Source of the DNA: Pseudaminobacter soli (ex Zhang et al. 2022)
Lineage (GTDB): Bacteria; Pseudomonadota; Alphaproteobacteria; Rhizobiales; Rhizobiaceae
Reading direction: 5' to 3'
Length of the DNA: 64,000 bases
Assembly: GCF_014595955.1 (NCBI RefSeq)
Contig: NZ_JABVCF010000003.1
Location: 310,001 to 374,000 of the forward strand
A program made the translations under genes and the position numbers. Shown here piece by piece: positions 1 through 64,000 of the stretch. The number at the start of each line of letters is the position of its first letter. Within the stretch, counting starts at the first letter, position 1. The notes below the pieces were generated by a model. It was not told where the DNA came from and did no database searches. It was given only the letters and a program-made list of their open reading frames with translations.

Positions 1-390
1 CGCCCGAGCCATGCCGTAGGCTATGGGATAGCCGACCAGCAAAGTCAGCAAGGTCGAGACCGCCGCGATAAAGAGGCTGGAAACATACGCCCTGAAATAG
101 AGCGCATCCTCAGTGAGCCAGACGTAATTGTCGAAGCTCAGATCTCGAACGCTCTCCAGGAAATTGTCGAAGCCGAACACCGGGGTGTAGGGCGGCATCG
201 ATATCGCCGTCTGCGAGAGCGAGATCTTGAAGACGATTGCGAACGGAACGAGGAAAAAGAACAGCAGCCAGAGATAAGGGACGATGATCACGAGCCGGTT
301 CGTGATCGCACCCAGGATCGAGCGCCCCATGCCCGAAGTCTCGGATTGGACCGACCCCACGCTAGCTGTATTCGCGGTCGTCTCTGCCAT
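1..390 (-). CDS. potH: Polyamine ABC transporter permease, PotH/PotB type (partial, C-terminus outside window)
   Basis: The first 130 residues are present, starting at the ATG at 390; the rest lies beyond the left edge. After a short polar leader the protein has a strongly hydrophobic segment (VIIVPYLWLLFFFLVPFAIV) followed by a periplasmic-type loop with DNFL and DNYV motifs, as in PotB/PotH spermidine/putrescine permeases. It would form the inner-membrane channel with a second permease expected further left. It is the third gene of the operon potF-potG-potH, with its ATG only 8 nt after the potG stop, so it should be co-transcribed with the binding protein and ATPase. The family assignment is good; substrate preference (putrescine or another polyamine) is inferred from potG and potF. 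Confidence 0.85.
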   Translation of the reverse strand, partial: MAETTANTASVGSVQSETSGMGRSILGAITNRLVIIVPYLWLLFFFLVPFAIVFKISLSQTAISMPPYTPVFGFDNFLESVRDLSFDNYVWLTEDALYFRAYVSSLFIAAVSTLLTLLVGYPIAYGMARA

Positions 391-398
391 GACGAATC

Positions 399-1538
399 CT
401 AGCGCGTCAGGATGACGCCGGCGTCGGGCCGGAAGGATATCCAGGCGCGGTCATGCCAGGTCAGTGGGTCCTGAACGACCCGCGAAGCGTTCAACGAGGT
501 CGTCTTCACCATCTGCCCGTTCGCCAATCTGACGTTGTAGACGGTCATGTCGCCGAGATAGGCGATGTCATAGATCTCGCCTTCGGCGGCATTGAGCCCA
601 TCGGCCGGCGGCCGCGACGACACGGCGATCTTTTCCGGACGGATAGCGAAGGCCACCTGCGTTCCGGCCGGCACGTTCGCACCGCTTTCCGAGCGGATCA
701 CCATGCCGTCGGCAAGCCTGATCTCGGTGCCGTTGCCGTCGTGGCGGGCGAGCGTGCCCTCGAACATGTTAATGTTGCCGACGAAGCTCGCCACGTAGCG
801 AGAGCCGGGAGCCTCGTAGATCTCGGCGGGCGTGGCGACCTGCATGACTTCGCCTTTCTCCAGGATGGCGATGCGGTCGGCCATCGTCATGGCCTCCTCC
901 TGGTCATGCGTGACGATCACGAAGGTAAGCCCAAGATTCTGCTGCAGGTCCATCAGTTCGAACTGGGTCTCTTCACGCAGCTTCTTGTCGAGTGCTCCGA
1001 GCGGTTCGTCCAGCAGCAGCACCTTCGGCCGCTTCGCCACCGAGCGGGCAAGCGCGACACGCTGGCGCTGCCCGCCGGAAAGCTGGTGCGGCTTGCGCTT
1101 GGCGAACTGGGTCAACTTGACGAGCTTCAGCATCTCGGCGACGCGCTGCGCGATCTCGGGCTTCGCCATGCCTTCCTGCTTGAGCCCGAAGGCGACGTTC
1201 TGTTCCACCGTCATGTGCGGAAACAGCGCGTAGGACTGGAACATCATGTTCACGGGGCGGCGGTAGGGCGGAATGCCACGCAGGTCTTGCCCGTCGAGCA
1301 GAATGCGCCCGGCGGTGGGATCGTCGAAGCCGGCGAGCATCCGCAGAAGCGTCGACTTCCCACAGCCGGAAGCGCCCAGCAAGGCGAAAAACTCGCGCTC
1401 ATAGATCGACAGCGACAGGTTGTTCACCGCAGTGAAGTCGCCGAACCGCTTCGTGACATTCTCGAAGACAATGTAGGGCCTCACCTCGGGATCGGCCCAA
1501 GGCGCAAAGTCCCTGCGGATGCTTCCAAGTGATTGCAT
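399..1538 (-). CDS. potG: Putrescine/polyamine ABC transporter ATP-binding protein PotG
   Basis: ATPase of 379 residues driving polyamine import at the cytoplasmic face. Walker A GASGCGKST lies near residues 55-63, the LSGGQ signature near 153-157, Walker B LLLDEP near 174-179, and the switch histidine is in VTHDQEE. A C-terminal TOBE-like regulatory domain follows. Long stretches match my memory of E. coli PotG (PPYRRPVNMMFQSYALFPHM, FAKRKPHQLSGGQ). The ATG at 1538 (MQSLGS) is preferred over an upstream start at 1589 because the latter would run through the hairpin separating it from potF. The gene sits between potF (upstream) and potH (downstream). Confidence 0.93.
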   Translation of the reverse strand: MQSLGSIRRDFAPWADPEVRPYIVFENVTKRFGDFTAVNNLSLSIYEREFFALLGASGCGKSTLLRMLAGFDDPTAGRILLDGQDLRGIPPYRRPVNMMFQSYALFPHMTVEQNVAFGLKQEGMAKPEIAQRVAEMLKLVKLTQFAKRKPHQLSGGQRQRVALARSVAKRPKVLLLDEPLGALDKKLREETQFELMDLQQNLGLTFVIVTHDQEEAMTMADRIAILEKGEVMQVATPAEIYEAPGSRYVASFVGNINMFEGTLARHDGNGTEIRLADGMVIRSESGANVPAGTQVAFAIRPEKIAVSSRPPADGLNAAEGEIYDIAYLGDMTVYNVRLANGQMVKTTSLNASRVVQDPLTWHDRAWISFRPDAGVILTR

Positions 1539-1564
1539 GATGCGGATTTCAGCTCGAAAGAAGC

Positions 1565-1587
1565 GGCCCCGGCACGAGGCCGGGGCC
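1565..1587. promoter_or_regulatory. GC-rich inverted repeat between potF and potG
   Basis: The arms GGCCCCGGC (1565-1573) and GCCGGGGCC (1579-1587) are perfect complements with a 5-nt loop. The element begins 6 nt after the potF stop codon and lies upstream of potG. No T-run follows, so it is more likely a transcript-stabilising or attenuating hairpin than a full terminator; this role is inferred. Confidence 0.6.
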
Positions 1588-1593
1588 ATATGA

Positions 1594-2691
1594 TCACTGG
1601 CCCGTAACGATCTTCGTCCACGAGCGCGTTATCAGGCGCTGCGTCTTCGGATCGTAGGGCGCAACGGTGAACAGGTTTGCCATAGTCGCTTCGTCCGGGT
1701 AGATCGCCGGATTATCTAGGATTTCCTTGTCGATGAACTGCTGCGCCGCCTTGTTGCCGCTCGCGTAGAACACGTAGTTCGAGGCCTTCGCCGACACTTC
1801 CGGCTTCATCATGTAGTTCATGAACTCGAGCGCCTCAGCAACATGCGGAGCGTCGGCCGGGATTGCCATCTGATCGAACCACATCTCGGCGCCTTCCTTC
1901 GGCACCACATAGTCGACCTCCACCCCTTGGCCAGCTTCCTCCGCACGATCGCGCGCCTGGAACACGTCGCCCGACCAGCCCACAGCCAGGCAGATGTCTC
2001 CGTTGGCAAGTGCGTTGATGTACTCGGAGGAGTGGAATTTCCGGATATGCGGGCGGATTGCCATCAGCACCTCTTCGGCCTTGGCAAAATCCTCGGGCGA
2101 CTTCGCTTCCGGGTCCATGCCGAGATACTTGAACAGACTCGGGAAGATGTCCGTGGGCGAGTCAAGCACGTAGACGCCGCAGCCGGCCAACTTCGAGACG
2201 TTCTCCGGCTTGAAGAGGACATCCCAGCTGTCGATCTCATCGACGCCCAGTGCTTCCTTCACCTTCTTCTTGTTGTAGCCGAGGCCGACGGTGCCCCACA
2301 TATAGTTAATGGAGTACTCGTTGCCGGGGTCGTACTTGGCCGTGCGCTCGGTGATGACGTCCCACATGTTAGAGAGGTTCGGCAGCTTGGACTTGTCCAG
2401 CTTCTGGAAGACGCCGGCCTCGATCTGGCGGGCAAGGAAGTTCGCGGTCGGCACGACGACGTCATAACCGCTGCCGCCAGCCAGAAGCTTGGTTTCCAGG
2501 ATCTCGTTGGAATCGAAGACGTCGTAGACGACCTTGATACCGGTCTCCTTGGTGAAGTCTTCTAGAATCGAGCTGTCGATGTAATCCGACCAGTTGTAGA
2601 CGTTTACGACACGTTCCTGGGCAGAGGCGCCAACGGTCAGCGACATGAGGATGGCCGCCCCGGCGGACATCAAGAACGTATTTCGTGTCAT
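1594..2691 (-). CDS. potF: Polyamine ABC transporter substrate-binding protein PotF
   Basis: Periplasmic binding protein of 365 residues. The ATG at 2691 has a GGAGAAG ribosome-binding site and opens a classical signal peptide (MTRNTFLMSAGAAILMS..., predicted cleavage after GASA). The mature protein begins with VVNVYNWSDYID, the hallmark start of PotD/PotF proteins, and carries family blocks such as YDVVVPT, YMWGTVGLGYN and AVGWSGD. The MWFDQMAIP region contributes to ligand binding in this family. It is the first gene of a polyamine import operon, and its product would supply putrescine to the puuA/puuB-type enzymes encoded 6-8 kb away. Confidence 0.93.
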   Translation of the reverse strand: MTRNTFLMSAGAAILMSLTVGASAQERVVNVYNWSDYIDSSILEDFTKETGIKVVYDVFDSNEILETKLLAGGSGYDVVVPTANFLARQIEAGVFQKLDKSKLPNLSNMWDVITERTAKYDPGNEYSINYMWGTVGLGYNKKKVKEALGVDEIDSWDVLFKPENVSKLAGCGVYVLDSPTDIFPSLFKYLGMDPEAKSPEDFAKAEEVLMAIRPHIRKFHSSEYINALANGDICLAVGWSGDVFQARDRAEEAGQGVEVDYVVPKEGAEMWFDQMAIPADAPHVAEALEFMNYMMKPEVSAKASNYVFYASGNKAAQQFIDKEILDNPAIYPDEATMANLFTVAPYDPKTQRLITRSWTKIVTGQ

Positions 2692-3026
2692 GATCTTCTC
2701 CTTCCCCTTCGGGCAATCAATGGCCGGATCGGCGTCCCGTATGCTTAAAAGACTATTGATGACGGGACGATGCAGCAAGCGCTATCATCTGCTCGTGCCA
2801 CGCCGACGACTTCGCAAATGTGACAAATGAAATCGGCCGTCCAGAAGCCTGGCTGGGATTTCCCCTGCCAAACGGCTCTGGTGATAAGCTGGCATCCAGC
2901 AGGCAGGACCGCAGGCAATCAAAACTCGCCTGCCCACGATCCCGACACAGCACTGCTCCGACCCCACACGACTCCCCCTGCCCTTTGATCGCCGATCTGC
3001 AAAGTTTGGCGCTGCATTCGAAGCTG
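2692..3026. other. Intergenic region upstream of potF, no gene seen
   Basis: This 335-bp stretch holds the potF leader and presumably its promoter, reading leftward. Apart from a locally A+T-richer patch around 2748-2760 I see no convincing promoter, operator or RNA structure. The short reading frames here have no family resemblance and no good ribosome-binding sites. Confidence 0.5.
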
Positions 3027-3971
3027 TCAATGGGGAGACGGAATGCCCGTCACTCCCGGACGGGATGGGCGCGGCTTCCTTGCGAACTGCATGCCGATAT
3101 GGACGAGCAGGGCGGCGAACACGACGGTTCCGCCCACGATGGTGCGAAGCGAGGGGACCTCTCCATGGATCAGCCAGACCCAGACCGGGCCAGCGATCGT
3201 CTCGAAGGTCCCAAGCAGCGCGGCGATCGAGGCAGGCACCAGGCGCGCGCCGCTGGCGAACAGCGCCATGCCGAGACCGAGATTGAGCGCGCCGAAGGCG
3301 AAGAGCAGTCCGACGTCCACAAGCCCGACCGCCAGCGGTCCCGACAGCATGAACGCCACCAGGCAAGCGGCAATGGTGCCGAAACAGACGGCAGACGTCA
3401 TCCTGACTTCCGAATAGCGTCGGGTGACCACGGTCGCCACGGCGAAGGAACAAGCGATCGTCACAGCCAGCATGTCGCCGAGCGGCGAGACGATGCCGCC
3501 GAAGGAGCCGGAAACCATGATGGCGACACCGGCGAGCACGGCCGCGATCGCCGCCCAGGTGGTCCGAGAAACGCTCTCACGAAAAAGGATCCAACCGAGC
3601 AGGGCGGCGAGGAGCGGCACGCCCGCATTGATCAGCATGACATTGGCGACAGTCGTATAGGCGATCGCCAGCACGAAGCAGGTCGAGGCCGAGGCGAAAC
3701 ACAGGCCGACAATGACGCCCGGCACCCCCATCGCCCGGAACTGGAGAGCCGTGCCGCGCGGTCCGTCACGGACCAGCAGGAAACCGACGAGGAAGAACGC
3801 GGCGAACAGAGAGCGCCAGAACACCACCGTCCAACTGTCGTCGACCTCCAGGAAGCGGGCGATCGCACCGCCCGTGCTCCACACGAAGGCCGACAGGAAG
3901 ACCAGTAGAAGTCCGAGCCTCTCGTCGCGCTGCTTAACGCCGATATCGATAGCGGGACTCTGAACGGCCAT
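3027..3971 (-). CDS. DMT-superfamily (EamA) transporter
   Basis: Inner-membrane protein of 314 residues with about ten hydrophobic segments arranged as two EamA repeats. The first repeat starts LLLVFLSAFVWSTGGAIARFL and the second begins near AVTIACSFAVATVVTRRY. The ATG at 3971 (MAVQSPAID) is preferred because GGGGAAGGA lies 5-8 nt upstream. EamA proteins export or exchange small metabolites such as amino acids; no substrate can be deduced. It is transcribed in the same direction as potF but 335 bp upstream of it, so it is probably a separate unit. Confidence 0.85.
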   Translation of the reverse strand: MAVQSPAIDIGVKQRDERLGLLLVFLSAFVWSTGGAIARFLEVDDSWTVVFWRSLFAAFFLVGFLLVRDGPRGTALQFRAMGVPGVIVGLCFASASTCFVLAIAYTTVANVMLINAGVPLLAALLGWILFRESVSRTTWAAIAAVLAGVAIMVSGSFGGIVSPLGDMLAVTIACSFAVATVVTRRYSEVRMTSAVCFGTIAACLVAFMLSGPLAVGLVDVGLLFAFGALNLGLGMALFASGARLVPASIAALLGTFETIAGPVWVWLIHGEVPSLRTIVGGTVVFAALLVHIGMQFARKPRPSRPGVTGIPSPH

Positions 3972-4227
3972 ATTCCTTCCCCGCACGTGCGCAAGCGCCG
4001 GATGTCCCGGCCCGAACAAGGCCTAGCGAACGGAGATGCACCGCGCCTGATCCAGCGAGGTCGTGCGGTTGTGGCAAAAGTCGCCTCGGTTTTCTGGTCG
4101 CGGTCCATACGACTTCTACACCTTCGAGCAGAACCCCGATGTCGCACGAAGCGCAATGGTCATAGATGGCCGAAGGGACTTGGCTCGGATCGTTGATCCA
4201 GAGGAACGACTAGGTCGCTCTATCGCC

Positions 4228-5676
4228 TCACTGAAAATCGAATGCGCTCAACCCGGTCACCATCTCGTCCAATCCCAGCGGACGGGTAACCGGCGGCTCG
4301 GCGCGGGCGAGGCACCCGGTTCGCTCGCACAGGCGGCATGCGGGACCGATCGGCGTCGCAGGCATGCTTGCCGCCTTTCCGAGCGAAGCCGAAGGAATGC
4401 CAGGCAGGGCCGTGCCGTAGACGATCTCATCCTTGAAGCCGATATCGCAGCCGAGAAGCAACGCCGTGCGGCGCGGCCGTTCGTTGAAGGCGCCCTGCGG
4501 CCCTTCGAGCGTGCGGGCGATGGTCAGGAATTCGGCACCGTCCGGCATCTCGACCGCCTCGACAAGGATCTGGCCGGGCTGACCGAAGGCGGCATGGACC
4601 GCAAGCTTCGGACACTCCCCGCCAAAGCGGCTGTGGGGAAAACCCTGAGCGCCGGCCTTGCGGAAGCGATGGCCGGCATTGTCGATCTCCAGCATGAAGA
4701 ACGGCACGCCGGATGCCCCCGGGCGCTGCAGCATGGTGAGCCGATTGGCCGCCTGCTCGAAGGAAACGGAGAAGCGGGAACGCAAGACGTCGATGTCGTA
4801 GCGGGCGCGCAGGGCCGCGGCCTGAAATGCCGGATAGGGCATCATCAGCGCATGCGCGGCGTAGCGGCCGAGATCGAAACGGGCCAGCCGGCGGGCTTCG
4901 TCGGACGACAAGCGGAAGGCCTCGATCTCGGCCGCGACGGCCACGCTCATGCGCAGCAGGCATGCCTCCGTCGCGACTTCGCGAAGCTGATCGAAGGGTG
5001 AAAGCCGCTCGGACAGGAACAGCCGCTGCGAGTGACGATCGTAGCGGCGACGCCAATTCGGCATGGTGGCGACGGGCAGCACCTTGACCACGATGCCGTA
5101 TTCGCTTTTCAGCCAGGCCTTCAGCGCGCCGAAAAGATCGTCGCCCGCATCGAGCAGCCTGCTGAACGCCTCGGCTTCCTCCTCGATCCCCGGGAAATGG
5201 TTGGGGCGCCGCTCGAATGCCTCGCGCACCTCGTCGATCGGCAGACGTGCCGCGGCAACCGCGGTGCCTCGCCCTTCCCGCGCCAGAAGTTCCGAAAGAT
5301 CGGAAAGCCGCCCCGCCTGTTCGCGATAGGCGCGATAGAGTTTTACCATCGCGGCCGAGGCGTTCGGCGCGACCTCAGATAGTTCCAGCAATTCCTGCTC
5401 GCCCGGCAATTCTCCTGCAAGCAGCGGATCGGAAAACACCTCGCGCAGCGCGGCGACCGCACCCTTGCTTTCGGCATGAAGCTCCTGCGGCTCCACTTTG
5501 TAGACCGAAGCAAGCCGCAGGATGAGTTGCACGGTCAGCGGCCGCTGATTGCGTTCGATCAGGTTGAGATAGGACGGCGATATGCCAAGCCCCTCCGCCA
5601 TTGCCGTCTGGGTCAGGCCCTTGGCTTGCCTGATGCGGCGGATGCGGGGGCCGGCGAAGATCTTCGGATCAGCCAT
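4228..5676 (-). CDS. ScfR/RamB-type short-chain acyl-CoA-responsive transcriptional regulator
   Basis: The 482-residue protein has an N-terminal Cro/C1 helix-turn-helix at about residues 8-62 (IRRIRQAKGLTQTAMAEGLGISPSYLNLIE), an IrrE-like central domain with helix REVATEACLLRMS, and the C-terminal domain of the short-chain fatty-acyl regulators ending in CRLCERTGC. Family members such as RamB and ScfRs sense acyl-CoA/acetate status and control isocitrate lyase and related genes. The gene is divergent from aceA and shares a roughly 210-bp promoter region with it, which fits direct control. The ATG at 5676 is chosen; a TTG two codons upstream is an alternative. Confidence 0.88.
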   Translation of the reverse strand: MADPKIFAGPRIRRIRQAKGLTQTAMAEGLGISPSYLNLIERNQRPLTVQLILRLASVYKVEPQELHAESKGAVAALREVFSDPLLAGELPGEQELLELSEVAPNASAAMVKLYRAYREQAGRLSDLSELLAREGRGTAVAAARLPIDEVREAFERRPNHFPGIEEEAEAFSRLLDAGDDLFGALKAWLKSEYGIVVKVLPVATMPNWRRRYDRHSQRLFLSERLSPFDQLREVATEACLLRMSVAVAAEIEAFRLSSDEARRLARFDLGRYAAHALMMPYPAFQAAALRARYDIDVLRSRFSVSFEQAANRLTMLQRPGASGVPFFMLEIDNAGHRFRKAGAQGFPHSRFGGECPKLAVHAAFGQPGQILVEAVEMPDGAEFLTIARTLEGPQGAFNERPRRTALLLGCDIGFKDEIVYGTALPGIPSASLGKAASMPATPIGPACRLCERTGCLARAEPPVTRPLGLDEMVTGLSAFDFQ

Positions 5677-5886
5677 TGTCAAACGCTTTTACATCTCTGC
5701 CAGACCTCTGATCCTGTGTGATATTTTACAACTTCACAAGCCACACCGTCAAAGGCCTCACAGGTTTTCCCGAATTCCGCTCCAGGATTCCGCCCAAACC
5801 CTAGCCTTCTTCGCACTGCAATGTAAATCCTGTCACAGACGCCATGGCGCACGCCAATGGATCGGCAACAGCGGAGAGAACCAGAG
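5677..5886. promoter_or_regulatory. Divergent scfR-aceA control region with three TTTTACA-type motifs
   Basis: This intergenic region separates the regulator from aceA. It contains TTTTACA at 5687-5693 and 5724-5730 and the inverted form TGTAAAT at 5822-5828. Their position next to the regulator start and upstream of aceA makes them candidate operator half-sites, but no binding consensus is known to me that matches exactly. Promoter elements for aceA are not obvious. The region is A+T-richer than the flanking genes. Confidence 0.45.
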
Positions 5887-7197
5887 ATGACAGACTTTTA
5901 CAACCTTGTCCCGTCGGCGCCGGAAGGCCGGTTCGAGGGGATCGAGCGGCCCTACTCGCCCGAGGACGTGGCGCGGCTGCGCGGCTCCGTGCAGATCAGG
6001 CACACCTTGGCCGAAATGGGCGCCAACCGGCTGTGGAAGCTGATCCGGGAGGAGGACTTCGTCAATGCGCTGGGCGCGCTCTCGGGCAACCAGGCCATGC
6101 AGATGGTGCGCGCCGGCCTGAAGGCGATCTATCTCTCGGGCTGGCAGGTAGCTGCCGACGCCAACACGGCCTCGGCCATGTACCCCGACCAGTCGCTCTA
6201 TCCCGCAAATGCCGGGCCGGAACTGGCGAAGCGCATCAACAAGACCTTGCAGCGCGCCGATCAGATCGAGACGGCCGAAGGCAAGGGCTTGTCGGTCGAC
6301 ACCTGGTTCGCGCCGATCGTGGCGGATGCCGAAGCCGGCTTCGGCGGGCCGCTCAACGCCTTCGAGATCATGAAGGCCTATATCGAAGCCGGCGCTGCCG
6401 GCGTACACTTCGAGGACCAACTCGCCTCCGAGAAGAAGTGCGGCCACCTGGGCGGCAAGGTGCTGATCCCGACCGCAGCCCATATCCGCAACCTCGATGC
6501 CGCCCGCCTCGCAGCCGATGTCATGGGCGTGCCGACGCTGATCGTGGCGCGCACCGACGCGGAAGCCGCGAAGCTGCTCACCTCCGACATCGACGAGCGC
6601 GACCAGCCCTTTGTCGACCATGAAGCAGGCCGCACGACGGAGGGCTTCTACCAGGTGCGCAACGGCATCGAGCCGTGCATTGCACGCGCCATCGCCTATG
6701 CGCCGCACGCCGACCTGATCTGGATGGAGACATCGAAGCCCGATCTCGGCCAGGCGCGTCGCTTCGCCGAAGCCGTCCACAAGGCACATCCCGGCAAGAT
6801 GCTCGCCTACAACTGCTCGCCTTCGTTCAACTGGAAGAAGAACCTGGACGATGCGACGATCGCCAAGTTCCAGCGCGAACTCGGCGCCATGGGCTACAAG
6901 TTCCAGTTCATCACGCTCGCCGGCTTCCATCAGCTCAATCACGGCATGTTCGAACTCGCTCGCGGCTACAAAGATCGGCAGATGGCCGCCTATTCGGAGT
7001 TGCAGGAGGCAGAGTTCGCATCCGAAGCCAACGGCTACACCGCGACCAAGCATCAGCGCGAAGTCGGAACCGGCTACTTCGATGCCGTCTCGATGGCGAT
7101 CTCGGGCGGTCGCTCCTCGACCACCGCCATGCACGGCTCGACGGAGCACGCGCAGTTCACGCCCGCGGCCGAAGCGTTCCGACCAGCGGCCGAATAG
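5887..7197 (+). CDS. aceA: Isocitrate lyase
   Basis: The 436-residue cytoplasmic enzyme cleaves isocitrate to glyoxylate and succinate, the first step of the glyoxylate shunt needed for growth on acetate and fatty acids. The active-site motif KKCGH is at residues 183-187, followed by LGGKVLIPT. The substrate loop WMETSKPD, the block [11 protein letters not shown] and the region [17 protein letters not shown] are all present, and length is typical of the short isocitrate lyases. The ATG at 5887 has GGAGAG upstream; an in-frame ATG at 5857 would give ten extra non-conserved residues. It is divergent from the ScfR-type regulator, its likely controller. Confidence 0.97.
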
Positions 7198-7223
7198 CTC
7201 AACGACAAGCGAGGAAACACATC

Positions 7224-7487
7224 ATGCTCGAGACGCCCGAAAAGACCAAAACGCCCAAGACCAGGGTGAAGGAACGCGCCGAGGAACAGGCCTCGACCAT
7301 GTCCAGTGAGCAGCAGTCAGCGATCCGCATGCTCGCCAACGACCTGCACCGCCTGAACCAGTCGGTGATGAAGGCGGTGGAGGCCGGCGTGTCCGTCGAA
7401 CTGGTGCGCTCGGCCCGACACCACGGCGGCGACGGCAACTGGGGTGATTTGCTCATCCCGGTGGTCGTCACGCAGGCGGAACACTGA
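7224..7487 (+). CDS. Small conserved hypothetical protein downstream of aceA
   Basis: An 87-residue protein starting at the ATG at 7224, with GAGG about 10 nt upstream, 26 nt after the aceA stop and before a terminator, so it is probably co-transcribed with aceA. The N-terminus is polar and lysine-rich (ETPEKTKTPKTRVKERAEEQ); the rest resembles an amphipathic helix (SAIRMLANDLHRLNQSVMKAVEAG) followed by ELVRSARHHGGDGNWGDLLIP. No catalytic motif or membrane segment is seen. I do not recognise a named family; placement suggests a role linked to glyoxylate-shunt conditions. Confidence 0.75.
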   Translation: MLETPEKTKTPKTRVKERAEEQASTMSSEQQSAIRMLANDLHRLNQSVMKAVEAGVSVELVRSARHHGGDGNWGDLLIPVVVTQAEH

Positions 7488-7534
7488 GGGTTCACGAGGG
7501 AAGGCCAACTAAAGACTGACACAGGGCTCAACTC

Positions 7535-7570
7535 AGCGGCGGACCGGACAAGCCGATCCGCCGCTTTTTT
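7535..7570 (+). terminator. Rho-independent terminator of the aceA operon
   Basis: The perfect 9-bp arms AGCGGCGGA (7535-7543) and TCCGCCGCT (7557-7565) enclose a 13-nt loop and are followed directly by a T-run to 7570. The hairpin lies about 48 nt after the small gene behind aceA. Confidence 0.9.
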
Positions 7571-7719
7571 GGCCAAGACAATATTGTGAGGCTGAAGAAA
7601 TTCAGTTTCCGCCCTCGGCCGTTTGCTTTCGATAAACCATAATCCTCTACGGTGGCCTCATATTCATGATCTTCTCGCCTAGTATTCTGGCGAGGGAAGA
7701 CTGGACACGGGTTGCCTGA

Positions 7720-8181
7720 ATGAGTGCGATGCCCTCCGGCCTGGAGGAATGGACGGCTCGAATAGGCGGAGCGGCGGGCGCCGAAGAGGTGCTGACGACG
7801 GATCCCGCGCTTGTGCTCGTGGTCGGCAGGTCGCGCATCAACACGGTTGTCGTGTCGAGGATCGTCGAGCGCTCGGGCCTCCATCCGATCACCGAGCAGC
7901 CGGAAGACGCAGCGCGCTCATTGGCTGCAATCAAGCCCGCTCTCGTCATACTCGACGGCGGCGCGGCGAACGCCGATTGTGACGCGCTCGTTTCACCGCT
8001 GTCGCGCATGCGGCAGGCTGCCGGCCGCATGAAGCCGGCGGTGATCCTGCTATCCACCGGGAACTTCGACGACATCGGCCCGGCGCATGCGGCCGTGATC
8101 GATGCCGTGGTGTCGAAGCCCATCCTTCCCGAAGTGCTGCAGCCGGTCGTCGACAAGCTGCTTAGCAATGCCGACGCCTGA
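7720..8181 (+). CDS. Stand-alone receiver-like protein with degenerate acidic pocket
   Basis: This 153-residue protein reads as an N-terminal extension (about 30 residues) followed by a CheY-like fold: strand LVLVVGRSRIN, helix VSRIVERSGL, strand ALVILDGG with a candidate phospho-accepting Asp near residue 92, strand PAVILLST, and the KPILP loop containing the conserved lysine. In ordinary receivers the first strand ends in two acidic residues that bind Mg2+; here that position reads GR. Phosphorylation-dependent function is therefore doubtful. There is no output domain and no adjacent kinase. The ATG at 7720 is used; ATG at 7729 is possible. Confidence 0.7.
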   Translation: MSAMPSGLEEWTARIGGAAGAEEVLTTDPALVLVVGRSRINTVVVSRIVERSGLHPITEQPEDAARSLAAIKPALVILDGGAANADCDALVSPLSRMRQAAGRMKPAVILLSTGNFDDIGPAHAAVIDAVVSKPILPEVLQPVVDKLLSNADA

Positions 8182-8244
8182 CCCCCTTCCCTTCCCCGCA
8201 TCCGAATGGCTATATCTCAGGCATTCAACGCAAATTGGTGATTG

Positions 8245-9678
8245 ATGCCACCCGCAAAGAAGGAAGCCCGCCCCAATGGCCGCGCGGGGCGTACCCGTGT
8301 TCCAGCCTACGTCAAGAACAAGCGCGGTGTGAACACCTGGAAACAGGTCGGCGAATGGCTCGAATGGCGTGAGATCGAAGATATCGAGTGCATAACGCCC
8401 GACCAGGCCGGTGTTGCCCGCGGCAAGATGATGCCGTCGAGCAAATTCACGTCGAACACTTCGCTGGCGCTGCCCTCGGCGCCGTTCATGATGACGATCT
8501 CGGGAGACTATCCCGAGGATGGCAACGGCTTCGCCTATCCGGAGGACGACGGCGATCTCAAGCTGATGCCTGACCTTTCGACGCTGTCGGTCGTGCCCTG
8601 GGAGGAGGATCCGACCGCGCAGGTGATCTGCGACCTCGTGCACCAGGACGGCCGGTCGGTGGAATTCACGCCCCGCAACGTGCTGAAGCGGGTAATCGCC
8701 GCATACAACAGACGCGGCCTCAAGCCGGTCGTCGCCCCCGAGATCGAATTCTACCTGGTGCGCAAGAACCCGGACCCGGACTATCCGCTGGTCCCGCCCG
8801 TCGGCCGCTCGGGCCGACCGATCGGCGGCGGCGCGGGATATTCGATCGCCGGCGTCAACGAGTTCGACGAGTTGATCGACGACATCTACCATTTCTCCGA
8901 GAGCCAGGGACTGGAGATCGATACGCTAATCCACGAGGAGGGCGCCGGTCAGCTCGAGATCAACCTGCGCCATGGCGATCCGATCGAACTGGCCGATCAG
9001 GTGTTCATGTTCAAGCGCACGATCCGCGAGGCGGCGCTGAAGCACGACACCTACGCCACGTTCATGGCGAAACCGATCCAGGGACAGCCCGGCTCGGCCA
9101 TGCACATCCATCAGTCGGTCATCGACAAGAAGACCGGCAAGAACATTTTCACCGGCGAGGACGGCGAGGAAACCGAGGCGTTCCGGCACTTCATCGGCGG
9201 CATGCAGAAGCATGTTCCGAACGCGCTGGTGATGTTCGCGCCATACGTGAACTCCTACCGCCGATTGACCCAGGCCGCGTCGGCTCCCGTGAACACGAAG
9301 TGGGGCTACGACAACCGGACCACCGCGTTCCGCGTGCCTCGCTCAGACCCGTCGGCGCGGCGCGTCGAGAACCGCATCCCCTCGTCCGACGCCAACCCGT
9401 ATCTTGCGCTCGCCGCGTCGCTGGCCTGCGGCCTGATCGGAATAATCAAGCAGATCGAGCCGGACGCGCCGGTTGGCACGACCGTCAACGAGGACGAGAT
9501 CGACCTGCCCCGCGGCCTGCTCGAAGCCGTCGACCTGTTCGAAACCGATGAAGAACTGCGCGAGATGCTCGGCTCCTCCTTCGCCTCGACCTATGCGGCC
9601 ATCAAACGCGCGGAGTTCGAGACGTTCATGGAGGTGATCAGTCCATGGGAGCGGGAGTATCTGTTGCTGAATGTGTGA
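8245..9678 (+). CDS. puuA: Glutamine-synthetase-family enzyme, gamma-glutamylputrescine synthetase type (PuuA-like)
   Basis: This 477-residue ligase of the glutamine synthetase fold has an N-terminal beta-grasp region and a catalytic domain. It shows the metal/ATP motifs EIEFYL, EGAGQLEINL, the MHIHQS block and NRTTAFRVP...RRVENR. It lacks the GlnA adenylylation tyrosine loop, and its sequence style (KMMPSSKF, ISGDYPEDGNG) is that of GlnA-like enzymes acting on amines. The reaction would be glutamate + putrescine + ATP to gamma-glutamylputrescine. The neighbouring PuuB-type oxidase and the potFGH importer support polyamine catabolism, although other amines are possible. ATG at 8245 is preferred over TTG at 8242. 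Confidence 0.82.
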   Translation: MPPAKKEARPNGRAGRTRVPAYVKNKRGVNTWKQVGEWLEWREIEDIECITPDQAGVARGKMMPSSKFTSNTSLALPSAPFMMTISGDYPEDGNGFAYPEDDGDLKLMPDLSTLSVVPWEEDPTAQVICDLVHQDGRSVEFTPRNVLKRVIAAYNRRGLKPVVAPEIEFYLVRKNPDPDYPLVPPVGRSGRPIGGGAGYSIAGVNEFDELIDDIYHFSESQGLEIDTLIHEEGAGQLEINLRHGDPIELADQVFMFKRTIREAALKHDTYATFMAKPIQGQPGSAMHIHQSVIDKKTGKNIFTGEDGEETEAFRHFIGGMQKHVPNALVMFAPYVNSYRRLTQAASAPVNTKWGYDNRTTAFRVPRSDPSARRVENRIPSSDANPYLALAASLACGLIGIIKQIEPDAPVGTTVNEDEIDLPRGLLEAVDLFETDEELREMLGSSFASTYAAIKRAEFETFMEVISPWEREYLLLNV

Positions 9679-9694
9679 CGGGAGGCAGTGCGTT

Positions 9695-9730
9695 CTCCCT
9701 ACTCCCTACTCCCTACTCCCTACTCCCCTA
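9695..9730. repeat. Tandem heptamer repeat CTCCCTA, four perfect copies plus one degenerate copy
   Basis: Four consecutive CTCCCTA units occupy 9695-9722 and a one-base-longer variant (CTCCCCTA) follows to 9730. The array lies between puuA (stop 9678) and the ATG of the oxidase gene (9752), in the place normally holding the ribosome-binding site. Because 7 is not a multiple of 3, each copy gained or lost changes the frame of any translation running in from upstream. Confidence 0.95.
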
Positions 9731-9751
9731 ACCCCCTACTTTCTTTCCGCC

Positions 9752-11038
9752 ATGCCCTACCAATCCCCCATCTCCCCCGGCGTCTCCTGGTATGAAGATA
9801 CCGTCGGCGAGCGGCCCGAATATCCGGCGCTCGACGGGGACCGGCGCGTGGACGTCGCAATCGTCGGCGGCGGCTATACGGGGCTGTCGGCGGCGGTCCA
9901 TCTGGCGAAGGCCGGTACCTCGGTTGCGCTGATCGAAGCGCATCGTTTCGGCGACGGGGCCTCGGGCCGGAACGGCGGCCAACTCGGCACCGGACAGCGC
10001 GCCGGAGCGGAGGAACTGGAGGCGGAACTCGGCTTCGAGCGCGCCAAGGCCCTGTTCGACCTTGCCGAGGAGGCCAAGGCGCATCTGCTCGAATTCGCGC
10101 GCGTCAACGACATAGACATCGAGTTCCGGCCGGGTCACCTGAACGTCACGCACAAGACGCGCGAGTTGCCCGAGTACGTTGCGCATGCGGAAGCGATGGC
10201 GACGCGCTTCAACTACCCGCACCTGTCGATCATGGATGCTGCCGAAACGGCGCAGCGTATGGGTTCGACGCATTACGTCGGCGGCGTCCGCGATGCCGGC
10301 ACGGGCCACATCCATCCGATGAAGCTTCTTGTCGGAACGGCGAGAGTGGCCGCGGCGGCCGGAGCGGCGCTGTTCGAGAATACGCCCTCAACCGGCATCG
10401 CCTCGAGCGGCGGAAAGGTCCAAATCTTCACGCCCAGAGGAACGATCACGGCCGACAACGCGCTCGTCGCCACCAATGCCCACGGCAACGTCCTCGAGCC
10501 GGTCAGCGCCTCGCACATCATGCCAATCGGATCCTTCATCGGAGCGACCGTAGCGCTGGGCGACGACAGCCCCGTCCTTCCCGGCGGGGAGTCGGTTTCG
10601 GATTCGCGTTTCGTCGTCCGCTACTTCCGACGCGTCAAGACCGGTGAGTTGCTGTTCGGCGGCCGCGAGGTCTATGCGGTCAATGATCCGAAGGACATCC
10701 ATATCCACATCCGCAGGCAGATCGCCGAGATCTACCCGGCCCTGAAGGACGTGAAGATCACACATGGCTGGGGTGGGTATGTGGGCATCACCCTGCCCCG
10801 CAAACCGTTCGTGCGCGAGGTGATGCCCAATGTCATCTCCGCCGGTGGCTATTCCGGGCATGGCGTGATGCTGGCGAACTTCGTGGGCAAGCTCTACGCC
10901 GAAACAGTGACCGGCAATCGCAACAGGCTGAAGCTTTTCGAGGAGTTGAGGATACCTCCCTTCCCGGGCGGCCGGCGCTTCCGCGCTCCCCTGCTATTCC
11001 TTGCGCTCAACTGGTACGCGCTGCGCGACAGGTTCTGA
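9752..11038 (+). CDS. puuB: FAD-dependent oxidoreductase, gamma-glutamylputrescine oxidase type (PuuB/OrdL-like)
   Basis: A 428-residue DAO-family flavoenzyme. The dinucleotide fold VAIVGGGYTGLSAAVHLAKAG is near residues 32-52, followed by EAHRFGDGASGRNGGQLGTGQR, the glycine-rich FAD-binding stretch typical of PuuB/OrdL proteins. The C-terminus has WGGYVGITLPRKP and SAGGYSGHGVMLANFVGKL, the second FAD-contacting region. The expected reaction is oxidation of gamma-glutamylputrescine to the aldehyde with release of ammonia and H2O2. It follows puuA by 73 bp containing the heptamer array. The ATG at 9752 (MPYQSPISPGVSWYE) matches the family N-terminus; no clear Shine-Dalgarno precedes it. Confidence 0.88.
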   Translation: MPYQSPISPGVSWYEDTVGERPEYPALDGDRRVDVAIVGGGYTGLSAAVHLAKAGTSVALIEAHRFGDGASGRNGGQLGTGQRAGAEELEAELGFERAKALFDLAEEAKAHLLEFARVNDIDIEFRPGHLNVTHKTRELPEYVAHAEAMATRFNYPHLSIMDAAETAQRMGSTHYVGGVRDAGTGHIHPMKLLVGTARVAAAAGAALFENTPSTGIASSGGKVQIFTPRGTITADNALVATNAHGNVLEPVSASHIMPIGSFIGATVALGDDSPVLPGGESVSDSRFVVRYFRRVKTGELLFGGREVYAVNDPKDIHIHIRRQIAEIYPALKDVKITHGWGGYVGITLPRKPFVREVMPNVISAGGYSGHGVMLANFVGKLYAETVTGNRNRLKLFEELRIPPFPGGRRFRAPLLFLALNWYALRDRF

Positions 11039-11398
11039 CCCGCTGCGCCATCATCGCGCATTGCTTCCAGGAGAAGGAGCCGCTCCCCAAAGCCGAGGCC
11101 GGAGCGCGCCGCGTCTCGCATCCGGCGTGACCCATATCCGCCCTAGGGTGTAACAGGCAAAACCCACAGCGCATAGGTTGCACTCGGGCGGCGAAAAGGG
11201 CTAAATGGTCTATTCGCCCCAGATTTTCGGTGGGAAATCCCAATTCCGGGCTCAGAGTAGCCACATTCTGTGCCCACGATGTTACAGTCAACAGGTTCTT
11301 CGGAGGGAGCCCCGTTGATATTGCCGAGGGCAATTCTGGTTGAGGTGAGTAGAGCGCAAAGCCGGTAAAAAATCGGTACGGCGCAGGAGAGGTATATT
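11039..11398. other. Intergenic region, no gene seen
   Basis: These 360 bp separate the oxidase from the SH3-domain gene. Small overlapping frames on the minus strand lack family features or ribosome-binding sites. The 3' end carries AGGAGAGG (about 11383-11390), the ribosome-binding site of the next gene. I see no clear terminator or promoter. Confidence 0.5.
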
Positions 11399-12292
11399 TT
11401 GAAGGGGTGGTTTGGCTCCAAGTCGAAGAGCCGGCGCGTATCGCTGGACCTTCACTATAGCCCTAGACCTTCGGTCTGGAGTGAATTGCGGGTGCGCTCG
11501 CACCTGATCGTCGCCGGCGTGGGCAGCGCAGCTCTGGTCGGCCTCGCTGGTACGGCCATCTGGATGGTCATGCCTTCCGAAACTGGGCGTGAGATACTCA
11601 GCAGAATGGAGAGCGCACCGCGCATTGCGTCAGCAGTCGCCGCACCGGCGCCTGCCGCCGATGCAGAGGGCGCAGTTCCCACCACAAAGGCGCGGGGGAC
11701 CGCGCCAGCGGCCGAGGCTCAGGTAAGCGATTCCAAGGGAGATCGACCATTCTCCGTACAGCGGCCCAAACAGGCTCCTGCGGTGAACCCTGTGCTGCTG
11801 GACCCGGAGCCGCTCGCATCTTCCGATCCCCGCTGGAGCCAGTCGGCAGGCAAGAATGTGACTGCGCCTTCGAGCGAACTCGCCGCGGCCCAGAAGATAC
11901 AGGCGCCCGTCCCGGGCAGCGATCTCGTGGCGGCCTATATCAGCGAGGAGCCGGCCGAAGAGAAGCCTGCAAAGGCGAAGCAGGCGGCCAAGACCGACGA
12001 GGCGACTACGGTAGCCAGCGTGAGGCCGGAGAAGCCTTCCAGTGACAAGCCGAAGAAGGCCGCCGCGAAGGCGGACGACGACGACACGAAGAAGGCCGGA
12101 GAATCTGGCACCCGCGTGACGCAAGGCGTAACCATGCGGGCCAAGCCGGACAATGACGGCACCGCCCTCCTGACGATCCCAGCGAAGGAGCAGGTGCAAG
12201 TCGTGTCGTGCAAAGGCTGGTGCGAGATCGTCTACAAGGGCAAGCGGGGCTACGTTTACAAGAAGTTCCTGCAAAACGGCGGGAAGTCGTAA
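11399..12292 (+). CDS. Membrane-anchored bacterial SH3-domain protein
   Basis: This 297-residue protein starts at a TTG (11399), supported by AGGAGAGG 8 nt upstream. A basic N-terminus (KGWFGSKSKSRR) precedes a single membrane segment at about residues 37-57 (LIVAGVGSAALVGLAGTAIW). Next comes a long Ala/Pro/Lys-rich low-complexity linker, then a C-terminal SH3_3 domain (VTMRAKPDNDG, VVSCKGWCEIVYKGKRGYVYKKFL) from about residue 240. The architecture suggests the SH3 domain is displayed in the periplasm, where such domains often bind peptidoglycan. It stands alone transcriptionally. The exact role is unknown. Confidence 0.82.
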   Translation: MKGWFGSKSKSRRVSLDLHYSPRPSVWSELRVRSHLIVAGVGSAALVGLAGTAIWMVMPSETGREILSRMESAPRIASAVAAPAPAADAEGAVPTTKARGTAPAAEAQVSDSKGDRPFSVQRPKQAPAVNPVLLDPEPLASSDPRWSQSAGKNVTAPSSELAAAQKIQAPVPGSDLVAAYISEEPAEEKPAKAKQAAKTDEATTVASVRPEKPSSDKPKKAAAKADDDDTKKAGESGTRVTQGVTMRAKPDNDGTALLTIPAKEQVQVVSCKGWCEIVYKGKRGYVYKKFLQNGGKS

Positions 12293-12387
12293 GTCCGGCT
12301 CCCTACACGGCAGCGGGCGGCGCTTGTAGGCTGGCATCTGCAGACCGATAGGTTGGCGTTCGTTCGCATCCTCCTCTCCGCTCGGCA

Positions 12388-12410
12388 CCTCTCCCCCCAA
12401 AGGGGAGAGG
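12388..12410. repeat. Dispersed palindrome, CCTCTCCCC/GGGGAGAGG type
   Basis: The perfect 9-bp arms at 12388-12396 and 12402-12410 are separated by CCAAA. The same CTCTCCCC...GGGGAGAG arms recur at 61190-61211, so this is a dispersed intergenic element, similar in style to rhizobial RIME-like palindromes. It lies between two convergent genes and may also act as a transcription barrier. Confidence 0.75.
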
Positions 12411-12439
12411 GAAAAGGGCCGCGAATTCGGCGCCCTGCC

Positions 12440-13189
12440 TCACACGCACCGGCCGCCGTCGACCTCCAGCGCGACGCCGGTGATGAAGGTCGCCTCGTCG
12501 GATGCCAGCCACAGGGCGGCGTTGGCGATGTCGAGCGGGGTCGAGAACCGCCCGAGCGGGATCACCGACTTGAACTGCGCGCGCCGTTCCGGCGTGTCCT
12601 CTCCCATGAATTGCGCCAGCATCCCGGTCTCTCCTGCAACAGGGCAGAGGCAGTTGACCCGGATGTTCTTGGGCGCAAGCTCCACCGCCATCGACTTCGT
12701 CGCGGTGATCGCCCAGCCTTTCGAGGCATTATACCAAGTCAGGCCCGGGCGCGGTCTCAGCCCGGCGGTCGAGGCCGTGGTAATTATCACGCCGCCGCCC
12801 TGGCGCTCCATAATCGGAACGACGGCCAGCGTCGAATAGTAGATCGCCTTCATGTTCACTGCGGTGATGAGGTCGAAGCTCTGCTCGTCGACGTGAAGAA
12901 GAGCGCCGTTGGCATGGGTGTAGCCCGCGTTGTTGACCATGATGTCGACGCGGCCGAACGCGCTCCTGGCCGCATAGACCATCTCGTCGATCTCTGAACG
13001 CTGCGAGACGTCCGTGGCGATGGCGATCGCGCTCTCACCGATCTCCTGGGCGACCCGCTCGGCGCCTCTGGCATTGAGGTCCGCGACGACGACCATTGCG
13101 CCCTCTTCGGCGAAGCGGCGCGCCATGCCCTCGCCAAAGCCCGATGCGGCGCCGGTGATAATCGCAACCTTGTCTTTCAGTCGGCTCAT
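12440..13189 (-). CDS. SDR-family NAD(P)-dependent oxidoreductase
   Basis: Classical short-chain dehydrogenase of 249 residues. The cofactor motif TGAASGFG is near residues 13-20, NNAG near 85-88, the catalytic serine in TTASTAGL, and the YNASK catalytic Tyr/Lys follows. The C-terminal EVDGGRCV is typical of glucose/3-oxoacyl-type SDRs. The ATG at 13189 has GGGGGAAAT upstream. It lies 54 nt downstream of the aldehyde dehydrogenase gene on the same strand, suggesting a two-gene alcohol/aldehyde oxidation operon. Substrate is unknown. Confidence 0.88.
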   Translation of the reverse strand: MSRLKDKVAIITGAASGFGEGMARRFAEEGAMVVVADLNARGAERVAQEIGESAIAIATDVSQRSEIDEMVYAARSAFGRVDIMVNNAGYTHANGALLHVDEQSFDLITAVNMKAIYYSTLAVVPIMERQGGGVIITTASTAGLRPRPGLTWYNASKGWAITATKSMAVELAPKNIRVNCLCPVAGETGMLAQFMGEDTPERRAQFKSVIPLGRFSTPLDIANAALWLASDEATFITGVALEVDGGRCV

Positions 13190-13243
13190 GATGCCATTTC
13201 CCCCCAAGCTGCAGTCCGCTCGATCAAGACGAGAGCGCGTAAG

Positions 13244-14719
13244 TCACCCATGCCTGAACACGACGGTCTTCGTGGCCGACATGTCATGGAGCGCCTCCAG
13301 CCCCTTTTCCCGGCCGTGGCCGGATCTACGGAAACCGCCGAACGGCAGTTCGACCCCGCCGCCCGCGCCATAGGCGTTGACGAAGACCTGCCCTGCCCTC
13401 ACCCGTTTGGCGAGCCGGTGCTGGCGCGCGCCGTCGCGTGTCCAGATGCCTGCGACAAGCCCGTAGTCGGTTCCGTTGGCGAGCCGCACCGCTTCGGCCT
13501 CGTCTTCAAAGGGAAAGAGGGTCAGCACCGGGCCGAACACCTCCTCCTGGGCTATCTCGGCCCTCGGATCGGTCGCTCCGAAGAGCAGCGGCGCGAAATA
13601 GTAGCCTCCGTCGGGCGCGCCCTTCGCAATCGAGCCGCGCGCCAAAACCGGTGTGCCGGCCTCCTCGGCAGCGGCCACCATGGCGGCAACGCGGCTCCTC
13701 TGGCGCTCGTTGATGAGCGCACCAAGGTCGAGGTCGGCATCGTGCGGCCCCGCCACAAGAGCGGAGAAGCGCTCCGCCAGTTCGCTAGCGACACAGTCGA
13801 AGACGCTGCGTTCGATCAGCACGCGGCTGCCGGCCGAGCAGGTCTGGCCACCGTTCTGGATGATGGCGTTGACGAGCACGGGGATTGCCGCCTCGAGATC
13901 GGCGTCGGCGAAGACGATCTGCGGCGACTTGCCGCCGAGTTCCATCGTCACCCCGCGATTGTTCCCGGCCGCCGCCTTCTGAATGGCAGTGCCGGTAGCG
14001 GGCGATCCGGTGAAGGTGACGTAGTCTACGAGCGGATGGCCGGCCAAGGCCGCGCCGGCTTCTCGCCCGTAGCCGGTGACGACATTGACGACGCCGGGCG
14101 GAATGTCTGCCTCCAGCGCGAGTTCAGCCATGCGCAGCGCGGTCAGCGAGGCGTCCTCCGCCGGCTTGATCACCAGCGTATTGCCCATCGCCAAAGCCGC
14201 ACCGAGCACGCGCGCAAGAATCTGGAGCGGATAGTTCCAGGGGATGATGCCTGCCACCACTCCGTGCGGTTCGCGCAGGGTAAGTGCCGTGTAGCCGTCG
14301 AGGAAGGGTATGGTGTCGCCGTGGACCTTGTCCGCAGCGCCTCCATAGAATTCGTAATAGCGGATCGTGGCGGTGACATCCGCCCTGCCCTGGCGTGCCG
14401 GCTTACCGGTATCGCGCGACTCCAAGGCAGCGAGTTCATCGCCGTGCAATTCGACCAATCGGGACAGAGCCGTCAGTCGACGCCCCCTCTCGTAAGCCGG
14501 CATGCGTCCCCATGGGCCCTCATCGAAGGCGTGGCGGGCCGATCGCACGGCGCGGTCAACGTCCTCCGCTCCGGAGGCCGGGAACGAGGCGAAGACGTGG
14601 CCGTTGGACGGACATGCGACTTCGATTCGAGCACCCGAAACGGCATCCACCTGCCGGCCGTCGATCCATTGAAGAAAGGCCTCGCCCGCAGGCCCCGCAG
14701 CGGATTGCGGCACTCCCAT
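13244..14719 (-). CDS. NAD(P)-dependent aldehyde dehydrogenase
   Basis: The 491-residue ALDH has the catalytic Cys294 in GGQTCSAG and general base Glu260 in MELGGKSPQ. The coenzyme-binding block IIPWNYPLQ starts near residue 158, the TFTGSPATG loop follows, and a C-terminal GGGVELPFGGFRRSG block is present. The ATG at 14719 has GGAG 7 nt upstream and is preferred over a start at 14794. Related enzymes oxidise betaine aldehyde or gamma-aminobutyraldehyde-type substrates. Given the nearby puuA/puuB genes a role in the aldehyde step of putrescine breakdown is possible, but this is inference. It is divergent from zwf. Confidence 0.88.
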   Translation of the reverse strand: MGVPQSAAGPAGEAFLQWIDGRQVDAVSGARIEVACPSNGHVFASFPASGAEDVDRAVRSARHAFDEGPWGRMPAYERGRRLTALSRLVELHGDELAALESRDTGKPARQGRADVTATIRYYEFYGGAADKVHGDTIPFLDGYTALTLREPHGVVAGIIPWNYPLQILARVLGAALAMGNTLVIKPAEDASLTALRMAELALEADIPPGVVNVVTGYGREAGAALAGHPLVDYVTFTGSPATGTAIQKAAAGNNRGVTMELGGKSPQIVFADADLEAAIPVLVNAIIQNGGQTCSAGSRVLIERSVFDCVASELAERFSALVAGPHDADLDLGALINERQRSRVAAMVAAAEEAGTPVLARGSIAKGAPDGGYYFAPLLFGATDPRAEIAQEEVFGPVLTLFPFEDEAEAVRLANGTDYGLVAGIWTRDGARQHRLAKRVRAGQVFVNAYGAGGGVELPFGGFRRSGHGREKGLEALHDMSATKTVVFRHG

Positions 14720-14826
14720 CAGCAACTCCTTTGCCCTTGCGCCGAAACGCCCACTATGGTGCATGCACGCTGAATTCGAAAGAAGCCGCGCCATATTCCG
14801 CGTATCGCAAGATCACGTGCCGTTGT

Positions 14827-14855
14827 TTGACATTCGGCAGGCGCTTGGCTAAATC
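14827..14855 (+). promoter_or_regulatory. Candidate sigma-70-type promoter of zwf
   Basis: A perfect -35 hexamer TTGACA (14827-14832) is separated by 17 nt from TAAATC (14850-14855), a fair -10 element. Transcription would begin near 14862, about 45 nt before the zwf ATG. Confidence 0.55.
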
Positions 14856-14906
14856 GATTGAAATTCTGGTGCTGCGGCAGCGCCATTGCGGACGAGGCTC
14901 CCTTCC

Positions 14907-16376
14907 ATGACAAGTCAGATCATCCCCGTCGAGCCGTTTGATTTCGTCATTTTCGGCGGGACCGGCGACCTCTCAGAGCGCAAGCTTCTGCCCGCACTCT
15001 ATCACAGGCAGCGCGATCACCAGTTCTCCGAGCCCACCCGAATCATCGGCGCATCGCGCAGCAAGCTCACGGACACGGATTTCCGTGAATTCGCCAGCAA
15101 GGCGATCCGGGCACATGTGGCGGAATCGGACATCGAAGAGGGCGAACTTAACAGGTTCCTCGACCGGCTCTCCTACATCTCGATCGATGCCTCCTCAGGC
15201 GAAGGCTTCTCCCGGCTGAAGAAGGTGCTCGGCGACAGCGACGCCGTCCGTGCCTTCTACCTTGCCGTGGCGCCCGCCTTGTTCGGCGAGATCGCGCAAA
15301 AGCTTCGCGACAACGGACTGATCACGGAACAATCCCGCATCATCGTGGAGAAGCCGATCGGCCGCGACCTGGCCTCGGCGCGCCAGCTCAACGATACGAT
15401 CGGCTCGGCTTTCGGCGAGCATCAGATCTTCCGCATCGACCACTATCTCGGCAAAGAGACGGTCCAGAATCTGGCAGCGCTGCGCTTCGCCAACGCGCTC
15501 TACGAGCCACTCTGGAACTCCGCGCACATCGACCACGTGCAGATCACCGTCGCCGAGACGGTGGGCCTGGAAGACCGCATCACCTACTACGACAAGGCCG
15601 GCGCGCTGCGCGACATGGTGCAGAACCACATGCTGCAGCTCCTCTGCCTCGTCGCCATGGAGCCGCCGTCCTCGATGGATGCCGATGCCGTCCGGGACGA
15701 GAAGCTGAAGGTCTTGCGCTCGCTGAAGCGCATCAACGGCCAGGAGGCGCCGAAGCATACCGTGCGCGGGCAATACAAGGCTGGCGCTTCGGCCACCGGC
15801 GCGGTGAAGGGCTACCTGGACGAGCTTGGCAACGCCAGCAGCCGGACCGAGACCTTCGTCGCCATCAAGGCCGAGATCGGCAACTGGCGCTGGGCAGGCG
15901 TGCCGTTCTACCTGCGCACCGGCAAAAGGCTGGCCTCACGGGTTTCCGAGATCGTGATCGAGTTCAAGCCGATCCCACACAACATCTTCGGCGAGTCGGC
16001 GGGTAACGTCAGCGCGAATCAGCTCGTCATCCGGCTCCAGCCGAACGAGGGCGTGAAGCAGTTCATCATGATCAAGGATCCCGGCCCCGGCGGCATGCGG
16101 CTGCGGCCGATCTCGCTCGACGTCAGCTTCGCCGAGGCCTTCACCGGGCGCAATCCCGACGCCTATGAGCGGCTGATCATGGATGTCGTGCGCGGCAACC
16201 AGACGCTGTTCATGCGTCGGGACGAGGTCGAGGCTGCCTGGAATTGGATTGATCCTATCCAGAACGCCTGGACCGAGAACAATCAGGAGGTTCAGAGCTA
16301 CACAGCCGGCACCTGGGGCCCTTCCGCCTCGATCGCCTTGATCGAGCGTGACGGCCGCACCTGGCATGAAAGCTGA
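14907..16376 (+). CDS. zwf: Glucose-6-phosphate 1-dehydrogenase
   Basis: This 489-residue enzyme oxidises glucose 6-phosphate to 6-phosphogluconolactone with NADP+ or NAD+. The nucleotide motif GGTGDLSERKLLPALY lies near residues 14-29 and the substrate-binding RIDHYLGKE block near 177-185. The length is typical of the family. The ATG at 14907 follows a GAGG-like site. It heads the zwf-pgl-edd operon for the oxidative Entner-Doudoroff route, the main glycolytic route in rhizobia. Confidence 0.97.
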   Translation: MTSQIIPVEPFDFVIFGGTGDLSERKLLPALYHRQRDHQFSEPTRIIGASRSKLTDTDFREFASKAIRAHVAESDIEEGELNRFLDRLSYISIDASSGEGFSRLKKVLGDSDAVRAFYLAVAPALFGEIAQKLRDNGLITEQSRIIVEKPIGRDLASARQLNDTIGSAFGEHQIFRIDHYLGKETVQNLAALRFANALYEPLWNSAHIDHVQITVAETVGLEDRITYYDKAGALRDMVQNHMLQLLCLVAMEPPSSMDADAVRDEKLKVLRSLKRINGQEAPKHTVRGQYKAGASATGAVKGYLDELGNASSRTETFVAIKAEIGNWRWAGVPFYLRTGKRLASRVSEIVIEFKPIPHNIFGESAGNVSANQLVIRLQPNEGVKQFIMIKDPGPGGMRLRPISLDVSFAEAFTGRNPDAYERLIMDVVRGNQTLFMRRDEVEAAWNWIDPIQNAWTENNQEVQSYTAGTWGPSASIALIERDGRTWHES

Positions 16377-17085
16377 AGCGTCGGCCATGGCCGCTGTCAC
16401 GGTTGATCTTCACGAACTGCCGACGCGGGAAGCGCTCGCCGAGGAGCTTTCGCAGAAGGTGGCGTATGTCCTGACCGCCGCGATCGAACGGCGCGGCAAG
16501 GCCCTGCTTGCCGTGTCCGGCGGAACGACGCCGGCCCTGTTCTTCCGCACCCTGTCGGATGCGCATATCGACTGGCCTCGCGTGACGGTCACGCTGGTCG
16601 ACGAACGGTTCGTGCCGGAGGACTCACCGCGGTCGAACGCACGGCTTGCGCGCGAGAACCTCCTGCAGGGAAAGGCGGCGGCTGCCGGTTTCACCGGACT
16701 TTTCCGCGAAGGCATGACCATTGAAACGGCGGCAGCCGAAGCGGATGGCGTGTTGCGCAAACTTGGGTTGCCCATCGACGCCGTCGTGCTCGGCATGGGT
16801 GGGGACGGCCATACAGCTTCGTTCTTCCCCGATGCCGATCAGTTGCCGGCCCTGCTTTCGCCTACAAACGAGGCGGTTGTCGCCCCTGTTCACGCGACAA
16901 GCGCCGGCGAGCCGCGGCTGACGCTGACCATGCCGGCGATTATCGGCGCGCCGTTCGTCGCGCTCCACATCGAGGGCGAAGCCAAGCGTCAGGTGCTGGC
17001 CTCGGTGCTGCGCGGCAAGGATCTGCCGATCCGCGCGGTCTTCGAGCACGCGCGAAAACCTGTCGAGGTTTTCTGGGCTCCCTGA
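16366..17085 (+). CDS. pgl: 6-phosphogluconolactonase
   Basis: Hydrolyses the lactone made by Zwf to 6-phosphogluconate. The protein has the NagB-like fold motifs [25 protein letters not shown] and [17 protein letters not shown], all typical of Pgl. Two starts are possible: ATG at 16366, which overlaps the zwf stop by 11 nt (239 residues), or ATG at 16387 ([12 protein letters not shown], 232 residues), which fits the usual family length slightly better. Overlap with zwf indicates translational coupling. Confidence 0.94.
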
Positions 17086-17141
17086 ATTCCGCAGGTCACC
17101 GTCCTCCCACGGAAGACCCGCACCATAGAGGAAGGTTTGCA

Positions 17142-18968
17142 ATGGCCGTCAGGAGAGAGATCGAGTCCGTCACAGAGCGAATCCGCGAGCGCTCGCGCGC
17201 TAGCCGGGAAGCCTATCTGCAGCGGGTCGACGAGGCAGCATCGCGTTCGCCCCACCGGTCCACGCTCTCCTGCGGCAATCTCGCTCACGGCTTTGCCGCC
17301 TGCGCGCCTGGCGACAAAGCGGCGCTAAGTGGAGAAGTCATGCCGAACCTCGGCATCATCACTTCCTACAACGACATGCTTTCGGCGCATCAGCCGTTCG
17401 AGAGCTTCCCTGCCCTGATCAAGCAGGCCGCGAAGGAGGCGGGTGGCGTGGCGCAGGTCGCGGGCGGCGTGCCTGCCATGTGCGACGGCGTCACGCAGGG
17501 CCAGCCCGGCATGGAGCTTTCGCTGTTCTCGCGCGACATCATAGCGATGGCGACGGCCGTCGGGCTCTCACACAACATGTTCGATGCCGCGGTCTATCTC
17601 GGCATTTGCGACAAGATCGTCCCAGGCCTGGCGATCGCGGCGCTCACCTTCGGCCACCTGCCCGCCGTCTTCATCCCGGCGGGACCGATGACCTCGGGCC
17701 TGCCTAACGATGAGAAAGCGCGCGTCCGGCAGCTCTTTGCCGAAGGAAAGGTCAGCCGCGCCGAACTGCTCGAAGCGGAATCGAAATCCTACCACGGACC
17801 GGGCACCTGCACCTTCTACGGCACCGCGAACTCCAACCAGATGCTGATGGAGATCATGGGCCTGCACATTCCCGGCACGTCCTTCGTCAATCCCGGCACG
17901 CTCCTGCGCGACGCCCTGACCAGGGAAGCCGCGAAGCGGGCTTTGGCGATCACCGCGCTCAGCAACGAATACACGCCCGTCGGGCGCATGATCGACGAGC
18001 GCTCGATCGTCAACGGGGTGGTCGGGCTGCATGCCACCGGCGGTTCGACCAACCACACCATCCATCTGATCGCGATGGCTGCGGCAGCGGGCATCTCGCT
18101 GACCTGGCAGGACATCTCCGATCTGTCAGACGCGGTGCCGCTGCTGGCGCGCGTCTATCCGAACGGCCTGGCGGACGTGAACCATTTCGAGGCCGCCGGC
18201 GGCCTCGGCTTCCTGATCCGCGAACTGCTCGACGCTGGCCTGCTGCACGAAGACGTGCAGACCGTGTGGGGAGAGGGCCTACGCGCCTATACGGTGCAGG
18301 CCAAGCTCGGCGCCGACGGCAAGGTGGTGCGCGAGCCCGCCCCGGAAGCGAGCGGCGACGAGAAGGTGCTGGTGCCCCATTCCAAGGCGTTCCAGCCGAC
18401 CGGCGGCCTCCAGGTGCTTCGTGGCAATCTGGGCCAGGCGATCATCAAGACGTCGGCGGTGAAGCCTGAACGGCATGTGATCGAGGCACCGGCTGTCGTC
18501 TTCGACAACCAGCAGGGACTGAACGACGCCTTCAAGGCGGGTCTGCTCGACCGCGACTTCATCGCGGTGGTGCGCTTCCAGGGACCGAAGGCCAACGGCA
18601 TGCCCGAATTGCACAAGCTCACTACCGTTCTCGGCGTTCTCCAGGACCGCGGCCGGCATGTCGCGCTGGTCACGGATGGCCGCATGTCGGGCGCATCGGG
18701 CAAAGTGCCGGCCGCAATCCACGTCACGCCGGAGGCGCTCGACGGTGGTATGATCGGCAAGATCCAGGACGGGGATGTCCTCCGGCTGGATGCGGCATCC
18801 GGAAAGCTCGACGTGCTGGTGCCTGCGGCGGAACTGGAAACCCGCGAGCCTGGCAAGACAGACCTTTCTGTGAATGAATTCGGTCTCGGTCGCGAACTGT
18901 TCGCTGGCTTCCGAGCGATGGTCGGCCGTGCAGACCAGGGCGCGAGCGTTTTTGGGGCAGTTAACTGA
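17142..18968 (+). CDS. edd: Phosphogluconate dehydratase
   Basis: The 608-residue IlvD/Edd-family Fe-S dehydratase converts 6-phosphogluconate to 2-keto-3-deoxy-6-phosphogluconate. Cluster-binding cysteines are visible in [17 protein letters not shown] and [14 protein letters not shown]. The block [23 protein letters not shown] marks the C-terminal domain. GAGGAAGG precedes the ATG at 17142. It is the third gene of zwf-pgl-edd; the aldolase gene (eda) that completes the pathway is not adjacent. The only KDPG aldolase gene in the window, at 50.3-51.0 kb, is frameshifted. Confidence 0.97.
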
Positions 18969-19018
18969 GCTGCGGGTGTTCCTCTCGCGCAGCAACCCCG
19001 CCTCGAAAAACGCGTTAA

Positions 19019-19058
19019 GCAACTGCGCGCAGCGGCTGCAACCCGCTCCGCAGTTGCG
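19019..19058 (+). terminator. Hairpin after edd, possible terminator
   Basis: The arms GCAACTGCG (19019-19027) and CGCAGTTGC (19050-19058) pair perfectly with a 22-nt interior that is itself GC-rich. It is followed by GCGTCTTT rather than a long T-run, so its efficiency as a terminator is uncertain. It lies about 50 nt after the edd stop and before the next gene. Confidence 0.5.
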
Positions 19059-19112
19059 CGTCTTTGCGAGAGCGCATAGTTAAGCCGAAAGCCCTCCGAT
19101 TGCGACGCCGAC

Positions 19113-19547
19113 ATGGACCTGCTCAAACTTGTCGCCCTCGACGAACAGGATCTGAACATCGTGTCGGCCCACGTCCAGGATGCGATCATCAGGACGGGCG
19201 ACCTCAGGTTCATGCCCCATGAACGACGGTTCGTCGTCCCGATGAACCGCTTCGCCTGGGAGACGCAGAAGGGGTTCTTCAAGCCCACGCCACAGCGGCG
19301 GAACAGCGTCCTGCACTTCGAGCGGGTCGTCTCCGCGAAATCGGCGGGATTGGCGAAGGACAAGCCCGAAGAGGTCTTGGAACTGCTGGCCGTCCGCTTC
19401 TATGCCGCCGATCTGCCCGGCGGGGAACTCGAGCTCGACTTTGCCGGAGGCGCCACGATCCGCCTCACGGTGGAATGCATCGAGGCGAGGCTTGCCGACC
19501 TCGGCGGCGCGTGGGAAGCAGCCTCCCGGCCGAAACACCCTATCTGA
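19113..19547 (+). CDS. DUF2948 family protein
   Basis: A 144-residue protein of the alphaproteobacterial DUF2948 family, recognisable from [23 protein letters not shown] at the N-terminus and [17 protein letters not shown]. It ends with a strand-rich region [19 protein letters not shown]. It lies directly upstream of hisD with only 9 nt between, as in many rhizobia, so it is probably co-transcribed. No catalytic residues or membrane segments are apparent and no function is known to me. Confidence 0.85.
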
Positions 19548-19556
19548 GGAGCCATC

Positions 19557-20858
19557 TTGGCGATCACCCTGCACGCATCGGATGCCGATTTCGAGGACCG
19601 ATTTTCCCGTTTCCTGACGACGAAGCGCGAGGCCTCCCCCGACGTCGAGGCCGCCGTGCGCGAGATCATCACCGCCGTGCGCGAGCGCGGCGATGCGGCG
19701 CTCCTCGATTATACTCTGAGGTTCGACCGCGCCGATCTCACGCAATCCTGCCTGGCCGTCACCCGTGCGGAGATCGAGCATGCCTATGTGGAGGCAGACC
19801 CGACAACCGTTGAGGCGCTGAAATTCGCCCGCGACCGCATCCTGGCGCATCACTCGAGACAGCGGCCGGCGGATGATCGCTACGCCGATCCGATTGGGGT
19901 CGAACTCGGCACTCGCTGGACGCCGATCGAGTCGGTGGGACTGTACGTTCCAGGCGGCACGGCGGCCTACCCCAGTTCAGTGCTGATGAACGCCGTCCCG
20001 GCAAGCGTCGCCGGCGTCCCGCGGCTTGTCATGGTCGTGCCGCCCTCCGGGGGCACGATCAATCCGCTGGTGCTAGTCGCTGCCGATATCGCCGGGGTGG
20101 ACGAGATCTATCGCATCGGCGGGGCCCAGGCAGTCGCGGCACTCGCCTACGGCACCGAATCGATCCGCCCTGTCGCCAAGATCGTCGGGCCGGGCAACGC
20201 CTATGTGGCGGCCGCCAAGCGCGAGGTGTTCGGGACCGTCGGGATAGATATGATCGCCGGCCCCTCCGAGGTGCTGGTTATCGCGGACGCCGCGAACGAC
20301 CCGGACTGGATCGCCGCCGATCTGCTGGCGCAGGCGGAGCATGACAGCGCCGCGCAATCGATCCTCATCACCGACGATGCAGCATTCGGACAGGCGGTGA
20401 GCGCGGCGGTGGAGCGCCAGTTGGCCATGCTGCCGCGCGCCGAAACTGCGGCCGCGAGTTGGCGCGACTTCGGCGCGATCATCTTGGTGAGTTCCCTCGA
20501 CGAGGCCGTCCCGCTCGCCAACCGCATCGCCGCCGAACATGTCGAACTGGCCTTCGACGGAGCCGAGGCCTTCCTGCAAAAGCTGAACAACGCGGGCTCC
20601 GTGTTCCTCGGCCGCTACACGCCGGAAGTGATCGGCGATTATGTCGGCGGTACCAACCACGTGCTGCCGACCGCCCGCTCGGCGCGGTTCTCGTCTGGCC
20701 TTTCGGTGCTCGACTTCATGAAGCGCAGTTCCATCCTGAAGCTCGGGCCGGAGCAACTGCGTGCGCTCGCGCCGGCGGCGATCCGGCTGGCGCAAGCCGA
20801 GGGGCTGGACGCGCATGCCCGATCGGTCTCGATCCGGCTCAACGGCTTGCCGGGATGA
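19557..20858 (+). CDS. hisD: Histidinol dehydrogenase
   Basis: This 433-residue enzyme performs the last two oxidations of histidine synthesis (histidinol to histidine). Recognisable blocks include [50 protein letters not shown] and [12 protein letters not shown]. The zinc- and substrate-binding AEHVELAF histidine/glutamate region is also present. The start is TTG at 19557 with GAGGA 6 nt upstream. Its stop overlaps the start of the UPF0262 gene (ATGA). Confidence 0.97.
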
Positions 20859-21340
20859 AGGCACGCGACCCGAGCAAGGCCCGGCTTGTCGACATCGAAC
20901 TCGATGAGTCGATCGGCCGCTCGACTCCAGACATCGAGCATGAGCGGGCGGTCGCTATCTTCGACCTTCTCGAGGAGAACAGTTTTCAGCCCGCCGACGA
21001 CGCCGCTTCCGGACCCTACAGGCTGAAACTGTCGCTGGTCGATTCCCGCCTTGTCCTCGCGGTGTCCCGGGAGGACGGCCGCGAAGTCATCACTCACATA
21101 CTTTCGCTCACGCCCTTCCGTCGGATCGTGAAGGACTACTTCATGATCTGCGAGAGCTATTACGAGGCGATCCGCTCCTCCACGCCCAGCAAGATCGAAG
21201 CGATCGACATGGGGCGAAGGGGGCTTCACAACGAGGGCTCGCAGACGCTCAAGGACAGGCTTGCCGGCAAGATCGAGATCGACTTCGACACCTCGCGGCG
21301 GCTGTTCACGCTGATCTGTGTGCTTCACTGGCGAGGCTGA
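20855..21340 (+). CDS. UPF0262 family protein
   Basis: A 161-residue protein matching the UPF0262 family of Rhizobiales by sequence ([60 protein letters not shown]). The ATG overlaps the hisD stop in an ATGA junction, so translation is coupled. It is predicted to be soluble, with no membrane segment or known motif. The conserved order hisD - UPF0262 - low-MW phosphatase - infA is typical of this lineage. Confidence 0.92.
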
Positions 21341-21348
21341 CGCGGGAT

Positions 21349-21774
21349 TTGAGCGCCCTGCCCCGATCCATCCTGTTCATGTGCCGCATGAATGTGGTGC
21401 GATCGCCGATTGCCGAGGCGCTGGCCCGCAGCATGCTGCCGCAGCGGATCTACATCGCCTCGGCTGGAGTGCGCAGGGGCGAGCGAGATCCCTTTGTCGA
21501 TGCGGTGCTGGCTGAGGATCGTCTGACGCCGCCCGTGCATGCGGCAAAGACGATTACCGACCTCGAGGACGATTATTTCGACCTGATTGTCACCTTGGCG
21601 CCGGAGGCGCACCATGCCGCACTGGAACTGACTCGAACGCTTCAGGTCGAGGTGGAATACTGGCCCACGCCCGACCCTACCGGGGCGACGGGATCGCGCG
21701 AGCAGATCCTGGACGCGTATCGCGACGTCCGCGACAGGCTCAAGGCGCGGATAGCGGGCCGATTCGCCGTTTGA
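21349..21774 (+). CDS. Low-molecular-weight protein-tyrosine-phosphatase/arsenate-reductase-like protein
   Basis: The 141-residue protein has the P-loop C-R-M-N-V-V-R-S near residue 12 (consensus C-x2-N-x2-R-S) and a DPTG motif near residue 109 carrying the general-acid Asp. It therefore appears catalytically intact. The start is a TTG at 21349; the next ATG would fall inside the P-loop strand and is excluded. It is 8 nt behind the UPF0262 gene. Substrate is unknown. Confidence 0.85.
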   Translation: MSALPRSILFMCRMNVVRSPIAEALARSMLPQRIYIASAGVRRGERDPFVDAVLAEDRLTPPVHAAKTITDLEDDYFDLIVTLAPEAHHAALELTRTLQVEVEYWPTPDPTGATGSREQILDAYRDVRDRLKARIAGRFAV

Positions 21775-21878
21775 GTCGCGGTCAAATAAGCCGTATGCGT
21801 GTTCACAAAGCAGGCGCGATCATATAGGTTCCGCGCGATTTCGGGCCCGGGTGGAGCCCTGTCCAGCAAAGGTAACGA

Positions 21879-22097
21879 ATGCCGAAGGAAGAAGTCCTCG
21901 AATTTCCAGGTGTGGTGACCGAACTGCTCCCGAACGCGATGTTCCGGGTGAAGCTCGAGAACGAGCACGAGATCATCGCCCACACCGCCGGCCGCATGCG
22001 CAAGAACCGCATCCGCGTGCTCACGGGCGACAAGGTTCTTGTCGAGATGACGCCCTACGACCTTACGAAGGGCCGCATCACCTATCGGTTCAAGTGA
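21879..22097 (+). CDS. infA: Translation initiation factor IF-1
   Basis: The 72-residue OB-fold protein reads [19 protein letters not shown] at its start and has [26 protein letters not shown] and the terminal ITYRFK, nearly identical to known rhizobial IF-1. It binds the 30S A site during initiation. It precedes maf by 28 nt and is likely expressed with it. Confidence 0.98.
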
Positions 22098-22125
22098 CCG
22101 ACCCTGCCGCGGCAGGCTTTCCCTC

Positions 22126-22755
22126 ATGAGCGCCCTCCAGAAACTCGTGCTTGCCTCGGGCTCGCCGCGCCGGATCGAGCTCCTGCAACAGGCCGGCATC
22201 GAGCCGGACCGGATCTTTCCCGCCGATGTCGATGAAACGCCGCTGCGGGCCGAGCATCCACGTTCGCTGGCCAAGCGGCTGGCGCGCGAGAAGGCGGAGA
22301 AGGCGAGAAATGCACTGTCGGCTGAACCGGGCTTCGACGGCGCCTTCATCCTGGCCGCCGATACGGTGGTGGCGGTGGGGCGGCGCATCCTGCCCAAGGC
22401 GGAACTATCCGACGAGGCAGCCGACTGCCTGAGGCTGCTCTCCGGACGCACGCACCGGGTCTATTCGGGCGTGTGTTTGATTACCCCTGGGGACAAGGTG
22501 CGCCTGCGCCTCGTCGAGACGCGGGTGCGCTTCAAGCGGCTTTCGCGCGAGGAACTGGAAGCCTATCTTTCCTCGGGGGAATGGCACGGCAAGGCCGGCG
22601 CCTATGCCGTCCAGGGGCTGGCGGGCAGCTTCGTGGTGAAGCTCGTCGGCTCCTATACGAACGTCGTCGGACTGCCCCTCTATGAGACCTTGGGGCTGCT
22701 CGATGGCGACGGCTACAAGGTCCAGGCGAACTGGGGCTCGGGACGAATCCCGTGA
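22126..22755 (+). CDS. maf: Maf-like nucleotide pyrophosphatase
   Basis: A 209-residue Maf/Ham1-fold protein that hydrolyses non-canonical or excess nucleoside triphosphates. Diagnostic blocks are [18 protein letters not shown] at residues 7-24, the catalytic [13 protein letters not shown] segment, [12 protein letters not shown], and the C-terminal [11 protein letters not shown]...[12 protein letters not shown]. Its TGA overlaps the GTG start of yacG. Confidence 0.95.
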
Positions 22756-22958
22756 GCGAACGCAAGTCCGGAACGGTAGAACCGCTGAGGCCGAAGCGCC
22801 CCTGCCCGGAATGCGGCCAGCCATCCAGCCGCGAGACCTATCCCTTCTGCTCGGTCCGCTGCAAGGAGATCGACCTCAACCGCTGGCTCTCAGGTGCCTA
22901 TTCCATCCCGGCGACGGAAGAGGAAGACCAAGGCGAGGATGACCAGGAGCCACGGTGA
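22752..22958 (+). CDS. yacG: DNA gyrase inhibitor YacG (zinc-binding)
   Basis: A 68-residue protein with the four-cysteine zinc site C-P-E-C at residues 18-21 and C-S-V-R-C further on, followed by [16 protein letters not shown], the YacG signature that contacts gyrase GyrB. The C-terminus is acidic. The start is GTG at 22752, overlapping the maf stop (GTGA), so it is translationally coupled. Confidence 0.94.
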
Positions 22959-23156
22959 GCGCAGCGACCCGCCCCTTCGTCGCCGTTCCGCGCACCGATT
23001 GGTGACCCGGAGAGAAAAATGGGCGGCGGCGTTACTTAGCCCCGGCAGGGCTGTTGCCCCGAAGCAATCGTGGCAATGCCAATTGCCCCATCTGGTCCGA
23101 GATCCATCTGAACTCCAGGAATCCCCAGCGTCATGAGTTTTCGCATTCGCAGACGC

Positions 23157-23184
23157 TGGACAGGGCGCAATCGCATGCTATAAC
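23157..23184 (+). promoter_or_regulatory. Candidate promoter of tRNA-Phe
   Basis: TGGACA (23157-23162) and TATAAC (23179-23184) are spaced by 16 nt and lie about 63 nt upstream of the tRNA. They are close to the rhizobial housekeeping consensus. Confidence 0.5.
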
Positions 23185-23247
23185 GCCCGCGCTTTCGCCG
23201 GTTCGGACCGGCGTCGTGGGCCGGTGTTGAAGCCGGTCTTCGAAGGG

Positions 23248-23323
23248 GCCCAGGTAGCTCAGTTGGTAGAGCAGCGGATTGAAAATCCGCGTGTCGGTGG
23301 TTCGATTCCGCCCCTGGGCACCA
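23248..23323 (+). tRNA. tRNA-Phe (anticodon GAA)
   Basis: The 76-nt gene includes an encoded CCA end. Acceptor arms GCCCAGG and CCTGGGC pair fully. The D-arm AGCTCAGTTGGTAGAGC, the anticodon loop with GAA at 23281-23283 (closing stem GCGGAT/ATCCGC), and the T-loop GTTCGATTCC are all canonical. Confidence 0.98.
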
Positions 23324-23928
23324 TTCACAATGGATTGCGCCACCAACCGGATGATTCCGGGAATCTCTGTCGGCGGCCGGTCCGTCGGCTCCTCCAAACC
23401 TTACCCATACCTTTCGGATTGCGAGCAGGGTGCGATCGGTGAAGAAGCCACGCAGGGGGGCGCGCCTGACGATTCTTGCGAGTTGGTCCCCGGCCGCGGG
23501 TTCTTCAGCCCGATGCCGCCCCGCCCTTCGGAAAGCGTGATGGACTGCCGCGGCAGGCCGGCATGCCGCGTTAAGGCTTCCCAGGCGCGCGCTGGCGGAT
23601 CATCGCAATGTCCCCACCGGGGGGAGTGGGTTCGATTGAGGCACGCCCGCTTGCAACATTCGACGCAGTCAGGCGCGTTCCGGCTTTTCGAAAACTCAAG
23701 GCCTGCTGCGCAGGTCCTCCCCCGGAGATACGCGCCAGCGATGGCTGATCCCCGACGCTGATGCACGAGCAATGTCATTCCTGCAGACCCAAGTGAACAG
23801 AAAAATCATTCTAGGATGATCTGATCCCTCGCCAGTCGGTTCTGTGACTCTGCGTGGGTCGAAGAGTATGATCCCCCGAAATGGCCTAGGGCCGAAGCCG
23901 TGACAATCAAACCTTGGGAGTCTCTTCA
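23324..23928. other. 605-bp gene-free stretch behind tRNA-Phe
   Basis: No credible gene on either strand: the open frames present have no ribosome-binding sites and no family resemblance. A short inverted repeat CGCGGCA/TGCCGCG occurs at 23549-23570. No duplicate of the tRNA 3' end and no integrase are visible, so I cannot call an attachment site. The 3' end contains the leader of the rhodanese gene. Confidence 0.5.
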
Positions 23929-24840
23929 ATGCGCATCGCTTTGTTGGCGTTTACGCTGTCGTTACTCGCTGTTCCCGCATTCGCCGACGAAATCCGTCCG
24001 CTCGTCGATGCGGAATGGTTGAAGGCGAATGCCGGCAAGGAAAACGTCGTTGTTCTCGACATCCGCGACAATGTCGCTGAGACCGACCTCGGCGACAAGC
24101 CATATATCCAGGATGCCGTCGTCGCCCCTTATGCTACCGCCGGCTGGCGCACCGAAGTGAACGGCATACCCGGCATGCTACCGCCGCTCGACCAGATCAC
24201 CAAACTGATCGGCGATCTCGGCATCGACGATGACGACCATGTTGTCATCGTGCCCTGGGGCACGGATTCGACGGAGTTCGGAGGCGCCACCCGTGTCTAT
24301 TGGACCTTCAAATATCTCGACCATGACGAGGTCTCGATCCTCGATGGCGGCTGGCGCCAGTATGATGCCGCCGGAGGGGCCCGCTCGGCCGAGCCGGCGA
24401 AGCCGGAGCCGGCAAAATTCTCAGCCGAGCCGCGCGACGATCTGCTGGCGACAACCGAGCAAGTGGAGGCCGCGCTGAAGCAAGGCGTGAAGCTCGTCGA
24501 CGGGCGCCCGGCCGAGCAGTATGAAGGCAAGTCGAAGAGCCCGGTCGTCCGCGCCAACGGCACCATCCCCGGCGCGATCAACATCGAGCACTCCAAGCTC
24601 TACAGCGCCGAATATGCGCTCTTCGCCCGGCCCGAGACGGTCAAGGCGCTGACCGAGGCGGTGGGCCTCGGCGCGGACGAGAAGAACATCACCTTCTGCA
24701 ATACTGGCCATTGGGCCTCGGTCGCCTGGTTTGGGCTCTCCGAGGTGCTGGGGAACAAGAACACCAGCATGTATGACGGCTCGATGGCCGAATGGACGGC
24801 CGATCCGGCGCGTCCGGTCGAGAACAAGTCGGGCAGCTGA
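23929..24840 (+). CDS. Periplasmic two-domain rhodanese (sulfurtransferase)
   Basis: A 303-residue protein whose N-terminal signal peptide (MRIALLAFTLSLLAVPAFA, cleavage before DE) sends it to the periplasm. Two rhodanese domains follow. The N-terminal one (VVVLDIRDN..., SILDGGWRQY) lacks the catalytic cysteine; the C-terminal one carries it in ITFCNTGHWASVAWFGLSEVLG. The ATG at 23929 has GGGAG 8 nt upstream. Such enzymes transfer sulfane sulfur from thiosulfate or similar donors. The following YeeE/YedE-type channel and Cys-rich protein suggest a sulfur-acquisition or sulfane-handling cluster. Confidence 0.9.
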   Translation: MRIALLAFTLSLLAVPAFADEIRPLVDAEWLKANAGKENVVVLDIRDNVAETDLGDKPYIQDAVVAPYATAGWRTEVNGIPGMLPPLDQITKLIGDLGIDDDDHVVIVPWGTDSTEFGGATRVYWTFKYLDHDEVSILDGGWRQYDAAGGARSAEPAKPEPAKFSAEPRDDLLATTEQVEAALKQGVKLVDGRPAEQYEGKSKSPVVRANGTIPGAINIEHSKLYSAEYALFARPETVKALTEAVGLGADEKNITFCNTGHWASVAWFGLSEVLGNKNTSMYDGSMAEWTADPARPVENKSGS

Positions 24841-24953
24841 CGGCACCCGGCGGGCTCCGCCGGAGGCGGGCTCGGAAAGAGGCAGGTGGACGTCCGGAGC
24901 TTTCCGGACATCTCTTATTTTGAAGCATGCCGCATGAGCGGCCGAAATCGCAA

Positions 24954-26168
24954 ATGTCCGACATCACCGTTTCCCCTCCCAAATACCTGCCGCCGGCAGT
25001 GATCGACCGCGCGCCGGCTCTCGTCGCGGGCGGCGCCCTGCTGGTCGGCTGCCTTGCGATCGCCCACTTCGTCGACCTGCGGCAGGCCGCGCTGTTCGCC
25101 GTCGGCGGCCTGCTGGGGGCCGCGCTCTACCACGGCTCATTCGGCTTCACTGGCGGCTGGCGCCGCATGGTGGTGGAGCGTCGCGGGCGTGGCATCCGTG
25201 CCCAGATGCTGATGATTGGGGTTGCCGCGATGGCGATGATCCCGCTTTTGTCTGCCGGCAGCCTCGGCGGGCAGCCGCTGGTCGGCGCACTGGCGCCGGT
25301 CGGTGTCTCCGTGCTGATCGGCGCGGCCATGTTCGGACTAGGTATGCAACTCGGCGGCGGCTGTGGCTCAGGTACCCTGTTCACGGTCGGCGGCGGCTCC
25401 TCCCGCATGCTGGTGACGCTCGCCTTCTTCATCGTCGGCGCGGTCGTCGGCACGGCTCACCTTCCCTGGTGGCTGGAGTTGGCTTCCTACGGGACCATCG
25501 ACATGGGCCGGCAGTTCGGCACCGGTACGGCCATTTTCGCCACGCTCGCCGCGCTCGGCCTGGTCGCGCTGGTGACGGCGCTGATCGAGCGTCGCACGCA
25601 TGGCGACGTCGAGCGCGAACCGGCGCCGTCCCGTCCGGGCTGGACCTGGCTGCTCAATGGACCATGGCCGCTGGTCGGAGCCGGGCTGCTGATGGCCCTG
25701 CTAAATATCGCCACGCTGCTGCTCGCCGGCCATCCATGGTCGGTCACGTTCGGCTTCGGCCTGTGGGGCGCGAAGGCGGCGCAGGTCGTCGGGGTCCCGG
25801 TCGAGAGCTGGGCCTTCTGGAACTGGCCCGGCCCGCAGAAAGCGTTGAACTCCAGTGTGCTCGCCGACGTGACCTCGGTCATGAACTTCGGCATCATCCT
25901 GGGCGCGGCACTCGCTGCGAGCCTCGCAGGCAAGTTCGCGCCGAGGGCGAAGATCCCGCTCGGCTCCTTCCTGGCGGCGGTGGTCGGCGGCCTGCTGATG
26001 GGCTACGGCGCGCGGCTTTCCTTCGGCTGCAACATCGGCGCACTATTTTCCGGCATTGCTTCTGGCAGCCTGCACGGCTGGCTGTGGTTCGCCGCCGCCT
26101 TCGCCGGCTCCTTCGTCGGAATCTGGGCGCGCCCCTTTTTCGGCCTCGACGGGTTCGCGAAGAAATGA
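24954..26168 (+). CDS. YeeE/YedE-family membrane transporter (thiosulfate/sulfur-compound type)
   Basis: A 404-residue inner-membrane protein with roughly ten hydrophobic segments in two repeats. The repeats carry the conserved glycine/cysteine motifs GLGMQLGGGCGSGTLF and LSFGCNIGALFSGIASGSLHGW. In the characterised relative TsuA, such cysteines line a thiosulfate uptake path. A start at 24927 (nine residues longer) is equally possible; neither has a strong Shine-Dalgarno. The stop overlaps the next gene by 4 nt (ATGA). Preceded by a periplasmic rhodanese, it probably imports thiosulfate or a persulfide; this is inference. Confidence 0.86.
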   Translation: MSDITVSPPKYLPPAVIDRAPALVAGGALLVGCLAIAHFVDLRQAALFAVGGLLGAALYHGSFGFTGGWRRMVVERRGRGIRAQMLMIGVAAMAMIPLLSAGSLGGQPLVGALAPVGVSVLIGAAMFGLGMQLGGGCGSGTLFTVGGGSSRMLVTLAFFIVGAVVGTAHLPWWLELASYGTIDMGRQFGTGTAIFATLAALGLVALVTALIERRTHGDVEREPAPSRPGWTWLLNGPWPLVGAGLLMALLNIATLLLAGHPWSVTFGFGLWGAKAAQVVGVPVESWAFWNWPGPQKALNSSVLADVTSVMNFGIILGAALAASLAGKFAPRAKIPLGSFLAAVVGGLLMGYGARLSFGCNIGALFSGIASGSLHGWLWFAAAFAGSFVGIWARPFFGLDGFAKK

Positions 26169-26578
26169 CGGCCAGGAATTCGCTCCTCTTCGGTGCCGCC
26201 CTCGCAGCGGCAACGGCCGCAGTGGCAGTCGACCACTATAATCATCCCGTCCCACCCGCGTCGACACAGGCTGCCGCGCCGGCCTCGGCCGGCAGTGCTC
26301 CCTGCGCGGCCGCAACGCCCACCGCCGCCGCGCCTTGCGCTGCCGCCGCACCTTGCGCCGCCGGTGCGCCTTGTGCCGCCGCTCCAGCCAAGCTGGCGGC
26401 GCCTCCGCCGCCTGCCGCCGCACCTTGCGCCGCCGGTGCGCCCTGTGCCGCCGCTCCAGCCAAGCTGGCGCCACCACCACCCCCTGCTGCCGCGCCGGCC
26501 AAGCTGGCGCCGCCTCCCCCGCCGGCAAAGCCCAAGCTTGCGCCTCCGCCGCCGCCAAAGCCTCTGCCGGAAGGATAG
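26165..26578 (+). CDS. Low-complexity Cys/Pro/Ala-rich repeat protein with N-terminal membrane anchor
   Basis: A 137-residue protein coupled to the YeeE/YedE gene through an ATGA overlap. The N-terminus (LLFGAALAAATAAVAV) is a signal or anchor segment. The body contains six cysteines, five of them in APC units, spaced mostly as C-x5-C (APCAAAAPCAAGAPC). These are followed by four PAKLAPPPPP-like units. There are no other cysteines and little charge apart from lysines. The composition suggests an extended periplasmic rod with regularly spaced thiols. I recognise no family. Unusual base composition also gives long shadow frames on other strands, but the coupling and signal favour this frame. 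Confidence 0.72.
   Translation: MTARNSLLFGAALAAATAAVAVDHYNHPVPPASTQAAAPASAGSAPCAAATPTAAAPCAAAAPCAAGAPCAAAPAKLAAPPPPAAAPCAAGAPCAAAPAKLAPPPPPAAAPAKLAPPPPPAKPKLAPPPPPKPLPEG
26341..26470. repeat. Direct repeat of 58 bp inside the Cys/Pro-rich gene
   Basis: 26341-26398 and 26413-26470 are nearly identical, with one base difference noticed, at a 72-bp period, encoding the same 24-residue module (two APC units plus PAKLA and prolines). Further shorter copies of the AKLAPPPPP part follow. The period is a multiple of three, so copy changes would keep the frame. Confidence 0.85.
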
Positions 26579-26586
26579 GAGTAACG

Positions 26587-27174
26587 ATGGTGGAAGACGC
26601 GAGAGGCCGCGCACTGGCAGAAATCGCCTTCTGCCAAAGCCTGCTCGCCAAGGGCGGACTCAACATGCTCAGCGAGATTTTTCGGGAGACGAGCGAAATC
26701 ACAGCTTGGGAGCACTATCCGCCCGGCGACGTGTTCGATCCGGCGAGCGGCGCGCAGTGGTTCTATCATTGCCACCCGGCAGCGGAAGGTGCCCTCGAGC
26801 ATGGCCACTTTCACTGCTTCCTACGTCCGCAAGGGATGAATGGACCGATCCATCATCTGGCGGCCGTAGGCGTCGATTCCTATGGACGTATGCTGCGGCT
26901 CTTCACTGTGAACCAGTGGGTCGTTGGCGACGACTGGCTGGATGCGGAAGGCACGATCGCGCTCTTGCCGCGCTTCGACGTGCAGATGCCGCGGCCGTCC
27001 TATCTCGTGAATCGCTGGCTGACGGCGATCTTCACCGGCTACGAGGGCGAAATAGCCGAACTGATCCGCGAGCGCGACAGAGTGCTTACCGCACACCGCC
27101 CGCCCGAAGGTGTCGAAGCGCGCCAGGACCGTGGGCTGGAGGTTACTTCGGAGTTCGATCTCCCGCACCCATAG
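26587..27174 (+). CDS. Conserved protein of unknown function, DUF6969-like, His-rich
   Basis: A 195-residue soluble protein with AGGAG 7 nt upstream of its ATG and 8 nt after the repeat-protein stop. The central region WFYHCHPAAEGALEHGHFHCFLRP contains clustered histidines, a glutamate and cysteines suited to metal binding. A second block GPIHHLAAVGVDSYGRMLRLFTVNQWVVGDDW follows. I believe it belongs to the DUF6969 family, but that assignment is from memory. Operon position suggests a cytoplasmic partner of the sulfur cluster. Confidence 0.78.
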   Translation: MVEDARGRALAEIAFCQSLLAKGGLNMLSEIFRETSEITAWEHYPPGDVFDPASGAQWFYHCHPAAEGALEHGHFHCFLRPQGMNGPIHHLAAVGVDSYGRMLRLFTVNQWVVGDDWLDAEGTIALLPRFDVQMPRPSYLVNRWLTAIFTGYEGEIAELIRERDRVLTAHRPPEGVEARQDRGLEVTSEFDLPHP

Positions 27175-27209
27175 GTGTGTCGGACCCGGCGGTTCCTTCC
27201 CTGTAGGGC

Positions 27210-27244
27210 GTGTCCGGCAGGGCGCGCAGCGCCCTGCCGGACAC
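27210..27244. repeat. Perfect 16-bp inverted repeat with 3-nt loop
   Basis: The arms GTGTCCGGCAGGGCGC (27210-27225) and GCGCCCTGCCGGACAC (27229-27244) pair fully around GCA. It lies about 35 nt after the preceding gene and between convergent genes, so it may be a bidirectional transcription barrier. There is no T-run on either side. Confidence 0.75.
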
Positions 27245-27412
27245 CAGAACTTTGGTCAAGGACCTTGCGGTCATCCCTGTGCGCCGGCCGCGCTTGCCGT
27301 TCGTGCCGGCACGGAGTGAAAAATCTGGATCCAACGTCGATCTCGAATGAATTCGCCGTTGGATCTGTTTGGCCTGGGGCGACCCCCTGTTTGTCAGGTA
27401 GCCGCTACAGGT

Positions 27413-27787
27413 TCAGGCCTCGACGACCTTCAGGGAAATTCCCACGTCAACGGTGGCCTTGATCGAAATCGAGTAGGGGCAGGTTTCATGCGCAGCCTGC
27501 ACCAGAGACTCGGCATCTTCCTGAGACAAACCCGCCAGCGTGACTTCGAGATCGGCCGAGAGGACAAATCGGCCTTCGTCGCGCCGAACCAAGCCGATAT
27601 GGGCAACCACTTCGTTTTGAGCCAGGGGCAATTTGCGCGCGCGCGAGAGGGCCTGGAGAGTGGCTCCGAAACAGGCGGAGTAGCCGCAGGCAAAAAGCTG
27701 CTCGGGATTGGTGCCCTGACCGCCCGGCCCACCCATTTCCTTGGGTCGCACGAGCACGAGATCGAGCGCGGCGTCATCCGTGGTCAC
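27413..27787 (-). CDS. ohr: Ohr/OsmC-family peroxiredoxin; start displaced by an apparent 5' frameshift
   Basis: The open frame gives 124 residues with both redox cysteines in family context (LFACGYSACFGATL and AHETCPYSISI) plus the RPKEMGGPGGQGTNPEQ loop. It should reduce organic or lipid hydroperoxides. From 27788 to about 27832 the same frame still encodes conserved Ohr sequence (LYTAHATAFNGREGR) but has no ATG before a stop. A perfect start (ATG at 27869 with GGGAG 7 nt upstream, MTTH...) lies one base out of frame. One surplus base near 27854-27860 would explain this. It is either a real lesion with weak GTG initiation at 27787, or a sequence error. Confidence 0.8.
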   Translation of the reverse strand: MTTDDAALDLVLVRPKEMGGPGGQGTNPEQLFACGYSACFGATLQALSRARKLPLAQNEVVAHIGLVRRDEGRFVLSADLEVTLAGLSQEDAESLVQAAHETCPYSISIKATVDVGISLKVVEA

Positions 27788-27869
27788 TCGCCCTTCGCGA
27801 CCGTTAAACGCGGTGGCATGGGCTGTATAGAGCCGTCCCGCGGCTTGCGCATCGTGAATGCGTGGTCAT

Positions 27870-28391
27870 GCGAAAACTCCCTTGGTTCACATCAGTTGGA
27901 CCCGCTGCGCGTTCACCGCACTTCGCTCGGCCGCGCGGCGGGTCTGGCCGGACCCAGCGCTGAAAGCCTGCCGCTCCTTTAAGAGATCACGGCCGCCCTG
28001 AAGGGGGAGGGCGCCAGGGTCTTCACCCAGATCACCACACCGAACGCTTGCCGGCGTGGGGACCGTCGCCGACCCCCTGGACCACGAGCGGCGAGATTCC
28101 ACGCTCTCCTCGGACATCGCCATCATACCGAGCTACACGGATTTTCCGGCAGCATCTGATGGTGTCGATGATTGACGAGCCTGAATGGCTCGTCTGTTCA
28201 GGCCGGCCGCGACAACCTCCCACGGGCCACTGCATTCCAATGCATCATGCAAAATTTCTGCTTCTAGCCTCCGACTATATTCGTTGGACTCCGCTACCCG
28301 GCTGGAAGAGATTTGGGTTGACGCCGCCATTCGTCCGCTGCGTCGATCAGTAGGAATCCATCCGGCGTCGCCAATGCGTGAGGCGGATTTG
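27870..28391. other. Gene-free region with a possible degraded alpha/beta-hydrolase remnant
   Basis: No intact gene is seen. Around 27990-28110 on the plus strand, fragments in different frames (ITAALKGEGARVFT, then LAGVGTVADPLDHERRDSTLSSDIA) resemble the VADALRAEGHRVFTPTLTGVGER...LDTHI region of EstC-like alpha/beta hydrolases. A stop and a frame change interrupt them. This is weak evidence for a decayed gene. Divergent promoters for ohr and the next gene must also lie here. Confidence 0.35.
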
Positions 28392-28808
28392 ATGATTGAG
28401 CAGTTTGGTAGCGATGACACGAGCATTGCAGTTCCAGAAACGGAGCGATCCGGCGGCAGGGATACCTCCGACGGCCTGAAATTGCGCCTGCGCCGGATGC
28501 TCGCTGAGCAGGCCCGCAAAGGGATACCGCTCACCTACGAAAGGATAGCAAGCAAGCTCCCCGGACTCGGGAGGGACAGCAAGCTGCTGTGGCGCATGCT
28601 CGAAGAACTGATGGAAGAAGACGCGCACGCCGGCCGTCCCTTCGTTTCGGCGGTAGCGATAAGGTCGAGCGGAAACGGATTGCCGGGGCCCTGGTTCTTC
28701 CTCAAGGCGGAAATGCTTGGAAGATTCGAGGGACGGCATGGCGACATCGAGGCGTTCGCCTTCCACGCCGCCGAACTGCACCACTGCTCGACCTATGACC
28801 TCCCATGA
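28392..28808 (+). CDS. Hypothetical protein, possible winged-helix fold
   Basis: A 138-residue protein; the ATG at 28392 is preferred because GAGGCGG precedes it. After a variable N-terminus comes LKLRLRRMLAEQARKGIPLTYERIASKLPGLGRDSKLLWRMLEELMEEDAHAGRPFVSAVAIRS, which could form a helix-turn-helix-like unit followed by a strand. It ends with GPWFFLKAEMLGRF. I do not recognise a named family. It is followed 13 nt later by an XRE-type gene, suggesting co-transcription. Confidence 0.65.
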   Translation: MIEQFGSDDTSIAVPETERSGGRDTSDGLKLRLRRMLAEQARKGIPLTYERIASKLPGLGRDSKLLWRMLEELMEEDAHAGRPFVSAVAIRSSGNGLPGPWFFLKAEMLGRFEGRHGDIEAFAFHAAELHHCSTYDLP

Positions 28809-28821
28809 GGGCAAATCGACC

Positions 28822-29121
28822 ATGCTGACCGGATCGCAGTGCCGCGCAGCCCGTGCGCTGGTGGAATGGACGCGGGAAACCCTCGCCCGAAGCTCCGGCG
28901 TGGACACCTCAGTCATCGAAGCGTTCGAACGCAAGCTGGGCAACCCCGATGTCGCCGAGAACGCCAAGCTCCAGCGCGCGCTCGAGGCGGCAGGCGCTTA
29001 CTTCATAGCCGAGAATGGAGGCGGCGTAGGCGTTCGGCTCAAGTTCAGCCGGACCGACGTGCGCCGCCTCTCCATTCTCGAAGGCGAAGGCGGGACCGCC
29101 GCAATGGACGACGTGCCTTGA
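28822..29121 (+). CDS. Small XRE-family transcriptional regulator
   Basis: A 99-residue protein with a Cro/C1 helix-turn-helix covering residues 4-60 (GSQCRAARALVEWTRETLARSSGVDTSVIEAFER...LQRALEAAGAYFIAENGGGVGVRLK). It matches the compact rhizobial XRE regulators that end after GGGVGVRLKF. Start ATG 28822 is chosen; an in-frame ATG at 28795 would overlap the preceding gene. The target is unknown. Confidence 0.78.
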   Translation: MLTGSQCRAARALVEWTRETLARSSGVDTSVIEAFERKLGNPDVAENAKLQRALEAAGAYFIAENGGGVGVRLKFSRTDVRRLSILEGEGGTAAMDDVP

Positions 29122-29165
29122 GGCGCAGCCGCGCTTCGCGCCACTCACGTCGCGCGGCAGTAATT

Positions 29166-29411
29166 GTGCCGGAGGGCGCCGCAACCGCAACGAAGGTCGC
29201 ATGGGACGAACTCAGCCAGGACGAGAAGACCGCGTTGAAGCGCCTGAACCGCGGACCGTATCCGGACCTCGCCGACGAGACGGGCGCCCGATTGATCCGC
29301 CTCGGACTGGCAGCAGCGCGGCCTGAGGGCATCGGAATCAGCCGCGCCGGCCGGGAACTCGTCATCGACACCCTGCTGCAGGCCCGGCCCTCCGTTTCCG
29401 ATCGGTCTTAG
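29166..29411 (+). CDS. Small hypothetical protein
   Basis: An 81-residue frame starting at GTG 29166. It reads WDELSQDEKTALKRLNRGPYPDLADETGARLIRLGLAAARPEGIGISRAGRELVIDTLL, which looks like a real helical domain with codon bias like its neighbours. The ribosome-binding site is weak and the start uncertain. The RLIRLGLA...GISRAGRELV pattern resembles short winged-helix tails. No named family is recognised. Confidence 0.5.
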   Translation: MPEGAATATKVAWDELSQDEKTALKRLNRGPYPDLADETGARLIRLGLAAARPEGIGISRAGRELVIDTLLQARPSVSDRS

Positions 29412-29420
29412 ACTGCAGGA

Positions 29421-30263
29421 TCAGGCCGCCACTTCCTTGAGGCCGCGTAGGGCTTCCTGCACGTCGCTCCGGGCCTCCGCGAACTCCGGATAGACGGCAT
29501 AGGCCGGATAGGTGAACTGCGGCGCGCCCTCGACGAGTTCCAACTGGCCCGTTTCCAGGTGCGGGGTCACCGCTCCCTTGCGGAAATAGCCCATGCCGCC
29601 GGCGCGCAGTATATATCCCAGTCCCAGCGGGCCGAGGCCGACAAGCAGGCCAGGCTCCCCGAAAGCGGCCTGGCCGAAACCGTCCTGCGCCGCGAACTGC
29701 GGACCCCAATCGACGTGGACGTAGTCGGGACTGCCCTCCTCGCCATCGATGCCACGGGCCCTTACGAGAACGAGTTGCTCCTCCTCGACGAGTTCCACCC
29801 TGAAGCCTGGCAGAAGCTTCGGCGCGTAGAGCACCGCTACGTCCAGGACGCCCGTCCTCAGTTGCTCGATCAGTTGATCGGGAACGCCGACATGCGCGCG
29901 TATCGCGACCTCCGGCTGCTTCCTCTTCATCCAGACGAGCCAGTCGAGCAGCATCGGATTCCACAGGCTGAGTTCGCCGCCGAGGGCGATCACGCTGGTT
30001 CGCCCCGGCGGTATCTTGAGCTGCTGGCGCGCCCGCTCCCATACCTGGACGAAGGATTGGGCAAAGCGCTCGAATTCCCTGCCCGCGGCCGTCAGGGTGG
30101 CCCCGCTGCGGTTGCGATCAAACAGCCTGCGGCCGAGTTCCTCCTCCAGGGTGCGGATGCGGGCGCTTACCGTCGTCTGGGTGACGTGAAGCCGGTCCGC
30201 CGCCTTCAAGAAGCTTCCCGTGTGGACGATTTCCAGAAAGGTGCGCGCGCGGTCGATGTCCAT
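29421..30263 (-). CDS. LysR-family transcriptional regulator
   Basis: A 280-residue regulator with the N-terminal winged helix-turn-helix TFLEIVHTGSFLKAADRLHVTQTTVSARIRTLEEELG and a periplasmic-binding-like effector domain (VIALGGELSLWNPMLLDWL..., GVLDVAVLYAP). The ATG at 30263 is used; a TTG four codons earlier is less likely. It is divergent from the 5-formyl-THF cyclo-ligase gene, 107 bp away, but there is no indication that it controls it. The effector is unknown. Confidence 0.88.
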   Translation of the reverse strand: MDIDRARTFLEIVHTGSFLKAADRLHVTQTTVSARIRTLEEELGRRLFDRNRSGATLTAAGREFERFAQSFVQVWERARQQLKIPPGRTSVIALGGELSLWNPMLLDWLVWMKRKQPEVAIRAHVGVPDQLIEQLRTGVLDVAVLYAPKLLPGFRVELVEEEQLVLVRARGIDGEEGSPDYVHVDWGPQFAAQDGFGQAAFGEPGLLVGLGPLGLGYILRAGGMGYFRKGAVTPHLETGQLELVEGAPQFTYPAYAVYPEFAEARSDVQEALRGLKEVAA

Positions 30264-30370
30264 GATTACCGCCAATATGCAATAATTTTGCAGTCATACA
30301 GCATTTAATTCCGTTTGCCTTCTTCCTTTGTGACGGGCAGCTTTGGTCCAGCACAAGCTGGACTTGAACC

Positions 30371-31018
30371 ATGCAAGACGAACGAGAAGACGTCGGGTAC
30401 GCGTCACCGCCGTGCTTCATGCACGAACTGTCGCCTGACTACAGCATCGAGACCGTCCGTCAGGACTGCTGGACTGATGTCCTCAGGTGGAGGAAGGCCG
30501 AACGCAAACGGCTGATCGCCGAGCGCCTCGCGCTCTCTGCGGACGAGCGCGAGGCGCGGTCGAACCGCATCGCCGTCATGCTCGACCGAGCGCTCGGGAA
30601 CGTCAGCGGCCGCATCGTCGGAGCCTATTGGCCGTTCCGCGGCGAGCCGGACCTGCGCAACTGGAGCATTAGGCTCCTCGAGCGCGGCGGCCGTATCGCG
30701 CTGCCCGTCGTCGTGCAGAAGGGCTGGCCGCTCGAGTACCGGATCTGGTCCCCCGGCGATCCGCTGGAACGCGGAGTGTGGAACATCCTCGTGCCCTCCC
30801 GCGGGCCCGCCGTGCAGCCCTCTGCCGTGATCGCGCCGCTCGTCGGCTTCGACCAGGAGCACTATCGGCTCGGATATGGCGGCGGCTTCTTCGACCGGAC
30901 GCTGGCGGCGATGGCGAAGAAGCCCCTCACGATCGGCGTCGGCTACGCGCATGGCAGACTGCCCACCATCTATCCGCAACCGCATGACATTCCCATGGAC
31001 ATCGTCATCACCGAGTAA
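30371..31018 (+). CDS. 5-formyltetrahydrofolate cyclo-ligase
   Basis: A 215-residue ATP-dependent enzyme converting 5-formyl-THF to 5,10-methenyl-THF. It shows the rhizobial N-terminal extension ([15 protein letters not shown]), the substrate block [12 protein letters not shown], and the nucleotide/phosphate motif [22 protein letters not shown]. It is 59 nt upstream of the cytochrome oxidase subunit gene on the same strand. No 6S RNA fits in the 107-bp upstream gap. Confidence 0.92.
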
Positions 31019-31077
31019 CCGAGCGGCCGAAGGTCCTGGCTCGCACCGGGTCCGGCCAGAGTGATAGGGAGAGTGAA

Positions 31078-32670
31078 GTGGATGCGGCCGTCACCGTGAA
31101 GGATCCAAAACCGGGCTTCGCGTCGCGCTGGCTGTTCTCAACCAACCACAAGGACATCGGGACACTCTATCTTTGCCTGTCCATGCTCTCAGGAATTCTT
31201 GGCACCGGACTATCGGTCGCGCTGCGTATGGAACTCCAGGAACCCGGCCTGCAACTCTTCTCCGATCCGACCGTCTTTAATGTGATCGTCAGTTCGCACG
31301 GGCTGGTGATGATCTTCTTCGTCATCATGCCGGCGCTGATCGGCGGATTCGGCAATTGGTTCGTCCCGATCATGATCGGCGCACCGGACATGGCCTTCCC
31401 GCGCTTGAACAACATCTCGTTCTGGCTGCTCGCGGCTTCACTCGTCTTATTCATCCTGTCGCTGTTCGTCCCCGGCGCGCCCGGTGCCCTCGGACACGGA
31501 GGCGGCTGGACGCTCTATCCGCCCTACTCCACGGAGGGCCAGCCCGGTCCAGCGGTCGATCTCGTCATCCTGTCCATCCACCTGTCCGGCGCATCCTCCA
31601 TCCTCGGGGCGATCAACTTCATCACGACCATCTTCAACATGCGCGCGCCGGGCATGACGATGCACAAGATGCCGCTCTTCGCCTGGGCCATGCTGGTTAC
31701 GGCGTTCATGCTGCTGCTCTCGCTGCCGGTGCTCGCGGGCGCGATCACGATGCTACTCACCGACCGCAACTTCGGTACGACCTTCTTTGTACCCGCGGGA
31801 GGAGGCGATCCGATCCTTTACCAGCACCTGTTCTGGTTCTTCGGCCATCCGGAGGTCTACATCATGATCCTGCCGGGCTTCGGCATCGTCAGCCACGTGA
31901 TCTCTACCTTCTCCCGGAAGCCGGTGTTCGGCTATCTCGGCATGGCCTACGCCATGGTCGCAATCGGCATCATCGGCTTCCTGGTCTGGGCGCATCACAT
32001 GTTCACGACCGGCATCTCGCTCGATTCGCAGCGCTACTTCGCCTTCGCCTCGATGATCATCGCCGTGCCGACGGGCGTGAAGGTGTTCTCATGGCTGGCC
32101 ACCATGTGGGGCGGCTCTATCAGCTTCAAGACGCCGATGCTTTGGGCAACAGGCTTCGTCCTGCTCTTCACGATCGGTGGCGTCACCGGCGTCGTGCTGG
32201 CCAGTCCCGGCATCGACCGCGTCCTGCACGATACCTATTACGTCGTCGCGCATTTCCACTACGTGCTGTCGCTCGGCGCCGCCTTCGCAATCTTCGCCGC
32301 GTTCTACTACTGGTTCCCGAAGATGACGGGCTACATGATGAGCGAGACGCTCGGTCGCCTGCATTTCTGGCTGATGTTCGTCGGGGTCAACTTGGTCTTC
32401 TTCCCGCAGCACTTCCTGGGGATGGCAGGAATGCCGCGTCGTTACGCCGACTACCCTGATGCCTTCGCAGGGTGGAATTTCGTCTCGTCGGTCGGCTCCT
32501 ACATCTCGGCCGTGGGCCTCCTTGTCTTCTTCGTCGCGGTGGCCGAGGCCTTTGCCCGGAAGCGCGTGGCCGGAGCCAACCCTTGGGGCGAGGGCGCTAC
32601 CACGCTCGAATGGACGCTATCCTCGCCGCCGCCGTACCATCAATTCAGTTCACTCCCTCGGATACGATGA
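31078..32670 (+). CDS. Cytochrome c oxidase subunit I (orphan copy)
   Basis: A 530-residue haem-copper oxidase subunit with twelve predicted membrane helices. Key residues are present: haem a ligands His74 and His394; CuB ligands His257 (HPEVY, with the cross-linked Tyr261), His306 and His307; haem a3 ligand His392. The D-channel Asp in GAPDMAFPR, Glu259 in HPEV and the K-channel lysine in PTGVKVFSW make it an A1-type enzyme. The start is GTG at 31078 with GGGAG upstream. No subunit II, III or haem-assembly gene is in the window; the next gene encodes a Tim44-domain protein. Confidence 0.93.
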
Positions 32671-32682
32671 GCGGAGGCCGCC

Positions 32683-33294
32683 GTGAACGAGGCCGCAGAG
32701 GTCGCAAACAACGCTCCCGTAATCGTCGCGCTCTCCCTTTGGTGGGCGGTCCTGTTCGCCCTGCAGCTTTTCGCCGGAGAGCAACAGACCGGCAGCCGGG
32801 CAGCGACTGCTACGAAGCGGCGCGAGGCAGGCGGTGCCGCTGTCTCGCAGGACTCACGTATGTCAGAGATTTGCAGACTTGATCCGGAATTCAGTCAGGA
32901 CGCCTTCCTGAGCGGTGCGGGGCGCGCTTTCGAGGCGGTGCTGAATGCTTATGCCCGGTGCGACCTCGAAGCGCTGCGGAAGCTGCTCTCCATGGAGGTG
33001 TTCCAGGTTTTCGCGGCCGCCTGCGCAAAGCGGCAGGAAAGCCGCGAGACGCTCGACCTCACCTTCATTGGCATCGAATCCGCCGAGATCGTCAGCGCCG
33101 AAGCGCTTCCCGGGAAAATGGAGATCACGGTGCTTTTCCGCGCCCAGATAGTCTTTGCTGAACGGACTTACAAAGGTGACCTGCTCAGCGGGGATCCGTC
33201 GGCCGTGACGACCACCGCCGACCTGTGGACTTTCTCTCGTCCAGTCCCGGCGAGCGATAGGACATGGCTCCTGGTAGCGACCGATCAGGCCTAG
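32683..33294 (+). CDS. Tim44-like domain protein with N-terminal membrane segment
   Basis: A 203-residue protein starting at GTG 32683, with GGAG upstream, 12 nt after the oxidase subunit gene. An N-terminal hydrophobic segment (VIVALSLWWAVLFALQLF) precedes a basic linker. A Tim44-like domain follows from about residue 65 (FLSGAGRAFEAVLNAYARCDLEALRKLLSMEVFQVFAAACAKRQ, then ITVLFRAQIVF). Tim44-domain proteins in alphaproteobacteria act in membrane-associated protein handling. Operon context suggests it helps assemble or place the oxidase subunit, which is an inference. Confidence 0.82.
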   Translation: MNEAAEVANNAPVIVALSLWWAVLFALQLFAGEQQTGSRAATATKRREAGGAAVSQDSRMSEICRLDPEFSQDAFLSGAGRAFEAVLNAYARCDLEALRKLLSMEVFQVFAAACAKRQESRETLDLTFIGIESAEIVSAEALPGKMEITVLFRAQIVFAERTYKGDLLSGDPSAVTTTADLWTFSRPVPASDRTWLLVATDQA

Positions 33295-33312
33295 CAACTG
33301 GCCAGATTACTC

Positions 33313-34320
33313 TCATAGGCGCGCTTCAGCCGAAGATTCATCAGTTCCTGGCTGCCTGGGCCAGGAAGCCATCCGGGTTCGATGGCTTGCATGATCCCCC
33401 TCCCCGGCGCTGCGGGCTGCTTCCACGACCTCGGCCATGATCGAGATCGCCAGGTCGCTGGCGCTCCTTGCATGCGGAAGGAGCCCGGCGGGTCCCTGGA
33501 TACGCTCGAGTTCACGCCTGCCGAATCCTTGCTTCTCAAGCCGCTCCAGCCGCGTCGCCTGGGTCGCGCGGCTCCCCATTGCGCCGATGTAGAAGGCATC
33601 GGTCGCAAGCGCCGCGGGAAGGAGCCTCTCTTCCCGGTCGTGATCGTGGAACGCGAAGACGATCGCGCTGCGATCATCGACGCCCGCCATTCCATCGAGC
33701 GAGCCGATGACGGCGCCCGCATCCCGCGCGCCACTGGCGGTGAGTTCGTCCGGTGTGTGGACGACCACTTCGAAGCCTGCCGCGACGGCAATCCTGGTCA
33801 ACTGGACCGGGACCGGACCGATCCCGAAGACAGCCAGCCGCCGCCGGGGTCGGTAGAGCCGTGCGAACAACGCCTTTTCGTTGCCGCCGCCGTCCATGTC
33901 CGGGCCGCCGAGAGGCACGTTCAGGACCGCCTCGTACCGATTCAGTAGTCGCTGGTCGATCTGCTCCAACTGCCTCAGCGAGACATCGATGTCGAAGACC
34001 AACTCGATCGCGCTTCCGCATGGCAGGCTTATATCGATGTAGCGCGAGCCCCGACCGTACCGGACGCGGCGGCAGCGGCCGCTGGCGATCGCATCGACCG
34101 CTTCCGCCGCGACGGCGCGCTCAATACAGCCGCCCGACAAATAGCCGGTCCACGCTCCGGTCTCGGACACCGCCATCTGCGCGCCCAGCGGACGCGGCGA
34201 CGAGCCTTCGATCTCCACCAGCGTGACGATCGCGACACGCTCCCTTGCCCGCATCCGCTCGATGGCGAAATCCAGGACGTAGTCGTCGAAGGTATCCCAA
34301 GTACCGTCCGGCCGCTTCAT
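33313..34320 (-). CDS. XdhC/CoxF-family molybdenum-cofactor insertion protein
   Basis: A 335-residue protein with the XdhC/CoxI N-terminal domain (VTLVEIEGSSPRPLGAQMAVSETGAWTGYLSGGCIERAV) and a C-terminal Rossmann-like domain (RLAVFGIGPVPVQLTRIAVAAGFEVVVHT, FYIGAMGSRATQ, ARSASDLAISIMAEVVEA). Such proteins bind and deliver sulfurated molybdenum cofactor to xanthine-dehydrogenase-type hydroxylases. The ATG at 34320 has AGGAG 8 nt upstream. No molybdo-hydroxylase gene is in the window. It lies 212 bp downstream of the 34.5-38.5 kb ABC operon on the same strand. Confidence 0.85.
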   Translation of the reverse strand: MKRPDGTWDTFDDYVLDFAIERMRARERVAIVTLVEIEGSSPRPLGAQMAVSETGAWTGYLSGGCIERAVAAEAVDAIASGRCRRVRYGRGSRYIDISLPCGSAIELVFDIDVSLRQLEQIDQRLLNRYEAVLNVPLGGPDMDGGGNEKALFARLYRPRRRLAVFGIGPVPVQLTRIAVAAGFEVVVHTPDELTASGARDAGAVIGSLDGMAGVDDRSAIVFAFHDHDREERLLPAALATDAFYIGAMGSRATQATRLERLEKQGFGRRELERIQGPAGLLPHARSASDLAISIMAEVVEAARSAGEGDHASHRTRMASWPRQPGTDESSAEARL

Positions 34321-34532
34321 GAGTTGCTCCTCATGGATTGCGTCGGAGGTGGCTCCTCCGACTATCCGGCGTGCCGAGTATCGGAAGCAGGACGATGCAC
34401 CGCAAACGAAATTATGTGCCCTTTCGAAGCAAAAATCTTGCATTATCCGAGTGGACACAGTTCGCCAGTAGCATCGTCAGTTGAAGCCCGCGGCCTATCG
34501 AAGCCGCACCGGGCGCCAAAGCGAGGCGGCCG

Positions 34533-35627
34533 TCACTCTCCCGGCAGAATGTGCGTGACCTCGGGCCGCCACGACACCCAGACCTTTGCCCCCGGCGCCA
34601 GATTGAGATCGCCGAGTTCGTCATGACTCTTCTGCGCCTTGATCTCGATGCGCTCGGCTCCCTCCAGATGGATGATGGCGGTGGCGCCGACAAACTCCTC
34701 GCCCACGACGGAGGCCTGCAGTCCGTTATAGCCATCGGAGGGCGGCTGATTGCTCAGGTGCACGCGGTCGCCGGACACGACGAATGTCGCCTTGTCTCCC
34801 TTCGACAGCGGCTTGGCCGTGTTCGGAGCGACGTCGAAATCCCCGGCCGGCGTCGAGATCCTGATTGCCTCCCCGTTCACATTCGACACCTTCCCCGCGA
34901 AGATATTGGACGAGCCAAGAAATTCGGCGACGAATTTCGTCCGCGGCGCGCGATAAATCTCCTGCGGGTTGCCGATCTGCTCGATCCGCCCGCGGCTCAT
35001 GATGACCACGCGGTCGGCCATGGAAAACGCTTCCGACTGGCTGTGCGTGACATAGACGAAGGTAATGCCGAGTTCGCGCTGCAGATTGGACAGCACCGTC
35101 TGCATGCGCACCTTGAGATGAGCGTCGAGGGCCGACAGCGGCTCGTCCAGAAGCAGGATCGGCGGCTCCGTCACGAGCGAACGTGCGAGCGCTACGCGCT
35201 GGCGCTGGCCGCCGGAGAGATGTGCGACGTTGCGGTCAGCAAATTCGGTGATCTGCATGCGCTCCAGCCAACGGTCGACGCGGCGCAGGCGCTCCGCCTT
35301 CTCGACACCGCGCATGCGCAGGCTAAACTCGACATTCTCCCGGACCGTCAGAAAGGGAAAGAGCGCCAGGCTCTGCCACACCATTGGCGTGTCCCGCTGC
35401 CAGGTCGGCAGATCGTTGATGCGCTTGCCGGCGAGCCGGATCTCGCCCTCGCTCGGCGCCTCCAGTCCAGCCAGCATGCGCAGCGTCGTGGTCTTGCCGC
35501 AGCCGCTCGAGCCCATGATCGCGAGGAACTCGCCCTTGCGGATCTCCAGGTTGAAATCCTCGACAGCAACGAAGCTGCCGTAGCGCTTGGCGACGCCGTC
35601 GAAAACGACGAGGGCCTGTTCGGTCAT
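34533..35627 (-). CDS. Polyamine-type ABC transporter ATP-binding protein (PotA-like)
   Basis: A 364-residue ATPase with Walker A GSSGCGKTT, signature LSGGQRQRV, Walker B ILLLDEPLSALD and switch VTHSQSEA, followed by a TOBE domain. The Q-loop region MVWQSLALFPFLTV has WQS instead of the usual FQS/FQD. The ATG overlaps the stop of the permease gene upstream (ATGA), so the operon is tightly coupled. With neighbours it forms a PotABCD-type importer next to creatininase and creatinase genes; its substrate may be creatinine, creatine or a related guanidino compound. Confidence 0.9.
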   Translation of the reverse strand: MTEQALVVFDGVAKRYGSFVAVEDFNLEIRKGEFLAIMGSSGCGKTTTLRMLAGLEAPSEGEIRLAGKRINDLPTWQRDTPMVWQSLALFPFLTVRENVEFSLRMRGVEKAERLRRVDRWLERMQITEFADRNVAHLSGGQRQRVALARSLVTEPPILLLDEPLSALDAHLKVRMQTVLSNLQRELGITFVYVTHSQSEAFSMADRVVIMSRGRIEQIGNPQEIYRAPRTKFVAEFLGSSNIFAGKVSNVNGEAIRISTPAGDFDVAPNTAKPLSKGDKATFVVSGDRVHLSNQPPSDGYNGLQASVVGEEFVGATAIIHLEGAERIEIKAQKSHDELGDLNLAPGAKVWVSWRPEVTHILPGE

Positions 35628-36460
35628 CACAGTCCATCTCCGACGGGTTCGGCGGTCTTGGTGCTCGCGCCGCCGCGTTTCATGAGAAGTATCTGGGCGA
35701 GGATCACCAGCGTCATCGAGGCAAGGAAGACGAAGGTGCCGATGACGTTGATGCGGGGGCTCACCTGCCCTTGGAGGAAACCCAGAACCTTGACCGGCAG
35801 CGTCTCGTTGAGGCCCGAAACGAACCAGGCGACGGCGAACTCGTCGAAGGACACCGCCATGGTGATGAACAGCGCCGCAAAGATCGCCGGCCTGCAGAAC
35901 GGCACGACGACATGGCGCATGGCCATCCATTCCGAAGCACCAAGGTTCCAGGCGGCCGCTTCCAGGGAGGGATCCATCTGCGAGAGCCGCAGCCGCACGA
36001 TCGCCATGGCGAATGGGGCGCACATGACCACATGGGCGATGATGACCGAATAGATCGCCCCGGACAGGTTGACGTTCGACAGGAAAGCGAGCATCGCGAG
36101 GCCGAGGATGACCACGGGGATGGTCGGCGGCAGCAGGGCAAGCGCGACGTAGAAGGTCTTGCCGAAGAACTTGTACCGGAAGTCCGTATATGCGGCGCCG
36201 AAGCCGATCGCCGTAGCCAGAACCGACACGATCACACCAGCGATCAGCGTGTTACGCAGTCCCTCCCAGACGAGGGGATCATTTGCGACCGCCTCGTACC
36301 AAATCGTCGAGAATCCGCCGAGCGGAAGCGACGGAAATCGGTCGACATTGAACGAGAAGACGAAACTGGCGGCAATCGGCGCGAAGATGAACGCGAACGC
36401 CAGCAGGATGTAGAGCCTGAGCGCCCAGTCGATCAGGCGGCTGCGATTGAAGTCGCTCAT
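35627..36460 (-). CDS. ABC transporter permease (PotC-like)
   Basis: A 277-residue inner-membrane permease with six predicted helices. The ATPase-contacting EAA loop reads SLEAAAWNLGASEWMAMRHVVVP. The N-terminus (LIDWALRLYILLAFAFIFAPIAASFVFSFN) is characteristic of PotC-type subunits. It overlaps both neighbours by a few bases (ATGA junctions), so its expression is coupled to the PotB-like gene before it and the ATPase after it. Confidence 0.9.
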   Translation of the reverse strand: MSDFNRSRLIDWALRLYILLAFAFIFAPIAASFVFSFNVDRFPSLPLGGFSTIWYEAVANDPLVWEGLRNTLIAGVIVSVLATAIGFGAAYTDFRYKFFGKTFYVALALLPPTIPVVILGLAMLAFLSNVNLSGAIYSVIIAHVVMCAPFAMAIVRLRLSQMDPSLEAAAWNLGASEWMAMRHVVVPFCRPAIFAALFITMAVSFDEFAVAWFVSGLNETLPVKVLGFLQGQVSPRINVIGTFVFLASMTLVILAQILLMKRGGASTKTAEPVGDGL

Positions 36461-37335
36461 CGTCCACGCTCCCGGTATGCATAGCTCACGGCGGCGAAGG
36501 CTACGGCGAGTAGGGTTGCGATCATCATCAGCGCGATCACTGCCGCCCGCGGCCATTGCTGGCCCGACTTGGTGGTGTCGGTGATCAGGATCGAGAGCGT
36601 CGGCGGGTCGCCGCCACCGAGATAGAGCGGGCTGACGAAGTCGCCAAAGGTCAGGATGAAGCAGAACAGCGCCGCAATGACCAGGCCCACCTTCGCCGCC
36701 GGGACGATCACCTCGAACACCGTCCGCAACCGGCCGCAGCGCAGATTATGCGCCGCCTCGATCAGGGTCTTGTCGACGAACATCAGGCTGAAGAGCTGCA
36801 GGAGCACGACGAGCGGCAGGCTGAGGGTGACATAGCCGACCATCGTTCCGAACACGGAGTTGAGCATGCCGAAGGGCCCGAGGCCGATCTTGGCGAAAAG
36901 CGCGTTGATGATGCCGTTGTCGGAGAGAAAGATCTGCCAGGAATAGACGCGCACCAGGTAGCTGGTGAAGAACGGGATGACCATCAGGAAGATCGCCCAG
37001 CGCCGCGCCGCCTCCGACAGTTTAAAGGCGATGCCGTAGGCACAGGGGAATGCCAGCGCGCTGGTGATGACCGCTGCTGAGGCGGCGAGCGCCAGCGTGC
37101 GGAAATACGCCTCCCAGAAGACGCTCCGGCCGAGCATTCTCACCCAGTTGTCGGGATTGAAGTCGGGCTCCATTCGGAAGTTGCGGACCGACCAGAAGCT
37201 GAGCGCGATCAGAAAGAGCAACGGCGCCAGGAAGAACAGCAGTTGCCAGACCAGCATCGGCAGCGAGAATGTCAGGCCGTAGACTGTGATCGATTTCCGG
37301 GAGGAAATTCCCTTACGCGATTGAATTATGGGCAC
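36457..37335 (-). CDS. ABC transporter permease (PotB-like)
   Basis: A 292-residue permease with six predicted helices. The loop FVDKTLIEAAHNLRCGRLRTVFEVIVP is the EAA motif. It starts at GTG 37335, supported by AAGGAG 7 nt upstream, rather than the GTG at 37365, which lies inside a hairpin. It follows the binding-protein gene and shares a 4-nt overlap with the PotC-like gene. Confidence 0.88.
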   Translation of the reverse strand: MPIIQSRKGISSRKSITVYGLTFSLPMLVWQLLFFLAPLLFLIALSFWSVRNFRMEPDFNPDNWVRMLGRSVFWEAYFRTLALAASAAVITSALAFPCAYGIAFKLSEAARRWAIFLMVIPFFTSYLVRVYSWQIFLSDNGIINALFAKIGLGPFGMLNSVFGTMVGYVTLSLPLVVLLQLFSLMFVDKTLIEAAHNLRCGRLRTVFEVIVPAAKVGLVIAALFCFILTFGDFVSPLYLGGGDPPTLSILITDTTKSGQQWPRAAVIALMMIATLLAVAFAAVSYAYRERGR

Positions 37336-37351
37336 CCGAACGCTCCTTACA

Positions 37352-37381
37352 ACAAGGGCGGGCACTTGTGCCCGCCCTTGT
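37352..37381. promoter_or_regulatory. Perfect 14-bp inverted repeat between binding-protein and permease genes
   Basis: The arms ACAAGGGCGGGCAC (37352-37365) and GTGCCCGCCCTTGT (37368-37381) pair fully around a TT loop. On the minus-strand transcript this lies 29 nt after the binding-protein stop and just before the AAGGAG of the permease. It probably protects the binding-protein message or attenuates downstream expression. Confidence 0.7.
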
Positions 37382-37410
37382 AACCGGCGACCGATTCCGT
37401 AAGCGGCAGA

Positions 37411-38538
37411 CTACGATCCCTTGTATTCGGACCAGAAGTCGTTCCAGTCTTCAAGACTTTGCTGCACCGGCAGTTGGCGATACTTGATGCGCCCGTTGCG
37501 AATGAGGTCCATGGCATTGGGCTCGTTGAGCAGCATGCCCTGGCGCTTGGCCTCCTCCGGTGTTTCCTTGGCCAGCAGTTCCCAGCCTTTCTTGTTCGGG
37601 ATCATGCAGGGATAGGCGGCCATGTTGGCCGACTTCACCTGGCCTTTGGGCGAGGTGATGTACTGGATCCACTTCTTGGCGAGATCCGCCTTGGTCGAGC
37701 CCTTGCCGATGCAGAAAGATTCCGTGAACTGCAGGCCACCCTCCTCGGGGATGACGCTGCGCACTTTGGCGCCGCTCCGCTCGAGCGTGCCCGTGATCCA
37801 GTCGCCGATACCGGCCATGGCCAGCATCTGGCCATTCTGCAGCGACGCGAATGTGCCGCCGTAGTCGAAGAAGCCGCCGATCTGCGGCCGCAAGGTCTTG
37901 ATCTTTTCCTGGACCGCCTTCCACGCCGCTTCGTCGATGTCGTAGGGACTGGCGTTGCCGTTCAGCAGACTGATCTGGCCGAGGTTCGGCAGATGCCAGT
38001 CGAAATGCCCGACCTTGCCCTTCAGCTTGTCGGCCCAAAAGACATTGTAGGTGGAGGCTTCCTTCTCGGTGATGGCCTCGGTGTTGTAGGCGACGCCGAG
38101 GAAGCCGAAGCGGGTGATGACGGAATAGAGATCGTCGCCCACCCAGTGCCCCGGAAACTTCTGGAACTCCGGGAAGAAGTCGGCAAAGGCATAGTCGGCC
38201 GGATCGAGCTTCTCGATATAGCCGGCGGCGTTGAGCTGCTGGACGTATTCGGCGTCAGAGAGGATAAGGTCGAAGGTTCCGGGAGGCGACTGCGAGATCA
38301 GCCCAAGCATGTTGTCGCCGCCGGTGTAGTATTTCGGCTTGAACTTAACGTTGTTCTCGGCTTCGAACTCTGCGACCACATCGGGTTCGGCATGGCCGTA
38401 CCAGGCCAGCATGGTGAGTTCGACGGGCGCGGCAAAGGCAAGCCGGCTCAGATAGGGCATTGCGAGCGCACTTCCCCCCAGAATGCTCGCGCCCTTCAAT
38501 ATTTCGCGCCGGTTACGCCGGCCCAACAGCGTCGACAT
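37411..38538 (-). CDS. ABC transporter substrate-binding protein (PotD-like), Tat-exported
   Basis: A 375-residue periplasmic protein. The N-terminus RRNRREILKG followed by a mild hydrophobic stretch is a twin-arginine signal, so export of a folded protein is likely. The mature part (LTMLAWYGHAEPDVVAEFEAENNVKFKP, FDLILSDAEYVQQL) fits the PotD/extracellular-binding family 1/8 group. GGAGGAG precedes the ATG at 38538. It is the first gene of a four-gene importer and lies 94 bp downstream of a LysR gene on the same strand. The ligand is unknown; adjacent creatinine genes point to a guanidino compound. Confidence 0.88.
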   Translation of the reverse strand: MSTLLGRRNRREILKGASILGGSALAMPYLSRLAFAAPVELTMLAWYGHAEPDVVAEFEAENNVKFKPKYYTGGDNMLGLISQSPPGTFDLILSDAEYVQQLNAAGYIEKLDPADYAFADFFPEFQKFPGHWVGDDLYSVITRFGFLGVAYNTEAITEKEASTYNVFWADKLKGKVGHFDWHLPNLGQISLLNGNASPYDIDEAAWKAVQEKIKTLRPQIGGFFDYGGTFASLQNGQMLAMAGIGDWITGTLERSGAKVRSVIPEEGGLQFTESFCIGKGSTKADLAKKWIQYITSPKGQVKSANMAAYPCMIPNKKGWELLAKETPEEAKRQGMLLNEPNAMDLIRNGRIKYRQLPVQQSLEDWNDFWSEYKGS

Positions 38539-38632
38539 GGAACTCCTCCCCTTTTTCCATTAGTTTCCGCAAGGGTATTTTTGGTCCATGCATTTGGAAA
38601 ATTAATTCTAATAATCTCTACATTAACGGCCT

Positions 38633-39547
38633 TTATTGATAGTCCAGCTTTGCATGGCGCTTCACGGGATCGCCGGATACCCCCGCCTCGTCCAGACGAC
38701 CGATAACATGATTGACCAGCCTGATCCCGGCGTCCGACAGCCTCGGGTGTTTGTAGAACAGCCCCACGCGTATCTCCGCGAGCGCCGGAAATCCGTCCGC
38801 CTCTTCAAGGACACGCATGCCGGAAAGCATCGTATATCGGGTGAGCGCGCTGACGCCGAGACCGTTGATGACCGCGTTCTGCAGGCCGCTTACGCCAGAC
38901 CCCGTATAGGCGATCCGCCAACGCATCTGGGCTCCGTCGAGTGCTTGGATCATTCGCGCCCGGTAAGCGCATCCTTCCGGATGCGCCGCCAAGGGAATGC
39001 CTCGTGTCGGATCTACGGTGAAGTCCTTGGCGGCCGCCCAGATGGGGCGTTCGATCCATGATCGGGACAGGTATTGAGCGCGTTCTCCGTTGACCATTGC
39101 GACAGCGACATCCAGTTCGTCGGCGCGCAGGCGGTCAAGAATATCCGCGCTCCAGCCGCAATGCAGTTCCAGTGAAATCTCTGGGTTTCGTCGCGTGTAC
39201 TCAGTGATAACACCTTGCAGAAAGGCGACGGCGTAATCGTTGGGGAGACCTACGCGCAGGACGCCGGCGATCCGAGCGCGATTGAAGTAGGAAGCCGCCT
39301 CGTCGTTGAGGCGCAGGATCTCGCGCGCATAGCTCAGGAGCATTTCTCCCTCGCTGGTGAGAAGCAGTGTTCGGCCGACTTGTCTGATGACGGGGGCGCC
39401 TACTAGTTCTTCGAGCCTGCGGATCTGTAGGGAGATCGCGGGCTGTGTGCGTCCCAGCGCGTCGCCCGCCTTTGTAAAGGCACCAAGATCTATCACCGAT
39501 ACGAAAGTGCGTAGCAGGTCAGTCTGGAAATTGGTGAAGCTACGCAT
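38633..39547 (-). CDS. LysR-family transcriptional regulator, probable controller of the creatinine cluster
   Basis: A 304-residue LysR protein with N-terminal helix-turn-helix LLRTFVSVIDLGAFTKAGDALGRTQPAISLQIRRLEELVG and a co-inducer domain (LRVGLPNDYAVAFLQGVI...). ATG 39547 has GAGAG 6 nt upstream; ATG 39553 is an alternative. It lies between the importer operon and the divergent creatininase gene, with 91 bp of A+T-rich DNA (39548-39638) as shared control region, the usual layout for a LysR regulator and its target. Confidence 0.88.
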   Translation of the reverse strand: MRSFTNFQTDLLRTFVSVIDLGAFTKAGDALGRTQPAISLQIRRLEELVGAPVIRQVGRTLLLTSEGEMLLSYAREILRLNDEAASYFNRARIAGVLRVGLPNDYAVAFLQGVITEYTRRNPEISLELHCGWSADILDRLRADELDVAVAMVNGERAQYLSRSWIERPIWAAAKDFTVDPTRGIPLAAHPEGCAYRARMIQALDGAQMRWRIAYTGSGVSGLQNAVINGLGVSALTRYTMLSGMRVLEEADGFPALAEIRVGLFYKHPRLSDAGIRLVNHVIGRLDEAGVSGDPVKRHAKLDYQ

Positions 39548-39638
39548 TTGCATCTCTCATGCCGGGATGATGAATATAAATTTCTCATATTGAAGCACAG
39601 GCAGCAATTATCTCTCGGTGTAAAACTGTGAGGTTATC

Positions 39639-40412
39639 ATGCCTGCTGAAACAGTCTTCGCGGCCGAGTTGTCTTGGCCGGACTATGATGCGAAGGTGCG
39701 CGACGGTTCCGTGCCTATCCTGGTGCCGATCGGCTCCATGGAGCAGCACGGCCATCACATGCCGATGCATGTCGACGTGCTCCTTCCCGTCGAATTCGCG
39801 CGGCGCGCTGCCAGCTCTGTTGGCGCCCTGGTGGCGCCGCCTTTCACCTACGGTTACAAGTCGCATCAGAAATCCGGCGGCGGCAATCATCTGCCGGGCA
39901 CCACCAGCCTGGACGGCGCAACGCTGGTGGCGGCGCTGCGCGACGTCATCAAGGAATTCGCCCGTCACGGGGTCAGGAAGATCTGCCTCGTCAACGGGCA
40001 CTTCGAAAATTCCTGGTTCATCGTCGAAGGCATCGACCTGGCTCTCCGGGAACTGCGCTGGGGCGGCGTCGACGACATGAAGATCGTGGTGCTCTCCTAT
40101 TGGGATTTCGTCGACAAGCAGACGATCGCTCGGCTTTATCCGGATGGTTTCACCGGCTGGGATCTCGAGCATGGCGGCGTGCTCGAGACATCGCTGATGC
40201 TCGCCCTCTATCCGCATCTGGTGAATGTCGACCGCGCCGTCGATCACGCCCCGGCGAGCTTTCCACCCTACGACGTCTATCCGCCAAAGCCGAAGTGGAC
40301 GCCGAAGAGCGGCACCCTCTCCTCACCGAAGGAGGCCTCGAAGGAAAAGGGCGAGATCCTGCTCGACATCTGCACGCGCGGCATCATCGAAGCGTTGAAG
40401 GCGGAATTTTGA
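39639..40412 (+). CDS. Creatininase (creatinine amidohydrolase)
   Basis: The 257-residue metalloenzyme opens the ring of creatinine to give creatine. Metal ligands of the creatininase fold are visible: Glu35 and His37 in GSMEQHG, Asp46 in MHVDVLLP, His121 in NGHFEN and Glu123. GWDLEHGGVLETSLMLALYP is the C-terminal conserved block. It is followed by a strong terminator and lies opposite a creatinase gene, which makes creatinine the most likely substrate within this broad amidohydrolase family. Confidence 0.9.
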   Translation: MPAETVFAAELSWPDYDAKVRDGSVPILVPIGSMEQHGHHMPMHVDVLLPVEFARRAASSVGALVAPPFTYGYKSHQKSGGGNHLPGTTSLDGATLVAALRDVIKEFARHGVRKICLVNGHFENSWFIVEGIDLALRELRWGGVDDMKIVVLSYWDFVDKQTIARLYPDGFTGWDLEHGGVLETSLMLALYPHLVNVDRAVDHAPASFPPYDVYPPKPKWTPKSGTLSSPKEASKEKGEILLDICTRGIIEALKAEF

Positions 40413-40430
40413 AACCGATCAACACAAGCA

Positions 40431-40462
40431 AAGGGCCGCGAGAATGTCGCGGCCCTTCTTTT
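40431..40462 (+). terminator. Rho-independent terminator after the creatininase gene
   Basis: The arms AAGGGCCGCGA (40431-40441) and TCGCGGCCCTT (40447-40457) form a perfect stem closed by GAATG and followed by CTTTT. It lies 19 nt after the stop. Confidence 0.9.
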
Positions 40463-40689
40463 CGACCCAAATAGTATCGCAACCCGTCAAACGCTGTGCC
40501 GTGGAAGGTCCGCCTGCTCACGATGCTCTGCGTCTACCGGGTTCGACGCTTCGCACGAGGTCCCAAGCATCAGCCTTCTTATCCATCCGCCAAGACCGCT
40601 TCGGGGCGAAATAGTCTCGCGGCGCGGAGCGCAGCGGTCACGCCAACCCGCCGGCAGCGGCGGGCAATCGTGCGGAATGACCGGGGCCA

Positions 40690-41916
40690 TCAGTTCCGGA
40701 TGACGTTGTGCTCGGGTCCGAACGGGAAGCCGCTGATGTTATCGGCCCCATCTTCCTTGACGATGAGGATGTCATGCTCGCGGTAGCCGCCGGCGCCCGG
40801 AACACCCTCGGGCAGCATCACCATCGGCTCCATCGACACGACCATGCCGGGCTTCAGGACCGTGTCGATGTCCTCGCGCAGTTCCACGCCGGCCTCGCGG
40901 CCGTAGTAGTGGCAGAGCACGCCGAAGGAGTGGCCGTAGCCGAAGGAGCGGTACTTCAACAGGTCCCACTGCCGGTACATGTCGTTGAGCTCCAGCGCGA
41001 TGTCCTTGCAGCGCGCGCCCGGCTTGATGAGTTCGAGACCGCGGCGGTGCACGGCGACGTTCTTCTCCCAGATGTCGAGGCTGGCGTCATCGACGTGGTC
41101 GCAGAACAGCGTGCGCTCCAGCGCCGTGTAGTAGCCGAAGATCATCGGAAATGTGTTGAGCGACAGGATATCGCCCGACTGGATCACACGGTTGGTGACC
41201 GGGTTGTGCGCGCCGTCGGTGTTGATGCCCGACTGGAACCAGGTCCAGGTGTCCATCAGTTCGACGAAGGGGAACGATTTGGCGATCTCGCGGATCATCG
41301 CATTGGTGGTGGCGATCGCCACCTCGTGCTCGGGTACGCCGGCCTTGATGGCCGCCGCGCAGGCGGCACCGCCGACGTCACAGATGCGCGCGCCCTCACG
41401 GATCAGCTTGTGCTCCTCCGCCGACTTGATGGTGCGCATCCACATCGACGGCTGGCCGACATCGACAAACTCGACGCCGGGCAGCGCCTCTTCGAGCTGG
41501 CGGCGGAAGTCGAGCGAGATATGGTCGAACTCGATGCCGATCCGCTTGGCGCCGGGGGTGAGTTGGCGCACGGCCTGGTAGTAGTTGTCGCGGCGCCAGT
41601 CGGTGTAGGTGATGTTGTCGCCGAAGCTGCGGCGCCACGGCTGGCCGCCATCGATGCCGGCGGAGATGGTGGTCGCCTTGTCATGGTCGATGACCATGCC
41701 GTACTTGCGGCCGAAATAGCAGTACAGCCAGCCGGAATAGTAGTTGATGCAGTGATAGGAGGTGAACAGCGCCGCATCGACATTGTTCTTGGCCATCCAG
41801 CCGCGAACGTCGTTCTGGCGGCGGCTCATCTCGGCGTCCGAGAACGGGGAGAATTCTTTCTCGCCATTGTGCCACTTCATCACGTGCAGCATATCGTCGG
41901 TGACAGGCGTGCTCAT
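40690..41916 (-). CDS. Creatinase (creatine amidinohydrolase)
   Basis: A 408-residue pita-bread-fold enzyme hydrolysing creatine to sarcosine and urea. It closely follows remembered Pseudomonas creatinase: FTSYHCINYYSGWLYCYFGR, ISAGIDGGQPWRR, MDTWTWFQSGINTDGAHNPVT (catalytic His237), FGYGHSFGVLCHYYGREAGVELREDIDTVL and MEPMVMLPEGVPGAGGYREHDIL. The metal ligands of related aminopeptidases are not needed in this family. It is convergent with creatininase, forming the two-step route from creatinine to sarcosine. Sarcosine oxidation and urease genes are not in the window. Confidence 0.95.
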   Translation of the reverse strand: MSTPVTDDMLHVMKWHNGEKEFSPFSDAEMSRRQNDVRGWMAKNNVDAALFTSYHCINYYSGWLYCYFGRKYGMVIDHDKATTISAGIDGGQPWRRSFGDNITYTDWRRDNYYQAVRQLTPGAKRIGIEFDHISLDFRRQLEEALPGVEFVDVGQPSMWMRTIKSAEEHKLIREGARICDVGGAACAAAIKAGVPEHEVAIATTNAMIREIAKSFPFVELMDTWTWFQSGINTDGAHNPVTNRVIQSGDILSLNTFPMIFGYYTALERTLFCDHVDDASLDIWEKNVAVHRRGLELIKPGARCKDIALELNDMYRQWDLLKYRSFGYGHSFGVLCHYYGREAGVELREDIDTVLKPGMVVSMEPMVMLPEGVPGAGGYREHDILIVKEDGADNISGFPFGPEHNVIRN

Positions 41917-41982
41917 TGGTTCCCTCTTTGAAGACCTGCCGCCAGCATACGAAATCAGCTAAATTTCCAAAATTTATTGACG

Positions 41983-41996
41983 TAATGCAGGCATTA
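41983..41996. promoter_or_regulatory. Candidate operator upstream of creatinase
   Basis: The inverted repeat TAATGC-AG-GCATTA (41983-41996) lies 67 nt upstream of the creatinase ATG in an A+T-rich patch. It is framed by CCAAAAT (41967-41973) and ATTTTGG (42009-42015), also inverted. The nested symmetry suggests regulator binding, possibly by the LysR protein encoded at 38.6-39.5 kb. Confidence 0.45.
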
Positions 41997-42194
41997 ACAT
42001 TCCAAATGATTTTGGCTGCACGCGCCCGCGGCCGAATGGGATCGGGCAGATGACTGCTGAGCGTGGCGTTCGACGGGTGAACCCGGGCGGCAATAGGGAT
42101 TCAGAACTCAATGAGGCGCATTAGTCTCGGCCACACTCGGGATGCCGGTGTGGAGGCGCCGAGAAGCCCGGAGCTTTTCTGGTGGGGAGTGCGC

Positions 42195-43391
42195 CTAGTC
42201 GGAGCCGCCCTGTTCTTCCACCTTGAACGCTTCGAGGACCTCGTAACAGGCCGCAAGCGGGTGGTAGTCCGTCTTCGCCGCAGGACTCTTCTCGTTGCTG
42301 TACTTGTTGCCAGCCGCGTCGAGGACGCGGAACCAGCCGCCGTAGCGATGGTCGACGAAATGGCGATCGGCATACCGCCAATGCCGGTCGTACCAGTCCC
42401 AGTACTCCGGATTGCCTGTACGCAGGGCCAGAAGTGCGGCCGCCGCGATCGCCTCGGCGCTGACCCAGTAGTAGCGGTCGGTGTCGAGGATGGTCCCGTC
42501 GGGTGCGAAGGCATAGTCGATGCCTCCCGTCGCCGGATCGAAGGCTTTGTTCATAGCCACCCGGAAGAGCCGCTCCGCGGTCGGTAGGTGCCAGGGCTCG
42601 GGCCGGTAGCGCTCAAGAATGACGAGGAGCTTGGCCCACTCGACGAAGTGGCCCGGCAGGTAGCCGTAGGGCTTGAACAAGTCCTTGGGATTGTCGCGAT
42701 TGAACTCCCAATCCGGCGTCCAGTCGGTGCGATAGTGCTCCCAGATCAGTCCGTCGCTCGCCAGGTCGACGCAGATCCGGCGCGCCAGCGTTGCGGCGCG
42801 CGCGATGTAGCGCTCCTCGCCGGTCGCCTCGTAGGCGGCGATCATCGCCTCGCACATATGCATGTTGCAGTTCTGGCCGCGATAGGCCGAGACGGCGGAC
42901 CAGTCTCCCGCCGCGATCTCGTCGACATAGAGCCGAGCCTCCGGCTCCCGGAAGCGCCTTTCGAGAAGGTCGTAGGTCTCGGCGACCACCTCCGCCGCCG
43001 TCGGGATGCCGGCCCTGGCGGCGCCGGCAGCCGCCAGCAGGACGAAGGCGTGGCCGTAGCAATGGCGGGTCGGATCGGCGACGCGGGTCTCGTCCAGCAC
43101 CCAGGCGTAGCCGCCATCGGGCTGCCGATGATGATTGGCGAGGAATTTCAGCCCGTGCGAGGCCGCCTCGCGAAACGCCTCCTCGTCGAACAGCATGCTG
43201 CAGAGCGCGAAATTGTAGGTGAAGCGGCAGGTCCCGACGAGATGCTTGGTACGGGCATCGAAGATGGTGCCATCGTCTAGGAACTGGTTGATGAACCCGC
43301 CGTGGCGGCGATCGATGCAGGCCGGGTGGTAGAAGTCGATGATGCTGTGGATCTGATCTCGCAAGAAAGCCTTGTCTCGATAGTTCGGCAT
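42195..43391 (-). CDS. AGE-family sugar 2-epimerase/isomerase
   Basis: A 398-residue (alpha/alpha)6-barrel protein of the N-acylglucosamine 2-epimerase family. Family features include GGFINQFLDDG, CRFTYNFALCSML, RHCYGHAFVLLAAAGAARAG with a catalytic-type histidine, YRGQNCNMHMCEAMIAAYEATG, PGHFVEWAKLLVIL and DYHPLAACYEVLEAF. Relatives interconvert mannose/fructose, mannose/glucose or cellobiose. GGAGGGGGAG precedes the ATG. It is the last gene of the sugar operon that begins near 53 kb. Confidence 0.88.
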   Translation of the reverse strand: MPNYRDKAFLRDQIHSIIDFYHPACIDRRHGGFINQFLDDGTIFDARTKHLVGTCRFTYNFALCSMLFDEEAFREAASHGLKFLANHHRQPDGGYAWVLDETRVADPTRHCYGHAFVLLAAAGAARAGIPTAAEVVAETYDLLERRFREPEARLYVDEIAAGDWSAVSAYRGQNCNMHMCEAMIAAYEATGEERYIARAATLARRICVDLASDGLIWEHYRTDWTPDWEFNRDNPKDLFKPYGYLPGHFVEWAKLLVILERYRPEPWHLPTAERLFRVAMNKAFDPATGGIDYAFAPDGTILDTDRYYWVSAEAIAAAALLALRTGNPEYWDWYDRHWRYADRHFVDHRYGGWFRVLDAAGNKYSNEKSPAAKTDYHPLAACYEVLEAFKVEEQGGSD

Positions 43392-43415
43392 CGCTCCCCC
43401 TCCCCTTCCCTTCAG

Positions 43416-44429
43416 CTATCCGAGCGCGCTGCAGGCGATCCGGTAGCGCGTGACGAACGGAGCATCGGGGCTCAGCGCGATCGTGGTTGCCGTACCGCTT
43501 CCGGAAAGTGGATTCGGTCCCGCCGACGCGGCAGGCCCAAGGTCGAACGCCGCAGCGATCGGCTCGACGCCAAGCCCGCGGAAACGGCCGTTCCACGGTG
43601 GGAAGCGGCGGCCCTGCGCCGAAATCCAGAGGAGACAGGAAGGGAGATGGGGGGCGTCCCATTCCTGTGTGACGACGTAGCCGTCGTCGGGGTAGGTCAG
43701 CGCGATGCTGCCATCGAGGCCGGTCAGCAGCGCGAGATCCTCGCCTTCCGAGGGAAAGGGCAGTGCGCTCAGATCGAGCTTCGTACCCACGGCCGAGAGC
43801 AGCATCCCGGGAGCCGCGTTCCGCTGGTCCGGCTTCAGGACAGTGCGCCCGTGCTCGACGTCCATCGGAAAGGTCCAGGCACGTGCCCCCGGCTTCAGCT
43901 CGAGGAGAACGGAGCCGGGCCGCACAGGCAACCGGTAGACTGGATGGAAGCCGAAGGACGTCCTGCAGGCTTTTCGCGCACGGATCGTCAGGGAGAACTC
44001 GATCGCCGGCGCAGCATCGGAAAGAGCGATCGTCCGTTCCAGGCCCGCGATCGCATGCCCCTCGGGATAATCGATGCCGATGGTGATCGAATTGCCGCCA
44101 TGCGCGACCAGATGCCAGTGGTGGTTTGAGGAGAAGCCGTGCGGATGCTCGTCATGCACCGCGTCGACCCGCGCCGCCTCGCTCCGCCAATCCGAAGGCA
44201 GGCCGGGGCGCGACGCGTCGGCCCCGAACGGCACGCAGGGCCATTCACCGCGCAGGTGCCGCAGGATGCCGGGCCGGTCGGGTAGATCCTCCTCATCCCA
44301 AGGCGCGACGACGAATGGCTGCACCTCCCGATCGCCGAGGCGGAAAATGGCCGGCCCGAGCATGCCGCCAAGGCTCTGCACCTCGGCGCCGCCGTGCCGG
44401 CCCGTAATCTTCCAAACCTCGCCTCTCAC
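43416..44429 (-). CDS. Aldose 1-epimerase family protein
   Basis: A 337-residue beta-sandwich protein of the galactose mutarotase superfamily. A conserved HGFSSNHHWHLV block and SFGFHPVYRLP provide the histidines expected for anomer interconversion, and WDAPHLPSCLLWISAQGRRFPPWNGRFRGLGVEPIAAAFDL forms the C-terminal core. The start is GTG 44429, overlapping the GntR stop (GTGA). It probably supplies the correct anomer to the operon's dehydrogenase or epimerase. Confidence 0.82.
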   Translation of the reverse strand: MRGEVWKITGRHGGAEVQSLGGMLGPAIFRLGDREVQPFVVAPWDEEDLPDRPGILRHLRGEWPCVPFGADASRPGLPSDWRSEAARVDAVHDEHPHGFSSNHHWHLVAHGGNSITIGIDYPEGHAIAGLERTIALSDAAPAIEFSLTIRARKACRTSFGFHPVYRLPVRPGSVLLELKPGARAWTFPMDVEHGRTVLKPDQRNAAPGMLLSAVGTKLDLSALPFPSEGEDLALLTGLDGSIALTYPDDGYVVTQEWDAPHLPSCLLWISAQGRRFPPWNGRFRGLGVEPIAAAFDLGPAASAGPNPLSGSGTATTIALSPDAPFVTRYRIACSALG

Positions 44430-45211
44430 GAGGGAGCCCGCTCTGCGGAGTGATCGCCCGCATCATGCCTCGGGCCGGTGCGGCTCTCGAAATACTCGGG
44501 ATAGCGCTCCTTAACGACGTCGAGGACCTCGAAGATGCGGCGAAGATGCGAGCGCATGGCGTTCTCCGCCTCCAGCGCGTCCGCCGCCTCCAGGGCCTCG
44601 ACGATGCGCCTGTGCTGCCCCAGTACGACAGACATGCTGTCCAGCCGCGGGAAGGAAAGGAAGCGGAAGCGGTCCATGTGGAGCTTCGCGGCGCTGATGT
44701 CGGCCCAGATGCCAGGGAAGCCGGCATGCGCAGCGATGTGCTGATGGAAAAGCTCGTCGGACTTGTAGAAGCGGCGGTCGTCGGAGATCGAGGCGAACGT
44801 CTCCTGAATGGCGAGTTCGCCCTTGAGCGCCCTGATCAGTTCGTCGCGTCGCGGGCTCTCCACCGCCCGCTTGATCAGCCCGACCTCGAGGGATTCGCGC
44901 AGGAACTGCGACTTCTCCAGATCGGCTATGCGCAGCGGCGCAACCATGCTTCCACGCTGGGGATAGATGTCGATCAGTCCGAGACCCGCCAACCGTGCGA
45001 GCGCCTCGCGGACCGGCGTGCGGCTGATCCCGAGCGCCTCCGACATCGCCTTCTCGGAAACGAGTTCGTTCGGTTTCAGCCTGAAGGTGAGGATCTGGTC
45101 GAGCAGGATGTCGAATGTACGCGCCCCGACCGATGCGCCCGTAATTCCAATCTCAGTCAAGCGCCGTTCGTCCTGTCTCGTTCCCGCGGACGCACCCATA
45201 TCGATACTCAT
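44426..45211 (-). CDS. GntR-family regulator, FCD (FadR-like) subfamily
   Basis: A 261-residue protein with an N-terminal winged helix (LDQILTFRLKPNELVSEKAMSEALGISRTPVREALARLAGLGLIDIYPQRGSMVAP) and an all-helical FCD effector domain with candidate metal ligands (SDELFHQHIAAHAG; GQHRRIVEAL; MRSHLRRIFEVLDVV). The ATG at 45211 overlaps the permease stop and its TGA overlaps the next gene, so it is embedded in the operon. It is the leading candidate to bind the ACTACCATGGTAGT palindromes at 50.3 and 53.1 kb. Confidence 0.9.
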   Translation of the reverse strand: MSIDMGASAGTRQDERRLTEIGITGASVGARTFDILLDQILTFRLKPNELVSEKAMSEALGISRTPVREALARLAGLGLIDIYPQRGSMVAPLRIADLEKSQFLRESLEVGLIKRAVESPRRDELIRALKGELAIQETFASISDDRRFYKSDELFHQHIAAHAGFPGIWADISAAKLHMDRFRFLSFPRLDSMSVVLGQHRRIVEALEAADALEAENAMRSHLRRIFEVLDVVKERYPEYFESRTGPRHDAGDHSAERAPS

Positions 45212-46092
45212 AGGTTCTGCAACTTCATGCCGTTCATGAAATGCCTGCGCAGCAAGAAGAACAAGACGACTGTCGGCAGGCTGGCAAGCAGGGTCGCGGT
45301 CATCACCACGTTCGGCGTCTGCGCGGCATAGCTTCCCTGCAGCACCATCAGCCCGTTCATCAGCGAGCGCACCTCCTCGCGGCTGGTGAGCACCATCGAG
45401 AACAGCAGGTCGTTCCACACCCAGGTGAATTGGATCAGGAATAGGGCGGTCATCGGCCCCCAGCAATTGGGCAGGACGATAGAATGGAAGATGCGGAACT
45501 CGGAGCAGCCGTCGAGGCGCGCGGCTTCGTCCATCTCGCGTGGCAGGCCGGCCATGTAGTTGCGCAGCACGAGGACAGGAAAGGGGATGCAGATGGCCGT
45601 GTAGAACAGGATCATGCCGAGGCGGCTGTTGTTCAGCCCCAGCTTGTTGTAGCCGATGAACAGGGGGATCAGGTACATCTGGAGGGGAAAGATCGTCCCC
45701 GAGAAGATCAGCATGAACCAAAAATTCTTGCCGCGGAAATCGATCCTGGTCAGGCCGTAGGCGGCAAGCGCCGCGATGAAGACGGCGGCTCCCGCACCGA
45801 CGATGCCGTAGAGTGCGGAATTGAACATCCCCTCGCCCATGCGAGTCTTGGTCCATGCCTCGTAGACGTTTTCGAGAATGGGCTGCCACGATTGAGGGAG
45901 CGCGAGCGGATGGCCGAGGCCGTATTCCGCGTTGGTTTTGAACACCGAAACGAGCAGATAGTAGAACGGCACCAGCCAAGCGATCGCCAGCAGCGCGGCG
46001 AACAGCCAGATCAGGGCGCTCGAACCCTGTGCGCGCCGCTCCTTGGCGGCAATCGCGTCCAGGTCGAGTTTTGCGATATCGAGGGCAGCCAT
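45208..46092 (-). CDS. Sugar ABC transporter permease (MalG-like, CUT1)
   Basis: A 294-residue permease with six helices. It ends with the RRHFMNGMKLQNL tail typical of CUT1 MalG-type subunits and has the EAA loop MDEAARLDGCSEFRIFHSIVLP. The ATG at 46092 with GGGGGAA upstream is chosen over an upstream start at 46203 because the latter would overlap the first permease. It is coupled to the GntR gene by an ATGA overlap. Confidence 0.92.
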   Translation of the reverse strand: MAALDIAKLDLDAIAAKERRAQGSSALIWLFAALLAIAWLVPFYYLLVSVFKTNAEYGLGHPLALPQSWQPILENVYEAWTKTRMGEGMFNSALYGIVGAGAAVFIAALAAYGLTRIDFRGKNFWFMLIFSGTIFPLQMYLIPLFIGYNKLGLNNSRLGMILFYTAICIPFPVLVLRNYMAGLPREMDEAARLDGCSEFRIFHSIVLPNCWGPMTALFLIQFTWVWNDLLFSMVLTSREEVRSLMNGLMVLQGSYAAQTPNVVMTATLLASLPTVVLFFLLRRHFMNGMKLQNL

Positions 46093-46103
46093 GCTCGTTC
46101 CCC

Positions 46104-47051
46104 CTAGCGCCGATCGAGCCGCTGCTGCAGGGCGCCGAGCAGCCAACTGATGCTGAAGGCGATGACGCCAAGCACGACCGCGATCGCGGCACCGTAACCC
46201 CAATAGCCGGCGCGGAACGACTCCCAGTACTGGTTTACCGCGAGCGTCAGGGTAGAGCGGTTGGGGAAGTCGCGGCCCATCACCCAGACAAGGTCGAACG
46301 ACGTGAAGCCTGCCAGCACCGAGACGGTGGCGACGACCAGGATGGTCGGCGCCAGCAAGGGCAGCACGATGTGCCGGAACACCCCCCAGCGCGAGGCGCC
46401 GTCGACCTTGGCGGCTTCGATGGGTTCCGAGGGAAGCGCGTTCAAGCCCAGCAGGAGCAACACCATGGTCAGGCCGACCTGCTGCCAGATGTGCGTGACG
46501 ATCATCGCAGGGGTGGCGATTCCCTCTTCGTAGAGCCAGCGGCGGGTGAGCCCTTCAAGCCCGATCGCGCGGAGCCCCGAGTTGAGAATGCCCTCGTTGG
46601 CATAGACGTAGTACCAGACCACCCCGACGGCGGTGGCCGAGAACATTCTGGGCAGGAAATAGATGCTCTTGAAGGTCTCTTCGCCCTTCAGCCCCTTCAC
46701 CAAGAGCGCCAGCGCCAGGCCGAGCATCGCCGGCAGGAAGAAGGAGGCCACCACCCAGAGGATGGTGTTGCCGGTGGCGGTCGAGAAATTCGGATTCGAC
46801 AGCAGTCGCTGGTAGTTGGCGAGCCCGGCATACTGGTCGAGGCCGGAGAATTTTGCCCACTTCGTCATCGACGCGTAGACGTTGAAGGCGACCGGCAACA
46901 GCAGGAACACGCCGACGAAGATCAGCGCAGGCGACATGAAGGCGAGCGCGGTCCAGAGCCGTCTGCGCGCCCGGCGACGTTCCTCGCGCATCATCAGTTC
47001 GATCGGCGGAAGCGAGGCCAACTGCTCTGTTCGTGTCATCGAAGCGTTCAC
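46104..47051 (-). CDS. Sugar ABC transporter permease (MalF-like, CUT1)
   Basis: A 315-residue permease with a long basic N-terminus (MMREERRRARRR) and six predicted helices. The EAA loop reads PIEAAKVDGASRWGVFRHIVLP. The GTG start at 47051 has GGGGA 8 nt upstream; ATG 47039 is possible. It lies 11 nt upstream of the MalG-like gene and after the hairpin that follows the binding-protein gene. Confidence 0.9.
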   Translation of the reverse strand: MNASMTRTEQLASLPPIELMMREERRRARRRLWTALAFMSPALIFVGVFLLLPVAFNVYASMTKWAKFSGLDQYAGLANYQRLLSNPNFSTATGNTILWVVASFFLPAMLGLALALLVKGLKGEETFKSIYFLPRMFSATAVGVVWYYVYANEGILNSGLRAIGLEGLTRRWLYEEGIATPAMIVTHIWQQVGLTMVLLLLGLNALPSEPIEAAKVDGASRWGVFRHIVLPLLAPTILVVATVSVLAGFTSFDLVWVMGRDFPNRSTLTLAVNQYWESFRAGYWGYGAAIAVVLGVIAFSISWLLGALQQRLDRR

Positions 47052-47069
47052 GTGCTGTTTCCCCGGAGG

Positions 47070-47098
47070 GACGGCGGCGAAGGACCTTCGCCGCCGTC
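47070..47098. promoter_or_regulatory. Perfect inverted repeat between binding-protein and permease genes
   Basis: The arms GACGGCGGCGAAGG (47070-47083) and CCTTCGCCGCCGTC (47085-47098) pair completely around one central base. On the transcript it begins 8 nt after the binding-protein stop and ends 18 nt before the permease start. Confidence 0.7.
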
Positions 47099-47106
47099 AG
47101 GCCTTA

Positions 47107-48348
47107 TCACTGGCGGGAGGCCCAGTACTGCGAGGCGATGGCTTCCATGTTCTTCATGGCCGTCTCGGCCTGCTCCTTGGTCGGGTTGGTCATGAAGCGG
47201 TTCATCTCCTCGACGGCCGGCAGGACGATCTCGGAGGGCGACGCCTCCCAGTAGCGGGTCATGGAGCGGTAGTTGCCATCGGCGGCCGTCTTCGCGATCT
47301 CGCCGATTATGGTGTTCGGCACCTTGGCGTTCTTGTTGCCTGCATAGAGGCCGGGGGTGGTCGCCCAGGCATCCATCGCGGCGGCGCTCAGGTACCAGTC
47401 GGCGAACTTCATCACGTCCGGGTTCTCGGCGCCCTTGATGCTGATCACCAGCGGCGACGCCTCGACGATCACGACGTTCGGCACCGACGCGTCGACGTTG
47501 GGCATGATGAAGCCGCCAAAATCGGTCTCGGCCTTGAGGCCGCCGGCTTCGACGAGGCCGATGTTCCAATCGCCGGCCAGGTACATGGCGGCCTTGCCGC
47601 GGGCGAAGTCGAGTTGCTCTTCCTGGCTCGCCGGGTCGGTGAAATAGCCCTTGGCGTAGAGGTCGCCCCAGATCTCGAAGACCTTCTTCACCGGCTCGTC
47701 GGTGTACTTCAGCTTGCCTTCGTTCAGCGCGACATAGGCGTCCGGATTGGTGCGGATCAGCAGTTCCTCGAACCAGACGAAGCCGCGCCAGCCTTCCTGC
47801 AGGGAAGCGTTGAAGGGCGTGATGCCGGCGGCCTTCAGCTTCTCACAGGTGGCCATCAGTTCGTCCCAGGTCGTAGGCGGCGCCGAGATGCCGGCCTTCT
47901 CGAACAGCGACTTGTTGTAGAGCACGATCCAGCGGTTGATGCCTGTCGGCATGCCGTAGATGTGGCCGTTGACCTTGAACGGTTCGGCCGACGAGGCGTC
48001 ATATTCGCCTGCCGCAATCTTCTTTTCCCAAAGCTCATCCAGCGGTGCGATCTGGCCGCTCTCGACGATCTCGGCGAGCTTCGTGCCGTTCCACCAGGTG
48101 AAGGCCTGCGGCGCGTCGCCCGAAAGCAGGCTCTGCTGGATGAAGGCCTGGAACTGGTCGGTCGCATAGGCGCTGAACTTCAGGTCGATGTCGGCCTTCT
48201 TGGCCGCCTCAGTGAGGCCGTCCCAGCCGGCCTGGTAGAACGGCTTGTCGTGGAAAACGGTGACTTCGTCGGCCTGAGCAGCGGGGGCAAGCCCCAATGC
48301 GGTTGCAGTTAGTGCAATGGCCGCCAGGCCCCTGGTAAACATGTTCAT
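47107..48348 (-). CDS. Sugar ABC transporter substrate-binding protein (extracellular family 1)
   Basis: A 413-residue periplasmic protein with signal peptide MNMFTRGLAAIALTATALGLAPAAQA. Mature blocks include PQAFTWWNGTKLAEIVESGQIAPLDELW, NGHIYGMPTGINRWIVLYNKSLFEKAG and GKAAMYLAGDWNIGLV, as in glucose/mannose-type CUT1 binding proteins. It lies 25 nt downstream of the ATPase gene and before the two permeases, giving a complete transporter. The ligand is not deducible; hexose or its oxidised derivative is likely from operon content. Confidence 0.92.
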   Translation of the reverse strand: MNMFTRGLAAIALTATALGLAPAAQADEVTVFHDKPFYQAGWDGLTEAAKKADIDLKFSAYATDQFQAFIQQSLLSGDAPQAFTWWNGTKLAEIVESGQIAPLDELWEKKIAAGEYDASSAEPFKVNGHIYGMPTGINRWIVLYNKSLFEKAGISAPPTTWDELMATCEKLKAAGITPFNASLQEGWRGFVWFEELLIRTNPDAYVALNEGKLKYTDEPVKKVFEIWGDLYAKGYFTDPASQEEQLDFARGKAAMYLAGDWNIGLVEAGGLKAETDFGGFIMPNVDASVPNVVIVEASPLVISIKGAENPDVMKFADWYLSAAAMDAWATTPGLYAGNKNAKVPNTIIGEIAKTAADGNYRSMTRYWEASPSEIVLPAVEEMNRFMTNPTKEQAETAMKNMEAIASQYWASRQ

Positions 48349-48373
48349 GCCCTCTCCTCCTGTGTCGGTCGCT

Positions 48374-49480
48374 TCATTCAGCGCGCAACGAAGAGCCCGT
48401 CGCCGCGTCGAATAGGTGAATGCGATGCCGGTCGAGCTCGAAGCGCAGCACCTCTCCCTCGCGCACCGGCTTCGGCCGCTGCATGCGGCTGGTCACTTCC
48501 CCGCCGGCGAACGCGGCAAAGACGAGCGTCTCGTTGCCTAGCGACTCGGTAAGCGTGACGGGCGCGCTGAATTCGTACGGCGCGTCGGGACGCAGGCCGT
48601 GCCCTTCCGGGACGATCTCCTCCGGACGTGCGCCGAACGTCACAGGGCGACCCAGTTCGAGACCGGCGAACCGCCCGGCGTCGATGCGCACCCGGATGTC
48701 GCCGCTCAGTTCGACTGCGAGCGCGCCATTACCGTCGCTGACAATCTTGCCTGGCAGCAGGTTCATGGCGGGCGCACCGATGAAGCGGGCGACGAACTCG
48801 TTTGCCGGGCGCTCGAAGACGTCGAGCGGCGCACCCTCCTGCTCGATGAAGCCGTCGCGCATGATCACGATCTTGTCGGCCATCGTCATGGCCTCAGTCT
48901 GGTCGTGGGTGACGTAGATCGCTGTGGTCCCTAGCTGATGGTGCAGCCGCTTGATCTCCACGCGCATGGCGCTGCGCAGTTGGGCGTCGAGGTTGGACAG
49001 CGGCTCGTCGAAAAGGAATACCTCCGGCTCGCGCACGATCGCGCGGCCCATGGCGACGCGCTGCCGCTGGCCGCCCGAAAGCTGCGATGTACGGCGGTCG
49101 AGATAGTCGGTAAGCCGCAGGATGTCGGCCGCGCGCCGCACCCGCTTCTCGATCTCCGCGCGCGGCACTTTCGCGACCTTCAGCGCGAACGACATGTTCT
49201 CGAAGACCGTCATGTGCGGGTAGAGCGCGTAGGATTGGAACACCATCGCGATCCCGCGGTCGCGCGCCGGCAGATCGTTCACCGTCCGGCCGCTGATCCT
49301 GATCTCGCCGTGGGAGACGGATTCAAGGCCCGCAACCATGCGCAAGGTCGTGGACTTGCCGCAACCCGATGGGCCTACGAGCACGACAAAACTGCCCTTC
49401 TCGATCTCGAGGTCGATCCCCTTGACCACGATCTGGCGGCCATAGACCTTGACCAGTTGCCGAAGGCTGACGTGGGACAC
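48374..49480 (-). CDS. Sugar ABC transporter ATP-binding protein (UgpC/MsmX-like)
   Basis: A 368-residue ATPase with Walker [10 protein letters not shown], signature [36 protein letters not shown], switch [18 protein letters not shown], and a C-terminal MalK-type regulatory domain ([24 protein letters not shown]). The start is GTG 49480 with AAGGAG 9 nt upstream inside the preceding SDR gene end. It is co-transcribed with SDR and binding protein. Confidence 0.93.
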
Positions 49481-49486
49481 AGGCCC

Positions 49487-50272
49487 CTACTCCTTCCGCG
49501 GCGAGCCGCTGAGGCGGGAAAGCAGGCCGCCGTCGACGCGGACCACTTCGCCCGTCACGAAGGAGGCTTCGTCCGACAGCAGGAAGGCGACGACTGCCGC
49601 CACTTCCTCGGGGCGCGCGGTGCGGCCGAGCGGATGCATGCCGTTGAGCGTACGCCAGACCTCGTCGGGGTCTTCGTTGAGCTTTACGGCATCCTGGAGC
49701 ATCGGGGTGTTGACCGCCCCGGGTGCCACCGCGTTCACCCGAACGCCATGGATCGCGTAATCCACGGCCATCGATTTCACCAGGCCGATCAGGCCGTGCT
49801 TGGCGGTCGAGTAGGCCAGCACACCCTCCTGGCTGGCGAGACCCTGGACGGAGGCCATGTGGACGATTGCGCCGTGGCTTTCGCGCAAGAGCGGCATGGC
49901 GGCGCGGGAGAGGAAATAGGCCGCCTTGAGGTTGACGTTCATCACCTCGTCCCACTGCTCCTCCTCGGTCGTCTCGACCGTCCCGTAGCGCTGGATGCCG
50001 GCATTGTGGGACAACATGTCGAGCCCACCGTATTCCTGGCGCGCGAGATCGGCAGCGCGCGCGGCAACCTGCGGGTCGGCCGTGGAGCCGTGAACGGTCG
50101 CGACCGCGGCACCTGTCGATCGAAGGTTCTCGGCAACCACCTCCATCTCGTCGCGGGCGAGATCGACCAGCACCAGCTTCACGTCCTGGGAGGCAAGCTT
50201 CTCGGCCACCGCGCGCCCTATGCCCATCGCGGCCCCGGTGACGATGGCGCGTTTCGCAGTCTCAGTTGCCAT
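49487..50272 (-). CDS. SDR-family sugar dehydrogenase
   Basis: A 261-residue short-chain dehydrogenase with TGAAMGIG near residues 12-19, SHNAG, the catalytic serine in HMASVQG, YSTAK, and GEVVRVDGG at the C-terminus. It resembles aldose dehydrogenases of the rhamnose/fucose type, which make aldonolactones. In this operon it is the obvious first oxidative enzyme, feeding the lactonase at 53.1 kb. The ATG at 50272 has GGGAGGAG upstream. A palindromic operator lies 31 nt upstream of the start. Confidence 0.88.
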
Positions 50273-50303
50273 GCTGCTCTCCTCCCGAAACTTTCTATAG
50301 GCT

Positions 50304-50317
50304 ACTACCATGGTAGT
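50304..50317. promoter_or_regulatory. Palindromic operator ACTACCATGGTAGT (copy 1)
   Basis: A perfect 14-nt palindrome located 31 bp upstream of the SDR start and touching the TGA of the aldolase frame. The same palindrome recurs at 53125-53140. Position and identity of the two copies support a regulator-binding site serving an internal promoter for SDR and the transporter genes. Confidence 0.75.
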
Positions 50318-50968
50318 CAAACATGCGTCACGAATGCGGCGAGAGGCAGCCCGTGACCGTTGCAGCGACCTACGCATACGGACCGAAATTTCCGCCGGCT
50401 CCGCCCCGCCGCCAGCATCCAGGTGCCGCCGACCGACGCTATATTGGACAGCCGCGCGTATCCGGGCAGGAGTTCGAAGGTGATCTTTCCGCTTGGCATG
50501 AAGGCCACGTCCGGGAAGACACGTGCGAAATCTTCCAGTACGTCCGAGCCGCCTGCCGCCTCCGCCGGATAGAATTTTAGCAGGCGGACGCCCGGGCGCC
50601 GCGCCACCATGACCTCGCTTGCAGTCTGGACACCGGGCACCATTCGGCACGCCACGGCGCGCCGCATGCGCCACAAGATCGGCGTCCAGGCCGGGTGAGA
50701 TGGTGAAAGCCGCACCGGCGGCGACCGCGTCGTCAAATTGCGCGGTCGACAGAACCGTCCCGGCGCCGAACAGGATCTCGGGAAACCGCTCTATTCCGGC
50801 GCGCAGGGCCTCCAGCGCGACCGGGGTCCGCAAGACGATCTCGATCCCTCGCGCGCCGCCCGCGGCGAGCGCCTCGATCTGTTGCAGTGTCTGGCCGACC
50901 GAATTCGGGACCAGAATCGGCATGACCGCGATCTGGCGGATCCGGGCGGCGAGTTCGTCGTGGTTCAT
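50317..50968 (-). pseudogene. eda: 2-keto-3-deoxy-6-phosphogluconate (KDPG) aldolase, frameshifted
   Basis: The 5' part from ATG 50968 reads a normal aldolase ([73 protein letters not shown]) and then loses frame at 50643-50644. The next frame continues immediately with [28 protein letters not shown], holding the Schiff-base lysine, then FMPSGKI and [14 protein letters not shown]. Deleting one T of the TT pair at 50643-50644 restores the gene. The C-terminus after WMLAAG is atypical. Its ATG overlaps the kinase stop. It is either a recent lesion or a sequence error. Confidence 0.85.
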
Positions 50969-51873
50969 CGATCCCCACCCCGCATGAACGCCAGCGTCTC
51001 CTCCCGCGTCGGGGCGCCGAGCCTGCCCCCGAAGCGCCGGCACTTCAGCGCCGCGGCTGCACTCGCAAAGGCCAGAGCCTCTTCTTCGTCACGATCCTCG
51101 GCCAGGGCCAGAGCAAACGTGCCACAGACGTCGCCAGCGGCGAGCGTGTCCACCGCTTCCACTTGCGGCGACGGGACGTAACCAAGCTTGCCACTTCGTA
51201 CGAACCAGCTTCCCCGCGCTCCGTCGGTCACCGCAACGAAGACGCCCGTTTTCTTGTGCAGCGAGGCGGCTGCTTCCTCAGCGGATGCGGTATCGCCGGC
51301 AAGAATGCATGCAGCCGGCAGCGATGCCACGACATGGGTCGCGAGCGGCAATAGCCGTTCCAGGACCGACTTCGGCGCCACATCCGCGTCGAAGACGGCC
51401 GCTATGCCGACGTCCCGTGCAGCTTCCAGCGCAAGAGCGGCAGCCCCGGGCCAGCGCGCGTCGACCATCACCGCGCCGTAGCCCGCAAGATCGAAGGGGA
51501 AGGATGCGGGATCAGACTGCGTCAACGGGTCGTAGTAGGGCACCACGATGCGCTCGCCCTCGGCATCGACCAGAATGGTCGAGATCGCCGACTTGCCGCC
51601 CTCTACGCCACGAACATGCGAGCAGTCGACGCGCTCCTTGCGCATCTGCTCGATCATCTCGCGCCCGACGGCGTCGTTGCCAACGCTGGACCACAGCGAC
51701 ACGCTGCCTCCTTGGCGGGTCGCCGCGGTGGCCGCACTTGCGGCCATCCCCGCTGCGATCTGCATCATTTCGGACGGGAGATACTTCCCTCCCCGGCACG
51801 GCAAAGCTTCGAGCCTGAAGATCGTGTCATAGGTCAGGGCGCCGACGCAGAGCAGGCGGGCCGGATCATTCAC
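50965..51873 (-). CDS. PfkB-family carbohydrate kinase, probable 2-keto-3-deoxygluconate kinase
   Basis: A 302-residue ribokinase-fold protein with [29 protein letters not shown] at the N-terminus and the anion-hole/catalytic motif [16 protein letters not shown] (catalytic Asp in AAGD) near residue 245. The start is GTG 51873, overlapping the uxuA stop (GTGA), and its stop overlaps the aldolase start (ATGA). Between a mannonate dehydratase and a KDPG aldolase the substrate should be KDG, although sequence alone does not prove it. Confidence 0.85.
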
Positions 51874-53066
51874 AGGCGATATCCCCGCTGGCTGGCGATC
51901 GCCGTCATCACGCCCCGCAGTTCCGCCAGTCCACGCAGGCGCCCCACGACCGGATAGCCCGGATGCGTCTTGCGGGTGAGGTCGTCGATCAGATCGTGAC
52001 CATGGTCGGGCCGGAACGGAATTTGCGCCCAGGGCTCGCCAGCATCGGCACGCCGCTGCTGCTCTTCAAGAAGTGCGGCGACCACTGCGACCATGTCGAC
52101 ATCGCCACCAAGATGATCCGACTCCATGAAGGAGCCATCGGCGTCCTTCTTCACATTGCGCAGATGCGCGAATTGGATCTTGTTGGCGAAGCGGCGCGCG
52201 ATTCCCGGCACGTCGTTCGCCGGATTGGCCCCGAGCGAGCCAGAGCACAGGGTCAGTCCGCTGCAGTCCGACGGCACGGCATCCAGGATGAAGGCGATAT
52301 CGTCAGCGTTCTTGACGATCCGGCACAGGCCCGCAAGGTCGCGCGGCGGGTCGTCGGGATGGATGCACATGGTCACGCCGGCCTCCTCGGCCGCGGGCAG
52401 CACATTCTGCAGGAACTGGACGAGATTGGCGCGCAGCGTTTCGTGCGTCACGCTCGACTGCTCGGCGATAACCTCGCGCAGTTCGGTGATCTCGTAGCGC
52501 TTGAAGGCTCCGGGTAGCCCAGCCATGATGTTGGCGAGCAGCCGGTCCTTGGCCTCTTTAGGCGTCGTCTCGAACCACTCGCTGGCCCGCTGCAGGACCG
52601 TCGGAGCGTATTCCCGCTCAGCCCCCTTCCGCTGGAGCATGTAGCAGTCGAACGCGGCCAACTCATGCATGTTGAGGCGCAGCGCACGTCCACCGCCGGG
52701 GAGTGGCACCGCAAGGTCCGTGCGCGTCCAGTCGAGGATCAGCATGAAGTTGTAGCAGACCGTGCGGATGCCGCAGGCGCCGAGATTGCGAAGCGTCTGC
52801 GCAAAGTTGCCGTAAAGCCGCTCGAGGTCGCCGCGGCCGAGCTTAATGTCCTCGTGGACAGGAACGCTTTCCACGACGCTCCACCGCAGACTCATGGATT
52901 GATCGGCCTCGATCAGCGCCTTTCGCTCGCGGATCGCCTCGATCGGCCAGACCTCGCCATAGGGGATGTCATGCAGCGCGGTGACGATCCCCGCCGCGCC
53001 GGCCTGCCTGGCATGCGCCAGCGTCGCTGCATCGTTCGGTCCGAACCACCGCCAAGTCTGTTCCAT
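51870..53066 (-). CDS. uxuA: Mannonate dehydratase
   Basis: A 398-residue enzyme dehydrating D-mannonate to 2-keto-3-deoxygluconate. UxuA hallmarks are the N-terminal MEQTWRWFGPNDAATLAHARQAGA, GIRTVCYNFM, VTMCIHPDDPP, CSGSLGANPAND, FAHLRNVK and FRPDHGHD, which include the metal-binding Cys and His residues. It is the first gene of the long minus-strand operon and is divergent from the lactonase, with the second operator palindrome 59-74 nt upstream of its start. Confidence 0.96.
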   Translation of the reverse strand: MEQTWRWFGPNDAATLAHARQAGAAGIVTALHDIPYGEVWPIEAIRERKALIEADQSMSLRWSVVESVPVHEDIKLGRGDLERLYGNFAQTLRNLGACGIRTVCYNFMLILDWTRTDLAVPLPGGGRALRLNMHELAAFDCYMLQRKGAEREYAPTVLQRASEWFETTPKEAKDRLLANIMAGLPGAFKRYEITELREVIAEQSSVTHETLRANLVQFLQNVLPAAEEAGVTMCIHPDDPPRDLAGLCRIVKNADDIAFILDAVPSDCSGLTLCSGSLGANPANDVPGIARRFANKIQFAHLRNVKKDADGSFMESDHLGGDVDMVAVVAALLEEQQRRADAGEPWAQIPFRPDHGHDLIDDLTRKTHPGYPVVGRLRGLAELRGVMTAIASQRGYRL

Positions 53067-53124
53067 GCACCCCTCCGCGAGCGGTCCAACATGTTGACCG
53101 CCGGTCAGTTGCAGCTATATTGGC

Positions 53125-53140
53125 GACTACCATGGTAGTC
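53125..53140. promoter_or_regulatory. Palindromic operator GACTACCATGGTAGTC (copy 2), overlapping the lactonase start codon
   Basis: A perfect 16-nt palindrome in the uxuA-lactonase intergenic region. Its centre contains the ATG at 53132-53134 used by the lactonase gene. A repressor bound here could block both divergent promoters. The core of 14 nt is identical to copy 1 at 50304-50317. Confidence 0.78.
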
Positions 53141-54070
53141 AATCGGACATCCCAGCCCAGCGACAACTCACAGCCTGCCGACGGAAAACCCCGGCGGCTC
53201 GGCAATCTGAGATGCATCGTCGGCGAGAGCCTCATCTGGTCGCCGCGCGACGGAAAGCTCTTCTTCACCGATCTGGTGGGCAAGAGTTTTCACTCCTACG
53301 ATCCGGCGACAAGGGTATTCGAAAGCTGGGACGCACCGGAGTTCGCTACCTCGATCGGCATCCGCCGCGACGGCGGATTCGTGGTGGGTCTCGAACAGCG
53401 GATCTGCCTCTGGGAGCCGGGCGGGGACTTCGCGACTTTGGCGATTCCTGAGCCCGACAGACCGGGCAACCGGCTGAACGAGGGCGTCGTCGGCCCAGAC
53501 GGGGCATTCTGGGTCGGCACCATGGCGACCAACCTTCACTCGGACGGCACGCCGAAAGAGCAGGACGGCCCGTTGGGCGCCTACTACCGCGTCCGGCCGG
53601 ACGGCCGCGTCGAGCGGCTCACGCCGAACGAATATGGCATCACCAACACGATGGCGTGGTCGGCGGACGGAAAGTTCCTGACCGCCGATACAGTCGCGAA
53701 CACGATTCACTCGTTCCGCGTTGGCGACGACGGCCAGATCGGGAACCAGACAATCTTCGAGCAAGGCTTTCCGCGCGGCCTGCCGGACGGGTCCTGCATG
53801 GACGCGGAAGGCTTCCTGTGGAACTGCCGCGTGGCAGGAGGCAGTTGCGTTTCCCGCTTCGCGCCTGACGGGCGGCTCGACCGGATGGTGGAACTGCCGT
53901 GCGCTTGGCCGACAAGCTGCGCCTTCGGCGGTCCCGGACTCGACACGCTCTACGTGACCTCCGCGACCTTCACCATGTCCGAAGCCCATCTGGCGGCAAA
54001 TCCGCACGAAGGCGGCCTTTACGCGGTCGACGCGGGCGTGAAAGGCATCGCATCGTATCAGTTCGGCTGA
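53132..54070 (+). CDS. SMP-30/gluconolactonase/LRE family lactonase
   Basis: A 312-residue six-bladed beta-propeller. Metal and substrate residues are visible: Glu in CIVGESLIWSPRDGKLFFTD, Asn/Asp in RLNEGVVGPDGAFWVGTM, TNTMAWSADGKFLTADT and RGLPDGSCMDAEGFLWN. It hydrolyses sugar lactones to aldonic acids, the step between the SDR dehydrogenase and mannonate dehydratase of the opposite operon. The ATG at 53132 lies inside the operator palindrome; a TTG at 53120 is possible. No strong Shine-Dalgarno is visible for the ATG. Confidence 0.9.
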   Translation: MVVNRTSQPSDNSQPADGKPRRLGNLRCIVGESLIWSPRDGKLFFTDLVGKSFHSYDPATRVFESWDAPEFATSIGIRRDGGFVVGLEQRICLWEPGGDFATLAIPEPDRPGNRLNEGVVGPDGAFWVGTMATNLHSDGTPKEQDGPLGAYYRVRPDGRVERLTPNEYGITNTMAWSADGKFLTADTVANTIHSFRVGDDGQIGNQTIFEQGFPRGLPDGSCMDAEGFLWNCRVAGGSCVSRFAPDGRLDRMVELPCAWPTSCAFGGPGLDTLYVTSATFTMSEAHLAANPHEGGLYAVDAGVKGIASYQFG

Positions 54071-54123
54071 ACTGAGGACGGAGGACCAACCCGGGTCCTG
54101 GTATGTTGCAGTTGGCCGTGTGA

Positions 54124-54789
54124 TCAGAAGCGACCAGTTGCTTCGTTTCCAGGTGCTTCCCTCAAACCCGGTTCCTCGACTAGCGGCCCGAGCAGCGCCT
54201 TTACATAGATTGGCCGATAGCGCCGGCGCTGCGCCGGATCTTCCTTGAACGACAAGGCGTAGTAGCCGATCTGGTGGAAATAGGTGATGCGGGCACGCAC
54301 GACACTCTCGTCCGCGGAATAGCCCATTGCGAGGAACGAGCGCTCGAGCAGCGAGATGCGCAGGTCGTCCATCGCCGCGACCTCCTTACTCAAGGCCCGC
54401 GAGGCTCGCGACCAGTCGCGCACGGCGAGGTCGAGTAACGGGCTGAAGGGATTTTCGTCCACCCAGACATGCACGATTTTCGAGAAGAACTTCGGGCCAT
54501 CGATATCGGTCTCATGGCGCATCGCCTCGAAGGGGGCGCAGTTGATCCGGCGCCATTCCTCGAGAAGCTCGTTATGGAGGTCCTTGAGGCTGGAGAAGTG
54601 GAAGTAGAAGCTGCCGCGCGTCACCTTGAAGTGCCGCGCCAGCCGGTCGATCTTCACCTCGGCGATGCCGCGCTTCTCCAGCACCTTCCTGGCAGCGGCG
54701 AGCCAGGCCTCGCGGCTCAGCGTCTGACGCTGGGCCCCACCTCGATCGCGCTTCTCTGGGGACCTAGCGGTCGATCGTTCTGTCTTCAC
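54124..54789 (-). CDS. TetR-family transcriptional regulator
   Basis: A 221-residue protein with helix-turn-helix AAARKVLEKRGIAEVKIDRLARHFKVTRGSFYFHFSSLKDLHNELLEEW and a helical ligand domain. The start is uncertain: GTG 54789 with GGAG 10 nt upstream is preferred, and longer frames exist. It is convergent with the lactonase and divergent from the FAD oxidoreductase region. The target is unknown. Confidence 0.82.
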   Translation of the reverse strand: MKTERSTARSPEKRDRGGAQRQTLSREAWLAAARKVLEKRGIAEVKIDRLARHFKVTRGSFYFHFSSLKDLHNELLEEWRRINCAPFEAMRHETDIDGPKFFSKIVHVWVDENPFSPLLDLAVRDWSRASRALSKEVAAMDDLRISLLERSFLAMGYSADESVVRARITYFHQIGYYALSFKEDPAQRRRYRPIYVKALLGPLVEEPGLREAPGNEATGRF

Positions 54790-55259
54790 GTAAGGGCATC
54801 TCCGGTCTGAACGGGTGTCGACACGCTCGCCGCCAGGCCAATCCCGGCCCAAATAGATAAGATGCCCTCTGCTTACGAAAGTATTGACTTACGCTTTTGC
54901 TTGATAACGCCAGCGAGCCGATCCGCTCCAGTATCAGGTCGACCAGTGATTCCGGTCAATCCGACGAAGCGCCTTTCAGTTCCTCGGACGCCGAGCACTG
55001 GCCAGGTGCCATTGCGGCCCGATCCGGCTGTTCGATTGCCTATTGCCGATACGATTTTGACGTGTAGAAATACAGTACTGTACCTTATGTTCAAGGCACA
55101 CAGTGAGTGCGGCTCGGCGCCGAACACGAGCCGGTGCTCTATGGCGACTACCTGATGAAGCGCATCGACAAGAACTATCACCATCGCAGGAAGCTCGCCG
55201 CGCAGGCCGAGGCCGCCTGATCCCCGCCGTCCCCCCGCCCGCGAATCCAGGAGAGCTCA
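54790..55259. other. Intergenic region with a truncated C-terminal gene remnant
   Basis: Within this 470-bp stretch, 55113-55220 on the plus strand encodes an in-frame tail (LGAEHEPVLYGDYLMKRIDKNY, then HHRRKL) ending in TGA at 55220. It reminds me of the C-terminus of isopenicillin-N-synthase-like 2-oxoglutarate/Fe(II) oxygenases. Nothing upstream continues the frame to a start, so it looks like a leftover of a deleted gene. The promoter of the TetR gene should also be here. Confidence 0.4.
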
Positions 55260-56573
55260 TTGGGACCGCCCGTCGATCCCGTAGCAACATCGGAGATCCC
55301 CCCGCACGCCGCCGACGTGGTCATCGTCGGCGGAGGCATCATTGGACTGAGCACGGCACTGTTCCTTGCCCGCCAGGGCGTTTCAGTCGTGGTCTGCGAA
55401 AAAGGCCACTTCGCGGGTGAGCAGTCCAGCCGCAATTGGGGTTGGGTGCGCCGCATGGGCCGAGACCCGCGCGAACTGCCACTCATCGTCGAGGCGATGC
55501 GGCTATGGGACGAGATGCCCGACCTGGTCGGCACGGATGTCGGTTTCCGCAAGTCCGGCATCCTATATCTCTGCGAAACCGAGAAGGACGTCGCGAGCCG
55601 CGAGCACTGGCTGAAAAGCGCCGGTGATTATGCGCTGGATACCCGCATGATCAGGGGCGATGAGTTGGCCGCGCTTCTGCCTGGCGCATCCCGGCCATTC
55701 CACTCGGCACTCTATACCCCGAGCGACGGGCGCGCCGAACCGCAAAGGGCCGCTCCCGCGATCGCGCGCGCGGCGGCGAAAGCTGGCGCCACCTTGGTGG
55801 CCAATTGCGCGGTGCGCGACGTCGATACGAGCGGGGGGCGCATCTCCGGCGTTGTGACGGAGCACGGCAGGATAGCGTGCAGCACGGTCGTGGTGGCGGG
55901 CGGCGTCTGGTCGACCAGGCTGCTGCGGAGGCTCGGCACCCGCCTGCCGCAACTCGGGGTTCGATCATCCGTCCTTCGGACCGCGCCTGTCGAGGGCGGC
56001 CCGCCGGGCGCTGCCTGGGCCGCGAAATTCGCCTACCGTAAGCGGCTGGACGGCGGCTACACGGTCGCGAACGGCAGCTATACAAGGCATGACATCGTCC
56101 CTGACAGCTTCCGCTTCTTCAGCGACTTCATTCCGGTGATGACCCTTGAATGGCGGGATCTGCGCCTCGGCCTCGGCGGCTGGGGACCGCGCTCACCGCT
56201 CGCGCCGGGCGTCAAGTCCTCCTTCGAGCGCATCCGCACGCTCGATCCCGAGCCGATCACCCGATCCCTATCTGCGGCATACGCTGCCTTTCAGGAGACC
56301 TTCCCGATCTTCCGGAACGTCCCCGTCGTGCAGCAGTGGGCCGGGATGATCGACGCGACGCCGGATGCCATGCCGGTCATCTCGACGATCCAGTCGCATC
56401 CGGGGCTGATCGTGGCGACCGGGTTTTCCGGACATGGCTTCGGCATTGGCCCCGGCGCCGGCCGGCTGACTGCCGACCTCGTGACCGGCTCGAAGCCGAT
56501 CGTCGACCCCACGCCATTCCGCTACGAGCGCTTCATCGATGGCACGAGGCCGCGCCCGACGACGGGCGTTTGA
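55260..56573 (+). CDS. FAD-dependent oxidoreductase of the DAO family
   Basis: A 437-residue flavoenzyme starting at TTG 55260, with AGGAG 7 nt upstream. The dinucleotide fold VVIVGGGIIGLSTALFLARQGVSVVVCEKG is near residues 20-49. The motif AGEQSSRNWGWVRRMGRDPRELPLI follows and GFSGHGFGIGPGAGRLTADL lies at the C-terminus. Such enzymes oxidise D-amino acids, sarcosine-like secondary amines or amino-sugar amines. It precedes a kinase, a GntR regulator, an SIS protein and a sugar importer, so an amine-linked sugar (for example an Amadori-type compound) is one possibility. Sarcosine from creatinase is another. Confidence 0.85.
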   Translation: MGPPVDPVATSEIPPHAADVVIVGGGIIGLSTALFLARQGVSVVVCEKGHFAGEQSSRNWGWVRRMGRDPRELPLIVEAMRLWDEMPDLVGTDVGFRKSGILYLCETEKDVASREHWLKSAGDYALDTRMIRGDELAALLPGASRPFHSALYTPSDGRAEPQRAAPAIARAAAKAGATLVANCAVRDVDTSGGRISGVVTEHGRIACSTVVVAGGVWSTRLLRRLGTRLPQLGVRSSVLRTAPVEGGPPGAAWAAKFAYRKRLDGGYTVANGSYTRHDIVPDSFRFFSDFIPVMTLEWRDLRLGLGGWGPRSPLAPGVKSSFERIRTLDPEPITRSLSAAYAAFQETFPIFRNVPVVQQWAGMIDATPDAMPVISTIQSHPGLIVATGFSGHGFGIGPGAGRLTADLVTGSKPIVDPTPFRYERFIDGTRPRPTTGV

Positions 56574-56761
56574 GCAAGTTATAAGCTGACGAACAATCAA
56601 CTCCGGTGGCATGCCGGACAAGAAATCATTGGGCTCTGCAGTTCAATCAGTGAGCGAATGGCCCACAGGTTTCGAACAGCAACATTCCCGATCAGAAATG
56701 CCGGCTTGCCCGCGCCGCCCGCCTTGAGGCATGAGCCATTCTGCAGGCGGAGCAATTTCGG

Positions 56762-58261
56762 ATGATGCGGTATCTTCTCGGTGTCGATGCGGGCTCCTCG
56801 ATCACCAAGGCGGCGCTCTTCGATTTCGAAGGCACCGAACTGACGCGCGCGGCAGAGCGCGTCGATCTCGACCGCTCGCGGGCCGGTTGGTGCGAGGTGG
56901 ACCCAGACCAGGCGTGGAATGCCGCCAAGACGACGATCCGCGGTGCCGTGCGCCAAGCCTCGGTCCGGCCGGAGCAGATCGCGGCAATCGGCATCTCGGC
57001 GGCCATGGTCGGCGCCTGGCTCGTCGACGCCGAGGGCAATGCGCTACGCCCCGGGATAAACTGGGAGGACAGCCGCACCCAGCACATGCTCGACCGGCGG
57101 CTGGCCACCGATCCCGACTTCTACCGGCGCATCTTCCGGGCCGACGGCTGCGTCATGCAGCAGGGCTGCACTCTGCCGGTCGCCGCCTGGCTGCGGGAGA
57201 ACGAGCCAGATGTGTTCGGGGCCGCAGCGCACATCTTCAGCTACAAGGATTTTCTGCGGATGAAGCTGACCGGCATTGCCGGAGCCGACCGCACAGAAGC
57301 GGCTGTCGCCCCAGGTGACGCCCGCAGGCGGGATCGCAGCCCTGAGATGCTGGAGTTGTTCGGTCTTTCCGACGTCGCCGGCAAACTGCCTGAAGCAAAG
57401 GATTCCGAAGAGATCGCCGGCTATCTCACGCAGGCGGCAGCCGAAGAGCTCGGACTTGCCCCCGGGACACCCGTCGCGGTCGGAGCCGGCGATGTCCCCT
57501 CCACTATCGTCGGCGCCAGCGCGCTGCAGCCCGGAACGGCCCTTGTCATCCTCGGCACCACCTGCATCGCTGGCGTTGTTTCCGACGAGCCGGTGTTCAC
57601 GCCGCCTGATCTGGGTCTCCTGTTCACCCTGCCCGGAAAAACTTGGTTCCGTTCCATGGTGAACGTCGCCGGCACGCTCAACCTCGATTGGGTCATCAGC
57701 ACTATCCTTGGCGAAACCAAGCGCGACGCGGCGCTGTTCGAGGCGCTCGATAGGGCGATCTCCGAGGTGCTGGTCGGCTCGGAAGGGGTCGTCTACCTGC
57801 CCTACCTCTCGGACAGTGGCATCATCGCGCCGGTCTTCGACCAGCGGGCGCGTGCCGGCTTCACCGGACTTGCCCCGCGCCACGGCCGGCCACACATGCT
57901 GCGCGCCGTCTATGAGGGCGTGATCCTCGCCGTGCGCGATCTGATGCAGCACCTTCCGCCTGTCCAGGGCGAGATACTTCTCACCGGAGGCGGGGCAAAC
58001 AGTCTCGTCTGGACACAGATGCTGGCCGATGCCCTTAGTAAGCCGGTGGTGGTGCCGGCCGGCTTGGAATTCGGCGCGCGCGGCGCCGCACTGCTGGCCG
58101 CCACTGCGATCGGAGCATTCCCATCGGTTCGTGAAGCGTCGGTCTCAACGCGCAAAATAGCGCGGCGCCAGGAGCCGAATGCCGGTGCCCGAGAGGCCTG
58201 GGATCGGGCGTTCTCAGCCTATTCCACACAACGCGACCTGGCCTCGCGTAAATCCGTTTGA
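56762..58261 (+). CDS. FGGY-family carbohydrate kinase
   Basis: A 499-residue two-domain sugar kinase with N-terminal ATP/substrate motif LLGVDAGSSITKAALFD, AIGISAAMVGAWLVD, VAVGAGDVPSTIVGASALQPGTALVILGTTC, and the C-terminal FGGY signature region ILLTGGGANSLVWTQMLADALSKPVVV followed by EFGARGAALLAA. Substrate is probably a ketose or polyol. GGAG lies 9-10 nt upstream of ATG 56762 (a second ATG is at 56765). It is 53 bp upstream of the GntR gene and may be in the same unit. Confidence 0.9.
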   Translation: MMRYLLGVDAGSSITKAALFDFEGTELTRAAERVDLDRSRAGWCEVDPDQAWNAAKTTIRGAVRQASVRPEQIAAIGISAAMVGAWLVDAEGNALRPGINWEDSRTQHMLDRRLATDPDFYRRIFRADGCVMQQGCTLPVAAWLRENEPDVFGAAAHIFSYKDFLRMKLTGIAGADRTEAAVAPGDARRRDRSPEMLELFGLSDVAGKLPEAKDSEEIAGYLTQAAAEELGLAPGTPVAVGAGDVPSTIVGASALQPGTALVILGTTCIAGVVSDEPVFTPPDLGLLFTLPGKTWFRSMVNVAGTLNLDWVISTILGETKRDAALFEALDRAISEVLVGSEGVVYLPYLSDSGIIAPVFDQRARAGFTGLAPRHGRPHMLRAVYEGVILAVRDLMQHLPPVQGEILLTGGGANSLVWTQMLADALSKPVVVPAGLEFGARGAALLAATAIGAFPSVREASVSTRKIARRQEPNAGAREAWDRAFSAYSTQRDLASRKSV

Positions 58262-58275
58262 CGCGCTTTTCCCGC

Positions 58276-58289
58276 GTGGTACATACCAC
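58276..58289. promoter_or_regulatory. Inverted repeat GTGGTA-CA-TACCAC, candidate GntR/HutC operator
   Basis: 6-bp arms around a 2-nt centre lie 26 nt upstream of the GntR gene start and 14 nt after the kinase stop. The TGGT...ACCA core fits the general pattern of HutC-type GntR sites such as the NagR consensus TGGTCTAGACCA. Autoregulation is inferred. Confidence 0.55.
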
Positions 58290-58314
58290 TGGGGACAGCG
58301 GGACATACCGCCGG

Positions 58315-59061
58315 ATGGCAACTGATCTGACAGTCGAGGACGCGCCGCTCTACCAGCGCATTGCGCGCCGGCTGGAGGACATGATCGGTTCGGGCGCCCT
58401 CAAGCACGGCGATCGCCTACCCTCCGAGCGCCGTATCGCCGACGAGCTTGGCGCCAGCCGCATGACGGCGCGCCAGGCCCTGAAATCACTGGAACGGCGA
58501 GGTCTTGTCGAGACGCGCGTCGGACGCGGCGTCTTCGTCGCGCGACCGCTTATCGAAAAGGAATCGCGCACGCTCCACGGTTTCACCGCGGAGATGCAGC
58601 GCGGAGGACGTATGGTATCAAGCGTCGTCCTCGATGCCGGTATCGGCGCGGCCGACCGGGAGGTCGCGCGTGCCCTGGATATCACCGAGCATACCCTCGT
58701 TCATCGTCTCGTGCGCGTGCGCCTCGTCGATGCCGAGCCGCTGGCGGTGGAGCGGACGGAGATACCCGTGGCTCTGGCGCCGAGCCTTCTCGACAAGACC
58801 GATTTTTCCAAGGACTCGCTCTATCGCGTGCTGCGCGACGAGTACGGCCTCGTCCCCACCGAGGCGGAAGAGACGGTCCGCGCCGACCTGGCCGACCCCG
58901 CCGCCTGCTCGGCGCTTCGCATCTCGGCGGAGGCGCCGGTGCTAAGGTTCACGCGCCGCACCTTCGATGGTGCCGGGTGCCCGCTGGAATATGTGCGCTC
59001 GGTCTATCGCGCCGACAGTTTCACCATGCGGGTGAGGCTTACTTTGACGAAGGCACAATGA
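58315..59061 (+). CDS. GntR-family regulator, HutC/UTRA subfamily
   Basis: A 248-residue regulator with winged helix [65 protein letters not shown] and a C-terminal UTRA domain ([48 protein letters not shown]) that binds phosphosugars or small acids. The ATG at 58315 lacks a clear Shine-Dalgarno. Its stop overlaps the SIS gene start (ATGA), and it probably controls the following importer operon. Confidence 0.9.
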
Positions 59062-59795
59062 CTGAAGCAGCGACAGCGCAAACCTACCTGACACAACTCA
59101 GCGAGCGGATCGGCGCACTCTTTGTGGCCAATACCGAAGCGATTGCCCAAGCCGTCGAGGCGGTCGAGGCGACCGCGCGGAACGACGGCCTAGTCTACAT
59201 CTTCGGCACCGGCCACAGCCATCTCCTGGCCGAGGAGGCGCATTACCGCGCCGGCGGACTTGCGCTAACCGTGCCTATCCTCGCGACGGCGACCATGCTG
59301 CACGAAGGCGCGATCGCCTCGACCGCCTTCGAGCGCATGTCCGGCATCGTCGGCCCGATCTTCGACCGCTATCCCATCGGAGCCAAGGACGTGCTGTTCG
59401 TCGTCTCCAACAGCGGCGTGAATGCCGCGCCGGTCGAGGCAGCCCGGATCGGCAAGGAGCGTGGGGCGACCGTGATCGCCATCACCTCGGAGGCGTATTC
59501 TTGGGAGGCAGCGAAGGGCCGCACCCGGCTGGCCGAGGTCGCGGACATCGTGCTCGACAACGGTGCGCCCGCCGGCGATGCGACCGTGGCCGTGCCGGGC
59601 AGCGAACTGCGGGTTGGGCCCGTATCCACCTCGATCGGAGCGGCGCTGATGAACGCCGTGCTCGCCGAGGTGGCATCGCGCCTGCAGGCGTCGGGCGCCG
59701 GCGCGCCGATCTATCTCAGCGCCAACATGCCCGGCGCCGCCGAGAACAACGCGGCGCTGATCGCCAAGTACAGGCCGCGAAACCCGCATCTTTGA
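59058..59795 (+). CDS. SIS-domain sugar isomerase-like protein (UPF0309 type)
   Basis: A 245-residue protein with a single SIS fold: [24 protein letters not shown] (phosphosugar loop), [35 protein letters not shown] and a C-terminal helical part. SIS proteins isomerise, deaminate or cleave phosphosugars such as glucosamine 6-phosphate or MurNAc 6-phosphate. It is coupled to the GntR gene and lies just upstream of the sugar binding protein, so its substrate is probably the phosphorylated imported sugar. Confidence 0.87.
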
Positions 59796-59841
59796 CAGCA
59801 ACTCCGCGCAAGGGAACCGCGGAAAGAGAGGGAGAACAGCA

Positions 59842-61125
59842 ATGAGAACCAGACTTCTGGCAGTGGCAAGCCTCGCATCGATGCTGCTTGCCGGCACCGC
59901 TTACGCCGAGCCGGTCAGCCTCACGCTCTGGCACATGGAGCAGCCGCCGCATCGCGTCCAGCGCATGCAGGAACTGCTCGACGAGTTCAACAAGGCGCAC
60001 CCGGGCGTCCAGGTGAAGCAGGAGCCGCAGAGTTGGGGCGAGGTCTACGCCAAGGCGCCGGCCGCATTCGCGGCAGGCAACGGTCCGGACATGCTCTTCA
60101 CCATCCCGGACTTCACCACGCTCATCAAGGGCATCGACGCGCTCGTGCCGGTGGACGATCTCGCCAAGGATCTCGAGGCCAAGCACGGCTTCGTGCCGGC
60201 TACCATCGCCCCCTACCAGTATGACGGCCACACCTGGGCTATTCCCGCCTACAACATGGCGATCTCCATGTGGTACCGAAACAGCGCGCTGAAGGCCGCA
60301 GGCATCGAGGTGCCGAAGACCTGGTCCGAGTGGAAGGCGGCCGCCGAGAAACTCTCCGCCGACGGCAAGTACGGCATCGGCCTGCCGGCCAACAAGCAGC
60401 TCTATACCGACCAGACCGTCTATTCCTTCATGGTCAACAGCGGCGCGGCCGACATCTACAACGAGGACGGCTCGATCGCCTTCGACAAGCCGCAGACGGT
60501 CGAGGCCTACCAGACCTATGCCGACCTGCAGAAGCTGTCGCCGCCGGATTCAACCAGTTGGACCTGGGGCGAGGCCGAGGCCTGCTTCGCCAGCGCCTCG
60601 TGCGGCACGATCCTGCAGTTCAGCGTCATCAACACCTACGAGACACAGGCCGAGGCCGATCCGGCGGACCTCGGCGTCGCGCCAGTGCCGCACGCCGACA
60701 ACCAGTCGGATTCGGCAACGATCAGCTATTCCAACGCAATCATGCTGACCACCAAGGACGAGGCCAAGCAGGCCGGCGCCAAGGTGTTCCTCGCCTGGCT
60801 GCTGGAGCCGCAGAACTACGGCCGCTTCCTCACCATGGAGCCCGGCCTGTTTCTGCCGGTCACCAATGACGGCGCCAAGGCCGAGTCTTTCTGGAGCGAT
60901 CCGATCGTGACCAAGTACAAGAGTCAGGTCGAGACGATGGTTGCCAACTCCCAGACCGGCAAGCTGTTCGGCTTCACCACCGGCAAGGTGTTCCCGTCGA
61001 TCGGCGCTATCTCCGGCCAGAACGTGATTGCCGAGACACTGCAGAAAATCGTCGTCGACGGCCAGAGCGCTGCCGACGCGGTCAAGGCCGGTCAGGCCCG
61101 CATGAGCGAGATCGCGGCGAAGTAA
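59842..61125 (+). CDS. Sugar ABC transporter substrate-binding protein (CUT1)
   Basis: A 427-residue periplasmic binding protein with signal peptide MRTRLLAVASLASMLLAGTAYA. Mature motifs are VSLTLWHMEQPPHRVQRMQELLDEFNKAHPGVQV, YDGHTWAIPAYNMAISMWYRNSALKAAGI, and GLFLPVTND. AGAGGGAG precedes the ATG. It is the first of four transporter genes; a large palindromic repeat element separates it from the permeases. Confidence 0.93.
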   Translation: MRTRLLAVASLASMLLAGTAYAEPVSLTLWHMEQPPHRVQRMQELLDEFNKAHPGVQVKQEPQSWGEVYAKAPAAFAAGNGPDMLFTIPDFTTLIKGIDALVPVDDLAKDLEAKHGFVPATIAPYQYDGHTWAIPAYNMAISMWYRNSALKAAGIEVPKTWSEWKAAAEKLSADGKYGIGLPANKQLYTDQTVYSFMVNSGAADIYNEDGSIAFDKPQTVEAYQTYADLQKLSPPDSTSWTWGEAEACFASASCGTILQFSVINTYETQAEADPADLGVAPVPHADNQSDSATISYSNAIMLTTKDEAKQAGAKVFLAWLLEPQNYGRFLTMEPGLFLPVTNDGAKAESFWSDPIVTKYKSQVETMVANSQTGKLFGFTTGKVFPSIGAISGQNVIAETLQKIVVDGQSAADAVKAGQARMSEIAAK

Positions 61126-61154
61126 GGCAAGGCCGCGTCATGAGCAAACGCCCG

Positions 61155-61331
61155 GCGCTGGCATTGCCCCTCACTGCCCTGCCGGGCATCTCTCCCCGCG
61201 TGAGGGGAGAGAGCCGCCGACCGCAATGCTGGCACTCTACCTCCGCCGGTGGTCGGCGAAAGCGTAGGCGACAGCCCTCCTCCCCCCGGGCACGGGGAGA
61301 GGATGGCGGCAGCCAGGTAAGGGGCAGCGCC
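61155..61331. repeat. Inverted pair of RIME-like intergenic palindromes
   Basis: The left half (TGCCCCTCACTGCC... to TCTCCCCGCG) and the reverse complement of the right half (TGCCCCTTACCTGGC... to TCTCCCCGTG) are similar, forming an imperfect inverted repeat of about 175 bp. Internal perfect hairpins are CTCTCCCC/GGGGAGAG (61190-61197, 61204-61211) and CGCCGACC/GGTCGGCG (61215-61222, 61251-61258). The element shares arms with the palindrome at 12388-12410. Confidence 0.8.
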
Positions 61332-61357
61332 AACATGTCTGTTGACGTACAACACTC

Positions 61358-62230
61358 ATGACCAACCCCCGCCTTGCCCTCCTCTTCGTCGCGCCGGCGC
61401 TTCTCTTCCTCATTGCCGTACTCGGGTGGCCGTTGGTGCAGGCGGTGATCCTCAGCTTCCAGAATGTCGGCGTGATCGGCACGGAAGGCGAGTGGATCGG
61501 CTTCGACAACTATGCCGCGGTGCTCGGTGGAAGCAATTTCTGGAGAGCGCTCGGCCGCAGCCTGCTCTGGGTCGTCGCCAACGCCATCGTCCAGACCGCT
61601 GTGGCCTTAGGTGTCGCGCTCATCCTGCACCAGAAGTTTCCGGGCGTGCGCGTCGCCCGAACCTGGATCATACTCACCTGGATCGTGCCGACCGTCGTCG
61701 TCGTCATCATCTGGCGCTGGCTGCTGTCGACCTCCGGCGGCATGGTCAACCCGCTACTCATCCAGGCCGGCATCATCCAGCGGCCGATCGGCTTCTTCGC
61801 CACGCGCGAGAGCGCCATGACGACACTTGTGCTGATCAATTCCTGGCGCTGGTTCCCGTTCGTCGCGCTGATGATGCTCGCGGGCCTGACGCGCATACCC
61901 TCCGACCTTTACGAGGCTGCCCGCATAGACGGCGCGACCGCATGGAAACGCTTCACCCGCATCACCTGGCCGCTGCTGCAGCCGACGCTGATGATGCTCG
62001 GCGTCGTCGGCACGCTGCTTTCCTTCAACGTCTTTGACGTGATCTGGCTGCTGACCGCCGGCGGCCCGTCGCAGGCCACGCAGACGCTTCCAGTGCTGAT
62101 CTACGAAACGGCCTTCAAGGGCTACAGGCTGAGCGAAGCGGCGACGGTCTCGGTGCTGACCAGCCTCCTGCTGATGGGCTTTGCGCTGCTCGCCACGCGG
62201 GCAATGACCGCCAGCGAGGAGGCTCGATGA
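61358..62230 (+). CDS. Sugar ABC transporter permease (MalF-like)
   Basis: A 290-residue permease with six predicted helices starting at ATG 61358. Its EAA loop reads LYEAARIDGATAWKRFTRITWP. No good Shine-Dalgarno is visible; the inserted palindromic element ends 27 nt upstream and may have displaced the original leader. It overlaps the next permease gene by 4 nt (ATGA). Confidence 0.92.
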   Translation: MTNPRLALLFVAPALLFLIAVLGWPLVQAVILSFQNVGVIGTEGEWIGFDNYAAVLGGSNFWRALGRSLLWVVANAIVQTAVALGVALILHQKFPGVRVARTWIILTWIVPTVVVVIIWRWLLSTSGGMVNPLLIQAGIIQRPIGFFATRESAMTTLVLINSWRWFPFVALMMLAGLTRIPSDLYEAARIDGATAWKRFTRITWPLLQPTLMMLGVVGTLLSFNVFDVIWLLTAGGPSQATQTLPVLIYETAFKGYRLSEAATVSVLTSLLLMGFALLATRAMTASEEAR

Positions 62231-63054
62231 AGCGCACGCTCCCGCAATCGCTCGCCCTCTATGCCGGGCTGGCTGTCATCGTTCTCCTGATCGGCCTGCC
62301 CTTTTGGTGGGTGATGAGCGGCTCGATCAAGCTGCCGCGCGAGATCATCAGCCGCGTGCCGACCATGGTGCCGCAGAGTTTTACGCTGCAGCATTTCGAG
62401 AAGCTGCTGCAGTCGACCGACTTTCCCGCCTATCTGGTGAACAGCCTCCTGGTTGCGCTGTTCTCGACCGTCTTCACCATCGCTCTGGCCTTGCCGACGG
62501 CCTACGCCTTTTTCAGGATGAAGTTTCCGGGCCGCGCCGCCCTCTACCGACTCATTCTGGTAGCCTATGCCTTCCCTACTGTGGTCGTACTGATCCCAAT
62601 CTACGGTCTGTTCGCACGTTTCGGCCTGATCGACACGCGCGCCAGCCTGGTGATCGTCAACATCGCCTTCGCCCTCCCCTTCTCGATCTGGATGATGCGA
62701 TCCTTCCTCGCCTCGGTACCCCGCGACATCGAGGAGGCCGCGATCGTGGACGGTGCGCCGCCGCGCGTAATTCTCTTGAGGATCATGGCCCCGCTGATCG
62801 CGCCCGGCATCGCCAGTGTCGCGATCTTCACCTTCATCGCATCCTGGACGGAATACCTCTTCGCCTCGGTGCTTATCGTTTCCGACGCAAGGCGGACCAT
62901 TCCAGTCGGGTTCGCCGGCATCATCGGACAATACCAGATCGACTGGGGGTTGCTGCTGGCAGGCGCGACGCTCGCGACCATCCCGGTCGTCATCCTTTTC
63001 GCTTTCGTCGGACGCTGGTTCGTGACCGGCCTGACCGAAGGCGCGGTCAAGTAG
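62227..63054 (+). CDS. Sugar ABC transporter permease (MalG-like)
   Basis: A 275-residue permease with six predicted helices and the EAA loop IEEAAIVDGAPPRVILLRIMAP. It starts in an ATGA overlap with the previous permease and ends 9 nt before the ATPase gene. The N-terminal LIGLPFWWVMSGSIK is typical of CUT1 MalG subunits. Confidence 0.92.
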   Translation: MKRTLPQSLALYAGLAVIVLLIGLPFWWVMSGSIKLPREIISRVPTMVPQSFTLQHFEKLLQSTDFPAYLVNSLLVALFSTVFTIALALPTAYAFFRMKFPGRAALYRLILVAYAFPTVVVLIPIYGLFARFGLIDTRASLVIVNIAFALPFSIWMMRSFLASVPRDIEEAAIVDGAPPRVILLRIMAPLIAPGIASVAIFTFIASWTEYLFASVLIVSDARRTIPVGFAGIIGQYQIDWGLLLAGATLATIPVVILFAFVGRWFVTGLTEGAVK

Positions 63055-63063
63055 GAACTGCGA

Positions 63064-64000
63064 ATGGCTGGACTATCGCTCCAGGGCGTCAAGAAGCGCT
63101 TCGGCCACACCGAGGTGATCACCGGCGTCGACCTCTCGATCGCCGACGGCGAGTTCGTCGTCTTCGTCGGCCCCTCCGGCTGCGGGAAGTCGACGCTGCT
63201 CAGGATGATCGCAGGGCTGGAGACGGTGAGCGATGGGCGGATCGAGATAGGCGGACGGGATGTCACCAACGCCGATCCGGCGAAGCGCGGCATCGCGATG
63301 GTGTTCCAGACCTATGCGCTCTACCCGCATATGTCGGTCGCCGCCAATATGGGCTTCCCGCTCGAGATGGCGGGGCTGCCTCAGCCCGAGATCGACGCCA
63401 AGGTGGCCGAAGCGGCGAAGATTCTCCATCTCGAGCCATTCCTAAAGCGCAAGCCGCGGGAACTATCGGGCGGGCAGCGCCAACGGGTGGCGATCGGCCG
63501 CGCCATCGTGCGCAAGCCCGACGTCTTCCTTTTCGACGAGCCGCTTTCGAACCTCGATGCCGAGTTGCGCGTCCAGATGCGCATCGAGATCGCCAGACTG
63601 CACCAGCAGCTCAAGTCGACGATGATCTATGTGACGCACGACCAGGTGGAGGCGATGACGCTGGCGAGCCGCATCGTCGTCCTCAAAGCCGGCCGCATCG
63701 AGCAGGTCGGAGCGCCGCTGGACCTCTACGAGAACCCCGACAACATGTTCGTCGCCGGCTTCATCGGATCGCCGCGCATGAATTTCGTTCCGGTGACTGT
63801 GGTTTCCCAGGGCGACGGCTTTGCTGTGGTCGCCGCTGCGGAGGTTGGCCTTCGCGAGGTCTCGGTGGCTGTTCGCGGCGAGCCGCCCGTCGTCGGCACC
63901 CGGGGGGTGCTAGGTGTGCGCCCTGAGCATTTTGCGTCCGGGGGCGATGCCTGCTTCGAGGGCACAGTCAGTGTCGTCGAACGATTGGGAGGACTTACCT
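63064..64000 (+). CDS. Sugar ABC transporter ATP-binding protein (MsmX/UgpC-like), truncated by window end
   Basis: The first 312 residues are present. Walker [11 protein letters not shown]-loop [14 protein letters not shown], signature [36 protein letters not shown] and switch [12 protein letters not shown] are intact, followed by the start of a MalK-type regulatory domain ([20 protein letters not shown]). The frame is open at 64000. It completes the binding protein-permease-permease-ATPase importer. Confidence 0.94.

Follow-up and report, generated by a model that had tools for sequence, protein, structure and literature searches.

Genes and operators at the locus

The window analysed here is a stretch of 64,000 nucleotides from Pseudaminobacter soli (contig NZ_JABVCF010000003.1, positions 310,001 to 374,000). 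Gene families of the locus at 42195-54070 of this window have been identified by profile or structure-library searches, and the operators by inspection of the sequence and pattern search:

53120..54070, plus strand: SMP-30/gluconolactonase-family lactonase (Pfam SGL, 233 bits; matches to PDB 7plb and regucalcin; the family motifs GESLIW, TNTMAW and DGSCMD are all found)
53126..53139, between uxuA and the lactonase: operator 1, palindrome ACTACCATGGTAGT
51870..53066, minus strand: D-mannonate dehydratase UxuA (TIGR00695, 465 bits, cut-off 199.55; best PDB match 4eac, 434 bits)
50965..51873, minus strand: PfkB-family kinase, a KDG kinase by context only (Pfam PfkB; PDB 2rbc, 248 bits)
50317..50968, minus strand: KDPG aldolase (Eda type), frame interrupted (Pfam Aldolase in two frames)
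50304..50317, upstream of the SDR: operator 2, palindrome ACTACCATGGTAGT
49487..50272, minus strand: SDR, proposed NAD-dependent D-mannose (aldohexose) 1-dehydrogenase, motif NAGIQRYG (PDB 3vtz)
48374..49480, minus strand: CUT1 ABC transporter ATPase, UgpC/MalK type (NF008653, 471.8 bits, cut-off 432)
47107..48348, minus strand: sugar-binding protein (Pfam SBP_bac_8 and SBP_bac_1; PDB 7ehp, 3ooa)
46104..47051, minus strand: permease, MalF type (Pfam BPD_transp_1)
45208..46203, minus strand: permease, MalG type, probably starting within the listed frame (Pfam BPD_transp_1)
44426..45184, minus strand: GntR/FCD regulator, start codon tentative (Pfam GntR and FCD)
43416..44429, minus strand: mutarotase-like protein (sub-threshold 3nre profile match; low-confidence model)
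42195..43391, minus strand: AGE-family protein (PDB 3gt5, 5x32)

The CUT1 transporter genes together span 45208-49480 on the minus strand. Because the lactonase is transcribed the other way and the SDR has an operator of its own in front, there are probably three transcripts in all: uxuA-pfkB-aldolase and SDR-CUT1 transporter-gntR-mutarotase-AGE on the minus strand, and the divergent lactonase. A previous sequence-only reading of this DNA had named the SDR, SMP-30, UxuA, PfkB, CUT1 transporter and GntR products, and the searches bear these identities out. Its statement that the genes share an operon does not hold, as the lactonase is divergent and there are two operators.

Both minus-strand transcripts and the divergent lactonase have a palindromic operator in common. 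The two copies in the window are perfect palindromes, and operator 1 lies just downstream of a promoter-like site, TTGACC-16-TATATT (53094-53121). The listed TTG start of the lactonase is doubtful, since the operator falls inside the listed open reading frame and homologues align from residue 25. A 12-mer core, CTACCATGGYAG, was defined after the upstream sequences had been inspected. Exactly two sites were found in each of G000, G345, G654, G675 and G608, one at the uxuA promoter and one at the SDR promoter, in all five searched genomes that carry the cluster and gntR; the SDR-promoter sites of G654 and G675 match by the Y. The backward pattern, used as a control, gave 0 or 1 site per strand. 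The pattern search found no core site in G156 or G218, and no third exact site anywhere in the genome of the window. The upper- and lower-half promoters thus carry a common operator. The GntR/FCD protein, whose gene is also present in L043 and L161-L164, is proposed to bind both copies.

The frameshifted aldolase

The same reading had described a complete enzymatic chain. The families of an aldose dehydrogenase, an aldonate dehydratase, a kinase and an aldolase are indeed encoded together, with the specificity of the dehydrogenase and kinase assigned by context only, but the chain is broken locally by a frameshift in the KDPG aldolase gene at about 50,640 that had been missed. The aldolase family is confirmed, but the gene is split between two open reading frames: 49487-51043 contains the N-terminal part and 50317-50736 the C-terminal part, matching Pfam Aldolase at profile positions 3-100 and 88-183. 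Five relatives, L043 and L161-L164, have the aldolase uninterrupted (for L164, stop-free over the 192 aligned codons).

The split gene could mark a loss of function of the cluster in this strain. In favour of this, elsewhere in the family, a genome-wide search of G218, which has UxuA and SMP-30, gave no SDR match at E<=1e-50, unlike its congener G156, which retains the SDR (73% identity), UxuA and a divergent SMP-30 gene. We regard decay here as very improbable: the ten other minus-strand genes and the lactonase are open frames, both operators are intact, an eda-type gene elsewhere in the same genome can substitute, and the frameshift may be an assembly error.

Recurrence in other genomes

The order uxuA-pfkB-aldolase-SDR-transporter-gntR is identical in L043 (where the contig ends within uxuA), L162, L163 and L164, and is the same without pfkB in L161; G345 lacks pfkB. 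This recurrence is more than chance, and gene families, conserved order and common operator all come directly from the computation. Downstream mutarotase-like and AGE genes accompany the cluster in L043 only. The lactonase varies too. It is the divergent partner in L125 and L126, and none stands beside the cluster in L161-L164. Whole-genome searches found none in G345 at E<=1e-40, none above 39% in G654 and G675, and one at 55% in G608, away from the cluster. Its earlier description as a core step is not supported.

Homologues of the SDR (E<=1e-68) were found in 17 other genomes, making at least 18 of 397 genomes with its own, and a second search found a homologue in at least 1 of 385; both searches scored at most six first-look candidates per genome, often out of more than 80. 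G156 is outside the 18, having been either not drawn or missed. Identities are 72-78% in L125, L043 and L161-L164. Four of the 17 genomes, those at 72-74%, have UxuA in the cluster, and more distant SDR relatives in L044 and L052 also lie beside UxuA. An enolase-superfamily match adjoins the homologue in 7 of the 17, three (L165, L168, L169) confirmed by profile and four seen through a tblastn match at 23-29%; neither neighbour was found beside it in the remaining 6. Plasmid records gave one SDR relative, from Nonomuraea (48%), with no UxuA match in its stretch, and UxuAs of Azospirillum and Skermanella that stand in other contexts. The relatives surveyed are the best 80 of at least 572 confirmed, and many of their stretches stop at contig ends.

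ManD, a mannonate dehydratase, is of the enolase type. The sister-cluster enolase was considered as ManD and rejected, as it scores nearer the glucarate dehydratase model, under both cut-offs; an independent argument for mannonate was therefore dropped. That homologues of the SDR neighbour dehydratases of two unrelated families, UxuA and enolase-type, supports the idea of aldose oxidation.

The dehydrogenase and UxuA

The best PDB sequence match of the SDR is 3vtz, with 2dtd/2dte/2dtx fifth among distinct PDB sequences. Entries 3vtz and 2dtd are titled Thermoplasma aldohexose dehydrogenases, and AldT-type enzymes are thus the closest solved sequence relatives. The TG, Ser, Tyr and Lys motifs are present, and the start codon was read from the sequence. 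Among the 25 of 237 NCBIfam matches listed, none is over its own cut-off: meso-2,3-butanediol dehydrogenase comes first (220 bits, cut-off 270) and aldose dehydrogenase NF005007 third (211 bits, cut-off 341). A Foldseek search with the SDR model placed AldT fifth, after Thermus and butanediol dehydrogenases, and does not discriminate. In AldT, Glu84 is the residue in contact with mannose at its axial C2 hydroxyl. In the alignment both Thermoplasma enzymes read NAGIE, and the Glu84 position is Gln in the window SDR and in 17 of 17 aligned relatives (L043 and, within the order, L125, L161-L171 and L174-L177).

UxuA clears the TIGR00695 equivalog cut-off by a wide margin. In the tree, the UxuAs from these clusters group together (support 100/100), apart from those beside UxaC/UxuB, and this UxuA is found in none of three other genomes of the genus. 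A second uxuA, 47% identical, belongs to a separate uxaC-uxuB-uxuA cluster of the same genome. The statement that uxaC and uxuB are absent thus applies to the locus and not to the genome. The 18-kb stretch around that cluster holds no operator core within two mismatches, and no uxaC or uxuB lies under the same operator in this genome, the arrangement named beforehand as pointing to hexuronates.

Could the locus nevertheless serve an ordinary hexuronate-type route, with the SDR acting as a D-fructuronate reductase and the lactonase serving something else? SDR-type mannonate oxidoreductases occur in Bacillus, and the genome has uxaC. The L-gulonate-type clusters with UxuB in L129-L131 carry related GntR genes together with this operator core (such a gene set is annotated in L179 and was read in L129-L131), and L142, a stretch with UxaC and UxuB, contains a one-mismatch copy of the core somewhere within it. 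Against these points, the genome already has a hexuronate cluster, without the operator, and the SDR has no mannonate-oxidoreductase model among the 25 of 237 NCBIfam matches listed. Enolases adjoin its homologues in 7 of the 17 other genomes, as expected of an aldose dehydrogenase. Pfam and NCBIfam searches found no TRAP transporter, L-gulonate/L-idonate-type 5-dehydrogenase or UxuB among the cluster genes. We consider this route hardly probable.

Kinase, isomerase and transporter

The PfkB kinase scores at most 48 bits against KDG-kinase models, whose cut-offs are 400-440, and is under every NCBIfam cut-off listed. It is nearer to ribokinase and sulfofructose kinase, with 162 bits for the latter as against 248 for 2rbc.

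The AGE protein matches 3gt5 (deposited as N-acetylglucosamine 2-epimerase) at 451 bits, 5x32 at 413 and YihS at about 150. Entry 5x32 is named as the Marinomonas mediterranea D-mannose isomerase (PMC7762179). The protein scores higher in NCBIfam as mannose isomerase (NF051846, 216 bits, cut-off 600) than as N-acylglucosamine or cellobiose 2-epimerase (68 and 50 bits), all below cut-off. It is thus of the AGE family, as had been proposed, and probably interconverts aldoses and ketoses as D-mannose isomerase does. Besides the window, only L043 and L167 were seen to have its gene.

The sulfo-Entner-Doudoroff set includes sulfogluconate dehydratase, KDSG aldolase and sulfoquinovosidase. Sulfoquinovose breakdown was considered because YihV and YihS are among relatives of the kinase and AGE proteins. 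It was rejected, as the AGE protein matches 3gt5 and 5x32 far better than YihS and none of these three families was found among the cluster genes in Pfam or NCBIfam. L-glucose or L-gluconate breakdown was likewise rejected, the cluster having no second keto-acid dehydrogenase.

An aldose epimerase had also been named. Its fold is suggested by a sub-threshold profile match to 3nre (E=0.076) and by a low-confidence model (pLDDT 49) whose first matches are mutarotases, but the protein has no Pfam or NCBIfam match.

The sugar imported may differ from free mannose even if the chain of C1 oxidation is the same. It could be an oligosaccharide containing mannose, D-fructose that the AGE isomerase turns into mannose, or a different aldose yielding an aldonate that the UxuA clade accepts. 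CUT1 transporters often take up oligosaccharides, and the closest PDB matches of the binding protein are proteins that bind chito-oligosaccharides and other sugars. The isomerase would connect fructose with mannose, and Gln replaces Glu84 in the SDR. Two points speak against this: no glycosidase family is over cut-off among the cluster genes (the AGE protein reaches 24.5 bits with GH88, below the cut-off of 26.6), and UxuA belongs strongly to the mannonate dehydratase equivalog. We hold such import to be unlikely, if less so than the hexuronate route.

A proposed mannose pathway

The reading we favour, with some reserve, is that D-mannose, or a sugar first turned into it, is degraded by a semi-phosphorylative oxidative pathway that is regulated and linked to a transporter. 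The CUT1 transporter would import the sugar, the mutarotase-like protein might provide the right anomer, and the AGE isomerase would interconvert D-mannose and D-fructose. The SDR with NAD would oxidize D-mannose at C1 to mannono-lactone, which the SMP-30 protein, or water, would open to D-mannonate. UxuA would dehydrate D-mannonate to KDG, the PfkB kinase would form KDPG, and KDPG aldolase would yield pyruvate and glyceraldehyde 3-phosphate (GAP); because the local aldolase is frameshifted, this last step would here probably fall to the eda-type gene elsewhere. The GntR protein is predicted to repress both promoters until an intermediate of the pathway, possibly mannonate or KDG, releases it.

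The earlier suggestion that mannose or a C2 epimer is oxidised directly, rather than hexuronates being broken down, is strengthened by the operator, the UxuA clade, the contexts and closest relative of the SDR, and the AGE protein. We infer the substrate, as well as direction, cofactor, kinase specificity, repression and effector. Points against this reading are the Gln in place of Glu84, the butanediol dehydrogenase match, a kinase unlike KDG kinases, and a lactonase that is not conserved. The split local aldolase, the lack of pfkB in L161, the few genomes with the AGE gene and the absence of this UxuA from the other genomes of the genus also count against it.

A broader proposal, for which we see the case as evenly balanced, is a dedicated bacterial pathway of D-mannose oxidation, the counterpart of the Thermoplasma and haloarchaeal route. 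It would be a modular regulon marked out by its operator, in which an aldose dehydrogenase subfamily (NAGIQRYG) and its CUT1 importer were combined with one of two partners: UxuA together with kinase and KDPG aldolase, or an enolase resembling glucarate dehydratase. If true, such a compact regulon, complete with importer, regulator and a pair of conserved operators, would open the mannose-oxidation question to bacterial genetics. It would also give a function to one SDR subfamily, hint at what an enolase group with no assigned substrate acts on, and caution annotators against reading uxuA by itself as proof of glucuronate use.

Comparison with known systems

Oxidative mannose routes have so far been put forward mainly for archaea (Thermoplasma, haloarchaea). 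Our literature search, with subscription journals mostly outside its reach, found no bacterial cytoplasmic one. As of 2019, oxidative pathways were described as known for many sugars, with a mannose-specific one not yet discovered (PMC6901390). The same report proposed such a route for Thermoplasma acidophilum with AldT and ManD, enzymes that work in vitro and whose genes are adjacent in Thermoplasmatales (PMC6901390). An SDR aldohexose dehydrogenase and a mannonate dehydratase are common to both systems. The Thermoplasma route has ManD, a KDG aldolase acting on unphosphorylated KDG and spontaneous lactone opening, whereas the present locus has a UxuA-type dehydratase, a kinase with KDPG aldolase, a lactonase, importer, isomerase and regulator. 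In the haloarchaeon Natronoglomus mannanivorans, conversion of mannose via mannonate, KDG and KDPG to pyruvate and GAP has been predicted, but the dehydrogenase is uncertain, and dehydratase genes lie with mannanases and the remaining genes at separate loci (PMC10963439).

Among bacteria, the hexuronate (glucuronate) pathway UxaC-UxuB-UxuA has UxuA and the lower half in common with the locus, with UxaC and UxuB encoded here in a separate cluster. The L-gulonate pathway of Haemophilus influenzae also uses UxuA, leads from KDG to pyruvate and GAP and has D-mannonate as a branch metabolite; its entry by L-gulonate dehydrogenase and UxuB and its TRAP transporter have no equivalent in this cluster (PMC5788505). 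Luteolibacter LG18 degrades L-glucose by an aldose dehydrogenase, dehydratase, KDG kinase and KDPG aldolase, but acts on L-sugars with extra keto-acid steps, an altronate-type dehydratase and a PPi-using KDG kinase (PMC12632266). In Pseudomonas putida KT2440, fructose is isomerised to mannose and then oxidised to mannonate, as proposed here, but by the periplasmic glucose dehydrogenase Gcd in electrode-driven anoxic culture, and the mannonate accumulates extracellularly (PMC8313287).

Gene Content

The gene set at window positions 42195-54070 is a genuine, conserved pathway cluster, apparently under joint regulation. Breakdown of D-mannose is the best reading of it, though not a proven one, and this copy has one broken gene.

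Genes of the cluster, the minus-strand set in transcription order
51870-53066, minus strand: uxuA, first
50965-51873, minus strand: PfkB kinase, second
50317-50968, minus strand: KDPG aldolase, third
49487-50272, minus strand: SDR, fourth
45208-49480, minus strand: CUT1 transporter (ATPase, binding protein, two permeases), after the SDR
After the transporter, minus strand: GntR/FCD regulator, mutarotase-like protein and AGE-family protein, in this order
53120-54070, plus strand: SMP-30 lactonase, divergent from the remaining cluster

The kinds and positions of the genes named in the sequence-only reading hold, with three corrections concerning the aldolase, the transcripts and uxaC/uxuB. The chain had been described as complete, but the KDPG aldolase is frameshifted and hence not one open gene in the window. 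Its Pfam match is divided between two frames: the ORF at 49487-51043 covers profile positions 3-100 and the ORF at 50317-50736 covers 88-183, the shift lying at about 50,640; a further frame change close to the C-terminus is possible, not certain. The aldolase lies in a single frame in a Chelativorans MAG stretch (L043) and in three relatives with a syntenic cluster (L161, L162 and L163), and in a fourth (L164) it is open across 192 aligned residues. With all five relatives checked in one frame, the break either belongs to this genome alone or is an artefact of the assembly. KDPG cleavage should still be possible, since contig 51 carries another Eda-type gene (Pfam, 244 bits) with no internal stop.

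The hexuronate genes uxaC and uxuB had been called absent. None is present in this locus, but both lie on contig 1 of the same genome, accompanied by a second uxuA (47% identical), a GntR gene and transporter genes, so the genome has a standard hexuronate cluster in addition to the one in the window. That 18-kb stretch contains no copy of the operator core described below, with up to two mismatches allowed; uxaC and uxuB were thus not found under the same operator.

A creatininase-family gene (plus strand) and a creatinase-type M24 gene (minus strand) at window positions 39639-41916, beyond the 3' end of the cluster, seem to form a locus of their own. Plus-strand ORFs at 14886-18968, some 23 kb away from the cluster, read in translation as zwf, pgl and edd, through which glucose usually enters the Entner-Doudoroff pathway.

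Conservation

Within the family, 222 of 297 genomes (the own one among them) have a UxuA match at E<=1e-30. Besides the window, identity exceeded 66% only in G156 (79%) and G218 (80%), which are congeners of each other, and the cluster UxuA (E<=1e-150) was found in none of the three other genomes of the genus. Counting the own genome, the SDR was matched at E<=1e-68 in at least 18 of 397 genomes from the order, and in at least one of 385 from the class, that one being the own genome; at most six candidates per genome were scored, and these counts are lower bounds.

The neighbourhoods of all 17 non-own order genomes with an SDR match were compared. Four of them (L161-L164) keep the gene order of the window for UxuA, the aldolase, the SDR, the four genes of the transporter and GntR (SDR 72-74%, UxuA 79-81%); pfkB is present in three and missing from L161. 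In seven (L165, L167-L170, L175 and L177), an enolase-superfamily match adjoins the SDR, confirmed by profile in three. A homologous transporter accompanies it in L165 and L167-L169, together with an AGE gene (56%) in L167 and an SMP-30 gene (40%) in L165. In the remaining six (L166, L171-L174 and L176), the queries used matched neither UxuA nor an enolase-type dehydratase.

Enolase-superfamily proteins found in place of UxuA, next to the same SDR and a homologue of the importer
L165, 4144-5388
L168, 10395-11618 (nearest PDB entries 3vc5 and 4it1)
L169, 10372-11613

Among the best 80 of at least 572 confirmed named SDR relatives, a window-UxuA match lay in the stretch of three: L043, Conexibacter L044 and an Acidobacteria MAG (L052). 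L043 is syntenic up to its contig end, including the AGE and mutarotase-like genes (SDR 78%). UxuA immediately follows the SDR or lies within 2 kb of it in L044 and L052, and in L085 part of the L044 protein is matched about 6 kb off. The G156 stretch keeps only the SDR, UxuA and a divergent SMP-30 gene; G218 has UxuA and SMP-30, but a search of its entire genome gave no SDR match at E<=1e-50. This reduced island adjoins a gene reading as purA in both stretches (L125, 8654-11703; L126, 7949-10148, without SDR).

A tree built from 34 UxuA rows groups the window sequence with those of L125, L126 and L161-L164 in a single clade (support 100/100), separate from UxuAs beside UxaC/UxuB and from those beside L-gulonate genes. 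Among the 18 other-genome UxuA contexts (L125-L142), 10 have UxuB in the stretch, 7 of them with UxaC too. In L127 (9328-17547) and L128 (9280-16969), a UxuA of 65-66% identity is accompanied by a CUT1 transporter and an SDR that differ from those of the window, L127 adding an enolase-family dehydratase and L128 an SMP-30 gene; these loci are another sugar-acid cluster.

Regulation

The genes had been assigned to one shared operon. The SDR-to-AGE genes do look like one transcript, their gaps being only -4 to 56 bases, but the lactonase is on the opposite strand and a second palindrome precedes the SDR. One copy of the 14-base palindrome ACTACCATGGTAGT precedes the SDR (50304-50317); the other (53126-53139) lies between uxuA and the lactonase. 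The 6.1-Mb genome has no further exact copy, and the copies with two mismatches number just two, located on contigs 5 and 34. The copy at 53126-53139 sits just downstream of a promoter-like TTGACC-16-TATATT (53094-53121) facing the lactonase (one such site observed against 0.6 expected from shuffles), a position that fits a repressor; the palindrome is a predicted operator. On the other strand, the same copy overlaps a TTGACT. This copy falls inside the SMP-30 ORF as listed, near its 5' end (53120-53139), which probably places the true start codon farther downstream.

A 12-base core, CTACCATGGYAG, was written after the upstream sequences of L161-L164 had been seen, and seven whole genomes were then searched. 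It occurs at exactly two places each in the own genome (G000), G345 (which lacks pfkB), G654, G675 and G608, in every case the two promoters of the cluster, that of uxuA and that of the SDR; its variable base is C at the SDR site of G654 and G675. With the pattern written backward as a control, each strand had 0 or 1 match. The core is absent from the whole genomes of G156 and G218, and the GntR gene has no match in their stretches. L043 has a single copy, before the SDR, the uxuA promoter being off the contig.

Within the own genome the core was found only at this cluster. Elsewhere it precedes the SDR of the enolase-type cluster in L169, and the same core, CTACCATGGTAG, lies at the Zn-dehydrogenase gene in L129 (14823-15903), L130 (3984-5074) and L131 (from 3869), which have L-gulonate-type clusters (Zn-dehydrogenase, UxuB, UxuA, GntR and, read in translation, TRAP-like genes). 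A copy with one mismatch lies in L142, a stretch with UxaC and UxuB. These occurrences suggest that the predicted operator is shared by a wider GntR-regulator group around D-mannonate metabolism.

Substrate

D-mannonate is the likely intermediate, given the strong equivalog match of UxuA. The SDR could supply it by oxidizing D-mannose or by reducing D-fructuronate, and oxidation is favoured. The best and fifth solved relatives of the SDR are Thermoplasma aldohexose dehydrogenases, its homologues are paired with dehydratases of two unrelated families, the lactonase is divergently transcribed in the window, and the second PDB match of the AGE protein is a Marinomonas D-mannose isomerase (5x32).

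Several observations weaken a firm call of mannose. In the window SDR and all 17 aligned relatives, Gln replaces the Glu of both Thermoplasma enzymes, which in AldT, the Thermoplasma aldohexose dehydrogenase, is Glu84, contacting the C2 hydroxyl of mannose; among more distant SDRs, the position is Gln in L044, L045 and L052 and Met in L046. The best NCBIfam match of the SDR is butanediol dehydrogenase, below cut-off, the PfkB kinase is not recognisable as a KDG kinase, and the sister-cluster enolase is closer to glucarate dehydratase than to ManD, the enolase-type mannonate dehydratase partnered with AldT.

The lactonase is an inconstant partner. It is divergent in the window, L125 and L126 and present in L165, and it is not beside the cluster in L161-L164. 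Whole-genome searches found no SMP-30 match at E<=1e-40 in G345, none above 39% in G654 and G675, and one (55%) in G608 on a different contig from the cluster, confirming that the lactonase is dispensable. This lowers confidence in a mannose pathway slightly, and mannonolactone opens spontaneously according to an excerpt of PMC6901390. Overall, C1 oxidation of some aldose to yield the UxuA substrate is quite probable, and a mannose pathway in particular is moderately so.

Comparison With Known Systems

A cell-free cascade of AldT and ManD is reported in PMC6901390, which also proposes that Thermoplasma has a mannose route and states that a mannose-specific oxidative pathway was not yet discovered. 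Other papers predict a haloarchaeal route from mannose through mannonate and KDG to KDPG (PMC10963439), describe fructose-mannose-mannonate conversion in Pseudomonas putida (PMC8313287), treat the L-gulonate (PMC5788505) and L-glucose (PMC12632266) pathways, and name 5x32 while testing a relative (PMC7762179). A bacterial cytoplasmic operon like that of the window is not described in the excerpted parts of these six papers. The annotated L-gulonate-type cluster of Skermanella has a TRAP transporter, whereas the window cluster has a CUT1 sugar ABC transporter, a difference that also favours oxidation of D-mannose over reduction of D-fructuronate.
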